Source: a virus
Length of the DNA stretch: 64,000 nucleotides
Reading direction: 5' to 3' (one strand)
Virus record (IMG/VR): IMGVR_UViG_3300020456_000177
Location: 1 to 64,000 of that record
The position numbers were made by a program, and so were the translations under genes. Positions 1 through 64,000 of this stretch are shown one piece after another. Position 1 is the first letter of the stretch. Every line of letters begins with the position of its first letter. The notes under the pieces are model-generated. The model ran no database searches and was not told the origin of the DNA. It saw only the letters and a list, made by a program, of their open reading frames with translations.

Positions 1-1
1 T

Positions 2-946
2 TCATTTGAATTCACACTCCACCATAATTTCAGTTAATGCTGCTAGGAGATTGATCTCCTGATCTGCTACGAATGCAATTTGATACTGATACTTAGCAAT
101 AATGAGGACAGCAGCAGCAATGCTAGGACCCTCAAGGGTGCCATAAAGAGCATCATACACACGGCGCAGAAGTACACTAGGATCATTATCCAAGTTATCG
201 ACCACCCACTTGCGGACTTCAGCAAACTTTTTAGTCTTGAGATTTTTGATGAGATCATTTACAGATACGTCAGAGAACGTTGCAAGAATGGCAGCATCGA
301 TCTTGCCACCTACAGAATACCGTTGACACTCATTGAGAACTCTCCTCCAATCAGGAAAGTGTTTGTTGATCAGAGTCGCAAGAACTTTCGGATCAGCCTC
401 AACCCCCTCATTGTCCAGGATACTGTTAAGTCGTTTGAAGAAAGCAGCAGCGATTGTGGGTTTGTGCTTTCCATTGATTCCAAATTCAACAACGGCGCAT
501 CTTGAGTGGAGGGGCTCGATGATTTTGTTCTTGAAGTTGCAGGTGAAGATGAATCGGCAGTTGTTATAAAATGCCTCAATATTCGCCCGTAGGAGGAGTT
601 GTACGTCGTGGGTCGTGTTGTCAGCTTCGTCAATAATGATGACTTTGTGTTTTGCATCTGCAGAAAGTGATACGGTCGAAGCAAAGTTCTTTGCTTGATT
701 TCGCACCGTGTCAAGAAATCGTCCTTCATCGGATCCGTTAATAATAATGTAGTCGCATTTTAGTTGTTCACACAGTGCTCTAGCAATGGTAGTTTTACCA
801 ATGCCAGGAGGACCAGACAAGAGGAGATTAGGAATCTCACCCTTATCTAGGAACTGCTGAAATGTTAGTTTTGTTTCCTCAGGGAGGATACAGTCTTCAA
901 TAGTTTTGGGTCGATATTTTTCAACCCAAAGGAATTCATCACGCAT
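2..946 (-). CDS. 44: Clamp loader large subunit (gp44)
   Basis: ATPase subunit of the sliding-clamp loader that opens and places gp45 on primed DNA. The 314-aa product (T4 gp44 is 319 aa) has an AAA+ core: Walker A GPPGIGKTT near residue 47, Walker B IIIDEAD near residue 105, and the HSRC arginine-finger/sensor segment near residue 150. I chose the ATG at 946 over a TTG six bases upstream because it begins MRDEFLWVEKYRPK, as in related clamp loaders. It starts 3 nt after the gp45 stop, so the two are translationally linked. The small loader subunit gp62 is not in the window. By T4 order (45-44-62) it should lie just beyond position 1. Confidence 0.95.
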   Translation of the reverse strand: MRDEFLWVEKYRPKTIEDCILPEETKLTFQQFLDKGEIPNLLLSGPPGIGKTTIARALCEQLKCDYIIINGSDEGRFLDTVRNQAKNFASTVSLSADAKHKVIIIDEADNTTHDVQLLLRANIEAFYNNCRFIFTCNFKNKIIEPLHSRCAVVEFGINGKHKPTIAAAFFKRLNSILDNEGVEADPKVLATLINKHFPDWRRVLNECQRYSVGGKIDAAILATFSDVSVNDLIKNLKTKKFAEVRKWVVDNLDNDPSVLLRRVYDALYGTLEGPSIAAAVLIIAKYQYQIAFVADQEINLLAALTEIMVECEFK

Positions 947-948
947 TA

Positions 949-1614
949 TCAACCAAAGGTAGAGTCAGGTTCCAGAGCAATATAATAATCGAGATTGAAA
1001 GAAGTATTGGTAAACTTAGACAGAAGTTTACTTGAGATCACAACATCATAGGAACCAGGAACAATCTTGATGTTCTCAACCTTGAAGTTGAAAGTAAACT
1101 CTTTCTCAGTCTCACCAACAACAATCTCGAACTGGTTAGAGTTATCGTTCTTCTTATCACGAACAACCAGTTTGATCACACCTGCCTCACCAAGAACGGC
1201 AAGATCAGGAAGTTGATAAACCTGTGCTGCTTTCAGCAGTTGATCCAGTTTGGTACTTTCCAGTTGGAAGTTGATGTCTGTAGAAGGCAAATTGATTGGC
1301 TTCTCAGGAGGTGCAACAATCACGTTAGGATCTGCAAAGGCAAACTTTGCACGGGTCCTACCTTCTTTGATGACCACATAGGAGTCATTGGTAAAATCCA
1401 GTTCAGGATTCTGAAGGAGAGACAGTCCGTTCAGGAATTGTCCCAGATCATAGATTGCAAACTCACGATCAAATTCTTCTGGAACATCTGCTTCAGCAAG
1501 GATGTTCTTCATCACACTGATAGTGCGAAGTTTAGACCCCTGCTTAATCAGAATGGATTGATTGATCGAAGAGAAGTTCTTCAGCAGAGTTAGGGTCTTA
1601 TCAGAAAGTTTCAT
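949..1614 (-). CDS. 45: Sliding clamp (gp45)
   Basis: Processivity clamp of the phage DNA polymerase, and in T4 also the mobile activator of late transcription together with gp55. The 221-aa product matches T4 gp45 in length (228 aa) and in its N-terminal pattern MKLSxxTxxLLKNF, in the central VVAPPEKPI segment and in the C-terminal ALEPDST. I chose the ATG at 1614 because T4 gp45 begins at the same MKLS. A TTG at 1641 would add nine residues. The start lies 14 nt inside the end of the preceding gene, so translation is probably coupled; no clear Shine-Dalgarno sequence is visible. Confidence 0.95.
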   Translation of the reverse strand: MKLSDKTLTLLKNFSSINQSILIKQGSKLRTISVMKNILAEADVPEEFDREFAIYDLGQFLNGLSLLQNPELDFTNDSYVVIKEGRTRAKFAFADPNVIVAPPEKPINLPSTDINFQLESTKLDQLLKAAQVYQLPDLAVLGEAGVIKLVVRDKKNDNSNQFEIVVGETEKEFTFNFKVENIKIVPGSYDVVISSKLLSKFTNTSFNLDYYIALEPDSTFG

Positions 1615-2059
1615 AGGGGGTCGAAGTTTCACTGTTTTCAAGGGAGAAATGATAAAGCAGAATTGCGTAGTGAATAATTTTCATGATATCCATTCTAGCA
1701 GTCCCCTTCTTATCATAACGAGAGGCATACTTGAGGATATTACTGCGGCAGAATGCTTCAGCATCACCGACAGACTCAATAAGATCTAAGGTTTGAATCT
1801 TAGATGAATAGTGTGCATTATAGGTACGGGAGATGTATTCTTCAATCTCCTTGATTGTTTTATCTTCACCATACTTCCAATTACTTGGAGGTTGCTTTGT
1901 CGGTTTGATTGCGTAATCTTTAGCAGGTTTGATGTTCAAGTCATATGAGTTCATCTCCTGCAGATACTTTTCATACCGATCGTCAAGATCTTTCCAGATC
2001 TTCTCTTCAGGTTCAAGTGATTCCATAGCGTCGTAAAGTAGAGACCAGGCATTGATCAT
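1601..2059 (-). CDS. DUF3310-like protein
   Basis: A 152-aa protein whose C-terminal half (about residues 75-140) carries the DUF3310 pattern: a Y-x-x-HY start, then an LDLIES helix, a KYASRYDKKG motif and a final helix. This domain recurs in tailed phages, where it is sometimes labelled a nucleotide kinase without proof. The N-terminal half is charged and helical. Position could suggest the small clamp loader gp62, but the KYxxRxxKKG signature fits DUF3310 and not gp62. The ATG at 2059 has a good GGAGG nine bases upstream. The end overlaps gp45 by 14 nt. Its role is unknown; nucleotide metabolism or replication is inferred from position only. Confidence 0.7.
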   Translation of the reverse strand: MINAWSLLYDAMESLEPEEKIWKDLDDRYEKYLQEMNSYDLNIKPAKDYAIKPTKQPPSNWKYGEDKTIKEIEEYISRTYNAHYSSKIQTLDLIESVGDAEAFCRSNILKYASRYDKKGTARMDIMKIIHYAILLYHFSLENSETSTPYETF

Positions 2060-2065
2060 ATTATA

Positions 2066-3139
2066 TCATTCCTCCACGTTGCAGTCAACAACATTCACAT
2101 CAGCATCGACTGCTTCATACAAACTCATGAAGGCACTCTTGGTATCATCATCGAAACGATTCAAACCAAGATTGATTGCCTTTGCTTTGTCTTCAAAGAT
2201 ATTGAAAGCATTGATGATGTGAACCAATCGACGGGTGCTGATAACCTCATCAACACCACCTTCCTTGAAAGTCTTACGGATGATATCAGCCCAGTCTGCC
2301 AAACGTTTGCAGAAGAGGGTATCATCACACAGTTTATTCAAGATACGTGTCTCAATGGCAGCACTAGGATACTCTTGCTCCAGGGTGATGCAGAACCTCT
2401 CTAGAAAGGCTTCGTTGAGCACGTTAGTACCGATGAATCGTCCGTCGTCGGATCCTTTTCCCTTAGTATTTGCGGTGGCGAATACTTGGAAACCCTCCTT
2501 GGCTTTAACGACTCGGCCAATTTTCTTGAGAAAAACTCCTTTTCCCTCAAGGATTGACTGAAGGCAGAGGATTTTGTTACTTGCAAGGTCGATTTCATCG
2601 AGCAATAGTACGGCACCTCGTTCAAGGGCTTCAATGACTGGTCCATTGTGCCAGACGGTTTCACCATTAACAAGGCGGAACCCGCCAATAAGATCATCTT
2701 CATCAGTTTCGATGGTAATGTTTACACGGATGAGTTCTCGTTCGGTTTGAGCACAAGCTTGCTCAACACAGAACGTTTTACCGTTTCCAGACAGTCCAGT
2801 AATGAACGTCGGATAGAACATCCCAGATTGAATGATCTTTTTAATATCACCGAAGTTACCAAAGCGGACGAAGGTATCACTTTTTTCTGGAATAAGATTA
2901 GTTTCAAATGCAGGTGTAGCAGCAGGTGCTTCATATGACTGCTCAAGTTGTTCCTTGACAGTCAGATCCCACTTGCCACGTCCTACCTTGTACTGTTCCA
3001 GTTTCTTGGAAACAGTAGGATATGTGGTGCCATTCATTGCACACCAGGCACGGATATCAGCACCAGTCACTTGATCACCATACAGGTTCTGAAGTGAAGT
3101 GCGAATGTATTCAACCGAAAGAGACATGATGTGTTTCAT
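2066..3139 (-). CDS. cobS: CobS-like MoxR-family AAA+ ATPase
   Basis: A 357-aa AAA+ ATPase like the phage CobS proteins common in marine T4-like cyanophages. The N-terminal ~65 residues look like a small HTH/CobS-N module (VTGADIRAWCAMNGTTYPTV). Walker A GLSGNGKTF lies near residue 117, Walker B VLLLDEID near residue 177, followed by the sensor FATANTKGKG. In bacteria CobS works with the VWA protein CobT and with CobN to insert cobalt into the cobalamin ring. Here a VWA protein is encoded just upstream (3444-5537), but no CobN is visible. Cobalt chelation is therefore an inference, and a general MoxR/VWA remodelling role is possible. An alternative start is the ATG at 3127 (MSLSVEYI). Confidence 0.85.
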   Translation of the reverse strand: MKHIMSLSVEYIRTSLQNLYGDQVTGADIRAWCAMNGTTYPTVSKKLEQYKVGRGKWDLTVKEQLEQSYEAPAATPAFETNLIPEKSDTFVRFGNFGDIKKIIQSGMFYPTFITGLSGNGKTFCVEQACAQTERELIRVNITIETDEDDLIGGFRLVNGETVWHNGPVIEALERGAVLLLDEIDLASNKILCLQSILEGKGVFLKKIGRVVKAKEGFQVFATANTKGKGSDDGRFIGTNVLNEAFLERFCITLEQEYPSAAIETRILNKLCDDTLFCKRLADWADIIRKTFKEGGVDEVISTRRLVHIINAFNIFEDKAKAINLGLNRFDDDTKSAFMSLYEAVDADVNVVDCNVEE

Positions 3140-3205
3140 CTGTATGCATACATTATACGATGAAAACCATATCTATATCTATGTTGGTAGACAGTTGGTT
3201 GGTTG

Positions 3206-3400
3206 TCACATCTCCCTGAATTTATAATCAAGGATGATGCGATACAGATTGTCCTTCAACAGGAAAAGATGCTCCTGCTCTAAAGGATTGCCACCAGCCC
3301 ACATTTCTATGTGCTTATTGACACTCAGATAGAGCAAGTAAACATCTTCTATCGCAAACTCAACCTTATATACGTCTATTGGTTGGTCCTCTTCAGACAT
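3206..3400 (-). CDS. Hypothetical 64-aa protein
   Basis: A small acidic protein starting MSEEDQPIDVYK and ending LYRIILDYKFREM, predicted mainly helical with no membrane segment. I do not recognise a family. It sits between the VWA protein and the CobS-like ATPase. The open frame extends upstream to a TTG at 3451 that would overlap the VWA stop codon. I prefer the internal ATG at 3400, but neither has a clear Shine-Dalgarno, so the start is uncertain. Position suggests co-expression with the CobS/VWA pair. Confidence 0.55.
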   Translation of the reverse strand: MSEEDQPIDVYKVEFAIEDVYLLYLSVNKHIEMWAGGNPLEQEHLFLLKDNLYRIILDYKFREM

Positions 3401-3443
3401 AAGAATGATGTCTTTGTATGGTACTATGTAGCCCCACAAACAA

Positions 3444-5537
3444 TTAGGCAATCAGTTTTATAAACTCATTTAGAACCTTTTTGTTTACTTTTTTAGATGC
3501 TAGAGACTTGCGAAATGCACTCTTGATCTGGGATTTGGTGGCATCTTCCTTTACATCAAAGTCAGTGTCTGCCTGCAAACTATTAGAAAGCAATAAGAAA
3601 TACTTATCGTATCCAGTATTGTCAATGGCAACACTCTTTTCCTTTGTCAGGACATCAATATATGGTTGGAACTTGGCAACGTTGTATCGACTGTATCCAC
3701 GAATCATGCGTGAGCAATCACCCTTGGAACCAACACGGATACCCATGAAGTTAACGTTGGGGAAGTTTGCTTTGAGATTGTGCAACAGAGCAGCAGTAAA
3801 CTCCCACTCAGTCTCTCCCATATGCTTGATATATCCAATCTTACGATCCCTAAGGAAAGTCTTATCAGGAACCCATGAACGACATCCCCACCGTCCATCA
3901 TCATTTACATTTTTGTAAGACACCCAAACTGTATTATACAAAGGTGCTGCTTCACCATCTGTGAGAATAACTACATTCACATTCTGCAGATTGTACTTCT
4001 TAGTAAAAGTAGGAAGGATTTGATGCAGAGTAACAAGAGTTTCATTCAATGGTGTACCACTGAGTCCAAACAGAGGGGGAGCATTATACATGGCATAAAG
4101 ATTATCAGCCCTACCGAAAGAACACACAACCCTCCACAGATTCAAAAGTTGCTTTTCAGACTCTTTACTATTGACACTGCTGGTAAGCATGTGGAACAAT
4201 CCAAAATACTCACTGATGTGAAATACATTATCCTGTTGCTTATATGGTTTGGGATGCGTCTCATCCCACTTGTTCTCAGACGTAAAAGCATATACATCAT
4301 AAGGAATACCAACCTTACGGCAGAACCAAACAAGGTTGTACAGTTGCTTGATAGTATCAAACAAACACTCAACCATAGATCCACTCCAGTCAAGAATGAA
4401 CAGAAGTCCATGGTTCTTGCCACTAGGAACAACACTCACACGTTTGAATAGATCTTCATTGTATTTGTAACTGTGAAGTTTGATGCAATCAAGAACACCA
4501 GTGCGACTGGTTGTGGATCGCAAATACTCATCTGCAGACTTCTTACATTCAAACTCCTTTACCAGGTAGTTGACTTCTTTCCGTGCAGATTCTTTAAACT
4601 CACGATATTTTTTATCAACTGCATCAAAACAATCCGTATCCTCATACAGTTGCCAATGCTGATCTGCCATAGAGTGAGTTTTTTCGTTGTCGATGATGAT
4701 GTGATCTAGATCAACCTCTGGACGAGTCAGATACAGGTTCTCCCTACCAAACATATCATTGTTTGCCAACTCGGCAAGTTTCTTATCAAAAGATTCCTGA
4801 GTTGAAGGAATCTCTTCATCCATCTCATAGCTGGGTGTGTCTAGATCAGCATCTTTAAATCCACTATCATTCTCATCATCATGCTCAAACTCTTCAACGT
4901 CACCGTCTTCAGGTTGAGCATTCTCATCAATCAAACCTTCAGCACCATCAGTACCTTCTTTAGGATATGCCTGATCAATCTGACTAGGTATATGCAGATC
5001 GTTATTGTTTACATAATCATACAGAACCTTAGCAGCAGCAACTGCTTCTTCAAAAGTCTCAGCATCACCAACGAGATTGACAATCACCATCTCAGGTGGA
5101 GTGAACCTCACGTTGAGGAAACTACCAACCTTGAAATATAGATTGATCTTGTCGGCAAGATTCATTGTATTGACATTCTTACCCTCAGTGGCAAAGAAGT
5201 CCATCTCATTGAGTTCTTTGTACCCACGAAAGAATGATCGAGGAATACCAGGATATTTACGTTTCATCAACTTCTCTACCCTCACATCTTCTGTGATGTT
5301 TACAAAAGACTTGCTGACTTCAACATCGAAATCAGTGTTGGGTGTGAACAATGCATGAGCAACCTCATGTGCCACCAGCATGTCATATACAGACTCTGAA
5401 GCATCTTGCCAGATAGGAAGAGTCAAGAGACGACGATTGACATCGAACGATGCCGTCTCAACCTTCTTATGCTCAATGATTAGATCTTCAGTAGCAAGCA
5501 GCTTCGCAAGTTGTCCCTTGATTTCTTCGAATGACAT
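3444..5537 (-). CDS. CobT-like VWA protein with HEXXH motif
   Basis: A 697-aa protein with two recognisable parts. Residues about 50-95 hold HEVAHALF followed by an N-x-x-EDVRVE segment, the zinc-peptidase-like and EDxRxE pattern seen at the front of CobT/NorD-type VWA proteins. Residues about 190-245 are highly acidic (a linker). A C-terminal von Willebrand A domain carries the MIDAS residues: DWSGS near 382, the SGTPLNE threonine near 495 and the LTDGE aspartate near 524. MoxR-family ATPases and VWA proteins usually work as pairs, and the CobS-like ATPase follows almost directly. Whether the HEXXH site is an active peptidase or a metal-binding relic cannot be told from sequence. ATG at 5537. 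Confidence 0.8.
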   Translation of the reverse strand: MSFEEIKGQLAKLLATEDLIIEHKKVETASFDVNRRLLTLPIWQDASESVYDMLVAHEVAHALFTPNTDFDVEVSKSFVNITEDVRVEKLMKRKYPGIPRSFFRGYKELNEMDFFATEGKNVNTMNLADKINLYFKVGSFLNVRFTPPEMVIVNLVGDAETFEEAVAAAKVLYDYVNNNDLHIPSQIDQAYPKEGTDGAEGLIDENAQPEDGDVEEFEHDDENDSGFKDADLDTPSYEMDEEIPSTQESFDKKLAELANNDMFGRENLYLTRPEVDLDHIIIDNEKTHSMADQHWQLYEDTDCFDAVDKKYREFKESARKEVNYLVKEFECKKSADEYLRSTTSRTGVLDCIKLHSYKYNEDLFKRVSVVPSGKNHGLLFILDWSGSMVECLFDTIKQLYNLVWFCRKVGIPYDVYAFTSENKWDETHPKPYKQQDNVFHISEYFGLFHMLTSSVNSKESEKQLLNLWRVVCSFGRADNLYAMYNAPPLFGLSGTPLNETLVTLHQILPTFTKKYNLQNVNVVILTDGEAAPLYNTVWVSYKNVNDDGRWGCRSWVPDKTFLRDRKIGYIKHMGETEWEFTAALLHNLKANFPNVNFMGIRVGSKGDCSRMIRGYSRYNVAKFQPYIDVLTKEKSVAIDNTGYDKYFLLLSNSLQADTDFDVKEDATKSQIKSAFRKSLASKKVNKKVLNEFIKLIA

Positions 5538-5558
5538 GACGTGCTTTCGTATGTGCCT

Positions 5559-5590
5559 ATTATAATACCCCCAGCAAGTGCCAGGGGTAT
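5559..5590 (-). promoter_or_regulatory. Possible -10 element and small hairpin before the VWA gene
   Basis: On the minus strand a TATAAT occurs at 5564-5559, 22 bases before the VWA start. Just upstream lies a 7-bp inverted repeat (ATACCCC at 5565-5571 with GGGGTAT at 5584-5590, 12-nt loop). No good -35 is present at the right distance, so this is a weak promoter candidate, perhaps one needing an activator. Confidence 0.3.
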
Positions 5591-5601
5591 GAGTGGACAG
5601 A

Positions 5602-5799
5602 TCAAAAACCGGTTCCTGATTTTGGTTTGTCTAGGATTTCAATATGTGAAAGGAATGGATTCTTCTGAAACCAGATTCCTTGTGCTTGATCGTATGCTTC
5701 TACTTTGATTGCTTCACCATTGCTAGCAACCACCTTGTAGTGGTGCCTATCATATGGTTTATTAGATGTTTGTGTGTAGAACAGAGGAAGTCCTGTCAT
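5602..5799 (-). CDS. Hypothetical 65-aa protein
   Basis: A short protein beginning MTGLPLFYTQTSNKPYDRHHYKV and rich in aromatic residues. I believe this type recurs next to gp46 in marine T4-like phages, but I know no function. Its ATG overlaps the gp46 stop (5796), so it is translated with gp46 as part of the recombination operon. It contains no signal peptide or membrane segment. Confidence 0.7.
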   Translation of the reverse strand: MTGLPLFYTQTSNKPYDRHHYKVVASNGEAIKVEAYDQAQGIWFQKNPFLSHIEILDKPKSGTGF

Positions 5800-7508
5800 G
5801 ACAAGAGTTTACTAAAACCTTTTACCTTGTCAAATTTTAGCACATTTTCGAACTTATCCAAGAGTTCTGTCTTGTGACTGATGACAAAGATGTTAGCACC
5901 TTTGATGACATACCGGATGATCTTCAGGAATTCGTCTGTACCGAATCCATCCAGTGAACTATCAAACACCTCATCCATGATCAGGAGATTAGTGTTTGCA
6001 GAATTTTTAAACCTTGCAACCTCTCTCCATGTAAAGAGAAGGGCCAAATCAATTCGCATTTTTTCACCTTCACTAAATGAAGAATATGAGAACTTGTCAT
6101 GAATCGGAGATTGGATAGTCTCAACAAATTCTTCATCTAGTTTGAAGTTGATGTAGAAATCCATCAACTGAAGATAACGATTTACCTGCTGATTGATCAG
6201 GGGGAGATACTTCTTGATAATTTTTGTTTTTACTCCACCATCCTTCAGGAGATTATGTGCGAAATTTTGATAATTGATCTCTTGCTTTTTCTTCGCAAGC
6301 TGATCAAATAGTGATTGTAGCCCTTCCCTTAAATGTTCTAGTTTCTCATGTTCAGCAGATCGGTTTTGTAACTGATCGGTAACAACTTGAACTTCCGATT
6401 GTAGATCTCTTGACTGTCTTTGCAGCCCAGATATTCTAGTATTGTTCTGAGAAATGTCATGTGATAGGGATGTAATCTCCTTAGTAAGTTTGGTGAAGAG
6501 AAGCTCTCGATTTTCTTCCTCCTTTATCGACTCCTCCAGTTGTTTAAAACCTTCTTGGAGTTCCTGTAACTTAGATTGAGCTTCACTAATTCTATCTAGG
6601 CGAAAGTCTTCTTCAATATCCTGCTGACAGGTGGGACAAACCGTATTAGTTTCAAAGAACCCTTTATGTTCTGTAAGGGTTGATACTTTATTAGAGATTG
6701 CACCACGCAATGTACCCAACTTACGAAGTTTTTTAGTGGCACCATTGAAAGATTCAACATCTTTGGTCTTACCATCAATCTTCTTATTCAGATCTCTATT
6801 CTTCAAAGACAGTTCATCAATCTCAAGATCAATCGTCTTGATCTTTGCATACTTCTGATTGATGACTTCCATTCCACGTTCTTCTAGATTCTCAATGAAG
6901 TCTTCTTGCATCTGCACTTTATCTTTGGCAGCATTCTTTTTGACATCAAGAGATCTAATAACTTCTTTATTCTGACGAATGTCTTCTTTGATCAGATTAT
7001 TCATTGCAGAGAACACACGAATATCAAGCAAGTCCTCAATCACCTCACGTCGGTGAGTTGATGTCAGTTGCATGAAAGGAGTGAACCCAGCAGATCCAAG
7101 AATCACAATCTGAGTAAATGACTTATAGTTCAGTTTGAGAATATGCTCTTCTAGGATCTTCTGATTAGCACGATCGTCTGCTTCCTTGTGAAGCATCTCA
7201 CCATTGACAATAATATCAAATACGTTTGGTTTGATACCACGTCGTACAGTGTATTGTCTACTGCCAACTTTGAAATCAATCTCAACCACACAGTTCTTCT
7301 CATTGACAGAGTTGATCAACTGTGGTTTGTTGATCTTACGATATGGTTTGTTGAACAAAACAAAGCACAGTGCATCCAGAATAGTGGACTTACCAGCACC
7401 ATTGCTACCAACAATTAGATTGGTTTCATTCTCAACGAAAGAAATTGTAGTTGGCACATCACCTGTGCTCAAAAAATTCTTCCAAGTAATTTTTTCAAAC
7501 AGAATCAT
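5796..7508 (-). CDS. 46: Recombination endonuclease subunit (gp46, Rad50-like)
   Basis: A 570-aa SMC/Rad50-type ATPase that with gp47 forms the end-resection nuclease needed for recombination-dependent replication and host DNA breakdown. Walker A GSNGAGKST lies near residue 34. A long coiled coil runs from about 165 to 430, with a zinc hook CPTC near 294. The ABC signature SFSEGE lies near 478 and Walker B LLIMDEV near 507. T4 gp46 is 560 aa. The start overlaps the upstream DUF3110 gene by 14 nt and gp47 lies one gene further upstream. Confidence 0.96.
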   Translation of the reverse strand: MILFEKITWKNFLSTGDVPTTISFVENETNLIVGSNGAGKSTILDALCFVLFNKPYRKINKPQLINSVNEKNCVVEIDFKVGSRQYTVRRGIKPNVFDIIVNGEMLHKEADDRANQKILEEHILKLNYKSFTQIVILGSAGFTPFMQLTSTHRREVIEDLLDIRVFSAMNNLIKEDIRQNKEVIRSLDVKKNAAKDKVQMQEDFIENLEERGMEVINQKYAKIKTIDLEIDELSLKNRDLNKKIDGKTKDVESFNGATKKLRKLGTLRGAISNKVSTLTEHKGFFETNTVCPTCQQDIEEDFRLDRISEAQSKLQELQEGFKQLEESIKEEENRELLFTKLTKEITSLSHDISQNNTRISGLQRQSRDLQSEVQVVTDQLQNRSAEHEKLEHLREGLQSLFDQLAKKKQEINYQNFAHNLLKDGGVKTKIIKKYLPLINQQVNRYLQLMDFYINFKLDEEFVETIQSPIHDKFSYSSFSEGEKMRIDLALLFTWREVARFKNSANTNLLIMDEVFDSSLDGFGTDEFLKIIRYVIKGANIFVISHKTELLDKFENVLKFDKVKGFSKLLS

Positions 7509-7767
7509 CTTCTTGCTTTGGTGGAATCACAATGTCTTCAGACTTAATCACACAGTATTTGTAATTATAAGCGTCACATGCCTTCATGGCAAGCTCATCG
7601 TCTACTTCTACTACATTTAATTTCTTATGGTTCTCATCATTCTCCCAAAGTAGTCCCAAATATCTCTCAGCATCATCCTCTTCCTCAAACAGAAAAAGAA
7701 CATTCTCACCCCTTTCATCTACTACTGCGTAGGCTCCAGTTGCTGATTTTGATGCTAGCAAAAACAT
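7495..7767 (-). CDS. DUF3110-like protein
   Basis: A 90-aa acidic protein matching the DUF3110 pattern of cyanobacteria and their phages: an N-terminal strand, NVLFLFEEEDDAERYLGLL in the middle and a C-terminal CVIKSEDIVIPP stretch. The family has no known function. It is wedged between gp47 and gp46 with a TAATG stop/start overlap to gp47 at 7767 and a 14-nt overlap into gp46. It is therefore made together with the two nuclease subunits. The family's host range supports a cyanobacterial host. Confidence 0.75.
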   Translation of the reverse strand: MFLLASKSATGAYAVVDERGENVLFLFEEEDDAERYLGLLWENDENHKKLNVVEVDDELAMKACDAYNYKYCVIKSEDIVIPPKQEDDSV

Positions 7768-8807
7768 TATTCTACTTCACATGCCTCTCGATAGATTGAC
7801 TCAAACAAACCTTTGATAATATTCTTATCTAGTTCTGTTTCTGATTCATCAATGTATCGATTAAGAATAGACATGGTGTTCTCAGACTCTTCTACTTCAA
7901 AGTCTTCATTCTCTTCCAGTACAAAATTCTCAATAATTTTTACCTCTGTGGCAACACTGGTAATCTTGTCAATGAATTTTTCAAACTCTTTTGCATCTGA
8001 TTTCTGTCGAACAATCACCTTGCAGATTTTGTTCTGATATTCGGTAACATCAAAAAGTTGATGTGGTTGATCCTCATAGTAAATGTTGTAGAACATCCTA
8101 TTTGGATTATTAACTGGTGTGTGTTCTAGAGTCTCAGTATCAAAGATATGAAACCCTCTACAATCATTCACATCATTCCAGAACATCTCATAAGGATTGC
8201 CAAGATAGAATACCTTACCATCATCAGATCTAGTGTGATAGTGTCCAGAGAATACTTTCTTGAACTTCTGAATCAATCTGATATCATCTCTTGCCTCTTC
8301 CTGAACGTGTCCTCTGTGTGCTCTGAATCCGTTCAATTCAAGGTGACCCATGGCAATCTCTGCATCACTTGAATCAATGGCATTGTACGTCTCTTTACGA
8401 TTTTCATCGTTGATCCATGGCAAGAATAAAATCTTGCGTCCATCAATTACATGTTCGGCAGCAGAAGAAATACTGACGACGTTATCATACTCTCGTAATA
8501 GAAGACTGACAGTGTTAACCTCATTAGTGTTTTTGTAGTAGGCAGTGTGATTTCCCACAACAGTGTAAACGTCCACCCCAAGATCCCTAAGACGGTCATA
8601 ATAATTCGTCTTAGCCCAGTCCAGAGCCCAGAGATCAATTTGCCTACGGTGATCAAAAGTATCCCCGAGATCGAGAACACACTTGATAGATTCTCTCTCA
8701 AGAGTTGGGAAAAATACTTCATTGTAGAACTTTAAAAAGTATTCATGAAAAAACTTACTACCCTTTCTAGCACCAAAGTGTTGGTCAGTAATTATGGCAC
8801 ACTTCAT
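7767..8807 (-). CDS. 47: Recombination endonuclease subunit (gp47, Mre11-like)
   Basis: A 346-aa calcineurin-like phosphoesterase, partner of gp46. The metal-binding motifs are in order: DQHFG near residue 8, DLGDTFDHR near 46, VVGNHTAYY near 82, GHLELNG near 154 and SGHYHTR near 188. T4 gp47 is 339 aa. The acidic C-terminal half would contact gp46. Its ATG is 4 nt inside the gp55 stop (ATGA overlap), and its stop overlaps the DUF3110 start. Confidence 0.96.
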   Translation of the reverse strand: MKCAIITDQHFGARKGSKFFHEYFLKFYNEVFFPTLERESIKCVLDLGDTFDHRRQIDLWALDWAKTNYYDRLRDLGVDVYTVVGNHTAYYKNTNEVNTVSLLLREYDNVVSISSAAEHVIDGRKILFLPWINDENRKETYNAIDSSDAEIAMGHLELNGFRAHRGHVQEEARDDIRLIQKFKKVFSGHYHTRSDDGKVFYLGNPYEMFWNDVNDCRGFHIFDTETLEHTPVNNPNRMFYNIYYEDQPHQLFDVTEYQNKICKVIVRQKSDAKEFEKFIDKITSVATEVKIIENFVLEENEDFEVEESENTMSILNRYIDESETELDKNIIKGLFESIYREACEVE

Positions 8808-9346
8808 TGACGATTGAGTTTGTGATGAATTTTTTCTTTAATACTATTATAATCGGAAGACGTACCGTTTGCACCATCCTCTACAACCATGACATGATCG
8901 TATCCTGTCTTCTCAATAATTTTAGTTTTAATTTCTAATTGCTTCTTCTCTTTCTGAATCCTACGCAGGAATGCATAGTGAATAATTTGAGTGAAGTATG
9001 CAAAAGGATTCTTTGACTTCTCTGGATCAAAGTTATGGATATACTGAACACAATTTTCAATACCATCAGAGATCATATCTTCTCTGAACATGTAATTAAC
9101 AAAGTTTGGTTTGTATGACAAGTGAGTTGCAATCTTCAGAAAACAGTCACCTAGGTAATTTGGAATACGTGGTTTACCTGGCCACCTCTTTGCTCTTTCT
9201 TTTCTGGCAACTTGTTCTTCAAAATCACTAAGGTCTACATTGAAATGTTTCTTATAAGACTTTTCAACCTTTGATCGATAAACGACCATTGCCTCAAGCA
9301 ATTCTTTGTTGTTTACATAATGTTCTGATCTCTGTTTGAAAGGCAT
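8804..9346 (-). CDS. 55: Late-promoter sigma factor (gp55)
   Basis: A 180-aa relative of T4 gp55 (185 aa), the sigma-family protein that directs host RNA polymerase to late promoters of the type TATAAATA. Recognisable parts are the region-2-like helices DCFLKIATHLSYKPNF and DMISDGIENCVQYI, followed by FAYFTQIIHYAFLRRI, the part that binds the core enzyme and the -10 element. A sigma70-type promoter lies upstream (9376-9403), so it is expected to be made before late genes. It overlaps gp47 by 4 nt. Confidence 0.94.
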   Translation of the reverse strand: MPFKQRSEHYVNNKELLEAMVVYRSKVEKSYKKHFNVDLSDFEEQVARKERAKRWPGKPRIPNYLGDCFLKIATHLSYKPNFVNYMFREDMISDGIENCVQYIHNFDPEKSKNPFAYFTQIIHYAFLRRIQKEKKQLEIKTKIIEKTGYDHVMVVEDGANGTSSDYNSIKEKIHHKLNRQ

Positions 9347-9375
9347 GGCATTTGTCTATCTCTAAATGTATTCAT

Positions 9376-9403
9376 ATTATAACATAAAATCAACACTTGA
9401 CAA
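9376..9403 (-). promoter_or_regulatory. Sigma70-type promoter for gp55
   Basis: Minus strand: -35 TTGTCA (9403-9398), 16-bp spacer, -10 TATAAT (9381-9376). It lies in the 86-bp gap before gp55, with the -10 about 30 bp from the start codon. One mismatch in the -35 and a perfect -10 make it a strong host-type promoter for the gp55-47-46 block. Confidence 0.65.
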
Positions 9404-9432
9404 GTAATGAAAACACATGTAGACTAACTCTG

Positions 9433-9855
9433 TCAGGGTTGATCGGAGATCTCTAGCTTATATATTTCTTCTAGTTTAATTCTAGCTTCAGGTACAGTTC
9501 CTAAGTAACCCATCTTCTGATCAGGTGTTACCTGTTTGCTACCATCATCATCTTCATCCTCTTCTAGAAGATCTTCATCTAGATACTTCTTATAGAATTT
9601 GATGATATCTTTGTTTGTAATTTCTGAAATAGTAATAACTTTATCCATTGGGATGGTAAAGACTTCTTCATCAGATATTTTCATCCAAGGTTCTATCTTT
9701 ACACCAGAGTGAAATCCTCTCTTGATTACTTTCATAATCACAGGATTTTCTAGGATTACTACATGTTTGCCTTCTTTATCTTTATCAAACATGGCAGTGG
9801 AGAATATTTCTTCTCCAGTAACTAGTTTTAGAACGCAGTAAAAGTCATCTTGCAT
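9433..9855 (-). CDS. Sm-like domain protein
   Basis: A 140-aa protein. Residues about 5-75 have the spacing of an LSm/Hfq-like beta barrel (VLKLVTGEEIFSTA, then VVILENPVIMKVI, then VFTIPMDKVITIS). The tail is acidic (EDLLEEDEDDDG) and ends in a short helix. It sits between uvsW and gp55, where marine T4-like phages usually carry a protein of this sort. RNA binding is a guess from the fold; no function is established. It overlaps uvsW by 11 nt. Confidence 0.6.
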   Translation of the reverse strand: MQDDFYCVLKLVTGEEIFSTAMFDKDKEGKHVVILENPVIMKVIKRGFHSGVKIEPWMKISDEEVFTIPMDKVITISEITNKDIIKFYKKYLDEDLLEEDEDDDGSKQVTPDQKMGYLGTVPEARIKLEEIYKLEISDQP

Positions 9856-11311
9856 TTTCTTTAAAATTAATGTTTACTATTTCATAGTTAAAATCTTCTT
9901 CATTATAGATTTTGATTCTCTCTACTAAGTGGTTGAGTGTGTAATTTCTTCTTGTCTTATAACTGCAATCGTCTGCAATATCGAATAGTGTGGCAGCAAA
10001 TTTGTTACTACCCTTTCTAAGAACCCTACCAATACTCTGGAGGTTTCTTACTCTGGACTTTGAAGGTGAGGCAAAGATGACGTTATGTAGATTCTTAATA
10101 TTAATTCCAGTTGAAAAAGTACCGTAAGAAGCAATGATGATTGCGTTGGTTTCTGCTTCTGTAATTGATCTTGCACTCTCTCTTTCTTCTACATCAACAC
10201 CACCGTGGATGAAGAATACTTTTCTGTCTTCTTTTACATTGCTATTTATTAAATCGTATAATACTTGACCATGATCTTCTACTCTAGAAAAGAGTACAAG
10301 AGTGTTGCCTTTCTGGTCACATGCAAGGTTTCTAATAAATTTATTTCTCTTTTCATGTGTTATTAAGTATTGCACTTCATCTTCATATGTGTCAAACTTT
10401 TGAGGAGAGTGTTTCAATAACAAAATTTTGGCGTTAAAATTAGCAAGATAACCTTTCTGAATAAGTTCGTCAGTACCGATAATTTTATGTGCAGGTCCAA
10501 ACAGTCCCTCTAACACCCACTTATGGGTCTGTGTGCCGTCTAAGGTGCCTGTGAACCCATATCGATACTTTGCATCACACAACTTTGTCATGATGCTTAT
10601 AAGGGACTTAGACTTGAACAGATGAGCTTCGTCACCAATAACAACTTCAAATCTCTCAAAGTAACTTTTCGGTAACTTATAGATAGATTGCCAGGTTGTA
10701 ATTACTACTGGAGCACCAGTATCTTTCTCCTTACCAGCATATACCTTGTGGCAATATGACTCAACATCCCAACCATAATCCTGAAAGTCTTTATACATCT
10801 GCTCTACGAGAGAAGTCGTTGGAACTACTAGCAGGATGTTTTTGCTGTGATCTGTATAATATCTCACGATTGAGTAAATCATCAGAGATTTACCAGAAGC
10901 AGTGGGAGATATCATTAACCTTCTATTGTGTCTTAGAGCATCATATACTCCCTCTATTTGATAAGGTCTCGGATCATACCGAGAAATAGACTTCATATAA
11001 TCCTTTACACCCTCCTGAGAGATCATCTCATTTCTCTCAAAGGGTAGACCATAGTATTTGTTATTCTTGAAAGAGAATTCATACTTCATCTCTTCACAGA
11101 ATTTGACTACCTTGTGAAGCAGACCGGCATAGATCTCACCGTTAGATTGATTGAACAATCTGATCTTGCCATCCCAGTATTTGTTACGATACTGTGGCAT
11201 GAATTTTGCACCAGGTACATCAAAGGTAAACGTATCCGAAAGCTCCATATAGACATGGGGCTCTGCCTCAATTCTGAGGTATACCTCGTTCTTCTTTGAT
11301 ATAGAAATCAT
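9845..11311 (-). CDS. uvsW: RNA-DNA helicase UvsW
   Basis: An SF2 helicase that unwinds R-loops and branched DNA and shifts T4-type replication from origins to recombination. Motifs in the 488-aa product: Walker A SPTASGKS near 140, DEAH near 229, GFTGTL near 256, and QSIGRVLRKGS (motif VI) near 430. The N-terminal domain (WDGKIRLF) matches T4 UvsW. I chose the ATG at 11311, which forms a TGATG overlap with the uvsY stop, over a GTG at 11338. T4 UvsW is longer (587 aa). Confidence 0.95.
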   Translation of the reverse strand: MISISKKNEVYLRIEAEPHVYMELSDTFTFDVPGAKFMPQYRNKYWDGKIRLFNQSNGEIYAGLLHKVVKFCEEMKYEFSFKNNKYYGLPFERNEMISQEGVKDYMKSISRYDPRPYQIEGVYDALRHNRRLMISPTASGKSLMIYSIVRYYTDHSKNILLVVPTTSLVEQMYKDFQDYGWDVESYCHKVYAGKEKDTGAPVVITTWQSIYKLPKSYFERFEVVIGDEAHLFKSKSLISIMTKLCDAKYRYGFTGTLDGTQTHKWVLEGLFGPAHKIIGTDELIQKGYLANFNAKILLLKHSPQKFDTYEDEVQYLITHEKRNKFIRNLACDQKGNTLVLFSRVEDHGQVLYDLINSNVKEDRKVFFIHGGVDVEERESARSITEAETNAIIIASYGTFSTGINIKNLHNVIFASPSKSRVRNLQSIGRVLRKGSNKFAATLFDIADDCSYKTRRNYTLNHLVERIKIYNEEDFNYEIVNINFKENAR

Positions 11312-11739
11312 CAGAATCCTCTTTGGAAATTCTGCCACTCAATTGCGTTCTTGATTTGATAAGTTCGATTGCTTATCTGCTTCAATATGCTCTCAAGATA
11401 CGTGAGCATGGCATCATGGTAATCAATTTTTAATCGAATTTTTTGGAGTGCTGGATCAGCATCCAAGTGATAATTGAGAGAGTCTTTCTCTCTTACTTTA
11501 TATGGGAAGGGATCGTCTTCGTAGACTTCTGGATCTGCCTTACCATTGTAATAATTTCTGCGTTCAAGATATTTTGTTTTGTGGTTGTGCTCTTCTTTCT
11601 TTTTCAAGAGAAGCACTGTATTATATAGTTCGTGATATTTGGCGTGTAATCTGGGAGTCTTGATTGACTCTTCATGCAAGTTGTCTGGATCAATGATGGA
11701 GTCTTGCGACCACATCTCATTAATAAGGTCTAGATTCAT
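11311..11739 (-). CDS. uvsY: Recombination mediator UvsY
   Basis: A 142-aa homologue of T4 UvsY (137 aa), which loads the UvsX recombinase onto gp32-coated single-stranded DNA. Shared features are the early IDPDNL segment, a basic helical middle with RRNYYNGKADPEVY, and the C-terminal helix pair ending in QIKNAIEWQNF. It overlaps the gp3-like stop by ATGA and the uvsW start by TGATG. Confidence 0.9.
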   Translation of the reverse strand: MNLDLINEMWSQDSIIDPDNLHEESIKTPRLHAKYHELYNTVLLLKKKEEHNHKTKYLERRNYYNGKADPEVYEDDPFPYKVREKDSLNYHLDADPALQKIRLKIDYHDAMLTYLESILKQISNRTYQIKNAIEWQNFQRGF

Positions 11740-12290
11740 GTGGTACGTGTCACTAACTCTACATTATAAATCAAATATTTGAAAGTTGCTGTCGCAGTAA
11801 TAGTCTGATAGTCCTGGTTTGTTGCATCGAATCTGAGTGCAGATAGACTTACTGGGAACAGATCAGTAAATTTTACTCTAGCAACACTGTTAAATTGATT
11901 GTTGAGGACAATTAGTGTACCGTCACTATACTGTCTTTCTCTTTCAACCAAACCATCATCATTAGTTACTTCACTAATAAAGTCACCAATGCTATTTGGA
12001 AAACCTAATCCACGCATCCAATTGTGGATTGCCATCCAGTTCTCTAGTTCTTCATCAACAATGAATGTAAGTTCTAGATCGTCATATACCAGTCTGTCTC
12101 CTGGTAATGGAATCTCTTTCAAATAACTTGGTTGATTAACAACACCAAGAGTCAATCCAGGAAGGGTTGCTGTGTTTGAAAAGAAATCAACTTTAGGTGC
12201 CTTTGCCAAACTAAACTTAAACCCAACATCAGAAAGATAGTTTCTGTTTTGAATCTGTTTGTCAAACGGGTCTCTTCTTGGTGCAGACAT
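11736..12290 (-). CDS. 3: Tail-tube-like protein, probably gp3 (tail completion/sheath stabiliser)
   Basis: A 184-aa protein with the same overall plan as gp19 in this genome: LPG after an N-terminal strand, PLPGDRLVYDDLELTF, then an NWMAIHNWMRGLG helix and a YSDGTLIVL strand. In marine T4-like phages the gene between gp23 and uvsY is usually annotated as gp3, which caps the tail tube. A gp54-like tube initiator is the alternative. It has its own late promoter (12313-12320) and lies just beyond the gp23 terminator. Confidence 0.7.
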   Translation of the reverse strand: MSAPRRDPFDKQIQNRNYLSDVGFKFSLAKAPKVDFFSNTATLPGLTLGVVNQPSYLKEIPLPGDRLVYDDLELTFIVDEELENWMAIHNWMRGLGFPNSIGDFISEVTNDDGLVERERQYSDGTLIVLNNQFNSVARVKFTDLFPVSLSALRFDATNQDYQTITATATFKYLIYNVELVTRTT

Positions 12291-12312
12291 GATGACTTAG
12301 ACTTTACAACCT

Positions 12313-12320
12313 TATTTATT
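12313..12320 (-). promoter_or_regulatory. Late promoter for the gp3-like gene
   Basis: Minus-strand AATAAATA, 23 bp from the gp3-like start and just after the gp23 terminator, so it restarts transcription of gp3-uvsY-uvsW late in infection. Confidence 0.65.
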
Positions 12321-12325
12321 GGCAT

Positions 12326-12350
12326 AAAAAAAGGGGACCTTTCGGTCCCC
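12326..12350 (-). terminator. Intrinsic terminator after gp23
   Basis: Minus strand: a perfect 7-bp stem GGGGACC/GGTCCCC with a 4-nt GAAA loop, followed by seven U. It starts 31 nt after the gp23 stop and would end the very abundant capsid transcript. Confidence 0.92.
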
Positions 12351-12380
12351 TGCACTTCCTTCACACGGATATCTATTATA

Positions 12381-13814
12381 TCACATGAGGTTCTGAACAC
12401 GTACTCTCTGGTAGTAACGGTTAACACCAGGATATACACGTCCAAGTCCTTGGTTGTTGGCATTGCCTTCAGCAAATGGGTTGGAGATAAGACCATAACG
12501 GGTCTTAAAGCCAATTTTGGGCTGGAAGGTGTTCTCTCCAACGGCACGAACCATCTGGAGGGGAACATAAGGACAGTAGAACAGACCAGCATCATAGGGG
12601 CTGGAACCCTTGTAACCGACAACGTAGTACTGGTTAGCAGCACTGTTGGCAGAGAATGGGTCGATGTAGACTCTGTACTTACCGTTGATGGTGCCAGCAA
12701 ATGTGTTGCCGGTGTCATCGACGTTCAGGTTAGCATTCAGAGCAGGGGTGTAATCCAATACACCAGCCATGGTCAGAGCAGAAGCAACATCAGCAGAAGT
12801 CAGGATGATGTTACCCTTCCCTCTACGAGTTCTTTGTGCAATGCGGTTGGCATCTCTTTCGATCTGGAACAGAAGTCCTTTGAACTTCTCAACCGACCAT
12901 CTACCGTTGGAGTCAACGTCGAGGTCGAATGTACCTGCAGTGGCAACGTTTGCCTGAGCACCGTTCTCAGCAACCTTGTAGATCGAACGGATAACCTCAC
13001 GGTTGATTTCAGCAAGGATCTCAGTGCTGAGGATGTTAGCCAGTTCGGCTTCAGCATTCAGACCGTGGATTGCCTTAAGGTCTTGTGCCAGTTCCAGGGA
13101 GTATTCTGCCTTCAGAGCACGGGACTTAGCAGTAACGGTAACTTTCTCGATCGAGAAAGCCATTTCACCGAAGTCCTGCTCACCGGTCTCTCCAAGAGAC
13201 TCGGAAGTGCCGGTCTCCATACCTTGACCGACGTTATACTGAGTACCAATGCCAGTGGTTGTACCAGCACCAGACAGTACAGCAGGGTTGGTTCCACGCT
13301 GATCACCTGTAGTACCGAAACCAACTGCGGCTCCAGTGAAGGGTTGACCAGAGTAGTTGCCAGAAAGAGCACCATCCCTTGTAGAGGAGAATGCGGTATC
13401 GGGCTCGTCGAACAGAGCTTCTGTGCCACCCTGAGTGGAGTAGCGGGAACGCATTGCGAAGATCAGTCCAGTAGGACCATTCATTGGTTGAACACCAGCC
13501 AGGTCATAAGCAACCAGGTTAGGCATAGAACGTCTGATCAGGGAGATCAGAACGGGGTCGAAACCAGCAACAGGACCGGATGCATCAGCACCACCACTGA
13601 AACCACCGGAAGCACCAGCAGCATTAGCAGCATTGGTGGGGGATTCGTTCAGCATTCCACCGTTGTCAAAAGCATGCTGCTCACGCAGGAATTGCTCTTG
13701 GTTCTCAAGCAGAACGGCAGTAACAGCCTTTCTGTGGGAGTCTTTGATAGGATCGCAGGACTCTGCATTCAGCAGAGGACCCCACTTCTCCATAAGTTTA
13801 TCTGAATTGAACAT
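12381..13814 (-). CDS. 23: Major capsid protein (gp23)
   Basis: A 477-aa HK97-fold capsid protein (T4 gp23 is 521 aa). The middle contains FAMRSRYSTQGGTEALFDE and KALKAEYSLELAQDLKAIHGL-type segments diagnostic of T4-like gp23. Gp21 would remove an N-terminal piece; candidate x-x-E sites are LLE near residue 37 and LNE near residue 57, by analogy only. It has a strong AGGAG nine bases before the ATG and a terminator downstream. The region before it has only an imperfect late-promoter match (TAATAAAT at 13841-13848). No gp24 vertex gene follows, unlike T4. Confidence 0.98.
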   Translation of the reverse strand: MFNSDKLMEKWGPLLNAESCDPIKDSHRKAVTAVLLENQEQFLREQHAFDNGGMLNESPTNAANAAGASGGFSGGADASGPVAGFDPVLISLIRRSMPNLVAYDLAGVQPMNGPTGLIFAMRSRYSTQGGTEALFDEPDTAFSSTRDGALSGNYSGQPFTGAAVGFGTTGDQRGTNPAVLSGAGTTTGIGTQYNVGQGMETGTSESLGETGEQDFGEMAFSIEKVTVTAKSRALKAEYSLELAQDLKAIHGLNAEAELANILSTEILAEINREVIRSIYKVAENGAQANVATAGTFDLDVDSNGRWSVEKFKGLLFQIERDANRIAQRTRRGKGNIILTSADVASALTMAGVLDYTPALNANLNVDDTGNTFAGTINGKYRVYIDPFSANSAANQYYVVGYKGSSPYDAGLFYCPYVPLQMVRAVGENTFQPKIGFKTRYGLISNPFAEGNANNQGLGRVYPGVNRYYQRVRVQNLM

Positions 13815-13845
13815 TGTTCTCCTTTAGTTTAAGTTTGAGGATTTA

Positions 13846-14910
13846 TTATTTAATGGTAAGTGCTCTGAGATAGGCAGCCATGTGACCAGATCCCAATTCT
13901 GGTTCTGGATCAGAGACGGCTTCCGAAAGTGTCTCAGTTGCAGCAGTAGTACCCTTCTCAGAAGGGAAATATGATTCCCTCAGGGTAACAATCTTTTCAC
14001 GGTATTCTTCTTCACCCGCAAACTCAACACCTTCAACTAAAGAAGCAAGCTTTTCTTTTTGTGTATCAGCAAGACCTTCTGTTACCTTTGCGAAGATACC
14101 TTCAGCAGTGGTCTCAGCAAGTCTTCCTGTAAGAGCAACATTCTTCTCAATTTGCTCGTTGAGTTTAGACTCCATTTCATCAAGTTTATCTACCATGCTC
14201 TCAAGAACATTGTACTTATCGTCAGGGATAGTGACATAATGATCTTCAAAGAGACTCTTCATTCCAGTAAGGAACGAATCAGTCATTTCGGTCTTCAGAC
14301 CATGCTCAACTTCGATGGCATTCTCAGTAAGCCACTCATCAGCGACATACTCAAGATATGCATCGAGTCTTTCTACCAACTCTTCCTTAACCGAAACAAG
14401 GTTCTCAGAGAGAGCCTTTTCGTATTCAGCAGCAAGAGTTTCTTGGACTTCACTAACCTTGGCTGTCAGAGCAGCCTCGAAAATTGTCTTTGCCTTTTCT
14501 TGGAACTCTTCACTGAGTTCCTCACCACCGAACAGAGCAGCAAGATCTTGATCAACAGAAACTTCAGGAGTCTCTACGATAGCATCTTCTGTCTTCTCTT
14601 CAGTTTCCGCAACTACCTCTTGACCTTCCTCAGCCTCAGTTTCTTCAGCATACTTAGGTGCCTTAGGCATTGCTTCAGCAGGTTTTGCACCCTTATTAAC
14701 GATATCCTTTACTGTTGCCAGAGAAGGAGCCTTGAGTGCAGCCGACATATCATCGGGCTTATAGTTTTCAGGGGTAGGACCACCAAGATCTTCTACTGTA
14801 CCTTGAGCAGCAGTATAAGATGCTTTCTTGGAGGTATCCATGGGGTCTGCGGCTTTCGCACCCCTTGTTACGGGATTTTCCATTTCTTGTAATTCGTTAC
14901 CAGCGGACAT
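13846..14910 (-). CDS. 22: Prohead scaffold core protein (gp22)
   Basis: A 354-aa, strongly acidic, mostly alpha-helical protein in the T4 gp22 position between gp21 and gp23. Long coiled-coil stretches run from about 130 to 300, and many Glu residues could serve as cleavage points for gp21. It forms the internal scaffold around which gp23 assembles and is degraded during maturation. T4 gp22 is shorter (269 aa); the extra length is an acidic, low-complexity N-terminal region (residues 20-120). GGAG precedes the ATG. A late promoter lies at 14950. Confidence 0.9.
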   Translation of the reverse strand: MSAGNELQEMENPVTRGAKAADPMDTSKKASYTAAQGTVEDLGGPTPENYKPDDMSAALKAPSLATVKDIVNKGAKPAEAMPKAPKYAEETEAEEGQEVVAETEEKTEDAIVETPEVSVDQDLAALFGGEELSEEFQEKAKTIFEAALTAKVSEVQETLAAEYEKALSENLVSVKEELVERLDAYLEYVADEWLTENAIEVEHGLKTEMTDSFLTGMKSLFEDHYVTIPDDKYNVLESMVDKLDEMESKLNEQIEKNVALTGRLAETTAEGIFAKVTEGLADTQKEKLASLVEGVEFAGEEEYREKIVTLRESYFPSEKGTTAATETLSEAVSDPEPELGSGHMAAYLRALTIK

Positions 14911-14949
14911 TTTTCGGTTGCTCCGATTTATTAGACTAGTGATAATCTG

Positions 14950-14961
14950 TATTTATTTATT
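14950..14961 (-). promoter_or_regulatory. Late promoter for gp22 (two overlapping copies)
   Basis: Minus strand carries two overlapping AATAAATA matches (14950-14957 and 14954-14961), about 40 bp before gp22, in a 54-bp intergenic gap. Confidence 0.65.
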
Positions 14962-14964
14962 ATT

Positions 14965-15615
14965 TCAGAGATTTTGTAAGAAATCTTGAAATAGATTTAG
15001 TTTATTTTCCTCAAGTCTTCTTTGATCGACAAGAGTATTGACTTTCTTATAGGTTTTCTCAGCATACTTTTCGCGGAGAATTCCACCATCCCAAACCCAA
15101 TCCTTACCTTCCATGATGCCATTTACAAAAGCATCTGGAGCAGAAGGATCTGCAACGATATCAGCAGCAGTGGCAAGCATAAAGTCTTCACCAACTACCT
15201 TAATACCATTACGATCTTCTTTCAGAGAACCCATGCCTCTGGAAGAAACACCGAGTTTGACACCTTCATCAAGAAGGTTCTTGGCAATGGTTCCCATGGG
15301 AGTAGAAAGAATCTGTGCTCTACCTACCCAGTTAGAACCTTCCTGTCTCAGAGAGGTAATCTTGTGGGAAACACGATCAAGGTTAATCGTAGGACCATCA
15401 GGATGACCAAGTTCTCCAAGAGCACGTCCTTTCTGAATGAAAGACTCATTGTATCTACCTACTTCTTTAGCAAGAGTTTCAGCAGGATACATTCTGCCAT
15501 TACGATTCTTGATGTCTCCCTGAAGGAATACACCCTCAATGTAGAGATTCTTCTTACCGTTGCGTTGTTCAACGATAACCTCTACGTTTTCGATTTCCTC
15601 TCTAATAAGTTTCAT
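14965..15615 (-). CDS. 21: Prohead core protease (gp21)
   Basis: A 216-aa serine protease (T4 gp21 is 212 aa) that cleaves scaffold and capsid proteins during head maturation. The catalytic histidine is expected in GELGHPDGP near residue 69 and the serine in LGVSSRGMGS near 123, with the nearby VADPSAPDAF matching the family. It follows the 88-aa gene by 4 nt, in the head operon led by the gp67-like gene. Confidence 0.95.
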   Translation of the reverse strand: MKLIREEIENVEVIVEQRNGKKNLYIEGVFLQGDIKNRNGRMYPAETLAKEVGRYNESFIQKGRALGELGHPDGPTINLDRVSHKITSLRQEGSNWVGRAQILSTPMGTIAKNLLDEGVKLGVSSRGMGSLKEDRNGIKVVGEDFMLATAADIVADPSAPDAFVNGIMEGKDWVWDGGILREKYAEKTYKKVNTLVDQRRLEENKLNLFQDFLQNL

Positions 15616-15619
15616 TTGA

Positions 15620-15886
15620 TTAGCCTGTAAATCCTACTTTTGCGAGTCTAACGGTTCCACCAGTGCTATGGATAAGATCGGTTGCCTTCTTCTCAATCAA
15701 CTCCGAAGTGCTGTTTAACATGGTAAAAGATCCAATACCAGCAAAGGAAGAATTTTGAACAATAATTTGAACCGTGCTACCAGAAGCATTTAGTACTCTG
15801 ACAACAGTGGCACTGTCAACTGTGGTACTGTTACCAGCTCCAGCAGCAACGGTGATTTCGTCACCTAAAACTAGTAATCTAGCCAT
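15620..15886 (-). CDS. Small beta-rich virion protein in the gp68 position
   Basis: An 88-aa protein, mostly predicted beta strand, beginning MARLLVLGDEITVAAGAG and ending TVRLAKVGFTG. It stands where T4 carries gp68 but does not look like that helical core protein. It resembles the 97-aa product at 22603-22896: both open with LG(D)E..xV.AG.G, carry TDLI-S near the end and finish with a short (F/Y)xG. This suggests two paralogous small head proteins, perhaps decoration proteins; that role is inference. The start overlaps the gp67-like stop. Confidence 0.6.
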   Translation of the reverse strand: MARLLVLGDEITVAAGAGNSTTVDSATVVRVLNASGSTVQIIVQNSSFAGIGSFTMLNSTSELIEKKATDLIHSTGGTVRLAKVGFTG

Positions 15887-16080
15887 TAGTTCTCCTCTAC
15901 TTCTGTATCAGTGGTTTCAATTTCTTCACCTTCTGACTCTCCATCAAAAAGAGAATTGGCAACGTGTGGTCTAAGTGCGTCAACTCTTTCTGCTGCTTTG
16001 TTAAAAAGCAAATCCTTGATTTTATCACTGATCTCAGACGCGGAAGAATCCGTAGCAATAAGATCAATAACGTCGTTCAT
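15886..16080 (-). CDS. 67: Prohead core protein, gp67-like
   Basis: A 64-aa protein with a helical N-terminal half (IDLIATDSSASEISDKIKDLLF) and an acidic tail (GESEGEEIETTDTEVEEN). This matches T4 gp67 (80 aa: helical front, ANFLIEGEEPEDE-like acidic end), and the gene sits directly after gp20 as in T4. It would be a minor internal scaffold component. A perfect late promoter TATAAATA lies 26 bp upstream. Confidence 0.75.
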   Translation of the reverse strand: MNDVIDLIATDSSASEISDKIKDLLFNKAAERVDALRPHVANSLFDGESEGEEIETTDTEVEEN

Positions 16081-16105
16081 TTTCTTAATATTGTAGTATA
16101 TTGGT

Positions 16106-16113
16106 TATTTATA
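16106..16113 (-). promoter_or_regulatory. Late promoter TATAAATA for the gp67-like/gp21 operon
   Basis: Exact T4 late consensus TATAAATA on the minus strand, 26 bp before the gp67-like ATG. It overlaps the gp20 stop codon. Confidence 0.75.
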
Positions 16114-17764
16114 TTACGCCGACATCTAAATCAGTGTCAGTCATTTCATTTCCCCTCTGACGCATATTTTCTTCAGGGGGTTGTTGCTCCATTCCTGGTT
16201 GCATACCAGGTTCCATTTCAAGCATTTGATCGTTAGGATCTGGGATGATACCTCTTTCGATTTCATCTTCGATCTGAGCATCGATCTCAAGAATCTCAGT
16301 ATCTTTCTGTCTCAGAACTTTTCTGCGGACATACTCAGTAGAGTAGTATCTACCAACATATGGTTCTACCTGTTGAAGGAGTGCCATTCTGTTGTTCATC
16401 AGTTCTGCTTCTTTCAGTTCAGCAAAGTGATTATCATAAAGATAATCGAACTGAATGTGCTCAGACATGATCTCCCAATCTTCAGGAGTGCAGATATTCT
16501 TAAGCAGCAGTTGAGTTTTCAGCATATCTAAGAACAGATTGCTAAATCTCTTGCGCAGTCTACCTACAAACTTACTGAAAGAAATCTCATCACGAAGAAT
16601 CTCAGAAGAACGTCCAAGGTTGAAACCATCACCAGAACCAGGCATTCTAGATTCTGGTACACCCAGAGATCTATAAAGTTTCTTCTGGAAGTATTCAATA
16701 TCAGACAGTTCACCTAAATTCTGTCCACCTGGCAGAGTGGTGATCTCAGTTCCTCTACCACCTTCACGACGTGGCAGCCAGAAATCTTCCAGCATGCTCA
16801 TGTATTTCTTATCGTCACGAATCTCACCAGTCTGTGCATTATACACAAGCTTGTTACGATAACGATTCATAACATCACGCAGATATTGTTCTGCCTTTAC
16901 CTTAGGTAGATTACCTACATCGATGTAGAAGATTCTACGTTCTGGTGCTCTGCTCAAACGGTAGATAACCAGAGAATCTTCAATCATTCTCAGTTGATTG
17001 AGAGACTTAGTTGCCTTCTGCAGATAGGAAAGTACAGTGTGACGGTTTCTATCTACAAGACCGGATGTGCAATATGAAATAGAATCTGGAGCAAACTTAA
17101 TACCTTTCTGTCCACCACCCATCGATGGGACTGTAGTGGGGTAATTAATCTTTGGTGTGTAGATAAAGTAATCTTCTAGTTCTGGGAAGACAACTCTCTG
17201 TGCATCATCTACAGATTTTGTGTTAAACAGATCTGCTCTATCTTTATTCTTGTTCTTCTCTTTTCTTACATACCTCATCTTCAGAGCATCGATATATCTC
17301 AACTCTTGAATACCATCCTGAGGTCTCTTGATATCAATTACTTTGTTGTAATAAATTCTTCCATCAACATACCAGTTACGGAAGATCTCATGAGATTTTT
17401 TATCAAAGTCTAGAAGATCTTTGATGTGCTTAAATTCTTTTCTAATTTTATCCTTGATGCCATCACTAGCATTCAAGTTGCTCAGATCAATTTCAACAGG
17501 AGAATCATCTAGATCACTTACAATAGCTTCATTGATTACGTTTTCAATCGCTTGATCACACTCTGGATGGAGTGCCATCTCACGATATCTACGAATCAGT
17601 TCATACTCACTCTTGTAAACACCCTCAAAATCAATTGTCTGGCTACCAAAAGCTGTAGAGACATAAAAATCAGCCCCGTCCTCCTGAGTGGGAGGAACAG
17701 GACTGACTACACCTTTTGATTTATCGTCGTTTTCCTCAATCGAAAAACCAAACAACCTTGCCAT
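16109..17764 (-). CDS. 20: Portal vertex protein (gp20)
   Basis: A 551-aa portal protein (T4 gp20 is 524 aa), the dodecamer through which DNA is packaged and to which the neck binds. Diagnostic segments include IENVINEAIVSDLDDSPVEI near residue 75, RYIDALKMRYVRK, APERRIFYIDVGNLPK and GEIRDDKKYMSMLEDFWLPR. I chose the ATG at 17764 (MARLFGFSIEE). The open frame extends 69 nt further but would run into gp19. It has its own late promoter at 17788-17795. Confidence 0.97.
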   Translation of the reverse strand: MARLFGFSIEENDDKSKGVVSPVPPTQEDGADFYVSTAFGSQTIDFEGVYKSEYELIRRYREMALHPECDQAIENVINEAIVSDLDDSPVEIDLSNLNASDGIKDKIRKEFKHIKDLLDFDKKSHEIFRNWYVDGRIYYNKVIDIKRPQDGIQELRYIDALKMRYVRKEKNKNKDRADLFNTKSVDDAQRVVFPELEDYFIYTPKINYPTTVPSMGGGQKGIKFAPDSISYCTSGLVDRNRHTVLSYLQKATKSLNQLRMIEDSLVIYRLSRAPERRIFYIDVGNLPKVKAEQYLRDVMNRYRNKLVYNAQTGEIRDDKKYMSMLEDFWLPRREGGRGTEITTLPGGQNLGELSDIEYFQKKLYRSLGVPESRMPGSGDGFNLGRSSEILRDEISFSKFVGRLRKRFSNLFLDMLKTQLLLKNICTPEDWEIMSEHIQFDYLYDNHFAELKEAELMNNRMALLQQVEPYVGRYYSTEYVRRKVLRQKDTEILEIDAQIEDEIERGIIPDPNDQMLEMEPGMQPGMEQQPPEENMRQRGNEMTDTDLDVGVI

Positions 17765-17787
17765 CTTAAAGTTTGCGTTTATTGTAC

Positions 17788-17795
17788 TATTTATC
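17788..17795 (-). promoter_or_regulatory. Late promoter for gp20
   Basis: Minus-strand GATAAATA, 24 bp before the gp20 ATG. It overlaps the gp19 stop codon. Confidence 0.7.
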
Positions 17796-18426
17796 AGGCA
17801 ATAGTACCACCGTTTCCAACGGCTTCCCACCACTGAACTTGAAGTTCAACAGTGAACTCTTCGATAGCATCAGTGTTATCGTAGTTCAGATCAATTGCAG
17901 AAACTGCAGTTGGGAAGATTCCATGGAACTGATAACTTCTAAGAATGGGTTGATCAGTTGCACTTTCTTGAGCACCAGCACCACCAGTTACAGGAGCACG
18001 TCCAAGTTGGTGGACAATAGCATCAGTCTGATAATCCAGTGGATCTGTGTTACCAGAGTTATCGGATACCTTAGCAACAGAGTTCATCCATCTTTCGAAG
18101 GAACCTCTGATCGCAAAGTCAGTATCGTTGATAACAGTGATGGTCCATACATCGAATGTTCTGTCACCAGCAATCTTGAGATTACGTCCTCTGAAAGGAA
18201 TGGTGATTGGTGTGATGTTGGATGCTGGAAGGTTTGCACCTTTTACCAGGAATCTGGACTTGGAATCCAGATCATTTACGCTAGGATCGACTACACCATC
18301 GGGGAAGGTCAGAACAACCTCAAACAGATTAGGTCTGGCGATGCCACCAGACAATCTGCTTTTGAATCTGTCGATAGTACGATCAGCTGTCTTTGGGGGA
18401 TTTTGTTGTTGAATTAAGTCTGCCAT
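17794..18426 (-). CDS. 19: Tail tube protein (gp19)
   Basis: A 210-aa tail tube subunit (T4 gp19 is 163 aa). It has the family plan LPASNITPITIPFRGR, then a strand pair, then a helix RGSFERWMNSV, then FHGIFPTAVSAIDLNYD near the end. The extra length is an insertion after the helix (residues about 125-165). It lies between sheath gp18 and portal gp20 as in T4. GAGGT precedes the ATG. Confidence 0.94.
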   Translation of the reverse strand: MADLIQQQNPPKTADRTIDRFKSRLSGGIARPNLFEVVLTFPDGVVDPSVNDLDSKSRFLVKGANLPASNITPITIPFRGRNLKIAGDRTFDVWTITVINDTDFAIRGSFERWMNSVAKVSDNSGNTDPLDYQTDAIVHQLGRAPVTGGAGAQESATDQPILRSYQFHGIFPTAVSAIDLNYDNTDAIEEFTVELQVQWWEAVGNGGTIA

Positions 18427-18446
18427 CGGTTTGTTACCTCTTTAGA

Positions 18447-20627
18447 TTATACTCCGAGAACTTCCTCAAAGCTGACACCCGTGCGAGTGGCAACGAAGGT
18501 CAGACCGATGAAGTTGATGGAACGATTTGGTTTGATGTAGATATCGGCAACAAATTCATTGTTATCGATCACTGCAGCAGTGTTATTCGTCTCATCACAC
18601 TTGACTACGAAGTCAGTGATGCCTCTCTTTGCCTGAACATCACGCAGGAAAGGCTCAACGATGCTAACAAAGTTTGTTCTAGTAATCTCATCGTTGAATT
18701 CGAACATCTGATCTCTGGCAGCAGCAGAAATTGCTTTCTCCAGATAGATGAACAGACGACGAACGTTGATTCTATCGAAGGCAGATGCTCTTGCCAGAGC
18801 AGTCTTATCACCGAACAGAACAATACCGGAACCAGGTGAGAAGATGACAGGGTTTACTCTGTTAGAGTAAAGAACATCTCTCTGTGCCTTGGTTGGGTTG
18901 TATGCCAACTTAACGGCATTCAGGATTGCACCTCTTGTGGTTCCTGCAGGAGAGAACCATGGGAAGTTGTTAATGTCGTTTCTTGCACACAGACCAGCCA
19001 TGTCACCGTTCATTGGGACATATCTGAAGGTATCACCGAATCTGTCATAGGTGTACTTGTAACTGCTATCGAACACCGCATAAGAAGATGAGGTGATAGC
19101 AGAGTAGTAACTTACCAGGTTGTCAGTGATTGTCGATGTGCTATTGAGTGAGATCATAGCACCGTCAGCAAGGAATGCTTGACGATATGGAGAAACAAAT
19201 GCGACGGCATCCTTTCTTTCTTCAGCAACAGCAACAATCTTGTTGGCAATTGCTTGGGTTTCTGCCATGCCATGAGCACCAGATCCCATCAGCAGGTAAT
19301 CGATGTCATAACTATCTGGATTTTCGAACAGGTCATAACCTGTAGCAAGATCACCAACGTTAACCATCAGTCCAGCATTTGTAGTAATGCCAGTTGTGTT
19401 ACCGTAGTCCTTACCACCAGAGAGTGTCAGGGTTTCGTTTCCATATGCATCGAAGGTAGTATCAGATGCTTTCTGATCCCATCCACCATCACCTGCCAGG
19501 GTGAACGTAGTTCCACCAGCACCAGCTGCGAAACCAGTTGTTACAACACCTGTTGGTTGACCACCACCGAAGATATTCTGAGATTGGAATTGTAACCAAC
19601 CTCTCCAGTATTGATCAGTTCCAGCAGAGAACTCAGCATCAGTTGCTTTAGACAGACCCAGATGCTTCTCAAGCAATGTACCAGCATTACCAGAAACTTT
19701 ACCGAGATCGTCATATACTACGACATGAACCTCATCGTTTCTAGCATTGCGAGCAGCACCGTAAGCAGTTGTGGTTGGTCTTTCGGCAACTCTGTTCCAC
19801 TTAACGGTAGATCCAGTGAGAGTGATTGATTGCTGATCGAACCAGTCTAACTGTGCAGTGTAGGTTGACAGACCCTGTTCGTTAGATGCATTGTCATAGA
19901 TGAACAATGCGGTAACACTATCAGCACCGTTAGCAGTGTTAGAGAATCTGTAGATACCACCAGGTGTATAGTCTCTGTTGGTTACAGTATTGTCAGCAGC
20001 AACGTGTGCTACAAACTTAACATCAACATTGGTTCCGTCTACGTTGGTGACAACTCCTTTGAAGTAACCATCGAGAACAGAAGTCGATCCGGCACCAGGA
20101 ACAACAGTGTTGGCAGGTACTCTCTGAGTAACACCGTATCCAACCTGTAGAGCTGTACCAGAATAACCAGTCAGTCTTTGGTCTGCTTTACCATCAATAA
20201 TGGCAACTTTGAGACCGTTTGACCAGGTTCCTGGGTTCTTGGCAACAAAGGTAACATTGTTGATCGTGTTAGTATCATACCCTTGGTTGGTGTAGTCCTC
20301 TGGACTCTTAACCTTGATACTAGTTGCAGATCCAACTTTACCATTGTAGAGACCAGCATTGTCTGATCTTACAACTCTTGCTACCCCACCATAGGCAAGA
20401 TAGGAAGAAGCAGTATACCAATACTCATATTGGTTATTTGCTGCATGGGGTTCACCGAAATTGTTAAGCAAGTCTGCTTCAGTTTCGACTAATGTGGGAG
20501 TTTCTACTGGTCCTTTTTCAAATGGAGCAACGATGCCAGCAACTTTATCAGAAGTGGGATCTACGCGTCCAGCCGTAAGGTCTACTTCCCTTACGACAAT
20601 ACCAGGAGATGCTAAATTCAGTGGCAT
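18447..20627 (-). CDS. 18: Tail sheath protein (gp18)
   Basis: A 726-aa contractile sheath protein (T4 gp18 is 659 aa). The N-terminus LASPGIVVREVDLTAG and the C-terminal half (RGAILNAVKLAYNPTKAQRDVLY, then INVRRLFIYLEKAI and FVVKCDETNN) are diagnostic of the T4 sheath. The middle (about 150-420) is the variable surface domain. An AAGGAG Shine-Dalgarno sequence and a late promoter (20663-20670) lie upstream. Confidence 0.97.
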   Translation of the reverse strand: MPLNLASPGIVVREVDLTAGRVDPTSDKVAGIVAPFEKGPVETPTLVETEADLLNNFGEPHAANNQYEYWYTASSYLAYGGVARVVRSDNAGLYNGKVGSATSIKVKSPEDYTNQGYDTNTINNVTFVAKNPGTWSNGLKVAIIDGKADQRLTGYSGTALQVGYGVTQRVPANTVVPGAGSTSVLDGYFKGVVTNVDGTNVDVKFVAHVAADNTVTNRDYTPGGIYRFSNTANGADSVTALFIYDNASNEQGLSTYTAQLDWFDQQSITLTGSTVKWNRVAERPTTTAYGAARNARNDEVHVVVYDDLGKVSGNAGTLLEKHLGLSKATDAEFSAGTDQYWRGWLQFQSQNIFGGGQPTGVVTTGFAAGAGGTTFTLAGDGGWDQKASDTTFDAYGNETLTLSGGKDYGNTTGITTNAGLMVNVGDLATGYDLFENPDSYDIDYLLMGSGAHGMAETQAIANKIVAVAEERKDAVAFVSPYRQAFLADGAMISLNSTSTITDNLVSYYSAITSSSYAVFDSSYKYTYDRFGDTFRYVPMNGDMAGLCARNDINNFPWFSPAGTTRGAILNAVKLAYNPTKAQRDVLYSNRVNPVIFSPGSGIVLFGDKTALARASAFDRINVRRLFIYLEKAISAAARDQMFEFNDEITRTNFVSIVEPFLRDVQAKRGITDFVVKCDETNNTAAVIDNNEFVADIYIKPNRSINFIGLTFVATRTGVSFEEVLGV

Positions 20628-20662
20628 CTTTCTCTCCTTTCGTGTCCAAATTATGCTAGAGT

Positions 20663-20670
20663 TATTTATT
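20663..20670 (-). promoter_or_regulatory. Late promoter for gp18
   Basis: Minus-strand AATAAATA, 36 bp before the gp18 ATG, in the 83-bp gap after the zinc-finger gene. Confidence 0.7.
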
Positions 20671-20710
20671 AAAAGGTATGTTTACGATGCGGAAACACTG
20701 CGAAAACACA

Positions 20711-20941
20711 CTACCAGTCAGGATACTCCCACTTTGCTTCATGGTCGTTATCCATCCGATTTCTTAGAACTCTATCAATAGTGCATGGTTTACATTCATA
20801 AGAATATGCTGATGGAGCTCCACCTCTGTCTTTTCTAGTCAAATAAAAATCAGTCATAAGATCTTTAACCTTACCACATGTTTTACATTTTCTTTGTTTG
20901 AAAAGAAGATGTTCTAATATAAATTCCTCTTCAATATCCAT
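20711..20941 (-). CDS. Small zinc-finger-like protein
   Basis: A 76-aa protein with two CxxC pairs, CKTC near residue 21 and CKPC near residue 54, separated by about 30 residues including FYLTRKDRGG. It looks like a zinc ribbon of the kind found in phage HNH-related and orphan zinc proteins, but the HNH catalytic residues are not visible. I chose the ATG at 20941, which forms a TGATG overlap with the gp17 stop, over a GTG at 20956. T4 has no gene between 17 and 18. Confidence 0.65.
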   Translation of the reverse strand: MDIEEEFILEHLLFKQRKCKTCGKVKDLMTDFYLTRKDRGGAPSAYSYECKPCTIDRVLRNRMDNDHEAKWEYPDW

Positions 20942-22593
20942 CAGAGATATTCCCACATAAAGGATCTGTCACCATATTCAGCACCAGAACTCCATCTAGT
21001 TCCTTCACTATCTACAAAACCAGCATCATCATGTATGCCATCATTTAAGAAACCAAATGGTGCCATGTCTTGTTCAATCTGATTCTTCTGATCTTCATAG
21101 ATTCTCTTTCGAACATCTTGTTCAGTCATCTCTTTGAAGTAGTCTTGTGCTACCAACCAAGAGAAAATAACAAGACACATTGCCAAGTCATCATGGCAAC
21201 CTTCTTCTGCCATGAATGTATTCTTTCTTTGTACAAAGGTTGTCAACTCTGCAATAATGTCATAGTCACATGTTGCCAACTTGTCATCTTCTAACAGTGT
21301 CTTCAGGTTAGAACAACCCAACTTCTTAACTGCCGATGTCATTCTGACACCAAGTTGAGACTTCTTACCAGAGAAACCAGAACCGACAATCTGACCAGCA
21401 CGTCCACGCATAGAACACATCAATACGTTCTCATACTCAAGGTCAAAGAATAGGATAGATGCTACCTGGTCACCAATATCATTAACTTCAATTAATGTGT
21501 AAGCGTAATTATATGCCTTTGCAAGATCATGAATGATACTAGGGAATAGCATCGGTTTGATTTCATTGTTCTTATATTTTGCTACTACCCTGTATGGGAA
21601 ATCGGTAATATCAAATATAATAAAAGCGGAATAGTCACCATCAATTCCTCTCGCAGTATCCACCGTGATAATGTAACTGTGATCATCGATTGGATTCTCA
21701 TAGATATCTAACCCTGCGTTTTTCTTAATGGGATCATTATAAACAAGAGTCTTCAGTTTTGCCACACTGATTAATGTATCTACAGATCCAAGGAATTCGC
21801 ACTCAAACTCAACCCGGAACTGTTCTTCTGAAGTGTTAGCAATAGTTTGCTTTTTCCATTTAGCATTCCTACCCGGAACTTCTGACCAGTGTACTTCTGT
21901 AGGAATATAATCATTTCGACCACGTTCGGCATCATGCCACATACGGTAGAAGTGATTCATACCGTGAGGGGTAGATACAATAATTACTTTTGTGCTTTTA
22001 CCAGAAGTAATAGTAGGATAAACAGAGGCAAAGAACGAGTCAGCAATGTGATTCGGGACGAATGCGAACTCGTCGAGAAAGATGATGTTGAACGACATAC
22101 CTCTGACAGCACTTGCAGATGTAGATGCTGCCAATATTTTACTGCCATTTTCTAACTCCAATGAACCTTTGTTCCATGCAATGATACCTTGCTGCATCCA
22201 CTTTGGTAAGTTTTCGTAAGCAGTTTGTAACCTACCGAGAAGTTCTCTAGCAGTTGCTGCTTTGTTTGCCAGGATGCCAATGTTTACATTGTCATTGAAG
22301 ACAGCATAATGCAACAGAAAGGAAACTACTGTAGTAGATTTACCAGTCTGACGTGGCATCTTACAGATATTAAATCTGTTATTGTGGAAGTTCTTGATAA
22401 GTTTCTTCTGAAACTTGTACATGTCAAAAGGAACCAAACCCTCATCAAGAGAGACAATCTTTACATACTTTGCTGCAAAGTATACTGGATCTTTTTTACA
22501 CTTAATAAATTCAGTAACTTGTTCTTTGGTAAATTGAATCGGCGTATTTGCCTTTTTTAGATTCGGATTACCAAGATAAATGTCATCACTCAT
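20941..22593 (-). CDS. 17: Terminase large subunit (gp17)
   Basis: A 550-aa packaging ATPase and nuclease (T4 gp17 is 610 aa). Walker A PRQTGKSTT lies near residue 80 and Walker B IIFLDEFAF near 170. The nuclease active-site acids are expected in ITVDTARG near 312 and in HDDLAMCL near 480. It forms a pentamer on the portal and, with gp16, cuts concatemers. It lies two genes downstream of gp16 instead of next to it, because two accessory genes are inserted. Confidence 0.97.
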   Translation of the reverse strand: MSDDIYLGNPNLKKANTPIQFTKEQVTEFIKCKKDPVYFAAKYVKIVSLDEGLVPFDMYKFQKKLIKNFHNNRFNICKMPRQTGKSTTVVSFLLHYAVFNDNVNIGILANKAATARELLGRLQTAYENLPKWMQQGIIAWNKGSLELENGSKILAASTSASAVRGMSFNIIFLDEFAFVPNHIADSFFASVYPTITSGKSTKVIIVSTPHGMNHFYRMWHDAERGRNDYIPTEVHWSEVPGRNAKWKKQTIANTSEEQFRVEFECEFLGSVDTLISVAKLKTLVYNDPIKKNAGLDIYENPIDDHSYIITVDTARGIDGDYSAFIIFDITDFPYRVVAKYKNNEIKPMLFPSIIHDLAKAYNYAYTLIEVNDIGDQVASILFFDLEYENVLMCSMRGRAGQIVGSGFSGKKSQLGVRMTSAVKKLGCSNLKTLLEDDKLATCDYDIIAELTTFVQRKNTFMAEEGCHDDLAMCLVIFSWLVAQDYFKEMTEQDVRKRIYEDQKNQIEQDMAPFGFLNDGIHDDAGFVDSEGTRWSSGAEYGDRSFMWEYL

Positions 22594-22602
22594 ACTAAAA
22601 GA

Positions 22603-22896
22603 TTATCCTTGATACACTACCGATGTTGCATATACGTCTGATGCACTTGAATAAATCAAATCCGTTCTTGCTTTATAAACAATAATTGGATCTTTTCCTG
22701 CTAGATGTACACTACCATATGTCACACCAGCACCCGTTCTGATTTCTACAAGACGATCAGAAGAATGACTATGTTGAAGCAATACATATTCTGCACCAAT
22801 AGCAGATCCAAGACTACTATTGTCTGAACCAGGAACTGATGTTCCAGATCCAGCATTTACTTGTGTGGATTCACCTAAAATTTTTATCGCATTCAT
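22603..22896 (-). CDS. Small beta-rich virion protein, paralogue of the 88-aa head protein
   Basis: A 97-aa product beginning MNAIKILGESTQVNAGSG. It resembles the protein at 15620-15886 in its opening LGE-x-V-AGxG, in a middle hydrophobic strand pair and in the C-terminal TDLIYSSASDVYATSVVYQG. It has no membrane segment. It lies between gp17 and the basic virion protein, with 1-9 nt spacing on both sides. A minor head or tail component is likely but unproven. Confidence 0.55.
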   Translation of the reverse strand: MNAIKILGESTQVNAGSGTSVPGSDNSSLGSAIGAEYVLLQHSHSSDRLVEIRTGAGVTYGSVHLAGKDPIIVYKARTDLIYSSASDVYATSVVYQG

Positions 22897-22897
22897 G

Positions 22898-23899
22898 TCA
22901 GCAATTCCAAGCTCTAAGGGACTTATTGATCCTGCTATCGGGATCGTTAGCAGTTTTTGAAGAAGTGAGTTTCTTCTTCATTCCTTTCATTCTCGCACAA
23001 AAGCTCTTTCGACGAGGGTTCCCAACTTTCTTTGAAGGTCTCTTAAGATCGCTTCCTGGATTTTCTGCTTCATAGCTCTTTCTTCCTTTCTCGTTGAGCC
23101 CACCTGACTTATTCTTTCCTGCCTTTCTGGTCCATGCTGCTGCCTCATCAACTACTTCCTCCTTTGCCATCTTAGTGGCAGTTGCATACATCACTGATTT
23201 ATAATCATCACCATAACGTGACTTGAAATCTTTGACAGATTTCTTCATACCTTTTACATACTTCTCTTTATCTTTCTCTTCACCTGTAGTAAGAGATCTC
23301 TCCTCAATTGCTTCCTCACCAACAGGTACACAGTTTGGAACCATACGGTTACCTTTCTTCTTTAAACCCTTAGCAGTATATCCCTTCCAGCATTTCTCAC
23401 CAAGGAGTTCTTTGGGAGACAAAAGTTTAGTAGATTCTCTCTGCACTTTAGTTTTAATTTTTTTCTTACCATCAGGTGAAGGAATAAATTCACCCATCTC
23501 CTGAGTCTTGGGATCTGAGGTATCTACATCACCATCAACATCGGCATCAATTCTCTTGACTGCTCTAGCAGCAAGTGCTTTGAGATTCTTTGAAGGAACC
23601 TCAACATCAGTAGAGACACCTTCAGTCTTTACGTTGATTGCTTTACCCTTTCTATCGGGATTGGGATCTTGTTTCTGCTTACGACGAAATGCTGCTTCCT
23701 CCTCATCTTTGGAGAGAGCACGCTTCATTTTGCTGGAACCGCACTTTGGTTTGGTGGTTTGACCTGGCTGTTTGGCACAGGGTTTTCCTGCGTATTTACC
23801 ACCCAATTGAACCCAACCAGGGGTGCCATCAGAAGACTTACTCTTGCCAAACCAGTCACGCAGAGAAGAATCACCACTTTTGTTTTCATTCAATGCCAT
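22898..23899 (-). CDS. Basic mosaic protein with DUF5872-like and DUF6321-like ends
   Basis: A 333-aa, Lys-rich protein built from modules. Residues about 8-90 have the DUF5872-like signature (LRDWFGKSK..., GGKYAGKPCAKQPGQ, TKPKCGSSKM). Residues about 110-145 contain an EF-hand-like acidic loop DADVDGDVDTSD. A CWKGY...VPNCV module follows near 170-190. The C-terminal ~85 residues match the DUF6321-like pattern (AAWTRKAGKNKSGG, then RKSFCARMKGMKKK, NDPDSRINKSLRAW). Function unknown. Its charge and late promoter suggest a DNA-associated virion protein. It lies between gp16 and gp17. Confidence 0.7.
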   Translation of the reverse strand: MALNENKSGDSSLRDWFGKSKSSDGTPGWVQLGGKYAGKPCAKQPGQTTKPKCGSSKMKRALSKDEEEAAFRRKQKQDPNPDRKGKAINVKTEGVSTDVEVPSKNLKALAARAVKRIDADVDGDVDTSDPKTQEMGEFIPSPDGKKKIKTKVQRESTKLLSPKELLGEKCWKGYTAKGLKKKGNRMVPNCVPVGEEAIEERSLTTGEEKDKEKYVKGMKKSVKDFKSRYGDDYKSVMYATATKMAKEEVVDEAAAWTRKAGKNKSGGLNEKGRKSYEAENPGSDLKRPSKKVGNPRRKSFCARMKGMKKKLTSSKTANDPDSRINKSLRAWNC

Positions 23900-23922
23900 G
23901 CTTTCTACAAAGTATTATAACT

Positions 23923-23930
23923 TATTTATT
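23923..23930 (-). promoter_or_regulatory. Late promoter for the basic virion protein and gp17
   Basis: Minus-strand AATAAATA, 24 bp before the ATG at 23899. It overlaps the gp16 stop codon. Confidence 0.65.
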
Positions 23931-24342
23931 TCTTTTCATCCATGAGACCCTGCTTGATCAACTTCTGCAACTCAGCAGTTGTACCAACGATCAATGCGTT
24001 ATTGGTTACATGGGATGGACCTTTCTTATCTTCAGCATTTAGATCTTTCAATTCCTTTTGCAATTTGAGGAGTTTATCTGTTGCGTCAGAAACATTCTTG
24101 ATCAACTGACCAGCAACCTCATATGCTCTGGGTGAGTTAGTTTCTTGTGCTAATTCTAAGACACCATCTAAAGTTTCTTGTCCCTTCTCAATGATAGAGT
24201 ACAGTTGTCCTCTGGTATATTCGTAGTCTTTGTCAACATCACTTTTCGTCAACCTATCGGGTTTCTGCTTCTTGACAGGTTTTACTTCTAATGTTTCACT
24301 AGTTGTATCTAATGCATCATCGATACCATCATATCCAGCCAT
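23926..24342 (-). CDS. 16: Terminase small subunit (gp16)
   Basis: A 138-aa, mostly helical protein in the gp16 position after gp15 (T4 gp16 is 164 aa). The central segment YTRGQLYSIIEKGQETLDGVLELA and NSPRAYEVAGQLIKNVSDA are typical. It forms a ring that recognises DNA and regulates gp17. It starts 2 nt after the gp15 stop. Confidence 0.9.
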   Translation of the reverse strand: MAGYDGIDDALDTTSETLEVKPVKKQKPDRLTKSDVDKDYEYTRGQLYSIIEKGQETLDGVLELAQETNSPRAYEVAGQLIKNVSDATDKLLKLQKELKDLNAEDKKGPSHVTNNALIVGTTAELQKLIKQGLMDEKK

Positions 24343-24344
24343 GA

Positions 24345-25148
24345 TTAAATATCCGTTTGTTGGGTAGGACTATATTGTCTAGAATCTGTGAAGAACAAAG
24401 TTTCTTCAGAGAATCCAAAATCATCTGCTGGATCAGCATTAATAGGATCGGGAACAGCAGTATATCTTTGCTCTCTCTTAGCAATAGTTTGATCAGTCTC
24501 TGTGTGATAATCGACTTGAACTTTTCTGATGAGTCCATCGGAAGAATCCGCAATAGGACCAAACATGTAAGTCTTAGCAGTGAATTGTAAAGTATAAATC
24601 AATGCTCTTCTGGTTGTAAAGTCACCCTCATAATCATCCTGAATACTTACGTTATTAAGGACGAGAGGAATATCTTTTTTCTCACCAATAGATGAAACTA
24701 AATCAACTGTGATATTGAATGATGGTTGGAAGAATGGAAGAATCTGCTCAACAATCTGCAAAGCATCATCATTTAATTTACAATAGATTCCCAGTTCAAA
24801 ATCAATATTATAAGGAACTGGCATATAAACTTGTTTGATGCCACTGCCATCAGCAGCAACTGCCTTAAAGGTTTTTGTTACTGTGGTTTTTCTAGTGGGA
24901 TCAATCGCAATACCCGTCATTTCAAATGACATTCTAGGTAAAGTAATTGCGACTCCCTTGCTTAAATCTGCTTGCTGTTGAATCTTAGCAAGAAACTTTT
25001 GCATTGGTGCATATGCAAGAGGCACCTTTATTTGATCAATAGTTCTCCCATCATCATTTGCATGCTTGATATTAATATTATTAAAAAGAGTTCCAAACGC
25101 AATGATCGTCTTTCTTATAATCTCGTGGTAAAAATAAGTTCCTAACAT
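24345..25148 (-). CDS. 15: Tail sheath terminator (gp15)
   Basis: A 267-aa homologue of T4 gp15 (272 aa), the hexamer that caps the tail and joins it to the neck. Shared features are GTYFYHEIIRKTIIAFGTLFNN at the start, QIVEQILPFFQPSFN in the middle (nearly identical in T4) and RRALIYTLQFTAKTYMFGP later. It overlaps the gp14 stop by one base. Confidence 0.95.
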   Translation of the reverse strand: MLGTYFYHEIIRKTIIAFGTLFNNINIKHANDDGRTIDQIKVPLAYAPMQKFLAKIQQQADLSKGVAITLPRMSFEMTGIAIDPTRKTTVTKTFKAVAADGSGIKQVYMPVPYNIDFELGIYCKLNDDALQIVEQILPFFQPSFNITVDLVSSIGEKKDIPLVLNNVSIQDDYEGDFTTRRALIYTLQFTAKTYMFGPIADSSDGLIRKVQVDYHTETDQTIAKREQRYTAVPDPINADPADDFGFSEETLFFTDSRQYSPTQQTDI

Positions 25149-26584
25149 CAGAAGTCACCAAATGGGTTACCTTCGCTGAAATCAATGATACCTTGTCCAG
25201 CGTCTTCAAATTCTTTATTAGTGTCAAATGGTGATGTCTCGTCAAAAGTTTGATAAGATGCAATCTTCCTTCTTGCAGTAGAAGCAGTGCCTACCAGCAT
25301 TTCACCAACAAAGAATGTACCACTATTTATGCCTACCTTAAGAATTCCTGTATTAACATCCCAATCTCTGACTTTTGCACTTACAGAAGAAGCAGCACCA
25401 ATAACAGTTTCATTGTAGATAAAGTTGGCTTCATTAGGTTCTGTAGTTCCAATACCAGATGTTCTGGAAATTGTCAACGCAGGTGCTTCACTGTATCCAA
25501 ATCCAGTGTTTCTGTAGTACAACTGATTGATTCTTCCACTGAGAATAGTGAATTCCAACTCAGCAGTTCCAACACCAATTGCACCACCAGTAATAGTGGC
25601 AACACCAGCAACTGTTGGGGTATTGTAGTAGTTACTACCTCTAGTCAACAGTCTGACAGATGCAATACCTGTAGCACTATCATTGACAATCGCAGTAGCA
25701 GCAGCACCTGCACCAACTACAACTCCATCAACTGTTTGTGGGGTGATGGTAATAGTTGGTGGATTAGTGCTGGTATATCCAAATCCAGGGTGGGTAATTA
25801 AGATTCTGTCAATAGAGTGAATACCATTCCTTTCTGTAGTTACGGCAACTGCCTCTGCCTGAGAACCTTGAAGCAAGAGTGGTGATGTACTGATAGCAAC
25901 TGTGGGTGGTCTTGTATATCCAGATCCATCATCAGTCAATCTAATTTCTCTTACCAATCCAGATCTACCAAAGTTATCAACTCTCAAGGTAGCAGTAATG
26001 CCAGTTCCAACCAAAGTAAGTGCAGTAATATATCCCTGATCTTTTACTTCATCATCAATAAAGTCAATGCTAGTGTCAATATCTTCACCTTCATACTGGA
26101 AGAGTTCGCACTGAAGTTTGTAAACGTAATTAGTTCCTAGTTGATAAAAAGGTTGTTCATGCTCAACTCTCTTTACCTCAAATAGTCTTTCACCCAATGG
26201 GAAAAATATTAGATCACCTTCTCTAGGTCTTGTATCTAAGATAATCTCATCATCAGGCATGTTACCCAAAAAGGGTTGAATGAATGTTTCAAATCTTTCT
26301 TTAGAAAGAATTAGTGTTACTTCATTCTGTAGATTGATACCAAACTTAGTCATGATATCAGATCCTGGTGCATACCCTTCAAAGTTTTCTAGGTATGCTT
26401 CGATAGCAAAGTTATCATCAAACTTAGACGCATCAATCTCTCGGATAATATTATCCGATCCCAATACTTTTCTTGGGAGATAATGAACATCTAAACCATA
26501 CGTTCTAAGATGTTCGTTGATCAGATCTTGAAGCAGATATTGCTCGTTCTGTGAGCCCTGCAGAAAGAAGGGATTGAGTGCCAT
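25148..26584 (-). CDS. 14: Neck protein gp14 with GxGY-repeat insertion
   Basis: A 478-aa neck protein, against 256 aa in T4. Residues 1-170 match T4 gp14 (YLPRKV, AYLENFEGY, REGDLIFFPLGERLFEV, PFYQLG), and the extreme C-terminus keeps the TSPFDxxxE motif (residues 450-460). Between them, about residues 187-440, lies an insertion with four repeats at about 48-residue spacing: GSGYTRPPTVAI (220), GFGYTSTNPPTITI (268), GSNYYNTPTV (317) and GFGYSEAPALTI (361). The same repeat type occurs in the baseplate giants. A possible internal late promoter is CATAAATA at 25324-25331. Confidence 0.92.
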   Translation of the reverse strand: MALNPFFLQGSQNEQYLLQDLINEHLRTYGLDVHYLPRKVLGSDNIIREIDASKFDDNFAIEAYLENFEGYAPGSDIMTKFGINLQNEVTLILSKERFETFIQPFLGNMPDDEIILDTRPREGDLIFFPLGERLFEVKRVEHEQPFYQLGTNYVYKLQCELFQYEGEDIDTSIDFIDDEVKDQGYITALTLVGTGITATLRVDNFGRSGLVREIRLTDDGSGYTRPPTVAISTSPLLLQGSQAEAVAVTTERNGIHSIDRILITHPGFGYTSTNPPTITITPQTVDGVVVGAGAAATAIVNDSATGIASVRLLTRGSNYYNTPTVAGVATITGGAIGVGTAELEFTILSGRINQLYYRNTGFGYSEAPALTISRTSGIGTTEPNEANFIYNETVIGAASSVSAKVRDWDVNTGILKVGINSGTFFVGEMLVGTASTARRKIASYQTFDETSPFDTNKEFEDAGQGIIDFSEGNPFGDF

Positions 26585-27426
26585 TATCCAATTAAATCAA
26601 GGGGTGGAATTTCATATTCGAGCATCATCTTCTCTTTGATTACTTCGAGTTCTTTCTCAGCATCTTCATAAATCTCTCTACCATTTAGTTCAATACCACC
26701 AGGCAACTTTGCACCTTTGAACTTAATGAGGTTCTGTCCCCACTGTTTCTTGAGTAATGCAGTCAAATATAGTTTTACAAAACTATCATTGTACACATTG
26801 CTAAAGTCATTTGGATCCATGATCCTATAGCAATCTAAAACAATATAATCACCTGCTACAGCACTTCCCCAATCAATGTCCATGTATAGTCTATTCTGTC
26901 TTTTATTGAATCGTAATTGCTTATCTGTGGTCAATAAGAAACCAATATCTTCCAGATAACTCTTTGTCATTGCATATGACAGCAGTCCGTCATATCCTAA
27001 ATTGAAAGCAATATCATTTAAGAATAATTGATATTTTACACTAAACATTCCGTTGCTGACATTTGCAGAATCAAACTTGTACAACTTTTCAATACCGATT
27101 ACAGAATCTGGCAACTGAAGAAAGTTTGAGTTTTCATACCAGTCAAAATTTACTGTAGCACCAGCAATGGTTGTTGATGTTGTGGTGGTTGTAATACCAG
27201 CACCACCTTCTCCACCTGCTCTGCCACGAGAAACATCATCTGCTGTGAGTTGATATTTTAAAAACGTTCTTGCTACTCCATCAAAATGCCTTTCATGAAA
27301 TAGTTGAAAAGCATCATCTACGGCATCATCAATTTGCTCATCGGCAACATTGATTTCCAAAACAGGAGCACCTAATTTTCTCAGACAGTAATCAATCAGT
27401 CCCTGTCTTGTGCTTGGCTGTGCCAT
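26584..27426 (-). CDS. 13: Neck protein gp13
   Basis: A 280-aa homologue of T4 gp13 (309 aa), the portal-proximal neck dodecamer. The N-terminus is diagnostic: LIDYCLRKLGAPVLEINVADEQIDDAVDDA. VNFDWYE, then IGIEKLYKFD and YDGLLSYAMTKSYLED follow. It overlaps gp14 and the fibre gene by one base on each side. Confidence 0.95.
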   Translation of the reverse strand: MAQPSTRQGLIDYCLRKLGAPVLEINVADEQIDDAVDDAFQLFHERHFDGVARTFLKYQLTADDVSRGRAGGEGGAGITTTTTSTTIAGATVNFDWYENSNFLQLPDSVIGIEKLYKFDSANVSNGMFSVKYQLFLNDIAFNLGYDGLLSYAMTKSYLEDIGFLLTTDKQLRFNKRQNRLYMDIDWGSAVAGDYIVLDCYRIMDPNDFSNVYNDSFVKLYLTALLKKQWGQNLIKFKGAKLPGGIELNGREIYEDAEKELEVIKEKMMLEYEIPPLDLIG

Positions 27427-30400
27427 TAGAATGAGCCTCCATCAAATACGTTTGTCCAGACTGGAACACCGGCACTATCGGATGTTACAAAATAATTTGA
27501 AGTGGTAATACCACCAGTTGTGGCAGCACTGCTAACTAAGAGTCCTGTGGTGTCAAAGTATGCAATTCCATTAGGACCATCAAAGTCACCCGCATCATAG
27601 TAAATACCGTCAGAAGCAGATAGGAAACCAACAACATTTGTGTGGGTGTTGATAGCAACATTATTGCCAATCTCTGAGTCTAAGACAAGTGCGCCCGTCT
27701 TACTATTTATTGTGTTATTTGTAGCATCACCCAGTTCGATGTTGGCAATCGTAGCAATACCAGTGATATTGAGATTCCTACCATTTACCTCATCATAGGT
27801 GATGTCACCAGCAACATTTAGATTACCACCAACAAATAGATCACTCAAGAATGTGCCGATGCCAGTTACGGTAGAAGCACCAGATACTTGAATATCAGTG
27901 ATGATACCTGCACCGATGGTTGCAGTTAGAATGTCACCATTCTGAACATCCAATGTAGTGATCGTAGCAGCAGTGCCGACGAGATCATCAATAATAGAAC
28001 CACCAAGAACTTCTAACTTAGCATTGGCATCATCTGTACCAATACCAACATTGTAGGAGTTATTACCAGTGATCCATGCAGTGGATCCAGAACCAATAAC
28101 AAGTTGTCCCCATCCAGTTGTATCTTTGACATCAACTGTACTAAAATTACCAGCAGTAAGAACAACGTTGAAACCACCTGCAGTGATACTATCACCTGCC
28201 TGATTACCAAGCAGAAGGTTTCCACTACCTGTAGTAACTTCATCACCTGCCTCATATCCCAGTGCAATGTTGTAATCACCTGTAGTGGTGGTTTCACCAT
28301 ACAATGCACGATATCCAATACCAATGTTTGCTGCACTATTAGAACCATCTTGATATAGTGCCTCATATCCAATAGCAATATTTTGAGTACCCGCACCATC
28401 GTGCGCATACATTGCTCTATAACCTAAAGCAATATTATTCCCACCTTCACTATCATATCCTGCTTGATATCCAATATAAACACTGTTTATAGTATCAACT
28501 GCTGCATATCCAGCATATGCACCCAAGAATGTAGAGTAATCACCTTCAGCATTATATCCAGCACCATATCCAAGTCCAGTTACGTAATCACACTCATCTG
28601 AATTGAAACCAGCATACGCACCAATAAATGTATTGTAGTTTTGATTATTATTGGTTGAACCACCTGCACTATGTCCAGTAAAGGTGTTGTAACTTCCACT
28701 TTCAAGTTCATCACCAGCAAATGCACCAACTAAGACATTACCACTAGCACTGGTTATTTTATATCCAGCTTGGTAACCCAGAGATAAGTTGTAGCTACCC
28801 GTGAGAGTAGTAAATGCCTGAGCAAATGCACCAACAGCAATGTTACCAAAACCAGTGCTTACCCATCTATTTGCATAGTAACCCATTCCAACATTATAGT
28901 CACCAGTGGTTAAGTACTGCAGAGCATAACTACCAACGGCAGCATTACCAAACGTATTACTGTTTGCTGAACCAAATATGGCAAAGGCACCAACAGCAAC
29001 GTTATGATCACTGCTGACTAGATCATATGCTGCTTTGTATCCAACACCAACGTTGTAATCTGAGTTTGCATCTGATGTTAAACCTGCCTCAAAACCAGCA
29101 TAGAAACTATTTGAGTTACCACTGTAACTTTGGAATCTAAGAGCAGTAGTAATACCAGTTACATCTAAGTTCTCAGTTACATCGATGTTGGGAGTAACAA
29201 TCTTACGATCATATAAATGATGAGATCCTGTTGCCAGTCTTACATCATTTGGAACCATAGTGGATCCAACACCAACTGCATAGTTGGTCATAAATGCATC
29301 AGTAGTTCCAACACCAAAAGTGTTGTGCTTGAACCACATGATTTGCTTATAATTGTCAAGAATGTCAGTGGTTGTAACACCAGCGACTGTCAGGTTGACG
29401 AGAGGTGAACCTTCAGTAGATGCAATTGCAATTCCACCACCATTTGCCGTGGTGTCACTTGAGATGTCATTATTAGCACTATCAGTGGTGATACCCATGA
29501 TAATGTTGTTTGCTTCAACGTTGATGTTTGCCTGGTTAACGTTGGCAAACGTACCAGCAACACTCAGGTTACCAGAAATAACAACGTTGTTATGGAAGAT
29601 TGCCTGAGTATCATATACATCAAACTCATTAATTACAGCTAATTGCGCAATTGTGACAATGCCAGATGCATTGACATTATCGAGTTCTGTATGACCATCT
29701 ACATCAAGATTGACTGGAACATCAAGTCGGTCAATAGTTGCCGCAGTCGCAACCATGTTTGTGATGGTTGAGAATGTGCCAGTCAGTGATGTAACAATAC
29801 CCTGCTGAATAAATGCATCATCTGTAGTTACAGAGTTGAAAGTAGCAATATTAGCACCAACCAAGTTAAAGGTTGAAATTCCACTAATGTTGATATTTCT
29901 ACCACTAACTTCATCATAAACCAGATCACCCGTTACATTCAGATCACCATCAATGTAGACATCATTCTGGAATGTAGCAATACCAGTGATTGTAGAGGCA
30001 CCAGATACATTCAGAGTTCCTGTTGTTGTTCCTCCAGAAACTAATACACCTTCATTGGTGGTTTCAAATTTCTTGGAGTTATCAAAGTAAAGATCTACTG
30101 AACTATTCTTGTTAAATTGTCCATATACTTCATTACCACCAACATCAGTAATCCTTACATCAGCATCTCCCTGAACGAAGAGAGAACCCTGTCCTTCATC
30201 TCTAATGATTGAGTGTACTCCACTATGGAGGAGTTTCAAATCATTAGAATCACCAATGCGGAGTTCATCATTATCACCAAGATGAACATGATTTTGGAAT
30301 GTAGAAATACCAGTTACATTTAACTGACCAGTGGTTGTGGTTCCAGTAACCGATAGATTATCGATGGTTGCTGTTTCACTGTCAAATGTAGTTCCAGTCA

Positions 30401-31526
30401 GAATACCAGAGACAACTGCATTTTCAGCAGTCAGACTGGTTATAACACCTGCTACGATATTTGCTGTCAGAGCATCAATCAGATCAGTATCTAATGTTGT
30501 GATTGTTGCTGCAGTACCAGTAAGTGATGTGACAACACCTGCTACGATATTTGCTGTCAGAGCATCAATCAGATTAGCATCAATCGTAGTAATTGTTGCT
30601 GCTGTGCCAGTAATCGATGTAATAACACCAGCATTGATATATGCTGATGGTGAATGCAGTGTTGTAATGGTGCCAAGACCACTATTGAAGTTGGCAATAG
30701 TACCAACACCACTGATATCTAAATTTCTACCTTTTACTTCATCATATTGAATATCTCCAGTGACGTTCAAGTCACCACTGACATATACATCACCTTGGAA
30801 TGTAGCAATCCCAGTGAATGTGGATGCACCAGATACTTGAATATCAGTTACGATACCACTACCAATCGTAGCAGTTACGATGTCTGCAGCATTGGCATCA
30901 ATCGTTGTGATTGTTGCGGCAGTGCCTACCAAAGATGTGATTACACCTACATTGATGAATGCATTTGTAATGATACCAATCTGCGATCTAAGATTAGTAA
31001 TTGCAAAATTAGTTGCAAGACCAACACTGATATATGCAGTCGGAGCAACAAAGTTAGATCCAACAGATACAGATCCATTGACTGTTGCTGTTCCAGATAC
31101 CTGAATATCGGTGAATGTAGAGATGCCAACGAAACTAACGGCACCACCAACAACTACATCACCCTCAACTTCCAGATCATTTCTGAATGTTGACAGACCA
31201 GTAACATCTATACCATCACTGACACGAATTCTATCAATGACTCCTTGGTCATTTGTAGACAGAACTTTCCTAGGAATTAAGACACCTTCTTCCGTCAAGT
31301 CGGAAGGAAGTCTCTCCATGTAGTATTGACCACCTACAGGAGAAGGTAAGGAACTTACACCTGCAGGTCCGTCACCAATATAAAGCTTTCTAAATGTACC
31401 ACCGGCACCAATATTATTAGTGTCGTATACGTATACAAATTCACCATGGGATACACCACTTCCTACTGGTGCAACCTGTGGTAAACCTGTACCAAACGTT
31501 CTTTTTATCCTAATCTGAGATGGCAT
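27426..31526 (-). CDS. Long fibre protein with YadA-like head repeats
   Basis: A 1366-aa virion fibre. Residues 1-80 form a phage-fibre N-terminal unit (IRIKRTFGTGLPQVAPVGSG, GEFVYVYDT, KLYIGDGPAG). Residues about 95-800 are repeats of the type TGTAATITTIDA...GVVTSL and VSGASTFTGIATFQ. Residues about 810-1145 hold some 18 tandem 16-20-residue repeats such as YNVGVGYKAAYDL and GNIAVGAFAQA, like the left-handed beta-roll head of YadA adhesins. It ends in WTNVFDGGSF. It stands between gp13 and the baseplate genes, where T4 has the wac whisker. A whisker or host-binding tail fibre is likely. Confidence 0.8.
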   Translation of the reverse strand: MPSQIRIKRTFGTGLPQVAPVGSGVSHGEFVYVYDTNNIGAGGTFRKLYIGDGPAGVSSLPSPVGGQYYMERLPSDLTEEGVLIPRKVLSTNDQGVIDRIRVSDGIDVTGLSTFRNDLEVEGDVVVGGAVSFVGISTFTDIQVSGTATVNGSVSVGSNFVAPTAYISVGLATNFAITNLRSQIGIITNAFINVGVITSLVGTAATITTIDANAADIVTATIGSGIVTDIQVSGASTFTGIATFQGDVYVSGDLNVTGDIQYDEVKGRNLDISGVGTIANFNSGLGTITTLHSPSAYINAGVITSITGTAATITTIDANLIDALTANIVAGVVTSLTGTAATITTLDTDLIDALTANIVAGVITSLTAENAVVSGILTGTTFDSETATIDNLSVTGTTTTGQLNVTGISTFQNHVHLGDNDELRIGDSNDLKLLHSGVHSIIRDEGQGSLFVQGDADVRITDVGGNEVYGQFNKNSSVDLYFDNSKKFETTNEGVLVSGGTTTGTLNVSGASTITGIATFQNDVYIDGDLNVTGDLVYDEVSGRNINISGISTFNLVGANIATFNSVTTDDAFIQQGIVTSLTGTFSTITNMVATAATIDRLDVPVNLDVDGHTELDNVNASGIVTIAQLAVINEFDVYDTQAIFHNNVVISGNLSVAGTFANVNQANINVEANNIIMGITTDSANNDISSDTTANGGGIAIASTEGSPLVNLTVAGVTTTDILDNYKQIMWFKHNTFGVGTTDAFMTNYAVGVGSTMVPNDVRLATGSHHLYDRKIVTPNIDVTENLDVTGITTALRFQSYSGNSNSFYAGFEAGLTSDANSDYNVGVGYKAAYDLVSSDHNVAVGAFAIFGSANSNTFGNAAVGSYALQYLTTGDYNVGMGYYANRWVSTGFGNIAVGAFAQAFTTLTGSYNLSLGYQAGYKITSASGNVLVGAFAGDELESGSYNTFTGHSAGGSTNNNQNYNTFIGAYAGFNSDECDYVTGLGYGAGYNAEGDYSTFLGAYAGYAAVDTINSVYIGYQAGYDSEGGNNIALGYRAMYAHDGAGTQNIAIGYEALYQDGSNSAANIGIGYRALYGETTTTGDYNIALGYEAGDEVTTGSGNLLLGNQAGDSITAGGFNVVLTAGNFSTVDVKDTTGWGQLVIGSGSTAWITGNNSYNVGIGTDDANAKLEVLGGSIIDDLVGTAATITTLDVQNGDILTATIGAGIITDIQVSGASTVTGIGTFLSDLFVGGNLNVAGDITYDEVNGRNLNITGIATIANIELGDATNNTINSKTGALVLDSEIGNNVAINTHTNVVGFLSASDGIYYDAGDFDGPNGIAYFDTTGLLVSSAATTGGITTSNYFVTSDSAGVPVWTNVFDGGSF
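30444..30574 (-). repeat. 41-nt exact direct repeat inside the fibre gene
   Basis: The same 41 bases occur at 30444-30484 and 30534-30574, a period of exactly 90 nt (30 residues). They encode the repeat DALTANIVAGV. The near-identity at DNA level points to a recent in-frame duplication. Confidence 0.85.
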
Positions 31527-31741
31527 TAGAATACACCTCCGTCTACATCAGCAGCAACTGTTGATGTATTCACCCATCTCTGAGTTGCAGCATCATAGTT
31601 TAAAACTTGATCATCTGCCAATGAGTTGATAACAACATCAGAAAGTGTAGCAAGGGAACCTCCTCCACCACCACTTATTGCACCTGTTGTTAATACCTTG
31701 ACTGCATTTTGTTGGCCTACACGTACCTTTATGTTTGCCAT
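31526..31741 (-). CDS. Small fibre-associated protein
   Basis: A 71-aa protein: a short beta N-terminus (MANIKVRVGQQNAVKV), a Gly-rich stretch (GGGGGS), then LATLSDVVINSLADDQVLNYDAATQRWVN, a motif common at joints of phage fibres. It ends in VDGGVF, close to the FDGGSF end of the fibre encoded next. It overlaps the fibre start by one base. Probably a fibre connector or tip. Confidence 0.65.
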   Translation of the reverse strand: MANIKVRVGQQNAVKVLTTGAISGGGGGSLATLSDVVINSLADDQVLNYDAATQRWVNTSTVAADVDGGVF

Positions 31742-32079
31742 TACCTAGTTACTCCTCCTCTAACAAGGACCGTTCCCTCCACTGCTCTCGTTTTAGTTCC
31801 TGCGTTTTCGATCACCAAGTCATATACGTATCTACCTGGTTTGAGAGTAGATGTCAATGAGGATCCCATCGAGACAGTGATAATACCATCTGTCAATGTT
31901 GTAGAAGTAGTAAAGAAAGGAGTACTGGTAGTTGCAAGAAAATGTTTTCTTATTTGCGCACTATGTCCATAACCCGTCAAGTCCAAAGCAGCATCAGAGT
32001 TTGTGTCAGCTAATGTGAATGCCTGCTCAAAATTCACGCCTTGCTGTATCGATAAGTTTGTAACGTATACTGCCGACAT
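31741..32079 (-). CDS. Beta-sandwich virion protein
   Basis: A 112-aa protein with alternating strands: NLSIQQGVNFEQAFTL, then LDLTGYGHSAQIRKHF, then LKPGRYVYDLVIENAG and a final EGTVLVRGGVTR. This is the layout of BppU-N-like domains found in phage baseplate and fibre proteins. A late promoter (32103-32110) lies 24 bp upstream, and it begins the operon that runs through the fibre into gp13-gp16. Confidence 0.65.
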   Translation of the reverse strand: MSAVYVTNLSIQQGVNFEQAFTLADTNSDAALDLTGYGHSAQIRKHFLATTSTPFFTTSTTLTDGIITVSMGSSLTSTLKPGRYVYDLVIENAGTKTRAVEGTVLVRGGVTR

Positions 32080-32102
32080 TTACCTATAAGCACCCTATGT
32101 GG

Positions 32103-32110
32103 TATTTATC
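32103..32110 (-). promoter_or_regulatory. Late promoter for the fibre/neck operon
   Basis: Minus-strand GATAAATA, 24 bp before the ATG at 32079. It overlaps the end of the 71-aa coiled-coil gene. Confidence 0.7.
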
Positions 32111-32321
32111 TCGAAAGTAAGTCTTGTACTAATTCTTTCAGTTCTGTCAGTTCTTTTTGGAGAGAATCAACTTGAGTCTCTAAATTCTCATTATGTGTTT
32201 TCTGTTTCATCCTAATAGATTTCTGACGGAGGTACTCTTTGTACCCCCGTTCATCAGTATTCACGATCGCATTGGTCTTAGGATCTCTATAGAGATTCTG
32301 AAACCCTTCTACTTTTATCAT
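32106..32321 (-). CDS. Small coiled-coil protein
   Basis: A 71-aa protein: N-terminal FQNLYRDPKTNAIVNTD (a short structured element), a basic helix and a C-terminal heptad coiled coil LETQVDSLQKELTELKELV. I believe it recurs beside the baseplate giant in marine T4-like phages. A trimerisation or assembly role is plausible. The ATG overlaps the stop of the 2340-aa protein (ATGA). Confidence 0.65.
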   Translation of the reverse strand: MIKVEGFQNLYRDPKTNAIVNTDERGYKEYLRQKSIRMKQKTHNENLETQVDSLQKELTELKELVQDLLSR

Positions 32322-35300
32322 GCAAATGCCAGTGTTCTAATATCTTGGAATGTTGGGATATCGGACTGGTTTGTTGTAGTGGCAACAACCTTAATAACAT
32401 ATCCAGTGAACTGTTCCAGGTTATCAGCAGTGAACTGATATTCGAGATAGTCCTCAGTTGTGAGACTTGGTGGAACAAGAATATCGGAATGACCATTATT
32501 CTTTGTAGGATCAATTACTTCATCACCGAATCCATCACCATCATTGTCTCTCAGATTTTCATATCCAGGGAACATCGAGTAGGACTGATCAATCTCACTA
32601 GAATCTGCTCTAATCAACTTATAGAGAACTCTGAAGTCAGAAGCAGCTGGTCTTACGGCAGTGAGAAGAACTCTCAATGCAGTTGCAGGTTGACGTAGAT
32701 TTACTCTCTCGGAGATGTAGATTGCAGAATGTGGATCATCTTCATTGGACTTGACTCTAGCATCATTTGGATAATCCATCGTTGGATTGTCAATTCTGTT
32801 GGAATACAGTTCCAGTTGTGTTGTATCCAGGTGAATGATTGGTGACAAATATTCAGTATTGCTGCTGAATTCTACACCCATGGTGAAGGACTTATTACGT
32901 GGCAGACTGGTGGTTCTGGCATCTTCATTTACCTTAGATGCGATCAGTCTTGGTGTTCTCAGTTCATTGACCGTGTTAATACCAATTGCCTCATATCCTT
33001 GATCAAGGAAGGAGACTTCAGTGCCATTTACACTTGTACCAGATACAGTTCTGATTGTAGCAGTTGCACTTGTTTCTCCAGGAGTAACCAGACTGAAGTT
33101 TGGTGCAATGTAGTTGAACTGAACATTCTGAGATGCTTCAATTTGTGCTCCACCAACCAGAGCATTTGTGTTGAACGAAAGTTGTGGTTCAGCAGATGCA
33201 TTGTCATCTGTGTTTCTATTAGATCTATCAATTTGCAGATAGTATTGATCAATGGTTCTATCAAGTGATCCCATGTCATGAGTCTTGTTGACTCTTCTGA
33301 GAGATACACCGTTCAACTCATACTTCTGTGCTCTATCATTTGTCTGATGAGCAATAGTTAAGGAACTATCAACACCTCTTGCAAGAACACTAATAGAACC
33401 AACACCAACCTGATCGTAGGAAATGATTTCATCATTGACTACCAGATAACCAGTGTTTGCTGCACCAACTGCAAGTCCTTCAAATGTATCCAGACCTGTA
33501 GTGCTGGCAAGAGAGATGATATTATCATCAACACCCAGATTTCCAGAAAGAAGATTGAATGGTGTGTTTGGTTTGATCTTGGCAAGTTCTACCTTGTTAT
33601 TGTCGGCATACATGCCATGATTGTAGTGGTTGACACTAAACCATGTTCCATCATTAATACTACCACCTGTGATAGCACTGGAAGTAACTTCATTGTTAGA
33701 TGCAACTGGAGTCCCACTATCGAAGTAAGAGAGTCCAGCACCAACAGAGAAACCTTCACCCTGAACATTTGTCAGATACAGGGTATCGATACCCCAGAGA
33801 GATTCAACGTTGATAACTGCACCAGATCCAGCATTACCCATGCCAGCGGTAAGAATTCCAACAGTATCACCAGGTACGTATCCAGAACCTGAAGAGGCAA
33901 CGGAAACAGCAGTTACACTGCCACTTGCCTGAGTAACGTTAAGAGTTAGTCCAGTTCCATTTCCAGTGATGTTGTAGGTGCCTACGGGGTTCGATGGTGT
34001 GCCATATGCACTACCACCTGTCATAACACCACATCCACCAGCAGCTGCTGGTCCACCTTGCTGCTCAACGAATCCATATGTATAACCCTTAGAAGCAGAA
34101 GTTACCTTTCTACCAATTGCCAGTGTGGTAATACCTGTGTGACCATTGGCAAATGTTTCAATACCAACAGTGAGTTTCTTGGGATAAGTTTCAATGGGAT
34201 CCTCATCAAGAATTCTTGTACCACTGTTACTTGTATCCAACTTAGGATTATAGAAATAAGCAGTTCCTGCGGTAGAAGAGAAGGATGCACGATATAACTT
34301 GAATGTCATATCCTCATATTGAGAAGCATTCCAGATGGATCCATTCTGAGACTTGAACAGAGATCCAAGAGAATACTGAGCACTGTATACAACACCAGTA
34401 GCAGCAGGAAGTTGACTTGCATTGACAGTCTTCTGACCCATTTCTGCAATCCATACTTCATACTGATCGGTGTCAGCAAGAAGAACTAAAGCATACTCTA
34501 GGTTTGGTTCGAGATAGATTGGTGATGGGAACTTAATATTAGTCGCAACGGTTCCGTCTCTGGATGTTGTGATCTCAGATGGTTTAACAAGGACTCTAGC
34601 ATCAGGAGACACAAGAGTAGTTGTTGGAGTACCCAACTCCATGGTGCGAATTTGTACTTCAACAGGAATGTTACCAGGATCTTTGTTGCCGAAGAATACA
34701 TCAACAGATGTGATGAATGCACCTTCATCTTCAACAAGGAAGGACTGTGCCAGAGGATCAACGAAGTTAACTCTTACACTCTGTCTGGTGATAATTCTAC
34801 CATTAGCAGTGTAATTGGTTTCTGCGGTAGAGATTAACTTACTACCTGGCAGAGGTTCTGCATTGGTGGGACTATTAGTGAGTTTGTACTCCTTAGTTCC
34901 TGTGGTAATTCTTACGTCAGGTGCAGGACTTGCATTGGGGTTTCTGATAAAGAAGCATCCCAGCAAATCACCACCATTATCACTGACTAATCTTACGTCA
35001 GATACATCTGCCTGAGCACCACTATTCAGTCCTCTCAGTCTCATTCCAACTTCGACTCTACCCGAATATGCACCTTGTGCTTCAGCAGCCATTGCTCTGG
35101 TATCTACGTTCAGAACAGTAGATGCTACAGAATAGGATGTAGGTAGGGTTGTTGTATTGTCGTATGGGTTGATCGTATAGGAAGTTGTGGGTGTTGCAAA
35201 AGGACCTTCCTTGTGATCTGGTCTTGCAATTCTAAAACTACAAAGATCTGTTCCATCAATAGATCCGACAACAGTTTCTCCAACTTCAAATACACTGGTT

Positions 35301-38300
35301 ACATTCTCAACTTCAAGAAGTTTGGGTACAACGTCAACTTCACCATTTCCATCAAGGAACTGATAGTATCTGGTATATGGTTTCAGACCAACAGAGAAGA
35401 AGTGAACGTTTCTAGATCTCATGAAACGATCAGCAACGTTGCTGACAGTTCTTACGAAACCAAAACCACCTTGTCTACCACCTGCTGCAGCATTAAGTGT
35501 GATGCCACCAGCCCAACGATTAACTACCCAGAAGTCAGACTGTGGATTCAGACTAACACTACCATTGTAGAGAACAACATCAAATGGGTTTACGTTCTCA
35601 ACTTTAGTTGCATGTGGTTGAGAAATATATTGCTTCTCAGTGTAGTCCAAAGTTACTACATTGCCAGTCTTCTTGACATTAGAATCAAGCAGATCATAGT
35701 CAACAGCAAGATCCAACTCATTGTCAGGAACACTAGTCTTAGGTGACAGCAAACCTGTCAGTGTTGTTGCATCACGGAATGGTCTCAGAATACCATCTTC
35801 TGGCAGCATCACAGTTCTGTCATCAATAAAGTCAGTGGTTGCAAAGTTATCAACAAAGAAACCAGACTTAAATCTATTCAGACCAGTAGCATCTTGAACT
35901 TGCAGAGACTGTGTTTCAACTTCCAACAGGTTCAGTGCTGTTACTTCTTCCAGTGCATCAATTCTATCTTCCAAATTACCGATGTCACGCATCGTATATC
36001 TTCTATTATCAACACTAGAGATTCTTACGGTCTCTGTGTTATAGAGATATGCAGGCATGCTGATATTAGCAATCAGCATGGAATCACCATCTTTCTCTGG
36101 TGCCTTAGGTGTTCTATCAGGTACACCCTCAACATATACAAACTGACCAGTCTTATTCAAATAAAGTCTGTCAATTCTAGGTGCATAGAATGTATATCCA
36201 ATGATAGAACTTTCATTTGCAGCCAACAGAAGTTTTGGTTGACTTGCGAAAGATCTAGAATTGAAATCAAAGGGAGATCTAGTAGCAGTTCCAGGATCAA
36301 ATGTGGCAACTCTGGGTCTAAAGTCAAGAGTATCAGATGCTCTTACTAAGTTTGGTCCAATGTTTGGAACATCCATACCAAATCTTTCACCATCGTAACT
36401 TCCAACAGTGAAGATATCACCCTCATCATTAGATGGTACGGTGTAGTTGTCATGAATTACAGTGATTCTTCTGCTAGGTTCTGGATATCCATCCTTTCTA
36501 ACCAAACGTGAATAATCATAGTATTGATCTTTCTGTCCCTTATCTAAATTAAATCTATTTGTGATATCACTATATCTTCCTGGTGTGATAGCAGAGATTT
36601 GTGCAAAAACGTTAGACTCTTGGAATCTAACATTTTCCTGTGTTCTGAATCTGTTCTGGTTTAGATAAACAAAGGTAATCTGGTTAGCTGCTTTAGTAAC
36701 AACCTTAGCAATTGTGCCAGAATCATTTCCAATCAGATTCTCACCAAGAATAACACTATCATTAATATCTGCGTTAGTGAAGAATGTAGCAGTGTCAAGG
36801 GTTACTGCATTCTCATCAATTGACTGATAGACAGCAAATACATTGGCAACATCAGGAACATTCAAACAGATCTCCTTGTCCTGAACTCTCAGACCAAAGA
36901 AGTTGCTCTGTGTCAAACCATCATTGATGCTTGTATTGGCATTAGAACCAGAACTGCTGTACTTAGATCTGGTAATTTCAGCAGAGGAAACTCTGTTATA
37001 TACTTTCTGCTTATTCTGAATAGCAGTCTTTCTAATTGTGGCAGTTACTGCAACGTTAGATTGACTATTACGCAATCCACTGATAGTTACAACGTTGGAA
37101 GAAATAGAGACTTGACTTTCTCTCAGTGGTTCAATATTACCATTACTGTATACAACCGAATATCTCTCTTCATCAAATGCTTCAAACAGGACATCAGTGA
37201 GACCAGTAACATCAGAGGCAGAGAGTGTCATGACACCACTACCATTGGTAGTCTTACCAGTGATCTGCACAACTGCTTTCAGATCAGATCCTTCAAAATC
37301 AACTGTGGCAATATTACCATCATCAAGTTGAGCATACAGGTGTCCTTCACCTTCATTCTGAATTCTGCTCTTACCAGTGGTAAATTGAACTTCAATAGTT
37401 CCACTAGGAAGTGTTCCATCACATACACCATTTACACTAGCAACTGCTGCCAGAGTCATGCTGAGACCATCTGCAGCAACGGTAGCAACTCTGTTGAATG
37501 TTGGAACAGTTGAACTCTGCTTCTGATATCTAACAATATCCCCAACCTTAAAGTTGGCAAAGTTGTTACCTGCAGAAGTGGTGGCACCAGTGTTAGAAAT
37601 GGTAAGGGTATCGGCAACACTGAAGTTGACGGGTACTCTGAAATCTAAACTTGTATCTGCTTGGAAGTCAGTATTGAATCCAGCAACCGCACTAGTGTCT
37701 TGGAATACCATTCTGACATCACTAGCACCATACTCCTTGACTGTAGTAACAGTTCTGGGGGTAATAGAAATGCCATTGATAGAGATAGCCTCACCTTGGA
37801 TAAATGATCCTGAGGTCTGTCTCAGATACATCTGACTGCTACCTGTGCCAACAGTAGTAGCATATCCAGTAGCACCACTGCTCAGTCCCTTAATGTAAGA
37901 AGACTCTGGCAGTTCAGCACCACTAAGGTTGGAGTTAACATTCAGTCTGGTGTATGTTTGAACATCGTACAGATAGCAATCAAATGTAGAGGATGCAGTT
38001 ACAATACCAACGGCAGTTTCTGCCTTTACAGCATATACTCTTGCTTCACCGATTTGGTTACCTTGTCCACCTCCACCACCTGCTCTTCTTCTATCAAACA
38101 GTTGAACAGAACTCTTGAACTGAGGAACACCAGTTACATGATTGATTTTGACGAGGTTACCCATCTCAAAATCAACTGCAGAAGTTTTGACTTCTTTAGT
38201 CTCTCTGGGTTTGTTTACGTCAATAATTGTTGTCCCATTCTTCTCTACGTCAAATCCTTTGACATATGCAAGACCAGGACCTACCTTCAGACATGCAAGA

Positions 38301-39340
38301 TCGTCTGTAGGAGTGTTTCCTTCAAATGTAGATTGATTGGCAAAATACAAACCATTATTGCCAAGTCTATCATTCAAAGAATTGAAAATATCTAACTCAA
38401 AATCTCTGACAGAATAATCTCCAGACTCATCAAATGTTCTCTTCGCAAGATAGTCACGAATGATGTTGTAATCAGTATTCTTGATGATCTTTCTGATCTT
38501 GCCATTTTCAAGTCTCAGAAGTTCAATGAAGTTTACATCTGTGGTATCAGATACAGACTTCTTACCAAGGACTAATTCAATCTGTAATCTGTCTGCACCA
38601 GGTGCAGTATAGTTAGAGAATCCCTTTGCGTTGTCATACAGACTGGCATCATCTTTAATTGTTGAGATAGTCTCATTGATGACTAAACCAACTCTATATG
38701 AAGGAGTATTTGAATACTGCTCAAGCAGAAGAGTCTGCTTAGAAACTCTTACAAATGTTCCTCTGAGGAACATGATACCATCACCAATATGTGCAGCTGC
38801 ACCGATAGAATTAGCATTTTCAGCAATACAAGTTGCGAAGGTATTACCCACTGGGATAGTTGTAGTGCCATAATCTACTGCTTCTAAAGTCTCAAGGTTT
38901 TCACCATCTGTAAAAGATGCAAATGTATTTGTATTACCAGAATCAATAAACTTCACATAGAGTGTGATATTACCTCTCTCAGACTCATTCTGCGAAATGA
39001 CATGCAGAACCTGAGCTGTTACGTTAGACTCTTGACCGACAATTCTTTTGCCAACAAAATTATCAATGTATAAACTTACATCACCACCTTGATGAGTCGC
39101 ATCAATTTCAACAGCATAAAACTGATCGTCATACACCACATTGCCAGGAATGACAATGGATCCTTCTTTGAAGATATGACTTCCAAAACTTTCAATTTGA
39201 TTCTGCAGAATAGACTGCAGAGTCGTCAGTTCTCTTGCCTGAATAGGAAAACCGGGCTTGAATAGTACACGGTAATAATCCTTATCAGGATCAAAATCAT
39301 CATAATATGGGTTGACGTTTAGATTTGTCTGTTGTGGCAT
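32318..39340 (-). CDS. DUF4815-type baseplate giant in the gp9/gp10 position
   Basis: A 2340-aa virion protein. The N-terminus has the DUF4815 signature (NPYYDDFDPDKDYYRVLFKP, ARELTTLQSILQNQIE, GSIVIPGNV). The rest is long beta-rich repeats of unknown fold, including GSGYVPGDTVGI near residue 1820 and a C-terminal segment DNLEQFTGYVIKVVATTTNQ. It follows gp8 and stands where T4 has gp9, gp10 and gp11, so it is probably a wedge component carrying the fibre-attachment function. T4 gp10 is 602 aa. Possible late promoter at 39440-39447. Confidence 0.75.
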   Translation of the reverse strand: MPQQTNLNVNPYYDDFDPDKDYYRVLFKPGFPIQARELTTLQSILQNQIESFGSHIFKEGSIVIPGNVVYDDQFYAVEIDATHQGGDVSLYIDNFVGKRIVGQESNVTAQVLHVISQNESERGNITLYVKFIDSGNTNTFASFTDGENLETLEAVDYGTTTIPVGNTFATCIAENANSIGAAAHIGDGIMFLRGTFVRVSKQTLLLEQYSNTPSYRVGLVINETISTIKDDASLYDNAKGFSNYTAPGADRLQIELVLGKKSVSDTTDVNFIELLRLENGKIRKIIKNTDYNIIRDYLAKRTFDESGDYSVRDFELDIFNSLNDRLGNNGLYFANQSTFEGNTPTDDLACLKVGPGLAYVKGFDVEKNGTTIIDVNKPRETKEVKTSAVDFEMGNLVKINHVTGVPQFKSSVQLFDRRRAGGGGGQGNQIGEARVYAVKAETAVGIVTASSTFDCYLYDVQTYTRLNVNSNLSGAELPESSYIKGLSSGATGYATTVGTGSSQMYLRQTSGSFIQGEAISINGISITPRTVTTVKEYGASDVRMVFQDTSAVAGFNTDFQADTSLDFRVPVNFSVADTLTISNTGATTSAGNNFANFKVGDIVRYQKQSSTVPTFNRVATVAADGLSMTLAAVASVNGVCDGTLPSGTIEVQFTTGKSRIQNEGEGHLYAQLDDGNIATVDFEGSDLKAVVQITGKTTNGSGVMTLSASDVTGLTDVLFEAFDEERYSVVYSNGNIEPLRESQVSISSNVVTISGLRNSQSNVAVTATIRKTAIQNKQKVYNRVSSAEITRSKYSSSGSNANTSINDGLTQSNFFGLRVQDKEICLNVPDVANVFAVYQSIDENAVTLDTATFFTNADINDSVILGENLIGNDSGTIAKVVTKAANQITFVYLNQNRFRTQENVRFQESNVFAQISAITPGRYSDITNRFNLDKGQKDQYYDYSRLVRKDGYPEPSRRITVIHDNYTVPSNDEGDIFTVGSYDGERFGMDVPNIGPNLVRASDTLDFRPRVATFDPGTATRSPFDFNSRSFASQPKLLLAANESSIIGYTFYAPRIDRLYLNKTGQFVYVEGVPDRTPKAPEKDGDSMLIANISMPAYLYNTETVRISSVDNRRYTMRDIGNLEDRIDALEEVTALNLLEVETQSLQVQDATGLNRFKSGFFVDNFATTDFIDDRTVMLPEDGILRPFRDATTLTGLLSPKTSVPDNELDLAVDYDLLDSNVKKTGNVVTLDYTEKQYISQPHATKVENVNPFDVVLYNGSVSLNPQSDFWVVNRWAGGITLNAAAGGRQGGFGFVRTVSNVADRFMRSRNVHFFSVGLKPYTRYYQFLDGNGEVDVVPKLLEVENVTSVFEVGETVVGSIDGTDLCSFRIARPDHKEGPFATPTTSYTINPYDNTTTLPTSYSVASTVLNVDTRAMAAEAQGAYSGRVEVGMRLRGLNSGAQADVSDVRLVSDNGGDLLGCFFIRNPNASPAPDVRITTGTKEYKLTNSPTNAEPLPGSKLISTAETNYTANGRIITRQSVRVNFVDPLAQSFLVEDEGAFITSVDVFFGNKDPGNIPVEVQIRTMELGTPTTTLVSPDARVLVKPSEITTSRDGTVATNIKFPSPIYLEPNLEYALVLLADTDQYEVWIAEMGQKTVNASQLPAATGVVYSAQYSLGSLFKSQNGSIWNASQYEDMTFKLYRASFSSTAGTAYFYNPKLDTSNSGTRILDEDPIETYPKKLTVGIETFANGHTGITTLAIGRKVTSASKGYTYGFVEQQGGPAAAGGCGVMTGGSAYGTPSNPVGTYNITGNGTGLTLNVTQASGSVTAVSVASSGSGYVPGDTVGILTAGMGNAGSGAVINVESLWGIDTLYLTNVQGEGFSVGAGLSYFDSGTPVASNNEVTSSAITGGSINDGTWFSVNHYNHGMYADNNKVELAKIKPNTPFNLLSGNLGVDDNIISLASTTGLDTFEGLAVGAANTGYLVVNDEIISYDQVGVGSISVLARGVDSSLTIAHQTNDRAQKYELNGVSLRRVNKTHDMGSLDRTIDQYYLQIDRSNRNTDDNASAEPQLSFNTNALVGGAQIEASQNVQFNYIAPNFSLVTPGETSATATIRTVSGTSVNGTEVSFLDQGYEAIGINTVNELRTPRLIASKVNEDARTTSLPRNKSFTMGVEFSSNTEYLSPIIHLDTTQLELYSNRIDNPTMDYPNDARVKSNEDDPHSAIYISERVNLRQPATALRVLLTAVRPAASDFRVLYKLIRADSSEIDQSYSMFPGYENLRDNDGDGFGDEVIDPTKNNGHSDILVPPSLTTEDYLEYQFTADNLEQFTGYVIKVVATTTNQSDIPTFQDIRTLAFA

Positions 39341-39344
39341 TTTA

Positions 39345-40928
39345 TTAGAACTCTAATACGATTTTAACGTCTTCCTTCTGTCTCTCATTCCTGGTAACAG
39401 AGGGTCTGTTGTCAAGGTAGATGATTTCTCCCTTCCTTTTATTTATTTCTGGATTTGCAAGTCCATTTGTAAAGTTGACTCCCAAATTGACAACTCTGCC
39501 AGATGTCAAAGTTGTTGTCACACCACTAAAGTTTTGATCAACGTTAACACTAAACGATCCACCTGTTTTCGTAATCGCATTAGCACTTGATGTAAAATCA
39601 ACTACTGGTGCTCTGGTATTAACATCAACAGCATCTTTTTCATCACCAGTACCAATATTGTAATACAAACTTCTATCTTGATAATACTTGATTACTCTTG
39701 TTTCAGTATCATAAGAAGCAACAATACCTCTAGCAGTGGTTCCTACACCTACTGTTTGCTCAATCTTATCACCGATATTCAAATCCTGAGCACTACTTTG
39801 AGATGCAAACTTGATTGAATATAGAGAAGAGAACTGGTTATCGGTGAAAATAGTATCAGTTCCTCTTACTGCTGGATTCTTGACGATTCCAACCTGAGAG
39901 AAGATAGTGTCACTAGCAAAGTCATAAGACGAATTATCAAATCTAGCATACATCAGAACCTTATCTGCACCTAACTCCTTATAAACATCAGCACCATGTC
40001 CCTTAGAGGGTGGAATGATTGGTGTCAGTTTTGCAAATGCAGAAGTTGAAGTTTGTACACCAGAGTTTTCTGAAGACAGATCAACTCTACCGAAAGAATA
40101 ACCAGATCCACCAGATGTAATCTGAGTTTCTGTGACCTGTCCAAGAGAGTTTGTTGTAATTCTAACTCTACCACCTGTACCATCACCAAGAATATTGAAC
40201 TCTCTAGCAGTAAATTGTGGATATCCTAAACCTGGTTCATCAATAGCAACAACCTTGATCTGGTTGTTATTTGTATCAGAATCACCATTATCCCTAACAG
40301 CTTGAATTCCTGTGTTGGTTGTTGTCAACCAATCATTGGGAACGGTGATATATTCCGTAGAGTCAAATTTAACAATGTCACTAGGACTAATTGTATACAG
40401 ATACTTCCACAGATAACCATCACCACTAGTGCCTGCAGTGCTAGGTTCTACGTCAGTAAATGTTGGTTCGTCAAGAGATGCCGATGGAGTGGTAGAGATG
40501 CCTGTGGCAGTTCCATTATCCAAGCAAATATAAACACGGAACTCACTATTTACAACATAGTAATTCGCACTATATAAACGATTCGAACTGGTTACTTGAG
40601 AACGATTAGTAGGACTATAGTCATGTCTATAGTAATCGTAAGTAGAACCGGAAATCCAGTTTACCTTTCTAACCAATCGTCTAGCGTTAGCAGATGTGAC
40701 ACGTTTGCCAAATAGCATCGTGTCATACGTATGGTTAGAGTAATTGCTATTGTCTACTGGGAATGGTGGTCCAGCCGTTCCATTCCAAGTAGACGTTCTA
40801 CCATACCCACTGGCAGTTGGATCAGATAATCCCATGAATGCATAATAAGAATTAGCAGTGTTCGCAATCGAAGCTACAAAATTCTCAGCATTCAATATTC
40901 TAAACTGATCTGTAATAATCGCAGACAT
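39345..40928 (-). CDS. 8: Baseplate wedge protein (gp8)
   Basis: A 527-aa wedge protein, longer than T4 gp8 (334 aa). The N-terminal ~200 residues fit gp8 (FRILNAENFVASIANT, ANSYYAFMGLSDPTA, GYLWKYLYTISPSDI). A GSGYSFGRVDLSS repeat near 275 resembles the repeats in gp14 and the giants. It lies between gp7-like and the gp9/10 position as in T4. A perfect late promoter TATAAATA lies 25 bp upstream. Confidence 0.85.
   Translation of the reverse strand: MSAIITDQFRILNAENFVASIANTANSYYAFMGLSDPTASGYGRTSTWNGTAGPPFPVDNSNYSNHTYDTMLFGKRVTSANARRLVRKVNWISGSTYDYYRHDYSPTNRSQVTSSNRLYSANYYVVNSEFRVYICLDNGTATGISTTPSASLDEPTFTDVEPSTAGTSGDGYLWKYLYTISPSDIVKFDSTEYITVPNDWLTTTNTGIQAVRDNGDSDTNNNQIKVVAIDEPGLGYPQFTAREFNILGDGTGGRVRITTNSLGQVTETQITSGGSGYSFGRVDLSSENSGVQTSTSAFAKLTPIIPPSKGHGADVYKELGADKVLMYARFDNSSYDFASDTIFSQVGIVKNPAVRGTDTIFTDNQFSSLYSIKFASQSSAQDLNIGDKIEQTVGVGTTARGIVASYDTETRVIKYYQDRSLYYNIGTGDEKDAVDVNTRAPVVDFTSSANAITKTGGSFSVNVDQNFSGVTTTLTSGRVVNLGVNFTNGLANPEINKRKGEIIYLDNRPSVTRNERQKEDVKIVLEF
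39440..39447 (-). promoter_or_regulatory. Possible late promoter inside gp8 for the DUF4815 giant
   Basis: Minus-strand AATAAATA within the 3' end of gp8, about 100 bp before the 2340-aa ORF, which has no intergenic promoter. The layout resembles the one before gp7-like. Confidence 0.4.
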
Positions 40929-40952
40929 TATTTGACGATTTTGGTTTTTTTA

Positions 40953-40960
40953 TATTTATA
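40953..40960 (-). promoter_or_regulatory. Late promoter TATAAATA for gp8
   Basis: Exact consensus TATAAATA on the minus strand, 25 bp before the gp8 ATG. It overlaps the gp7-like stop codon. Confidence 0.75.
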
Positions 40961-43900
40961 AGGACTTCTTGAGAGCACCTGTATCTCTCAGTCCAGAATT
41001 TCTTCTCTGGAATGTTGGATATGTTGACATTCCAACATCGAAGTGGTTACCATCAGGCAGAATATTCACGGCAGGTGTTCCTCTGTCATATCCAGTAATT
41101 CTACCCCAAGTCATCTTACCTGCGGGATTATGATAATCACCCGTAGTTGCGATACCAACGATATTGGTTGCTGGATCTACGAAACAAGTGGCAATGCCAT
41201 TTGTCCCATCGAACTGACTATAATAAACTTCATAGATGTTATCAAGATTGTTGGAAGAAATACCAATAACATTATCAGTTCCAATACCAGTCGAAATGGC
41301 AGATCCGACAATAGTTGTTACACCAGTTCCAACTGCAGTATCATAAACCAGCATTCTATATCCACGTACCAACTCTTGTCTCTCAGCAAGTCCACCAGGA
41401 ACATCAGTAAGATCTAACTGGAAGATCAGACCCAAACCTGCAGGTGGAACACTGAAGTGGAACTGTGATCCAACACCAGCATTGCTTACCAAGAATACTC
41501 TCTCACCATCTGGTTTGATAGTAGAAGAATGACTTACACCAGCACCGAGAACATACGAAGAAGTTGATCCGATACCAAGTGTGCTGATATCCCATCCACT
41601 AGTCAAATTATATTCTAAGAATCTCTGAGTATCTGCACCGATAACCAGCATCTTCTCACCATTTGTGCTGAAGTTGAAGTCAGATGGTGCGGCATCATCT
41701 GTAACTGCAATACTGCTACCGAAACTAATTGTTGTAATATCAAAGTTTGTGCCAAAATCATAGTTACGGAAGCATGCCTGACTTGGAGACAGAGTAATCA
41801 TTTGCTGTCCACTGTTCACAACTTGCAGTGATCTGTGCAACTGTCCCTGGTTAGAGATTGTGGTATTTGTAGAAACACCAGCAGGGAGAACACTAGTCAG
41901 TTCCCATGGAGTGGTCAGGTTGAACTGGTTAACTTGGAATACGAAAGGTGCAGCTGCACCCTGACCGATGACATACATTCTTGTACCATCAGTAGAGAAG
42001 TCAAGATCAAATACACTTTGAAGTTGAGTACCAATGCCAATGTGGTTAGTATTGTCAATAGTGGCAGTATCAAGTTCAAATGCAGTAGACAGGTTCCATG
42101 CAGTAACTCTCAAAGTATTACCATCAAGAACATATAATCTCTCACCATCTGGTCTAATGAACAGACCCTGTGGATCATTGTTAGTCCCATCAGTCAAACC
42201 AAGTTGCTTTCTGTAAACTGTCTTAGAAACATCAAATCCAGTAAACTCTTCCAGTCTTGCAAAAGATGTCTGAATACCAGTAACGATACCCTGATAACCT
42301 CTTACACCACCTGGCAGAATGCCAGTAATAACTTCTGTTGGAACTGTTGTGGTAGAACCAATGCCAGCAGTAGAGAATCCACTGATCATGATTGCACCCA
42401 GTTCATTGGTATTGCCTGTAGCACCAAGGAACAACTCATTGTTATCAACGAAGATTTGTGTGGTTCCAGTAGAAACTACATTGCTGATAATCTTTGCAGT
42501 TGGATATACTTGTGCTTCGATGGAGTCTCTTGCTTTAGGAATCCATGTTCCACCAAGGAACTTATCAACTTTCTGCTTAGTCCAAGAAAGTGGTTTTGGT
42601 TCAACAGTGTTGACACCTTCACCTCTATAGAGAGTAGTTTCAATTTCACTGGAAGACTTAATACCAACGATGGTTCTCTTGTACTCCTGAGAGAAGTTGG
42701 AGAAGTCATATGCAGCATCATTCTTTTCAATAAGAGGTGTTCTCTTCAGACGAACCTCATCACCTGGTTTCAGGGTTTCGTAAACATCCTTCAGGAAACT
42801 ATCATCACCACCAGTTCCTCTGTAGAAGAAGATATCAACGTTATCCTCTGGTGCTGGAGCCTCAGAGAACAGAATCGATGTGCCACCGAAGAACTCATAA
42901 GATTCACCAGGAACCTGCAGAATACCATTGACAAATACCAAGAGCAGATACTTGATATCAATCAGTACAGAATCTGGATCGGTAGGATCGGTTTCGAAAC
43001 TGATCAACTGATCATTGTATGCAAGTGGGAATCTTGCATTGATTCCATCTTGGAATGCCTTAACACTATCAATATAATCCAGTTCACCAAACTGCCAAGA
43101 TGCGAAGTTATCTTGGAAAGCATCAACAATTGTCAGAGTAAAATCTTGATAGTTGTCACCTGCAGTTGGATCAGTTGTAATACCAGTGATTCTGAATACA
43201 TCACCCTTCAGGAATCCATAACCACGTTTTGGAATATCGAACTGTTTTACCTCAAACATTGTGGCACCAACACCACTGATTGCAACACCACCAGTTCCTG
43301 CACTGTATGCATATCCAACACCTTGAGTATCTGCAATACCGATGTTAACCGTGAATCTATTCTCATCAACATACTGAAGAACTGTGTAGTCAACAGAAAT
43401 ATCGGAGTGTGGGAAGATAGTTCCACCAGAACCAACAGGTGCAGCAGGGGAGAACTGAAGATTCTTCAGTCTTACAACATCACCACTTGTGAATCCATGA
43501 CCAACGGCACTGACTGTTGCAATACCAATGGTATCTGTATAATCAAAGTCAACAATTGGAATGTTGTTGTAATGAGTATTGATTCCAAGAACACCAACGG
43601 TGACCGACATACCCAAACCAACTTCAGTGGTAGCACCAACAGATAGTCTAGAAACACCTTCAATAGTGAGGTTATCATATGAAGGAGGTGCGATATTGAT
43701 TGTTGGATCAACATAACCACTGCCTGCCTGGTTGATGGTGAAGATCAGAGTGCCACCAGCACCAACGGTTGCACTAACAAGTGCCTCAGCACCAGTGTGA
43801 CCAGCCTCTGTAACAGCAATTGCAGGTGCAGTAACTGTTGAGTATCCACTACCAAATGTAGCATTATTCCACTTAGCAACCGTACCACCAGTGTTATATG

Positions 43901-46900
43901 TGTGTGCGAAGGTTACGATGCCAACCTGAGTCTCAAACTGTGAATCAGAGAGAATCTTAGTAGCATAGTATGGACCTGTTGGTTTGACTTCAAATGCAGT
44001 TCCATTTCCAACATAATTGTGTGGAATTGTGCAGACACCAACATTGACGAGGAAGGAGTTAGTTCCAGCAATACCGATAATAGGATACTTGTTGATATCT
44101 ACTGCTTTTCTGCCAGAACTTCCATCTGGGAAGATGGTTGTAGTAACACCAGCATGAGGAGCAGCACAACTAAATTCAATACCCTCAAGATGAACCATTC
44201 TGCCAACTCTGAAGTTGTGTGCAGATGTCAGTCCAACTGTAGAAAGACCTGTCAGGTTATCGTAGACAAAAGAACTGATATCAAAAGAGACTCCCTTATC
44301 GGATGGATATGTGAAGTTATTAGTAAAAGGACCGTTAGCAGGACATGTGAACTGAATGTTGCGAAGTCGAATCTTATCACCAACTGTCAACTCATGGTTG
44401 GCAGCAGTTACAGTCATAACACCAGTTACGTTGTCATAGTTGACGTTTGTAATCGAAACGTTAGGGCTAGTAGTAGAGACACCAGAAACTGCAGTCAGTT
44501 GTCCAAGAGTTACGGTTGGGATAACTTCTGCTGGTACAAGAGGTGCGAATCCAAGTCCAGTGGTAGATCCAAATGTGATGGGAACACCACCTCTAGGAAG
44601 TTGGTTCTTATTAATATCACTTGGATCAATAATCTGTCCAGTATCAGATCTAACACCAGTAAATGTGATGCTGCTGATTCCAGAACTTTCAGTAATACCG
44701 AAGTTATTATCTGGGTTGTTTGGAGAAGATGGTGATTGGAAGATGCCATTGATGAATACAACACCATTACCACCTGTAGTTCCAATACCAGTAATATTTT
44801 GCTTGTCAGATGTCAGAATAAAGTTAGACTTAGTTCCATCAAACTCATCTGCAATATCATCAAATACTGCGTTAGTATCATAATCTTTTCTGAGATATAC
44901 TCTGCCTTGGAAAGAAGATCTTGGCAGTGGCAGATTTCTATCATTGAGTCTGGTGATACCAGGTCCTCTTGGTGGTTCAGTGAAATGAATCGTGCTGTCA
45001 ATAATGTTGAAAGCACCTCTGTAAAGAGTTACAGTATCAAACTGACCGTGAGCAACAGCTGAAGATCCAACATATCCTCTGGTAACTTCTGCAAGAGGCA
45101 GAGTGCTGAGTCCAGTGATGCCTGAAGCATTGGTAGAACCAAGACCAACAGTGGTGATTCTCATGTATTCATCATTAATTCTCAGAATGTCATTTGCTCT
45201 AGCAGATGCAATTCCACTCAGTTGAATGATGCTTGTGCCAGCACCAACGGCATGCATTGTCTGCTCTTCAAAAGGTGTTCTGCTGATTGGACCTTGAGCA
45301 ATGTTATCAATAGTCAGCAATGTCTTAGATGCTCTCTTCACCATAGAGAAGATGTGCTGGTTGCCAGATCCTACGGCAGTGAATGTGGCAGCAGTACCAG
45401 CAAGTGCATTGGCAGTTGAAATAGCAACTCTGAATCTACCCTGATTCAATCTGATTGCGTATACAGTTTCTGGCAATCTAGCAGTTGTACCAGCACCAGA
45501 TTGATAGACGATACCAGTTCCAGCAACACCAGCAAGGTTAGATTCTGCTCTGTATTGCAGTTCCTCACCACTGTAGAAGAAGTGGTCCATGGTGAATGTA
45601 CCAGTGGTGGTGCTGAGAATACCAGTATTGCTTGGATCAAGAGTCTTAGCATAGATTGGAGATCCGTTATGCTTTGCTTCGAATGCAGTCTTGTCTCTCT
45701 GGTTCAATCCAAAGTAAACACTGTGGAGTGCCTGCTGAGTGATTCCACCATAAGTTGTTCCACCAACACCATCATCATTACTGTTCTGATCAAGTTCGGT
45801 GTAGATGATTTCACTGAATGTTTGTGCTTCAATATCACCACTGTAATCTGGATGGAACATGATGTCCACACCATCATTACTGTATTCTGCAGAGAATGTG
45901 CCAATACCATTTACATCATTTACTGAAGCATAGGCAAAACTTGCAACATCAGTTTCTACTTGAGAAGTGGAGTCATTAGTAATGTAAACCTGATGAATTG
46001 CTTGAGTTTCACCAATACTAACTCTTACAAGAGCTTTGGCAGATCCATCAACAGTGCTGCTGATTCCAGCAATCTTAGTCTTAGTGCCACCAGTAACAAG
46101 AGCAAAGTTAGATTCAAATCTACCAGTTCTTTCAGCACCTGCAGGTGTTCCTTGTGGTGCAAATCTGTAAGTTCCAATTCCAGTAGCAGTTGTACCAATA
46201 CCAATGATTTGAGACTTGACAGTAACTTCATTGGCACCGTCATTATGATATACAAGATTCATGACACCAGATGTCAAGTCGGAACCAAATGTTCCGATAA
46301 ATGGACCAGAAAGTCCATTGAGTCCAACATTAGTATTGAATGCTGCAACTTCTGTCAGGTGAGTATCATCATCATTATGAGTCAGAACAACTTCAACATA
46401 ATCTGTTCTATCATCAGTAGAATCATAGATTTCAAAACTACCGTAAATGGTGTCTGTAATTGCAGTTGTGAATCCTAAGATGGTTGATGTATTTGCAGCA
46501 CCGATAGTTACTTGTTGAGAATAAAGATCAACAAATCCGATTGCCTGAGATCCGAAACCAGTGTTATTGGTAAAGATGGTTTGCAGTGCTTTGATTTCAT
46601 AATCAACATCATCAGGATCATTAGGACTGAATCTCAGAGCATATTGAACACCATCATAAGATCCATCATATTCACCAATGCTATCTCCAGCACCTGCTTT
46701 CTCAAGAGTATATGTGTTGTTGCTATTGGCAACCAAAATAACTTCACGTACATTCAGTTCATCATTCTCAGTGATGTTTCTAGTTTGAACCAAGAACTTG
46801 TTGGTTCTTCTACCAGAAGCAAACTGGAATACATCAGCATATGACAGGAACTCGTCTTGAGGACCACCCAAGAATTGTCCACTAATATCGTCAATAGGAA

Positions 46901-49900
46901 TAACTCTGTTTGTCTTGTTCAGAATGTAGTCTGTAATTCTGATGTTTTCAAGATCAATAGACTTAGACGTTGTGGTTGTAGCATCAACGTCTCTGGCAAA
47001 GTCAAAGTCATTAATTGTATCAACTCTCAGAGCACCTTCGTCAGCAATAACATCGAGAACCAGGAATGGTTCTTCTTGTGCAGTTGTTAGAGATGCGCCA
47101 ACATTCTGTCCGTTCAGCAGAGACGCACTAGGTGTCAACTGCATGTCTTTGAAGTTCTTGAATCCACTTGGGTGAACATTCTCATTGACATAACTGATGA
47201 CATCATCAAATGTCTTCTCACTCTGAATAGAATAAGACATTCTCTGATAATAATCATTATCACCCATGACTGAGTAATCTTCACTCAGTTTGCCAATATC
47301 ATCTTTCCAACCACGGGTTACGTCAGAGAATGCATCGATCTCAAAACTACCAACATAACTTACTACGTTATCAATAGTACACTTAGAACCACTTGTGCCA
47401 CCAGTAAGTGTATCTCCAGACTCGATTCTAGTAGATCCACTGATGTTCAACTTACCAGTTAGATCATTGAAACTGATCACAGTCAGATCAGTAGATCCAT
47501 TACTAAAGTCAGAATTCACATACAGCAACTCACCAGGTTCAAATCTTGCATTTTGCTTAGTAACTCTGAGAATAGGAAGATCCTCAGCAAGGATTACCTG
47601 AGCAAACAGACTTGGAGTTGTTTGAGCAACACCAACAGATGCACCTGCAGATACAAATGAATTCAAATTGTATGTCAGCAGGTTGGGGTTAGAAGTGCTG
47701 TCATAACTTGCAACTGTAAATTTCTGATATCCATAGTCTGCAGAGTTGTGACCTTCTCCTGTAGTGCCACCCATGCCGATACCTTCGACAAAGATGCTGT
47801 CTCCAACTTGGAATGGTGCAGTTGTAAATCCAAGAACAGGAGTTGCAATTTGCAGAGTAACGTTATTGTTCTGGGTAGACGCAACACTAACGATGGAAAC
47901 ACCATTGTCATTATTGACGGTATATGCCTCATAAACAACATCGTCTTCCAAACCAACTGGATTCTTGTCAATTCTGACTCCAGGGACACCATCTACAGTT
48001 GGGCTAACAGAATTGCCAGCCAGTTCTGTAGAACCTTGGAAATCAGGTACAACTTCATTGGTTGATGGGTTGTATAGAATAACGTTAGGTGGTGTCTGGA
48101 AGTTTCTACCACCAGAGAGAATTGATACAGAGAACAGTGTTTGATAATCTCTTACATTCAGTTCATTTGGAATACTTGCCTCTGGAGAAAGTGTCTTATC
48201 AGATGGATAAGAGAAACCAGGTGTAAGCAGTCTTACTGTGTCTAACTTTCCAACTGTAGAAGAATTGAGTCTCAAGACCGTATCAGTTCCAAGTCCAGAA
48301 GTGATACTAGAAATGCTTGGGAATTTCTTATAATCTAATCCAGGGAAGATAAGATCAACTTTATCAATAGAACCATTAGCACTAGTGGACTTGGTGGTAT
48401 ATTTCAGCAAATCACACTCTGTGGAAGCATATGATACTCTTTCTGGAACATGTGTCAAATTAATGCCATATGTTGTGCTAGTAACACCAGAAATAGAATA
48501 CTCACCAGAGAATACACTATTATTATATTGAATTTCATTATATCCAGTAACTGTTTTATCAGCAGTGCTAATAAAACCAGATCTCTCTACATTGTAGTAA
48601 AGAATTTCGGGGAAGTTTGTAGAATAGGAAACTGTCAGTGCTGCACCTGCAGAACCGATAGTTCCAGAACTATTAATCAAGAAACTGTCAGTCTGACCAG
48701 TAGAAACTGTAGAATTGAAGAAATCTTGATCATAGTAGATCTTGAATTCAAATCCTGTCAAGGATGTGTCTTCTAAATTGAATACAACATCATCATTCTT
48801 ATAGACTGATAATGGTGGGTTAATTCTAGCAATAGACTGTGATGTACCACCAACAGAAGTGAGACTGACGATGTTTGGTGGGAATACTTGAATATCTCTT
48901 TCCGTTTCACCAAGACTGAAATTATCTTTGTCAATAGTGTAGATATAGAAAGTTCCGGTTGTCAGTCCACCAATAACTTCAGTAGATTCATAGAATACCT
49001 TGTCTCCAGTAGAATATTCATGATCTGTTAATGTAATGACATTTGTAGATGTATTGACACCAGCAGAACTGATTGCAACTGGATTAACAAGAAGATTGTC
49101 TTTTGCAATCTTGAGAACGATAGAAGAACCTGCTCCGACACCTCTAGTGAGGTTTGACTTCAGATCAAGTTTGATAACATCAGCATTTTCAAGATTATGA
49201 TCTTCACCAGTGGTTACAGTTGCAGTTACCTTCTTAACATCTGCTGTAATCTGCTGATACTGTGACTGAAGGACATAATCATAGAAATCGGTGTTTGTAA
49301 CATCACGGAAGTAAACTTTATCACCATTCAGGACAGTTGCGATACCAATTGTATCTTTAGATGTCTTGATGGCAAATACATCTGCTGGCATGTCAAATCT
49401 GTTGCCAGTTGGAGATGTTGAGATTCCAATTGTGCTAGTACCAGATCCAACATAAGCCAGATGCTGATTAGTTACAAATGGATGATTTGGAAGGAAAATA
49501 TTTTGAGTTTGGATAGTTCTGGTAGTTGTTACACCATTGAACTGATAAGATCTAGCAGTTGTAAAACCAGCAGTGATACCAATACCAATTGACTCAAATG
49601 GGTTGAAATAAATTACATCCTGATCTTTTGATTCAAAATATGGTGTTTCAACATTTACCGTAAATGCTTGTGGCAGATAACTGACAGATTCTGTTGCTGT
49701 ATGAGCAACTCCACCGTTTGCAGTCTCTGATGGGTATCTCTTAACTCTAATAATGCCATCAGCATCAAATACATTCAAAACACCAAGTGTTTCGGTGCTG
49801 ACTTTGATGGAATTGCCGATAGAAACAGGAATATTAGCAACACTAATATCAGTGACCATTCCACTGACACCAGTTGTACCAAAACCAACAACTAGGTTTG

Positions 49901-52900
49901 AAATTGGATTAATAGTATTGGCAACTTGTGATCCTGTAAGATCTTTAACAAAAGTAGAAAGACCTGTGATTTGAACTACATCTTGATCGATAAGATCAAA
50001 ATTAACATCAGATACTAACTCTACCTCTTTGCTGTTCTTCCACTTAACAACAACATTTTCATAAATTTCGTCTGTGGAGGCAATACTGACAACTGACTTG
50101 CCAACAATACTAGAAACTTCAGCCGCAAGTCCTGTTCCTTCACCAGGTGCAAATTCGATGAAGTTAACAACATCACCAACACCATACTTACCATTACCAG
50201 TAGCAGCAACACTTACAGAATCAAAAGATCCTCTGGAAATGCTCTCAACAATTGCATCTTGAACAAATACCTTATATGGTTCAATAACAAAGTCATAAGA
50301 TGCTGCAGAATCACCAATCTTCTGTGGGAAGGTGTTTCTAACTAAATCAGAGTTATTAAAATCAAATGCCTGACTAATCTTAACAGCAGGATCAAGGTTC
50401 TCTGCAATAGGAGCACATCTATAGTGTGGTCCAACAAAGAATGGGAATTCTGGATTACCAATTGTGTCTATAGTAGCATAATATGCATAAACACCATTTG
50501 GAAACTCATTGGTAATTGCAAATCTACCATTATATTCATCAAGATCACCACTACCATCATAAACAAAGTCATCTACAAAGAATCCAGGTGGGAAGACTGT
50601 GGTGCTTGGTCTGTTGGTGATATTAGTGATAACAGAAGTATATCCTGTACCAACTCTCTTAATACCACTCTGAATGTTCTCTGGATCAACATATCCGTAA
50701 GATCCATAGATTGGAACACCATCATACGACCATCCAATGATTGGGGAGTGTGCTGAACCACCATCACCAAATTCTACTCTGAAAGTAGATCCATATCCAA
50801 TAGCAGCATACTCAAGACCATTCCTTGGAGTTGGGTTTACAATCTCACCACCATTATCATTAATCTTCGCAAACTTATTGACCTGCAGTTTCCTCACGAA
50901 ACCATTCAGAATGGCACCAGAACCGACTGAATTGACTTTGATACTAGTTGTATTGATATCATAGTTCTGTCCCTTTCCTAGGACCACTACGTCGGTTACA
51001 ACACCAACATTGTTGATCAGTGCTCTCAGTCTTGCACCGGTTCCTGTAGTGGCAATACCAACAGGACTAGAGGTGACTTCTAACTCTGGTGGTGAAGTAT
51101 ATCCACTACCACCATTTTGAACGAATGCATTTTCAATTCTACCATTAATAATGATAGGACTTACAGCAGCACCAGATCCACTAGTGACTGTAAGTTTGGG
51201 TACTTTCTCAAAATTAAGTGTTTCTGATCCATAATCAGAACCTTCTTCATACAGATATGCATCAACAATAGCACCACGGACAACAGGAGTAGCAGTGAAC
51301 TGTCCAGCGGTCTGTTGAGTTGTTACAGCATTGATAGTAACTTCAATGGCAGGATACTTAAAGATATGACTACCAACACCAACAGAGTCTAATGCAACAT
51401 GCTTACGTCTAATGTAGTCTGTGAGATTAGTTCCTCCAACACCAGCATTGGCAAGTCTAAATGACTTATTATCTACGGCAAGAACTTTATATCGAGTTGT
51501 TGTGCTAAGTCCAACTACTCCAGTATCGAAGAACTCATACTCTACAAAATCACCATCAGTAAAGTTATGGTTATTAAAGACAATAGTATCATTTGCAGTG
51601 TTTATACCTGTTGACTTAACAATGAGTTTCCTATTAGAATAACTCTGTCCAGGGTTAAGGATATTAATTCGATCTAGCTTAAGCTTCTTATTAGTAGTTC
51701 TGAACTTCATTAGTCCAGCATTGTTTTCAGTAGTAATACCAATAGTATTGATACCACTCTGTGCTTCTGCTTTAGTATTGAACAGTTGAACTGTTCTACT
51801 ATTAATGAATCTAGAGAAATAGATTTCACCTGATTGAAGAGTCAGGTTTTGAATAGCATCATTAGCAGAGTCTGTAGAAATACCAAGAGCAGGTGTTCCT
51901 AAGTCGTTGTATACAATAGAATCTCCTGTTTGGAAATTATGTACTGTATCAAAAGTAATTGTATTGTCAGCAGCAGATACACCACCACCGTTAGCAAGAC
52001 TATTAGCATTAAAGAATACTTCTCTAAATTCAGATGCTAAAGTAGCAGATGCTGTTGCACCCTCACCATTACCACCAGTAATATTGATAGAAACAATTTC
52101 TTCAATGTCAAAGCTTACTGGATCAACTTCAACATCAACAAAAGATCCACTAACAACTGGTTGTACTAATGCAGTTGTTCCTGTAGATACTTCTGGATCA
52201 CTTACTACTACAGAAGGTGCATTTGCAGCATCATAGTTAGATCCACCAGTAAAGATACCAACGTTGGTAATAGGACCATAGTAAACAGAATCATCAGACT
52301 TATAGTTTACAATTTCAACACCATTGATCAACATACCAGTTGGACCTGGTTCTGTTGTGGTATCATTACCACTCATCAAGTTTTGAGAAAGTGGGAACTT
52401 CTTCAGAAGCTTTTGTGGTTGAATCTCATCAACTCTTTGCTCAGAAAGAATAAATTCATGTGGTCCATTATTTGAAGGAGTAAATCTAACAAAAGATTGT
52501 GCATCCAAGAAAGATTTGGAAAGTGCTAGTTTTACTCTGTTTGGATTTGCACTATCAACATTTACATAATACGATCCAGTATGAAGACCAATAATTGGAG
52601 TTACTTCTGGATCATAGAATACCTCATCACCAGTTACAAAAGGAACATTTGCAGAAAATGCAAGGGTATCGTAATTTAAGGTATTGGAATCATATCCAAG
52701 GATTGCACCACTAGTTGTAGATGCCGTTGCAATATTGACTTTTGTCGTTACTGGTCTAATTTCATAAGATGGTAGTGAGTTTGATGCAACATAACCAAAA
52801 TCATTGTTTTCGTTATAAGCATTCAGAATATCTGAAGCAAGTGCGTCATTACCAGCAGATAAAGTAGAACCAACACTTGTTGCTTTGCTAATTCTCTTTC

Positions 52901-54503
52901 TAATGTCATACTTAAGATCTGTATTAATGCCAGTGAGATTTCCATTTACAGTAATGGCATTAGTGTTTAGATTGATCGTTTGAACTTCTAAATTAGTCGC
53001 ATCAATCTCTTGAGAAGATCTTCTTACAATATCAACACGGTCTCCTACCTTCAGACTGGATCTATCAATCGAAGATTGTACATTAAAGGTAGATCCATTG
53101 AAACTGGATACAAAATACCTTGAAGAGCTGTTATAGACCCAAGAGTTAAAGAATACTTTTTTGTAACTGATATCTTCATCACTATTGTCAATAACTTCTC
53201 CAAGATTTTTTACAGAAATGATAGAATTCTCTTCTGAAGAGAAAACATTATCATCTGTCTTCAATCCTTTCAATACACCGGTAAGGGTGAAGATTACTGG
53301 TTTGGTGAGATCATTATTTTCATATGCATATACCTGAAGATCTTGAATAATCTCAGATCTTGGATTAATGGCACTAGTAATTCCGGTACAACCCAAAAAT
53401 TGGGTAACTGTCTTGTCAGTATATGTGACAGTGCTCATTCCGACTTGGAATGTTCCAGATTGCGGGAATCCGATAGTGGAATCAACAGTAATTACAGAAT
53501 CGGTAGTTTCTGTGGTTCCAATAGTGAAACTACTGCCAGGAATGATAAAAGTGCCTTCTACAAGACTCTCATCACCAAATCCAGTGAATAGGGAAATCTT
53601 ATAGTAGGTTTGTCTGCCAATATCATCTGTGGTGCCTCTAGTAAAGATTTCTACTTCCGAGATGGGTCCACTAGCAGCACCAATACCGATATTGGTTTGT
53701 GCATCTTGGAAAAGAGTAGCACCGGAGATCAGTTTTGGATTTCCGCTGATTAGTTTGGCAACAACTACCTTTCTGCGAATAAATTCGGCAGAAGAAGGTC
53801 TCGAAAGGAATTGTTCCAGATCAATGACCTTGGAATCTACACCAAACAGAACTTTGAGCAGAATCTTGATCGATTCTTCCGTGCCTTTGCTCTGATATAA
53901 ACTTCTAGACTCTTTAATGAAATTATTGACACTCAGATCAGGAGCAAATGCTACATTCTCTAATCCGGGTGTATAAAGTCCTTTTAATTTGTTATAAAAC
54001 TCTTTCAGGAACAGAGCACTGAGATTTTGTACTGCAGTGCCGTTAGAATGGTCAGCCGCAACACTTGTGGAGAATACTAACTCCTCTGGTTGGTTTGGAG
54101 CATGATAAGATGTAATACCGGAGAATCCACGGACACATCCCGTGAAAGAATTCGTTGTTACTCCAGTATATGTGATAATTTCATCATTTAAACGGAAAAG
54201 TCCGTATTCTTCAGGGAATCCTTTCGTATTAGTTACAAAAATCTCCGTATCTGTGCTATTAACAGCAGAAGATACCGTAGACATCCCGACAATGATCTCG
54301 GGAGTCAATTTATCAAGTTTTAGATACTTATCTAAGTTCTCAGCAATATCTACAGGACCACCAGCATACTCTTGAGACGTATAGTACGATCTCAGAAAAT
54401 CCACTACAAGTGGATTCTCATCTTTGATAAACTCAGGCAGTTGACTGTCTACAACTTGCTGAATTTTAACTCTAGATTCGAATACGGAATTCGTGTTTAT
54501 CAT
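40956..54503 (-). CDS. 7: Giant baseplate wedge protein, gp7-like
   Basis: A 4515-aa protein, over four times T4 gp7 (1032 aa), in the gp7 position between gp6 and gp8. Residues about 15-260 resemble the C-terminal part of T4 gp7: IKDENPLVVDFLRSYY, then LYQSKGTEESIKILLKVLFG. A YHYH-type domain lies near 1215-1370 (HSPIIGWSYDGVPIYG, VYAYYATID). HxFxTGDxVxY modules recur between about 600 and 2000. Three long repeats with MTVTxxxHxL...GDxVRLxNxxF lie near 3340-3750. A beta-propeller-like region (PDGERLYVLDG, STDGTRMYVIGQG, STNGEKMLVIGAD) lies near 4100-4355. It overlaps gp6 by ATGA. Confidence 0.85.
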   Translation of the reverse strand: MINTNSVFESRVKIQQVVDSQLPEFIKDENPLVVDFLRSYYTSQEYAGGPVDIAENLDKYLKLDKLTPEIIVGMSTVSSAVNSTDTEIFVTNTKGFPEEYGLFRLNDEIITYTGVTTNSFTGCVRGFSGITSYHAPNQPEELVFSTSVAADHSNGTAVQNLSALFLKEFYNKLKGLYTPGLENVAFAPDLSVNNFIKESRSLYQSKGTEESIKILLKVLFGVDSKVIDLEQFLSRPSSAEFIRRKVVVAKLISGNPKLISGATLFQDAQTNIGIGAASGPISEVEIFTRGTTDDIGRQTYYKISLFTGFGDESLVEGTFIIPGSSFTIGTTETTDSVITVDSTIGFPQSGTFQVGMSTVTYTDKTVTQFLGCTGITSAINPRSEIIQDLQVYAYENNDLTKPVIFTLTGVLKGLKTDDNVFSSEENSIISVKNLGEVIDNSDEDISYKKVFFNSWVYNSSSRYFVSSFNGSTFNVQSSIDRSSLKVGDRVDIVRRSSQEIDATNLEVQTINLNTNAITVNGNLTGINTDLKYDIRKRISKATSVGSTLSAGNDALASDILNAYNENNDFGYVASNSLPSYEIRPVTTKVNIATASTTSGAILGYDSNTLNYDTLAFSANVPFVTGDEVFYDPEVTPIIGLHTGSYYVNVDSANPNRVKLALSKSFLDAQSFVRFTPSNNGPHEFILSEQRVDEIQPQKLLKKFPLSQNLMSGNDTTTEPGPTGMLINGVEIVNYKSDDSVYYGPITNVGIFTGGSNYDAANAPSVVVSDPEVSTGTTALVQPVVSGSFVDVEVDPVSFDIEEIVSINITGGNGEGATASATLASEFREVFFNANSLANGGGVSAADNTITFDTVHNFQTGDSIVYNDLGTPALGISTDSANDAIQNLTLQSGEIYFSRFINSRTVQLFNTKAEAQSGINTIGITTENNAGLMKFRTTNKKLKLDRINILNPGQSYSNRKLIVKSTGINTANDTIVFNNHNFTDGDFVEYEFFDTGVVGLSTTTRYKVLAVDNKSFRLANAGVGGTNLTDYIRRKHVALDSVGVGSHIFKYPAIEVTINAVTTQQTAGQFTATPVVRGAIVDAYLYEEGSDYGSETLNFEKVPKLTVTSGSGAAVSPIIINGRIENAFVQNGGSGYTSPPELEVTSSPVGIATTGTGARLRALINNVGVVTDVVVLGKGQNYDINTTSIKVNSVGSGAILNGFVRKLQVNKFAKINDNGGEIVNPTPRNGLEYAAIGYGSTFRVEFGDGGSAHSPIIGWSYDGVPIYGSYGYVDPENIQSGIKRVGTGYTSVITNITNRPSTTVFPPGFFVDDFVYDGSGDLDEYNGRFAITNEFPNGVYAYYATIDTIGNPEFPFFVGPHYRCAPIAENLDPAVKISQAFDFNNSDLVRNTFPQKIGDSAASYDFVIEPYKVFVQDAIVESISRGSFDSVSVAATGNGKYGVGDVVNFIEFAPGEGTGLAAEVSSIVGKSVVSIASTDEIYENVVVKWKNSKEVELVSDVNFDLIDQDVVQITGLSTFVKDLTGSQVANTINPISNLVVGFGTTGVSGMVTDISVANIPVSIGNSIKVSTETLGVLNVFDADGIIRVKRYPSETANGGVAHTATESVSYLPQAFTVNVETPYFESKDQDVIYFNPFESIGIGITAGFTTARSYQFNGVTTTRTIQTQNIFLPNHPFVTNQHLAYVGSGTSTIGISTSPTGNRFDMPADVFAIKTSKDTIGIATVLNGDKVYFRDVTNTDFYDYVLQSQYQQITADVKKVTATVTTGEDHNLENADVIKLDLKSNLTRGVGAGSSIVLKIAKDNLLVNPVAISSAGVNTSTNVITLTDHEYSTGDKVFYESTEVIGGLTTGTFYIYTIDKDNFSLGETERDIQVFPPNIVSLTSVGGTSQSIARINPPLSVYKNDDVVFNLEDTSLTGFEFKIYYDQDFFNSTVSTGQTDSFLINSSGTIGSAGAALTVSYSTNFPEILYYNVERSGFISTADKTVTGYNEIQYNNSVFSGEYSISGVTSTTYGINLTHVPERVSYASTECDLLKYTTKSTSANGSIDKVDLIFPGLDYKKFPSISSITSGLGTDTVLRLNSSTVGKLDTVRLLTPGFSYPSDKTLSPEASIPNELNVRDYQTLFSVSILSGGRNFQTPPNVILYNPSTNEVVPDFQGSTELAGNSVSPTVDGVPGVRIDKNPVGLEDDVVYEAYTVNNDNGVSIVSVASTQNNNVTLQIATPVLGFTTAPFQVGDSIFVEGIGMGGTTGEGHNSADYGYQKFTVASYDSTSNPNLLTYNLNSFVSAGASVGVAQTTPSLFAQVILAEDLPILRVTKQNARFEPGELLYVNSDFSNGSTDLTVISFNDLTGKLNISGSTRIESGDTLTGGTSGSKCTIDNVVSYVGSFEIDAFSDVTRGWKDDIGKLSEDYSVMGDNDYYQRMSYSIQSEKTFDDVISYVNENVHPSGFKNFKDMQLTPSASLLNGQNVGASLTTAQEEPFLVLDVIADEGALRVDTINDFDFARDVDATTTTSKSIDLENIRITDYILNKTNRVIPIDDISGQFLGGPQDEFLSYADVFQFASGRRTNKFLVQTRNITENDELNVREVILVANSNNTYTLEKAGAGDSIGEYDGSYDGVQYALRFSPNDPDDVDYEIKALQTIFTNNTGFGSQAIGFVDLYSQQVTIGAANTSTILGFTTAITDTIYGSFEIYDSTDDRTDYVEVVLTHNDDDTHLTEVAAFNTNVGLNGLSGPFIGTFGSDLTSGVMNLVYHNDGANEVTVKSQIIGIGTTATGIGTYRFAPQGTPAGAERTGRFESNFALVTGGTKTKIAGISSTVDGSAKALVRVSIGETQAIHQVYITNDSTSQVETDVASFAYASVNDVNGIGTFSAEYSNDGVDIMFHPDYSGDIEAQTFSEIIYTELDQNSNDDGVGGTTYGGITQQALHSVYFGLNQRDKTAFEAKHNGSPIYAKTLDPSNTGILSTTTGTFTMDHFFYSGEELQYRAESNLAGVAGTGIVYQSGAGTTARLPETVYAIRLNQGRFRVAISTANALAGTAATFTAVGSGNQHIFSMVKRASKTLLTIDNIAQGPISRTPFEEQTMHAVGAGTSIIQLSGIASARANDILRINDEYMRITTVGLGSTNASGITGLSTLPLAEVTRGYVGSSAVAHGQFDTVTLYRGAFNIIDSTIHFTEPPRGPGITRLNDRNLPLPRSSFQGRVYLRKDYDTNAVFDDIADEFDGTKSNFILTSDKQNITGIGTTGGNGVVFINGIFQSPSSPNNPDNNFGITESSGISSITFTGVRSDTGQIIDPSDINKNQLPRGGVPITFGSTTGLGFAPLVPAEVIPTVTLGQLTAVSGVSTTSPNVSITNVNYDNVTGVMTVTAANHELTVGDKIRLRNIQFTCPANGPFTNNFTYPSDKGVSFDISSFVYDNLTGLSTVGLTSAHNFRVGRMVHLEGIEFSCAAPHAGVTTTIFPDGSSGRKAVDINKYPIIGIAGTNSFLVNVGVCTIPHNYVGNGTAFEVKPTGPYYATKILSDSQFETQVGIVTFAHTYNTGGTVAKWNNATFGSGYSTVTAPAIAVTEAGHTGAEALVSATVGAGGTLIFTINQAGSGYVDPTINIAPPSYDNLTIEGVSRLSVGATTEVGLGMSVTVGVLGINTHYNNIPIVDFDYTDTIGIATVSAVGHGFTSGDVVRLKNLQFSPAAPVGSGGTIFPHSDISVDYTVLQYVDENRFTVNIGIADTQGVGYAYSAGTGGVAISGVGATMFEVKQFDIPKRGYGFLKGDVFRITGITTDPTAGDNYQDFTLTIVDAFQDNFASWQFGELDYIDSVKAFQDGINARFPLAYNDQLISFETDPTDPDSVLIDIKYLLLVFVNGILQVPGESYEFFGGTSILFSEAPAPEDNVDIFFYRGTGGDDSFLKDVYETLKPGDEVRLKRTPLIEKNDAAYDFSNFSQEYKRTIVGIKSSSEIETTLYRGEGVNTVEPKPLSWTKQKVDKFLGGTWIPKARDSIEAQVYPTAKIISNVVSTGTTQIFVDNNELFLGATGNTNELGAIMISGFSTAGIGSTTTVPTEVITGILPGGVRGYQGIVTGIQTSFARLEEFTGFDVSKTVYRKQLGLTDGTNNDPQGLFIRPDGERLYVLDGNTLRVTAWNLSTAFELDTATIDNTNHIGIGTQLQSVFDLDFSTDGTRMYVIGQGAAAPFVFQVNQFNLTTPWELTSVLPAGVSTNTTISNQGQLHRSLQVVNSGQQMITLSPSQACFRNYDFGTNFDITTISFGSSIAVTDDAAPSDFNFSTNGEKMLVIGADTQRFLEYNLTSGWDISTLGIGSTSSYVLGAGVSHSSTIKPDGERVFLVSNAGVGSQFHFSVPPAGLGLIFQLDLTDVPGGLAERQELVRGYRMLVYDTAVGTGVTTIVGSAISTGIGTDNVIGISSNNLDNIYEVYYSQFDGTNGIATCFVDPATNIVGIATTGDYHNPAGKMTWGRITGYDRGTPAVNILPDGNHFDVGMSTYPTFQRRNSGLRDTGALKKSL

Positions 54504-56407
54504 TGTCTACTTAATTGTCCGTTAGTATAACTGGATGCTACTGGGAAACCAACTCCTGAAATTTGTTCACCTGATGCAATGGTGTCCCTTGCCATATTTA
54601 TGGTGCTATTCGAGATATCTAGTTGCAAATACAGGTCTTTCAGACCAATCACATCATTGGACTCTGGAACTGCCTGAATTTCAATAATATCGTCATTTTT
54701 AACAGTAGATGTAATATTGATGGCATTAATAATAATTTCACCCTTCATGTAGTCCACTGTACCGGCATTAGGAACGACAACAACGGGTCCAGACTCAGAT
54801 TCCTTAACAACAGAGATTACACCCGTCTTATAACCGGTATTAGGCACGTCTGTGAAGAATACTACTTCAGAGGATCCCTCTACAGTAAATCCTGTGCTCT
54901 TAATATTGAATCCTTCAGATACAACGTGGAATTGGTTGCCATAGCAAATCTCATATTGAGTATACTGGTTAATCAGTGCTCTCAAATTGCGTCTAATAAT
55001 GATATTTGTGATATTTGACGTAATTGCATAATTCGTATCGTCAATAACCTTGATTGCTCTGCTATATTTGAATCTACCACCAAAAGCATTCAAATCAACC
55101 GAATCTGAGTAACTATTCAGACTAGAAACAACATCAGTCTTAAGTTGATTAGCATCAGTAACCTTACTTGTGTCGTAGAATACTGTAGAATCCAATTCTA
55201 CGTACAAAAGCTTCAAATCTTCGATTCTTTGGTTTACACCTGCAACAGTATACTTCTTCAAATCTTGTAAAATCTCACTTTTGGTGAAATCCGACAAAAA
55301 TGTGCCATTTTTTGGTTTAATGCTCAAAACGACTGTTCCAAATTCTGGTGGATCCAGTTCTTCACCACCTACAACAGAAACAGACTCAGTATCTGGATAC
55401 ACTCTCTGCACGATTGCCTCATAATCTCTTGCAGTGACTGCTCTATACTGAGAAGAGTATAATCTAGGTGCAAAATACTTGATAGACTCAACTGGTTCAA
55501 TATCAGCACCGTTAATGGCACTTTGATTAGTAGTTACGGTAACTGTATTCGATGGTAAGAAAGAAACCATCAAACTATTCTCTACAGTTCCTACAAATGA
55601 GAAGTTTGCGGCACCATTTCCGGTTGTTCCATCACTAATGATGTAAGATACTTCGATTACTGCTCCATTTTCTAATTTTTTACCGAAAATTCCGTCACCA
55701 AACAGCAATTCGTATCTTTCATCCGCAATCTCTTGCAATAAGTAGATTTCTGAAATGGAAGAAATATCAATAATGTTCTCTACTTGTCTATATTCTCTTC
55801 CTGTAGTTTCTTGAGGTCCTTTTACAGTAACTCTGATCGTACTTGTGTCAATTCCAGGGTTATCAAGGATAAACCTCTGATCCTCCGATTGGTTGACCGT
55901 GAATGCCTTTGTAAGGAGTGTTCCTTGGTAGATATCGATATTGTTAAACGTAGACCTTCTAGGTCCATTTCCGTTGGTTGCAGCACCAGTCAATACTGTG
56001 GTTGTTGTGATGTCCTCAGGAATGGAAAATACAACAGATGTGTTATCTTGAGCACCAACACAGACCAAACCCTTCTTTAAAGTGGTCGATGGACTAGTTC
56101 CAGTGAATTCAATGTTGAAACTCACCTGCGCCGTCGCAGATTTTCTGGATCTAGGGACATAACCAATGTTTCTTGCCAAAGAAACTACGTTTTCACGCAC
56201 AGTTGCCGAATCGATGAACGATTCATTGACAACCATGTTAGAATTGAACGCAGTAATGTACGTATTATACGCAAGCGTGTCAATTAAAACGGAAAAATTT
56301 GATCCTTCAAAGTCAAAATCCGTAAAATTGGAGTTTGAACGCAAATAAGACTTAATTTGCGTCTTTATTTGATCAAAATCTAGATCTGTAAACTTAGTTA
56401 ATGGCAT
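54500..56407 (-). CDS. 6: Baseplate wedge protein (gp6)
   Basis: A 635-aa wedge protein (T4 gp6 is 660 aa), J-like fold. Diagnostic: TDLDFDQIKTQIKSYLRSN, then FEGSNFSVLIDTLAYNTY, FIDSATVRENVVSLARNIGYVPRS and APRLYSSQYRAVTARDYEAIV. It begins one base after the gp25 stop. Its last 100 nt contain a likely late promoter for gp7-like. Confidence 0.96.
   Translation of the reverse strand: MPLTKFTDLDFDQIKTQIKSYLRSNSNFTDFDFEGSNFSVLIDTLAYNTYITAFNSNMVVNESFIDSATVRENVVSLARNIGYVPRSRKSATAQVSFNIEFTGTSPSTTLKKGLVCVGAQDNTSVVFSIPEDITTTTVLTGAATNGNGPRRSTFNNIDIYQGTLLTKAFTVNQSEDQRFILDNPGIDTSTIRVTVKGPQETTGREYRQVENIIDISSISEIYLLQEIADERYELLFGDGIFGKKLENGAVIEVSYIISDGTTGNGAANFSFVGTVENSLMVSFLPSNTVTVTTNQSAINGADIEPVESIKYFAPRLYSSQYRAVTARDYEAIVQRVYPDTESVSVVGGEELDPPEFGTVVLSIKPKNGTFLSDFTKSEILQDLKKYTVAGVNQRIEDLKLLYVELDSTVFYDTSKVTDANQLKTDVVSSLNSYSDSVDLNAFGGRFKYSRAIKVIDDTNYAITSNITNIIIRRNLRALINQYTQYEICYGNQFHVVSEGFNIKSTGFTVEGSSEVVFFTDVPNTGYKTGVISVVKESESGPVVVVPNAGTVDYMKGEIIINAINITSTVKNDDIIEIQAVPESNDVIGLKDLYLQLDISNSTINMARDTIASGEQISGVGFPVASSYTNGQLSRQ
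54595..54602 (-). promoter_or_regulatory. Probable late promoter inside gp6 for gp7-like
   Basis: Minus-strand CATAAATA, about 92 bp before the gp7-like ATG, within the gp6 coding region. No other late site precedes the giant gene. Confidence 0.5.
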
Positions 56408-56408
56408 T

Positions 56409-56810
56409 TTATCTCGTTACCTCAAGTAAAAAAGAGATATTTTGGGGTGGAAGGTCTTGTCCAACAATATCGAATGCTACAGTTACCTCAAAACTGTTAT
56501 CATCGGGTCTTGGTTCGACTGAAACGTTCAAATTTGCCGCTCTTGGCTCATAATTGAGGATAGTTTCAGTAATTTGGTCTGTAATTATGGATGCAGTTCC
56601 ATAATCTACGAACTCAAACAAAGAACTCCTTACATTAGACCCCAAATCAGGGTTAAAAAACCTCTCAGTAGGAATTGTCTCGACCAGATTCCTTACTGAT
56701 CGAGCAATTGCACGTTCGTTTACCAATACTGGGAGGTCTTTTGTTACTGGGTGAGGTTTAAATGACAGTGAAATGTCTTTAAATGCTCTAGAAACCCTTG
56801 TCGAAGCCAT
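56409..56810 (-). CDS. 25: Baseplate wedge protein (gp25)
   Basis: A 133-aa protein (T4 gp25 is 132 aa), the lysozyme-like-named wedge component that nucleates sheath assembly. SFKPHPVTKDLPVLVNERAIARSVRNLV and ERFFNPDLGSNVRSSLFE are diagnostic. A late promoter (56839-56846) lies 28 bp upstream and leads the gp25-gp6-gp7 operon. Confidence 0.96.
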   Translation of the reverse strand: MASTRVSRAFKDISLSFKPHPVTKDLPVLVNERAIARSVRNLVETIPTERFFNPDLGSNVRSSLFEFVDYGTASIITDQITETILNYEPRAANLNVSVEPRPDDNSFEVTVAFDIVGQDLPPQNISFLLEVTR

Positions 56811-56838
56811 GAATAGGCATAATTTTAGATTATGAACC

Positions 56839-56846
56839 TATTTATT
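56839..56846 (-). promoter_or_regulatory. Late promoter for gp25
   Basis: Minus-strand AATAAATA, 28 bp before the gp25 ATG. It overlaps the end of the 81-aa gene. Confidence 0.7.
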
Positions 56847-57090
56847 ACCCATTACAGTAAGTTGGCTCAGTACCATATTCCCAATCATCATAGTCATCAT
56901 CATTGCGAATCTCTTCAGCAAGCATATTTTGACGTTTGATGTCATTTACATGATCACCAACGACTTCTCTAAGCATTTGTTCTTCTGGTTTTTTCATTGG
57001 TTTAGTCCAATAATCGGTAATTAATCCTCTAGTACCCCACATTGCTTCCATATAATCTGCATCTCTATCTGGATGTGGTTGAGTTGCCAT
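56845..57090 (-). CDS. Hypothetical 81-aa acidic protein
   Basis: An acidic, Asp-rich protein (MATQPHPDRDADYMEAMWG..., NDDDYDDWEYG) with a central helix EEQMLREVVGDHVNDIKRQ. I do not recognise a family. It is the first gene before gp25 and carries a strong GAGGGG Shine-Dalgarno sequence that lies inside a predicted hairpin (57098-57132), so its translation may be controlled. Confidence 0.65.
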   Translation of the reverse strand: MATQPHPDRDADYMEAMWGTRGLITDYWTKPMKKPEEQMLREVVGDHVNDIKRQNMLAEEIRNDDDYDDWEYGTEPTYCNG

Positions 57091-57097
57091 TAAGAAT

Positions 57098-57132
57098 CCC
57101 CTCTAGAGTTCGTTTCAGAACTTTTAGAGGGG
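57098..57132 (-). promoter_or_regulatory. Hairpin that hides the Shine-Dalgarno sequence of the 81-aa gene
   Basis: Minus-strand RNA forms an 8-bp stem (CCCCTCTA with TAGAGGGG) plus an inner 5-bp stem (AGTTC with GAACT). The 3' arm contains GAGGGG, eight bases before the ATG at 57090. There is no U-run after the stem, so it is not an intrinsic terminator. Confidence 0.7.
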
Positions 57133-57135
57133 TTG

Positions 57136-57384
57136 CTATCCCTTTTCATTATTTAGTTTTTCCTCTTTAACCTTCTTAAAATACAATTTATAGTATCTAC
57201 CCTTAATTTCTTCTAGAGTTTCCATATCTTCTTTGAAACCACAATACTTTAGTATCTGATATGCACTCTCAAGATCACTGATTACTCTTAAAATGTTGGT
57301 AGCATGCGGCTCCATACCACCAAATACGTATTTTCTAGAATCCTTTTCAATAAATTGGATACTTTCAGGTCTGTCTGTCCACAT
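57136..57384 (-). CDS. Hypothetical 82-aa protein
   Basis: A helical protein (ESAYQILKYCGFKEDMETLEEI, then a Lys-rich end) with no recognised domain. It overlaps the preceding gene by 20 nt and has a good GAGGAAAGG before its ATG, so the pair is co-translated. Confidence 0.6.
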   Translation of the reverse strand: MWTDRPESIQFIEKDSRKYVFGGMEPHATNILRVISDLESAYQILKYCGFKEDMETLEEIKGRYYKLYFKKVKEEKLNNEKG

Positions 57385-58036
57385 AAAATCCTTTCCTCAA
57401 ATAATCTTGCTCTTCAATAAAGGTATATCCATCCTTTTCAACTACTTCTTCATCATTCCATACGGGAATACACACGGTATTGTTATATGCAAAGTCAGGA
57501 TTTCTTCTAAACTGCACTTCTATCAGTTTACCACCAATAAATTCGCAGTTAATCCACCCATAACGATACATTCCAATGGTAGTTAGTATATTAGGATACG
57601 GCATTTGCACATCAACTTTCTCCCATCTACTGAATCTATACAAATCTTCAGTATCTCTAAACCCTTGTACGGTAAGTCTTTGTCGTTTTACATGATAATC
57701 TACAGAGTGATCCATTGCATACTCTGGATAGCACCCTGTTCTATCCTCATGATACTCATAATCTACCGAAATATGATCACCTTCAAAGACTTCACACCAA
57801 AACTCAGCAGGATGAAAGTGTTCAGTATTATCTTCAATCCATTCAATGCGTGAATATCGTCCCATACCCATTAGGTTCATGCATGGACGCACAATATAAA
57901 AACCAGGTTTAGGAACTTCTAGTCCTGCAGGACCACAAGTATAACCTAAACGCTGGCTTAGAAACAACTTATTGTATATCCACAGATGCTCAGGGAGTAT
58001 TCTATTCCATTCCTGAGCAACTGTATGACAATACAT
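57365..58036 (-). CDS. Hypothetical 223-aa protein
   Basis: A soluble protein rich in aromatic residues and Cys. Notable segments are GYTCGPAGLEVPKPGFYIVR, PCMNLMGMGRYSRIEW and FWCEVFEGDHISVDYEY. I do not recognise the family. RP-x-x-N-x-x-GMG recalls ATP-grasp-like enzymes, but this is too weak for a call. It starts 2 nt after the 49-aa gene stop and belongs to the accessory cluster before gp25. Confidence 0.6.
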   Translation of the reverse strand: MYCHTVAQEWNRILPEHLWIYNKLFLSQRLGYTCGPAGLEVPKPGFYIVRPCMNLMGMGRYSRIEWIEDNTEHFHPAEFWCEVFEGDHISVDYEYHEDRTGCYPEYAMDHSVDYHVKRQRLTVQGFRDTEDLYRFSRWEKVDVQMPYPNILTTIGMYRYGWINCEFIGGKLIEVQFRRNPDFAYNNTVCIPVWNDEEVVEKDGYTFIEEQDYLRKGFYVDRQT

Positions 58037-58038
58037 TT

Positions 58039-58188
58039 TTATTTACCCTGTCCTCGATACTTCTTCTTTGCTACATTACGGGAAGTTGCAGCATACTTTG
58101 TGTTTTTGGAATTGCCTTGACGGGTACACTTGGGATTCCCTGGCATGAAATTAAGACCAGAGATGCCAACTTTAGACCGAACTGCCAT
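58039..58188 (-). CDS. Small basic protein, 49 aa
   Basis: A 49-aa Lys/Arg-rich protein: MAVRSKVGISGLNFMPGNPK, then CTRQGNSKNTKYAAT, ending KKKYRGQGK. It has an ATG at 58188 and a TAA at 58039, overlaps the 64-aa gene by 17 nt, and is followed after 2 nt by the 223-aa gene. Tight packing supports it being real. Nucleic-acid binding is possible from charge alone. Confidence 0.65.
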   Translation of the reverse strand: MAVRSKVGISGLNFMPGNPKCTRQGNSKNTKYAATSRNVAKKKYRGQGK

Positions 58189-58366
58189 TTTCTTGATTTA
58201 CCTCAATAGTTTCATAAGTAATGTCGTCGGGATGTGGGTGTCCACAGTGATAGAAAGACAGAGCCATATCCTCCATAAAATCAAAGAAGTAATCCTCGGA
58301 AATTTCCTTATGGATTACTTCTCCTCGACACATGATATTATACACCACCTGTCGTTGATTTGTCAT
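58172..58366 (-). CDS. Hypothetical 64-aa protein
   Basis: Begins MTNQRQVVYNIMCRGEVIHK and contains SFYHCGHPHPDDITYE, whose Cys and His residues could bind a metal. It has a TGATG overlap with the glycosyltransferase-like stop upstream and a 17-nt overlap with the 49-aa gene. No family recognised. Confidence 0.6.
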   Translation of the reverse strand: MTNQRQVVYNIMCRGEVIHKEISEDYFFDFMEDMALSFYHCGHPHPDDITYETIEVNQENGSSV

Positions 58367-59130
58367 CAGATGACCCTCGTCTTTTCGTGACCAACACGAA
58401 TACGGGGATCACACCAGATTTCATAACCTGCTTCGATAGCATCGAGACAGAACGAAACGTCTTCTCCACACATATCTTGCACTTCACCAGAGTTGAAACG
58501 TTGCATCTTAGGTGCGAACCAAGGATACTCCATCTTCTCGTTCTCGAATACACCCTTCTTGATCAGAACCCAACCAAAACCAGTATAATCAACGGTGAAA
58601 GGCTTACGACGCTTAGACATCGTTTCATTAGTTTCGTGGTTCATGACACCACCATTGTTCTTGAAGTCATCTTCTTCCAGCCAGTGAGCAACAGAGGAAG
58701 TGTGACCATCTTCAGTAAGATACCAACCTGCGGCAATGTCCTTCTCCATGAGAACCAATTGCCAGAACTTCTCAGTATTGAACACAATATCCGAGTCAAT
58801 CCAGAGTTGATAATCGTAGGGAAGTTTACCATCCCACGGAAGTTGATTGGGTCCACGCAGAACGTTTGCACCGAGACACTTGCATCGTGCAAAGTTCACC
58901 ATGGAACTATAGTCTTGAGAAATTTGAATCTGAGCACCAACACCAACCAAATCAAAGCAAAGTTGTGTGAAACTCTTCAAAAAGGCAAATGAGCAACCAC
59001 GTCCGGGAAGGCAGAAAACGATACTCTTACCACGTACCATTTCTTTTGCTTTTTCGTAATCCCATTCACCTTGAGTAGGTGCATTTTGTGTTGTGGGTGC
59101 TTTTGCTTTAACTGTGAATCCTTTAGCCAT
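58366..59130 (-). CDS. Glycosyltransferase-like protein (GT-A type)
   Basis: A 254-aa protein. The front half alternates strands and helices (SIVFCLPGRGCSFAF), followed by YDYQLWIDSDIVF near residue 106, which contains the DxD metal-binding motif of GT-A enzymes. YTGFGWVLIKKGVF and MCGEDVSFCLDAIEAG near 200-225 match the acceptor region of this kind of phage enzyme. It may modify phage or host surface sugars; substrate unknown. A TTGACA-17-TAGAAT promoter lies upstream. Confidence 0.65.
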   Translation of the reverse strand: MAKGFTVKAKAPTTQNAPTQGEWDYEKAKEMVRGKSIVFCLPGRGCSFAFLKSFTQLCFDLVGVGAQIQISQDYSSMVNFARCKCLGANVLRGPNQLPWDGKLPYDYQLWIDSDIVFNTEKFWQLVLMEKDIAAGWYLTEDGHTSSVAHWLEEDDFKNNGGVMNHETNETMSKRRKPFTVDYTGFGWVLIKKGVFENEKMEYPWFAPKMQRFNSGEVQDMCGEDVSFCLDAIEAGYEIWCDPRIRVGHEKTRVI

Positions 59131-59152
59131 AATCTACAAAAGTTACTTCAGT

Positions 59153-59181
59153 ATTCTAACAAATTATATAGTGGTTGTCAA
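59153..59181 (-). promoter_or_regulatory. Sigma70-type promoter for the glycosyltransferase-like gene
   Basis: Minus strand: -35 TTGACA (59181-59176, perfect), 17-bp spacer, -10 TAGAAT (59158-59153, one mismatch). The -35 overlaps the stop of the 2OG oxygenase gene. About 22 bp separate the -10 from the ATG. Confidence 0.7.
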
Positions 59182-59849
59182 ACCCAACTGGTATCATAAG
59201 CAGAGTCTACGATACCGAATCTACCTTTTGGCATAATATTGAATGCCATTGAGTATCTATTCGTTTTACCCTTGTATACCGATACTCTATGTTGCAAATA
59301 ACTTGGGAAGAAAATCATGTATCCATGCTTTGGTTTGAACCAATGAGAACCTGCCGTATATTCATTATCAACAACATATGGGTTGATGAAGAATGAGTGC
59401 ATTGTATCTACGGGTGTGAAGAATCCAAGATTACCTTCGTCCTTATCATCATACTCATGAAAGTACAAAACACCACTGTAAAAACTATTTTTATGATAGT
59501 GTCTCTCAGAGAAACCACCTGGTGCAATCTTAGTCAACCATGATGTGGTAATAAAAAACTCATTATCATACCTAAAGTACGAATGTGTAATTTCTGAAAA
59601 CCTACATTCAATTTCGTTTTTTAAATCTGGATAATGTTCTAATATACGATGATTCACAGATGCATATGACTTAGACACATACTCCATGTAGTCACCCACA
59701 CGATCTTTCTCTAGAAAGTTATCGGGACATGAGTTTTCATCAATCCAAGGAACATTTACATCAAGTTGCTTGCATAGGTCATCACTAATTTCGCAGATGA
59801 ATACATTCGTAGGAAATAGTGGAATGGCATCAAAATTAGAGATTTCCAT
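59178..59849 (-). CDS. 2OG-Fe(II) oxygenase-like protein
   Basis: A 223-aa member of the putative 2OG-Fe(II) oxygenase group found in marine phages. The iron site is suggested by RHYHKNSFYSGVLYF near residue 115, where HxH and SGV-Y are typical. The distal histidine lies in FFPSYLQHRV near 192, followed by the 2-oxoglutarate-binding arginine in TNRYSMAFN. The substrate is unknown; hydroxylation of a protein, sugar or base is possible. It overlaps the 61-aa gene by 14 nt. Confidence 0.75.
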   Translation of the reverse strand: MEISNFDAIPLFPTNVFICEISDDLCKQLDVNVPWIDENSCPDNFLEKDRVGDYMEYVSKSYASVNHRILEHYPDLKNEIECRFSEITHSYFRYDNEFFITTSWLTKIAPGGFSERHYHKNSFYSGVLYFHEYDDKDEGNLGFFTPVDTMHSFFINPYVVDNEYTAGSHWFKPKHGYMIFFPSYLQHRVSVYKGKTNRYSMAFNIMPKGRFGIVDSAYDTSWV

Positions 59850-60021
59850 TTAATCGTCTTGCCTCTTCTACAATCATATTAGCACATCCTGGGATGTTAT
59901 TCTCATTTAATTGTGCAAATACACTTTCTAGAAATTCAAATGGAACATATCCAATAAAAATTCCTTCTGCCATACATTCTTCCTGCGCAATATCCAAACA
60001 TTGCATAGAATAGTCTTCCAT
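59836..60021 (-). CDS. Hypothetical 61-aa acidic protein
   Basis: A helical acidic protein (MEDYSMQCLDIAQEEC, FEFLESVFAQLNEN). No family recognised. A strong GGAGGT precedes the ATG at 60021, and it follows the fibre-like gene by 8 nt. Confidence 0.6.
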   Translation of the reverse strand: MEDYSMQCLDIAQEECMAEGIFIGYVPFEFLESVFAQLNENNIPGCANMIVEEARRLNGNL

Positions 60022-60029
60022 TGTACCTC

Positions 60030-61763
60030 CTATAATTTTGTTTGTTTTTCAAGACTGTGGGTGACAATCCCCACAGTGGGAGTTGTATTTTCAACCTGCG
60101 ATGCATTAGTCATTGTTGTTGGTATTGGCCAGTAGTAACTGCCACCAGGTCCACCCCAATTTACATTAGAACCCGATAATGGATTTATATTAGTAGAAAC
60201 AACCTGAGTGGGATTACCACTTAGTTGTGATCTTGGAACATATTGGTACTCACCATAAATTCCATGTCCCTTATCCATATCTTTGGGAAACTTGAATAAT
60301 ACCACTTGATTCTCATGTGATACACCAGTCTGATCTGTACGATCGGTTTCGGACTGTAGGTAAATGAATTCATCACCTACTATCATTGAAATTTGACCGT
60401 CTGTAGAAGTTGCTATCCTATCATTTCCATTAACGACCGTTAGAATATTCTCATTAAGTAATTGTCCTGTTGTTGCATGGAATTTGACAATGGTGCATCT
60501 TGACTCATTATGACCACAAACAACATAGACATGATCACCATCCCATACTACAGAAGAAGGATTACCAGAATAGAAATTAAAGTCGGCAGAAGTTACATAG
60601 AACCCACGTCCAATGTTAGTTAAAGCGGCATCCCACCACCAGAAGTATTGTCTACTTCTAGGTAAAGGAGTTGTGGTATCATTACCGGTCGTAGCTGCAA
60701 TTGACATGATTGGATAAGGATCGGTCTCATCACCATTAGTGAATACAAATCCAGGAAAATACCATGGAAATGGAAATGCGGTATAAGGTCCTGCTCCATT
60801 CTGCATTGCAATCCCAAAACCACCGGGACCAATGGTTTCTCCATTAGTCGATCGACGATAGATTGCAACGATGTTATAACATGGTGCATTGGGTGATGAA
60901 CACTTATGTCCCGCTCCATTATCGGTATGGACATATACCCAATCACCTAACTTGCAAATCTTGATGCCATAATTATGTCCATTGGCATTACCGGTGCCAC
61001 CACTACTACCCATGAACCTGGAACTGGTAGTAACTCCGGTCTGTGCCGATACGGTAGAACATGCAGTCATGAACTGTTGAGTAGGATAACCAAATGAATA
61101 TGCATTCGCTCCTTCTATCTGTAAAAGAGTTTCATTGGTATCAATAAAAACGGCATCGGTAATCATTCCACCATGGAAACTTTGTCCCCCACCAAAACCA
61201 TTAGTCATGCCACCATACAGAGACATTGACTCAGTGCTATCAAATCGATAAACACCATCCTGATCTACACTCTGTACCCAGGTATTATGATTGCTATTAT
61301 TACCATTAGGAATGAGTGCATCACCTAACTGGTAAATGTTATCATTACTATCTACGAGCACCGTTTCGGTGGTTTTATCGAGATACGAGGTTGTGCCGGT
61401 CGGATCAGCCGTCCTCTGCCATACAACTTCCCCGTCAGGAGTAATCCTAAACAACGTGCAGAGCCGAAAACTACTACCCTGAGGTAGACTATTAACCGCA
61501 CTGACTAGGTTGCCATCTGACAGTAAATTCAAAGGTGTCCCTTTTCTCTGAGAGGTATAGACTCTATCTGCTCCTGCCGTTCCGGCACCGAACAGCATCC
61601 GCCAGCCTGCTCCACCAGAAACAAATAATAAATCCCAATTACCATTTGCCTTACTGTATAACTCATCAATCTCTAACCATACACCATCCTTCTTGATATA
61701 TGGTGATATAACCTTTCTCCAAGATCCTTCGTCCTTCACATAGAGATCACAACCTTCAGACAT
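60030..61763 (-). CDS. Tail-fibre-like protein with possible propeller
   Basis: A 577-aa protein. The N-terminal ~55 residues repeat the fibre motif (DLYVKDEGSWRKV, PYIKKDGVWLEIDELYSKANGNWDLLF). The rest is strand-rich with recurring blocks such as DSNDNIYQLGD, CKLGDWVYVHTD, WDGDHVYVVCGH and VGDEFIYLQSE, spaced like the blades of a beta-propeller. It is likely a host-recognition or adhesion protein. It ends in a Thr/Val-rich tail. It follows the 73-aa gene by 2 nt. Confidence 0.65.
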   Translation of the reverse strand: MSEGCDLYVKDEGSWRKVISPYIKKDGVWLEIDELYSKANGNWDLLFVSGGAGWRMLFGAGTAGADRVYTSQRKGTPLNLLSDGNLVSAVNSLPQGSSFRLCTLFRITPDGEVVWQRTADPTGTTSYLDKTTETVLVDSNDNIYQLGDALIPNGNNSNHNTWVQSVDQDGVYRFDSTESMSLYGGMTNGFGGGQSFHGGMITDAVFIDTNETLLQIEGANAYSFGYPTQQFMTACSTVSAQTGVTTSSRFMGSSGGTGNANGHNYGIKICKLGDWVYVHTDNGAGHKCSSPNAPCYNIVAIYRRSTNGETIGPGGFGIAMQNGAGPYTAFPFPWYFPGFVFTNGDETDPYPIMSIAATTGNDTTTPLPRSRQYFWWWDAALTNIGRGFYVTSADFNFYSGNPSSVVWDGDHVYVVCGHNESRCTIVKFHATTGQLLNENILTVVNGNDRIATSTDGQISMIVGDEFIYLQSETDRTDQTGVSHENQVVLFKFPKDMDKGHGIYGEYQYVPRSQLSGNPTQVVSTNINPLSGSNVNWGGPGGSYYWPIPTTMTNASQVENTTPTVGIVTHSLEKQTKL

Positions 61764-61765
61764 TA

Positions 61766-61987
61766 TTATTCCTCACAGTAATACCAGAGATCTCCATCCT
61801 TTCCTACATTATTACTCGATGGTGTCGAAGCTGTACTGACGGTCACATTGGACTCTGGTGCGTTCGGAGTGAACTTTGCGTCCACTTCTTCCTTCGAATA
61901 CACATCAGATATCTTACCTGTTACCCACAGATTACCTTCGATGGTCTTGAATAGTTGACCAGACGTATGATCCTTTTCTAGTTTCAT
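61766..61987 (-). CDS. Small fibre-associated protein, 73 aa
   Basis: Begins MKLEKDHTSGQLFKTIEGNLWVTGK and ends GKDGDLWYYCEE, with a Ser/Thr-rich linker. The GDLWYY ending is typical of phage fibre tips and caps. I chose the ATG at 61987, with GAGGAAGG directly upstream and an ATGA overlap with the AbrB-like stop, over a TTG at 62008. Confidence 0.6.
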   Translation of the reverse strand: MKLEKDHTSGQLFKTIEGNLWVTGKISDVYSKEEVDAKFTPNAPESNVTVSTASTPSSNNVGKDGDLWYYCEE

Positions 61988-62157
61988 GCCTTCCTCAGAA
62001 TTAAACAACCGTCTTCTTCATCTATAATCCACTCTAACTTATCTCCTTCTTCCCATCCCATATCCATACACATCCAATCGGGGATCGTAATGATAGGCTC
62101 ACCAGTTACCGGGTCGATCTCTACGGTCGTTGTCTCATGTCCGAAATTTTTATCCAT
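61984..62157 (-). CDS. AbrB/SpoVT-like regulator, 57 aa
   Basis: A 57-aa protein: an N-terminal strand TTTVEIDPVTGEPIITIPDWM, then MGWEEGDKLEWIIDEEDGCLILRKA. The GDKLEW...GxLIL pattern is the swapped-hairpin DNA-binding fold of AbrB/MazE-type antitoxins and transition regulators. It lies at the front of the fibre cluster and 200 bp beyond a perfect sigma70 promoter, so it could regulate that unit. It overlaps the next gene by ATGA. No toxin gene is adjacent. Confidence 0.65.
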   Translation of the reverse strand: MDKNFGHETTTVEIDPVTGEPIITIPDWMCMDMGWEEGDKLEWIIDEEDGCLILRKA

Positions 62158-62363
62158 ACCCAATAAACCCTATACCGTTTTTATATATGGGAAAAAAATT
62201 TTGAAATCGACCGGAATCGTTATAACGAACTCGATCTGGGTCGTTTATAGCTTAGAGGGACCCTTTAAATTATAAACCCCCATCGCAGGCACCGAAGGCA
62301 TCAACGAAGGGGGGATATAACTGCCAGCACACTAACACTGACTGCCGAAGGATTCACTCCCTC
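62158..62363 (-). promoter_or_regulatory. About 200-nt leader before the AbrB-like gene
   Basis: No gene is supported here. It is the 5' leader from the 62364-62392 promoter to the AbrB-like start. It holds an 18-codon ORF without a Shine-Dalgarno sequence, a second TATAAT-like stretch (about 62268-62273) and two of the four ACTGCC motifs. Control by the AbrB-like product is a guess. Confidence 0.4.
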
Positions 62364-62392
62364 ATTATAACATAAGGACTGCCAGTTGTCAA
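62364..62392 (-). promoter_or_regulatory. Perfect sigma70 promoter before the AbrB-like gene
   Basis: Minus strand: -35 TTGACA (62392-62387), 17-bp spacer, -10 TATAAT (62369-62364). No mismatch to the bacterial consensus, a strong candidate early promoter. It points to the AbrB-like gene and the fibre cluster. Confidence 0.8.
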
Positions 62393-62400
62393 CACATTAC

Positions 62401-62423
62401 CTGTGGAAAAACCTGTGGAAAAC
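62401..62423. repeat. Two tandem DnaA-box-like repeats
   Basis: Two copies of CTGTGGAAAA start at 62401 and 62413 on the plus strand. The minus strand reads TTTTCCACA twice (62410-62402 and 62422-62414), which is the DnaA-box consensus of Synechococcus. Confidence 0.75.
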
Positions 62424-62433
62424 TAACACATAG

Positions 62434-62577
62434 TCATGCACAGTACCTGTCAGCCAACTGCTCATAATGTCCTACTTGATCATAGTCATCATCTGCATAG
62501 TTTGTGTCATAAACCTCCCCCATATCATAGAGTTCGCATATACTCTCATAGTCGTCATAAGTATAATCCTCACCCAT
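62434..62577 (-). CDS. Small acidic tyrosine-rich protein, 47 aa
   Basis: A 47-aa protein starting MGEDYTYDDYESICELYDMG and ending EQLADRYCA, with strong acidity and eight Tyr. ATG at 62577 with AGGGGT upstream, TGA at 62434. A sigma70-like promoter and a NATAAATA lie just upstream. It resembles other tiny acidic early phage proteins, perhaps a DNA mimic, but this is not shown. Confidence 0.55.
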   Translation of the reverse strand: MGEDYTYDDYESICELYDMGEVYDTNYADDDYDQVGHYEQLADRYCA

Positions 62578-62605
62578 GATTGAGACCCCTGACTGACACT
62601 GTGGT

Positions 62606-62636
62606 ATTATACCATATTTATCACTGACACTGCCAA
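62606..62636 (-). promoter_or_regulatory. Promoter candidates before the 47-aa gene
   Basis: Minus strand: -35 TTGGCA (62636-62631), 19-bp spacer, -10 TATAAT (62611-62606). A late-type GATAAATA (62615-62622) lies in the spacer. The 19-bp spacing is long for sigma70. Confidence 0.5.
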
Positions 62637-62671
62637 TTGTAAGGGTTCTGTGATATTTTGAGTCCTGGGGG

Positions 62672-62700
62672 TTGACAACACTCTCTCTTCATGATATGCT
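62672..62700 (+). promoter_or_regulatory. Plus-strand sigma70-like promoter
   Basis: TTGACA (62672-62677), 17-bp spacer, TATGCT (62695-62700, two mismatches). It points right, away from the leftward promoter at 62392 and against all genes in the window. It may drive a small RNA. Confidence 0.4.
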
Positions 62701-62857
62701 CACTTAACTTACATCAACACCGCACATTAAAGTATATTTAATTCACCCTTTTTTAACTGTGCAAAATAACACCTAAACCTACTATCTATAAGTGATTTTC
62801 AAGAGCACAAATTAGGAGACATCACTGTCTACAACTGCGATGCGCAAAAATAACAAA

Positions 62858-62891
62858 GTTTTCCACAGATATGCCAAAACCTGTGGAAAAC
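62858..62891. repeat. 11-bp inverted repeat made of two DnaA-box-like sequences
   Basis: GTTTTCCACAG (62858-62868) and CTGTGGAAAAC (62881-62891) are perfect complements separated by 12 bases. Each contains TTTTCCACA. No U-run follows on either strand, so a terminator is unlikely. Confidence 0.8.
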
Positions 62892-62944
62892 TCTATGTTT
62901 AGTTTATGTTAATTTTATGCGAAAAAACCCTCGTTTATATACCC

Positions 62945-63094
62945 TTACCACTCAGACAGTACATGATACTTAGGGGAAGGAATATCCTCATCCCAGATAA
63001 TATCCTCTGCATCCAACTTATCCCACAAGTGTTCAGGTATCTCATCCATGATGGAATCAACGAAGTCTTGTGATGTTGTCGTTGTAATAGTCAT
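62945..63094 (-). CDS. Hypothetical acidic 49-aa protein
   Basis: Begins MTITTTTSQDFVDSIMDE and ends PKYHVLSEW. It is acidic and helical. A GGAGG nine bases before the ATG at 63094 and the 4-nt gap to the preceding gene support it. No family recognised. Confidence 0.65.
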   Translation of the reverse strand: MTITTTTSQDFVDSIMDEIPEHLWDKLDAEDIIWDEDIPSPKYHVLSEW

Positions 63095-63098
63095 CAAC

Positions 63099-63377
63099 CT
63101 AAACCTCCGAAAGTGATACTAACTGAGTAGACAGAACGTTATACTCCTCATCAATTATAGCACACAAATGCTTTACTTCCTTCTCACCAGATCCATACAC
63201 TTTAACCATGAAAGTATCAGTCCAAGCTGACACTAACTCTACCGTTTCATATTTATCAAGAAAGGCAGAAATATCATCATACTTTGTTGATGCAAACTCT
63301 ACCTCTAATTCAGCAACATAACCAGAGTGGAAATGCAACCCTTTAGACAAACTTTCGACAGTGAGAGAACTTTTCAT
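63099..63377 (-). CDS. Hypothetical 92-aa protein
   Basis: A soluble alpha/beta protein (GYVAELEVEFASTKYDDI, LVSAWTDTFMVKVYGSGEKEV). No family recognised. It lies between two small acidic genes in the right-end early-type cluster and has no clear Shine-Dalgarno sequence. Confidence 0.6.
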   Translation of the reverse strand: MKSSLTVESLSKGLHFHSGYVAELEVEFASTKYDDISAFLDKYETVELVSAWTDTFMVKVYGSGEKEVKHLCAIIDEEYNVLSTQLVSLSEV

Positions 63378-63407
63378 TATTTAGGGAAAATAGGGTGATT
63401 TCAGTGT

Positions 63408-63602
63408 TTAGTTAGTAGTGGTAAGATCAGGAATAAAGAGAAACTCATATTCACCATCTTCTGGATCTTTACCATCAACAATCCATTCATTCATGACGGC
63501 AAAAGCATCATCAGGATTGTTCAACTTTACATGTGCAGTAACAAGATCAAACAGTGATTCAGACATATTATCGACGCAGGATTGACGTTGCTTGTTGTTC
63601 AT
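63408..63602 (-). CDS. Small acidic protein coupled to the HicA-like gene
   Basis: A 64-aa acidic protein starting MNNKQRQSCVDNMSESLFDLV and ending GEYEFLFIPDLTTTN. The end vaguely recalls the DGxYxxxxPDL strand of HicB antitoxins, but it comes at the C-terminus and the rest does not fit. Its ATG overlaps the HicA-like stop (ATGA), so the two are made together. A partner or antitoxin role is speculation. Confidence 0.55.
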   Translation of the reverse strand: MNNKQRQSCVDNMSESLFDLVTAHVKLNNPDDAFAVMNEWIVDGKDPEDGEYEFLFIPDLTTTN

Positions 63603-63790
63603 AACTGTGTGATTGAGTTGATGTACTTTTGGGTGAGAAATTGGATGCCTGGAGATACATCCTTGTGTTGTTTGGGAACAACTAGATTATGGCACACATT
63701 TGGGTGTTTGTAAACATGGTGCTTCCCCCCAGTTCTTACTAATTCAATGCCATGAGATGATAACATCTTGATGAATGTTTTGTATTTCAT
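63599..63790 (-). CDS. HicA-like mRNA-interferase-fold protein
   Basis: A 63-aa protein with the HicA (YcfA-like) pattern: KTFIKMLSSHGIELVRTGGKHHVYKHP, then LVVPKQHKDVSPGIQFLTQKYI. The key histidine of the HicA active site is expected in GGKHHVYKHP. HicA toxins are small double-stranded-RNA-binding-like RNases. The ATG at 63790 is only 5 nt beyond the U-run of the terminator at 63796 and no Shine-Dalgarno sequence is visible, so expression may be weak or the start may be internal (ATG at 63766). Confidence 0.75.
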   Translation of the reverse strand: MKYKTFIKMLSSHGIELVRTGGKHHVYKHPNVCHNLVVPKQHKDVSPGIQFLTQKYINSITQL

Positions 63791-63795
63791 GGAAT

Positions 63796-63819
63796 AAAAA
63801 AGAGGGGGTTAATCCCCTC
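63796..63819 (-). terminator. Intrinsic terminator at the right edge
   Basis: Minus strand: stem GAGGGG/CCCCTC with a 6-nt loop, followed by six U. It overlaps the stop of the upstream gene and lies directly before the HicA-like gene. Confidence 0.88.
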
Positions 63820-64000
63820 ATGAAAAGATGAAACCATTTTCGAAATCTTCGACGTTGAAGACTTTACCAGTGATGGAAGATTGTGCGATGCACTTTCTCA
63901 CAAACCACTTGTAATTCTTCTGAAACACACCTTCACCCGAGATGCAGAAATAATCGCACAAAGCATTTAGTCTGCTCTTGGTAGTTACTGTCTGCCAACC
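63818..64000 (-). CDS. Hypothetical protein, C-terminal part only
   Basis: The last 60 residues of a gene that begins beyond position 64000: the frame WQTVTTKSRLNALCDYFCIS continues to NVEDFENGFIFS and a TGA at 63818. The start is outside the window. No family recognised, though Cys and aromatic residues suggest a compact fold. Its stop sits inside the terminator stem. Confidence 0.6.
   Translation of the reverse strand, partial: GWQTVTTKSRLNALCDYFCISGEGVFQKNYKWFVRKCIAQSSITGKVFNVEDFENGFIFS

Follow-up and report, generated by a model that had tools for sequence, protein, structure and literature searches.

In phage T4, origins depend on MotA-activated middle promoters and do without DnaA, and DnaA-assisted plasmid and phage origins, such as P1 oriR, have DnaA boxes adjoining an AT-rich region. 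To our knowledge, a replication origin has yet to be assigned for any T4-like cyanophage; T4-type replication is not known to need DnaA, and phages of this type are viewed as not relying on the host protein. In the cyanobacteria S. elongatus, Anabaena and Cyanothece 51142, oriC contains paired or clustered TTTTCCACA boxes in intergenic, AT-rich surroundings, and domain IV of Cyanothece DnaA binds in vitro to two TTTTCCACA located 2 nt apart, a single box not being clearly bound (PMC4674748). DnaA-trio repeats adjoining the boxes are a trait of bacterial oriC-type origins (PMC8287927). The main genome comparison of T4-like cyanophages does not mention DnaA (PMC3037559), and the open literature that we searched yielded nothing relevant on DnaA boxes, or on an origin of such kind, in cyanophages.

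The region described here lies in a 64,000-nt stretch of viral DNA, analysed as a whole (the window), from a 65,718-base record. This contig covers part of a T4-like cyanophage genome, with phrog matches for tail sheath, portal and major head protein and with genes for gp6, gp25 and a member of the Kyanoviridae family Gp96. We consider the region most likely to be a replication-origin-type region of T4-like cyanophages (Kyanoviridae) able to dock host DnaA, a proposal to which we give about an even chance. It resembles the cyanobacterial oriC in its paired and clustered TTTTCCACA, its intergenic location and its modestly AT-rich surroundings, and shares a close direct pair with the Cyanothece oriC (PMC4674748). 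However, it is carried by a lytic phage genome, away from dnaN and without a skew switch, and it has a conserved promoter pointing back from the genes as well as inverted pairs with gaps of 4, 14–15 or 25–26 bp. As in T4 R-loop-type origins, a T4-like phage here has a promoter with an AT-rich stretch downstream of it, but this promoter is of the host sigma70 type. Boxes next to an AT-rich region, and iteron-like repeats in some relatives, recall P1 oriR-type origins, whereas no cognate initiator gene was identified and the phage is a lytic T4-like one that encodes replication proteins itself. Boxes for the host initiator in a conserved region would couple replication of the phage, or its early transcription, to that initiator, and the site is an exact target for experiments in the culturable phages Syn9, S-PM2, S-SM2 and P-TIM68.

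The DnaA-box cluster of the window

A previous sequence-only reading had reported four TTTTCCACA within 490 bp and no further copy in the 64,000-nt window. An exact count bears this out, and the count over the entire 65,718-base record gave no copy outside the cluster (Table 1). Shuffling the window gives an expectation of 1.3 TTTTCCACA per 64 kb; at least four copies anywhere in the window were reached by 6 of 100 shuffles, which makes their number mildly unusual, whereas the expectation for four copies inside 490 bp is about 2e-7 (Poisson approximation). One-mismatch sites show no window-wide enrichment (16 versus 29 expected). A chance origin of the cluster is ruled out by this clustering together with the phased spacing in relatives described below.

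Both pairs are intergenic on a map of minus-strand genes. The direct pair is present as originally described; the inverted repeat, given as 11 bp, is indeed perfect but extends to 12 bp. The spot of a fifth, weak box reads TTTTCCACA and TTTTCCCCA in two relatives (L407 and L406, respectively). The AT-rich stretch noticed between the pairs is a fair description of a modest feature (0.71 AT at 62720–62760, 0.80 in the richest 40 bp of the box region), and its counterparts in relatives are of the TTAAAAAA type. The promoters expected on both strands were matched by a promoter scan (minus strand 62392–62364, plus strand 62672–62700). Beyond the plus-strand promoter, the only plus-strand ORFs are short ones that run antisense to genes on the other strand, and no gene is evidently served. 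The candidate promoter at 62606–62636, with a spacer above the usual length, would serve the 47-aa gene, and L406 has a similar sequence. The early region of the window also holds a HicA-type toxin family gene at 63599–63790(−) (Pfam PF07927, above cut-off) besides the small MazE/AbrB-like protein encoded at 61984–62163. Among phage records, DNA matches of the box region were limited to S-SKS1 records; the IMG/VR contig 3300021356_001301 (L405) is 99.9% identical to the window across 5.95 kb and stops short of the boxes.

Table 1. Features of the box region and its synteny anchors, in window coordinates.
Feature	Position	Strand	Remarks
Inverted pair of convergent DnaA boxes	62857–62892		TTTTCCACA at 62859–62867(+) and 62882–62890(−), gap 14 bp; arms AGTTTTCCACAG 62857–62868 and CTGTGGAAAACT 62881–62892
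Weak DnaA box TTTTGCACA	62758–62766	−	fifth box
AT-rich stretch, candidate unwinding element	62722–62757		minus strand reads GTTAAAAAAGGGTGAATTAAATATACTTTAAT
Back-pointing promoter TTGACA-N17-TATGCT, TG extension	62672–62700	+	faces the inverted pair across the AT-rich stretch
Candidate extended −10 promoter TTGGCA-N19-TATAAT	62606–62636	−	TGG ahead of −10; by eye
Acidic 47-aa ORF	62434–62577	−	between the box pairs; similar ORF readable in L406
Direct pair of DnaA boxes	62402–62422	−	TTTTCCACA at 62402–62410(−) and 62414–62422(−), gap 3 bp
Perfect sigma70 promoter	62364–62392	−	12/12, 17-bp spacer; adjoins the direct pair on its gene side
59-aa gene, phrog_661	61984–62163	−	behind the perfect promoter; weak MazE-like match, below curated cut-off
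gp25, baseplate wedge	56409–56810	−	synteny anchor
gp6, baseplate wedge	54500–56407	−	synteny anchor

Spacing and position of the boxes in T4-like cyanophages

Box pairs were collected from IMG/VR by DNA pattern alone, with every spacing in the searched range admissible, and the resulting loci form our sample. At the 111 cyanophage-like loci among the matches listed, 87 of 93 inverted gaps measured 3–5, 14–16 or 25 bp; for direct pairs, 110 of 128 gaps measured 2–3, 12–13 or 23–24 bp, in classes chosen after viewing the histogram and at loci that are interrelated, so that very small p values for the phasing overstate the case. The gaps of the window (14 bp inverted, 3 bp direct) belong to the modal classes among these matches. 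Such increments, each close to a helical turn, suggest that proteins bind along one face of the DNA, and the gap counts correspond to the spacing fit for cooperative protein binding found in oriC-type regions. A further exact box was present no more than 1.3 kb from the first pair at 26 of 56 loci among the matches listed, and a second paired group at 14. The window and a 182-kb record (G001) have in common the order of an inverted pair followed by a direct pair. Phased TTTTCCACA pairs were also observed, among the matches listed, in 77 viral loci of L007–L216 without cyanophage similarity (for example L059); these are unrelated to the reference cyanophages and have a higher G+C content (mean 0.47).

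Proteins similar to those of reference T4-like cyanophages are encoded in 139 of the 210 box-pair loci among the matches listed. Within the same matches, the nearest homologous gene lay at most 8 kb from the S-SM2 cluster for 93 of 120 loci (10 expected), from the Syn9 cluster for 92 of 115, and from the window cluster for 74 of 76 (19 expected). The shared location is a run of small genes immediately upstream of gp25–gp6, S-PM2 and DSL-LC03 being assigned to this place via shared neighbours only. As in an oriC-type replicon, the DnaA-box cluster is unique, both in the record of the window and in six whole cyanophage genomes, with one cluster each in Syn9, S-SM2, P-TIM68, DSL-LC03, S-PM2 and G001; it lies at 52.6 kb in Syn9, at 58.2 kb in P-TIM68 and at 19.2 kb in S-PM2. 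Neither dnaA nor dnaN adjoins it in the window, where the neighbours are small phage genes and gp25–gp6. S-SKS1 carries one TTTTCCACA and two TTATCCACA, spaced by 21 bp each (151,414–151,464), and the T4 genome has no cluster of TTTTCCACA or TTATCCACA.

A composite module in which the boxes are optional

The k-mers enriched close to the boxes include CTTAGCACG and TTGACA. The CTTAGCACG element is located about 50–165 bp gene-ward of the boxes and, with a single exception, is oriented the same way. When the whole of IMG/VR was scanned with this element alone, 58 distinct sites were obtained, with exact boxes at most 220 bp upstream of 42 and downstream of 1. The other 16 comprise one site cut by a contig end and 15 that look chance-like by eye, without the surrounding sequence; boxes thus accompany 42 of the 42 untruncated sites judged real. 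The consensus of 21 sites extends over about 130 bp. Read on the opposite strand, CTTAGCACG is an extended −10 promoter, TTGACA-N14-TGN-TA, often with a weakly matched −10 hexamer, that is directed over the AT-rich stretch to the boxes and to which the early promoters run opposite. In 2.18 Mb searched, 53 of 69 such back-pointing promoters were located at boxes (2.8 expected), and in S-SM2, P-TIM68 and S-PM2 this promoter is the sole such minus-strand match in the genome. The AT-rich element is found on its transcribed side in 18 of 59 cases and on the other side in 4 of 59, for an expectation of 2.9. Averaged over loci, the AT enrichment is modest (0.69 versus 0.62), though a TTAAAAAA-type stretch recurs. 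Judged by sequence alone, the phased boxes are one component of a larger non-coding module that also has an AT-rich stretch of the TTAAAAAA type and, as its promoter, TTGACA-N14-TGNTA, with the succession of promoter and candidate unwinding element on the transcribed side that is typical of T4 R-loop-type origins.

Relatives were also sampled by a flanking gene, independently of the boxes. In this sample, exact boxes were present in only 1 of the 20 relatives having enough upstream sequence, and among 18 cyanophage isolates examined, 6 (about one third) carry them, so that universality of the boxes is rejected. Loss in close relatives had been named as a point against the region: boxes are indeed absent from most relatives at about 81–85% protein identity. 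At 90% protein identity, L406 and L407 still have boxes, in altered spacing. Near-box variants in the box-less relatives did not exceed the control. P-SSM2, Bellamy, S-SRM01 and several contigs, all box-less, retain the back-pointing promoter together with a TTAAAAAA-type AT-rich stretch (position confirmed through annotation in P-SSM2 and Bellamy). The boxes are therefore optional, since the core of the module occurs without them. The sequence-only reading had singled out the boxes and overlooked their optional status, the wider module that survives without them and the role of the back-pointing promoter.

Other repeats were observed in the module. A box-less relative (L479:645–821) has seven iteron-like copies of the 22-bp TAATACTCATTAAAACCTTATG, with an AT-rich stretch on one side and the back-pointing promoter on the other, some 8.2 kb upstream from the phrog_1574 gene of this relative, and two 55-bp repeats fill the module region of L453. 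Inverted repeats of the TTGAGAATCAA type occur within the module of S-SRM01 (L580), DSL-LC03 (about 80,220–80,290), L438 and L479, once (in DSL-LC03) alongside DnaA boxes.

Proposed origin function and competing explanations

The DNA-binding domain of DnaA (DnaA_C) is absent from 17 cyanophage records (that of the window and 16 others), and no phage-encoded DnaA was found in these records. Synechococcus WH7803, the host of S-PM2, has a DnaA with an intact FGGKDHTTV recognition motif (DHTTV). Throughout the WH7803 chromosome TTTTCCACA occurs at chance level, and the dnaN flank contains one-mismatch boxes only; binding of the WH7803 protein to the phage boxes is for these reasons no better than likely. 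The phage boxes fit the cyanobacterial consensus better than the dnaN-side boxes of WH7803 and RCC307. Beside dnaN, these two strains have degenerate boxes only, inspection by eye revealed no shared sequence, and host oriC was rejected as the source of the boxes.

In the proposed mechanism, host DnaA would dock on the phased pairs and help to open the adjoining AT-rich stretch. The host-type promoter, directed against the genes across this stretch, would supply an RNA that keeps it open or primes synthesis, much as a promoter and its downstream unwinding element do at T4 origins, after which replication would pass to the T4-type proteins encoded by the phage. Box-less phages retain the promoter and the AT-rich stretch, some of them with other repeats. 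Binding by DnaA, opening of the stretch, activity of the promoter and initiation of replication at the module are steps that we infer. Somewhat more tentatively, T4-like cyanophages may have a defined origin with exchangeable recognition sites, some lineages recruiting host DnaA and others carrying different repeats, in each case around a shared AT-rich stretch and a primer promoter that points back.

The main rival is control of transcription, host DnaA bound to the pairs activating or repressing adjacent sigma70 promoters of small early genes while replication starts elsewhere. The direct pair of the window stops 10 bp ahead of the −35 of the 12/12 promoter, and gene-ward sigma70 promoters are enriched about fivefold near inverted pairs, many at 127–240 bp. 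We nevertheless regard this explanation as rather unlikely, as it leaves unexplained the joint conservation, even without boxes, of the AT-rich stretch and of a back-pointing promoter that serves no evident gene. It is quite improbable that a phage-encoded protein with a DnaA-like recognition sequence binds the motif instead. The presence or absence of boxes independently of the rest of the module and the chance-level frequency of the exact motif in the host chromosome would suit such a protein. The motif core is, however, the cyanobacterial DnaA consensus, the S-SKS1 array, mixing TTATCCACA with TTTTCCACA, has the degeneracy expected of DnaA, and the phages lack a DnaA-type domain, although such a protein could have another fold.

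Very improbable, in our opinion, is a decoy function, whereby high-affinity phased boxes pull DnaA off a weak host oriC and halt host replication. The closer fit of the phage boxes to the consensus is what a decoy would show, but there are merely 2–8 boxes per genome, titration requires neither a fixed position nor fixed partners such as the AT-rich stretch and promoter, and other repeats replace the boxes in relatives. The least probable explanation, which we hardly credit, is that the inverted repeat acts as an RNA hairpin or terminator and not as a protein site. A scan marks a terminator-like stem at 62896–62853 on the minus strand, yet only 5 of its 18 pairs are G–C and Rfam gives sub-threshold matches only for a known RNA at the box region. 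As a sole role it is rejected because direct pairs of the same core, unable to form such hairpins, carry the same phasing.

The earlier proposal of an origin or host-DnaA control region gains from features that can be read directly in the genomes: clustered boxes, phased spacing, synteny, co-occurring parts of a conserved module, an intact DnaA motif in one host and no DnaA domain in the phage records. It loses from the missing skew turning point at the cluster and the lack of boxes in most relatives sampled. GC skew, which had been suggested as a check, has no turning point there, and neither do AT and purine skew, in a window where skew is confounded by one-sided gene orientation. The origin reading is weakened by the lack of a skew switch, the modest mean AT enrichment and the missing boxes of most relatives, and also by the chance-level and one-mismatch boxes of WH7803 and the presumed DnaA independence of T4-type replication. 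An S-PM2 mutant is deleted for 5,799–15,339 (PMC4503421); this deletion spares the boxes at 19,231 and is compatible with the origin idea.

Two observations concern annotated genomes. The tRNA genes annotated in the S-PM2 record NC_006820 at 17,414–19,333 (L244) lie in part over DnaA boxes; ARAGORN predicts none there, and their coordinates look misplaced. In WH7803, at about 177.5 kb (L402:1024–1336), TTTTTCACA and TTTTCCACA are located 2 bp apart with a third box about 290 bp further, in or near a small gene that may be controlled by DnaA.
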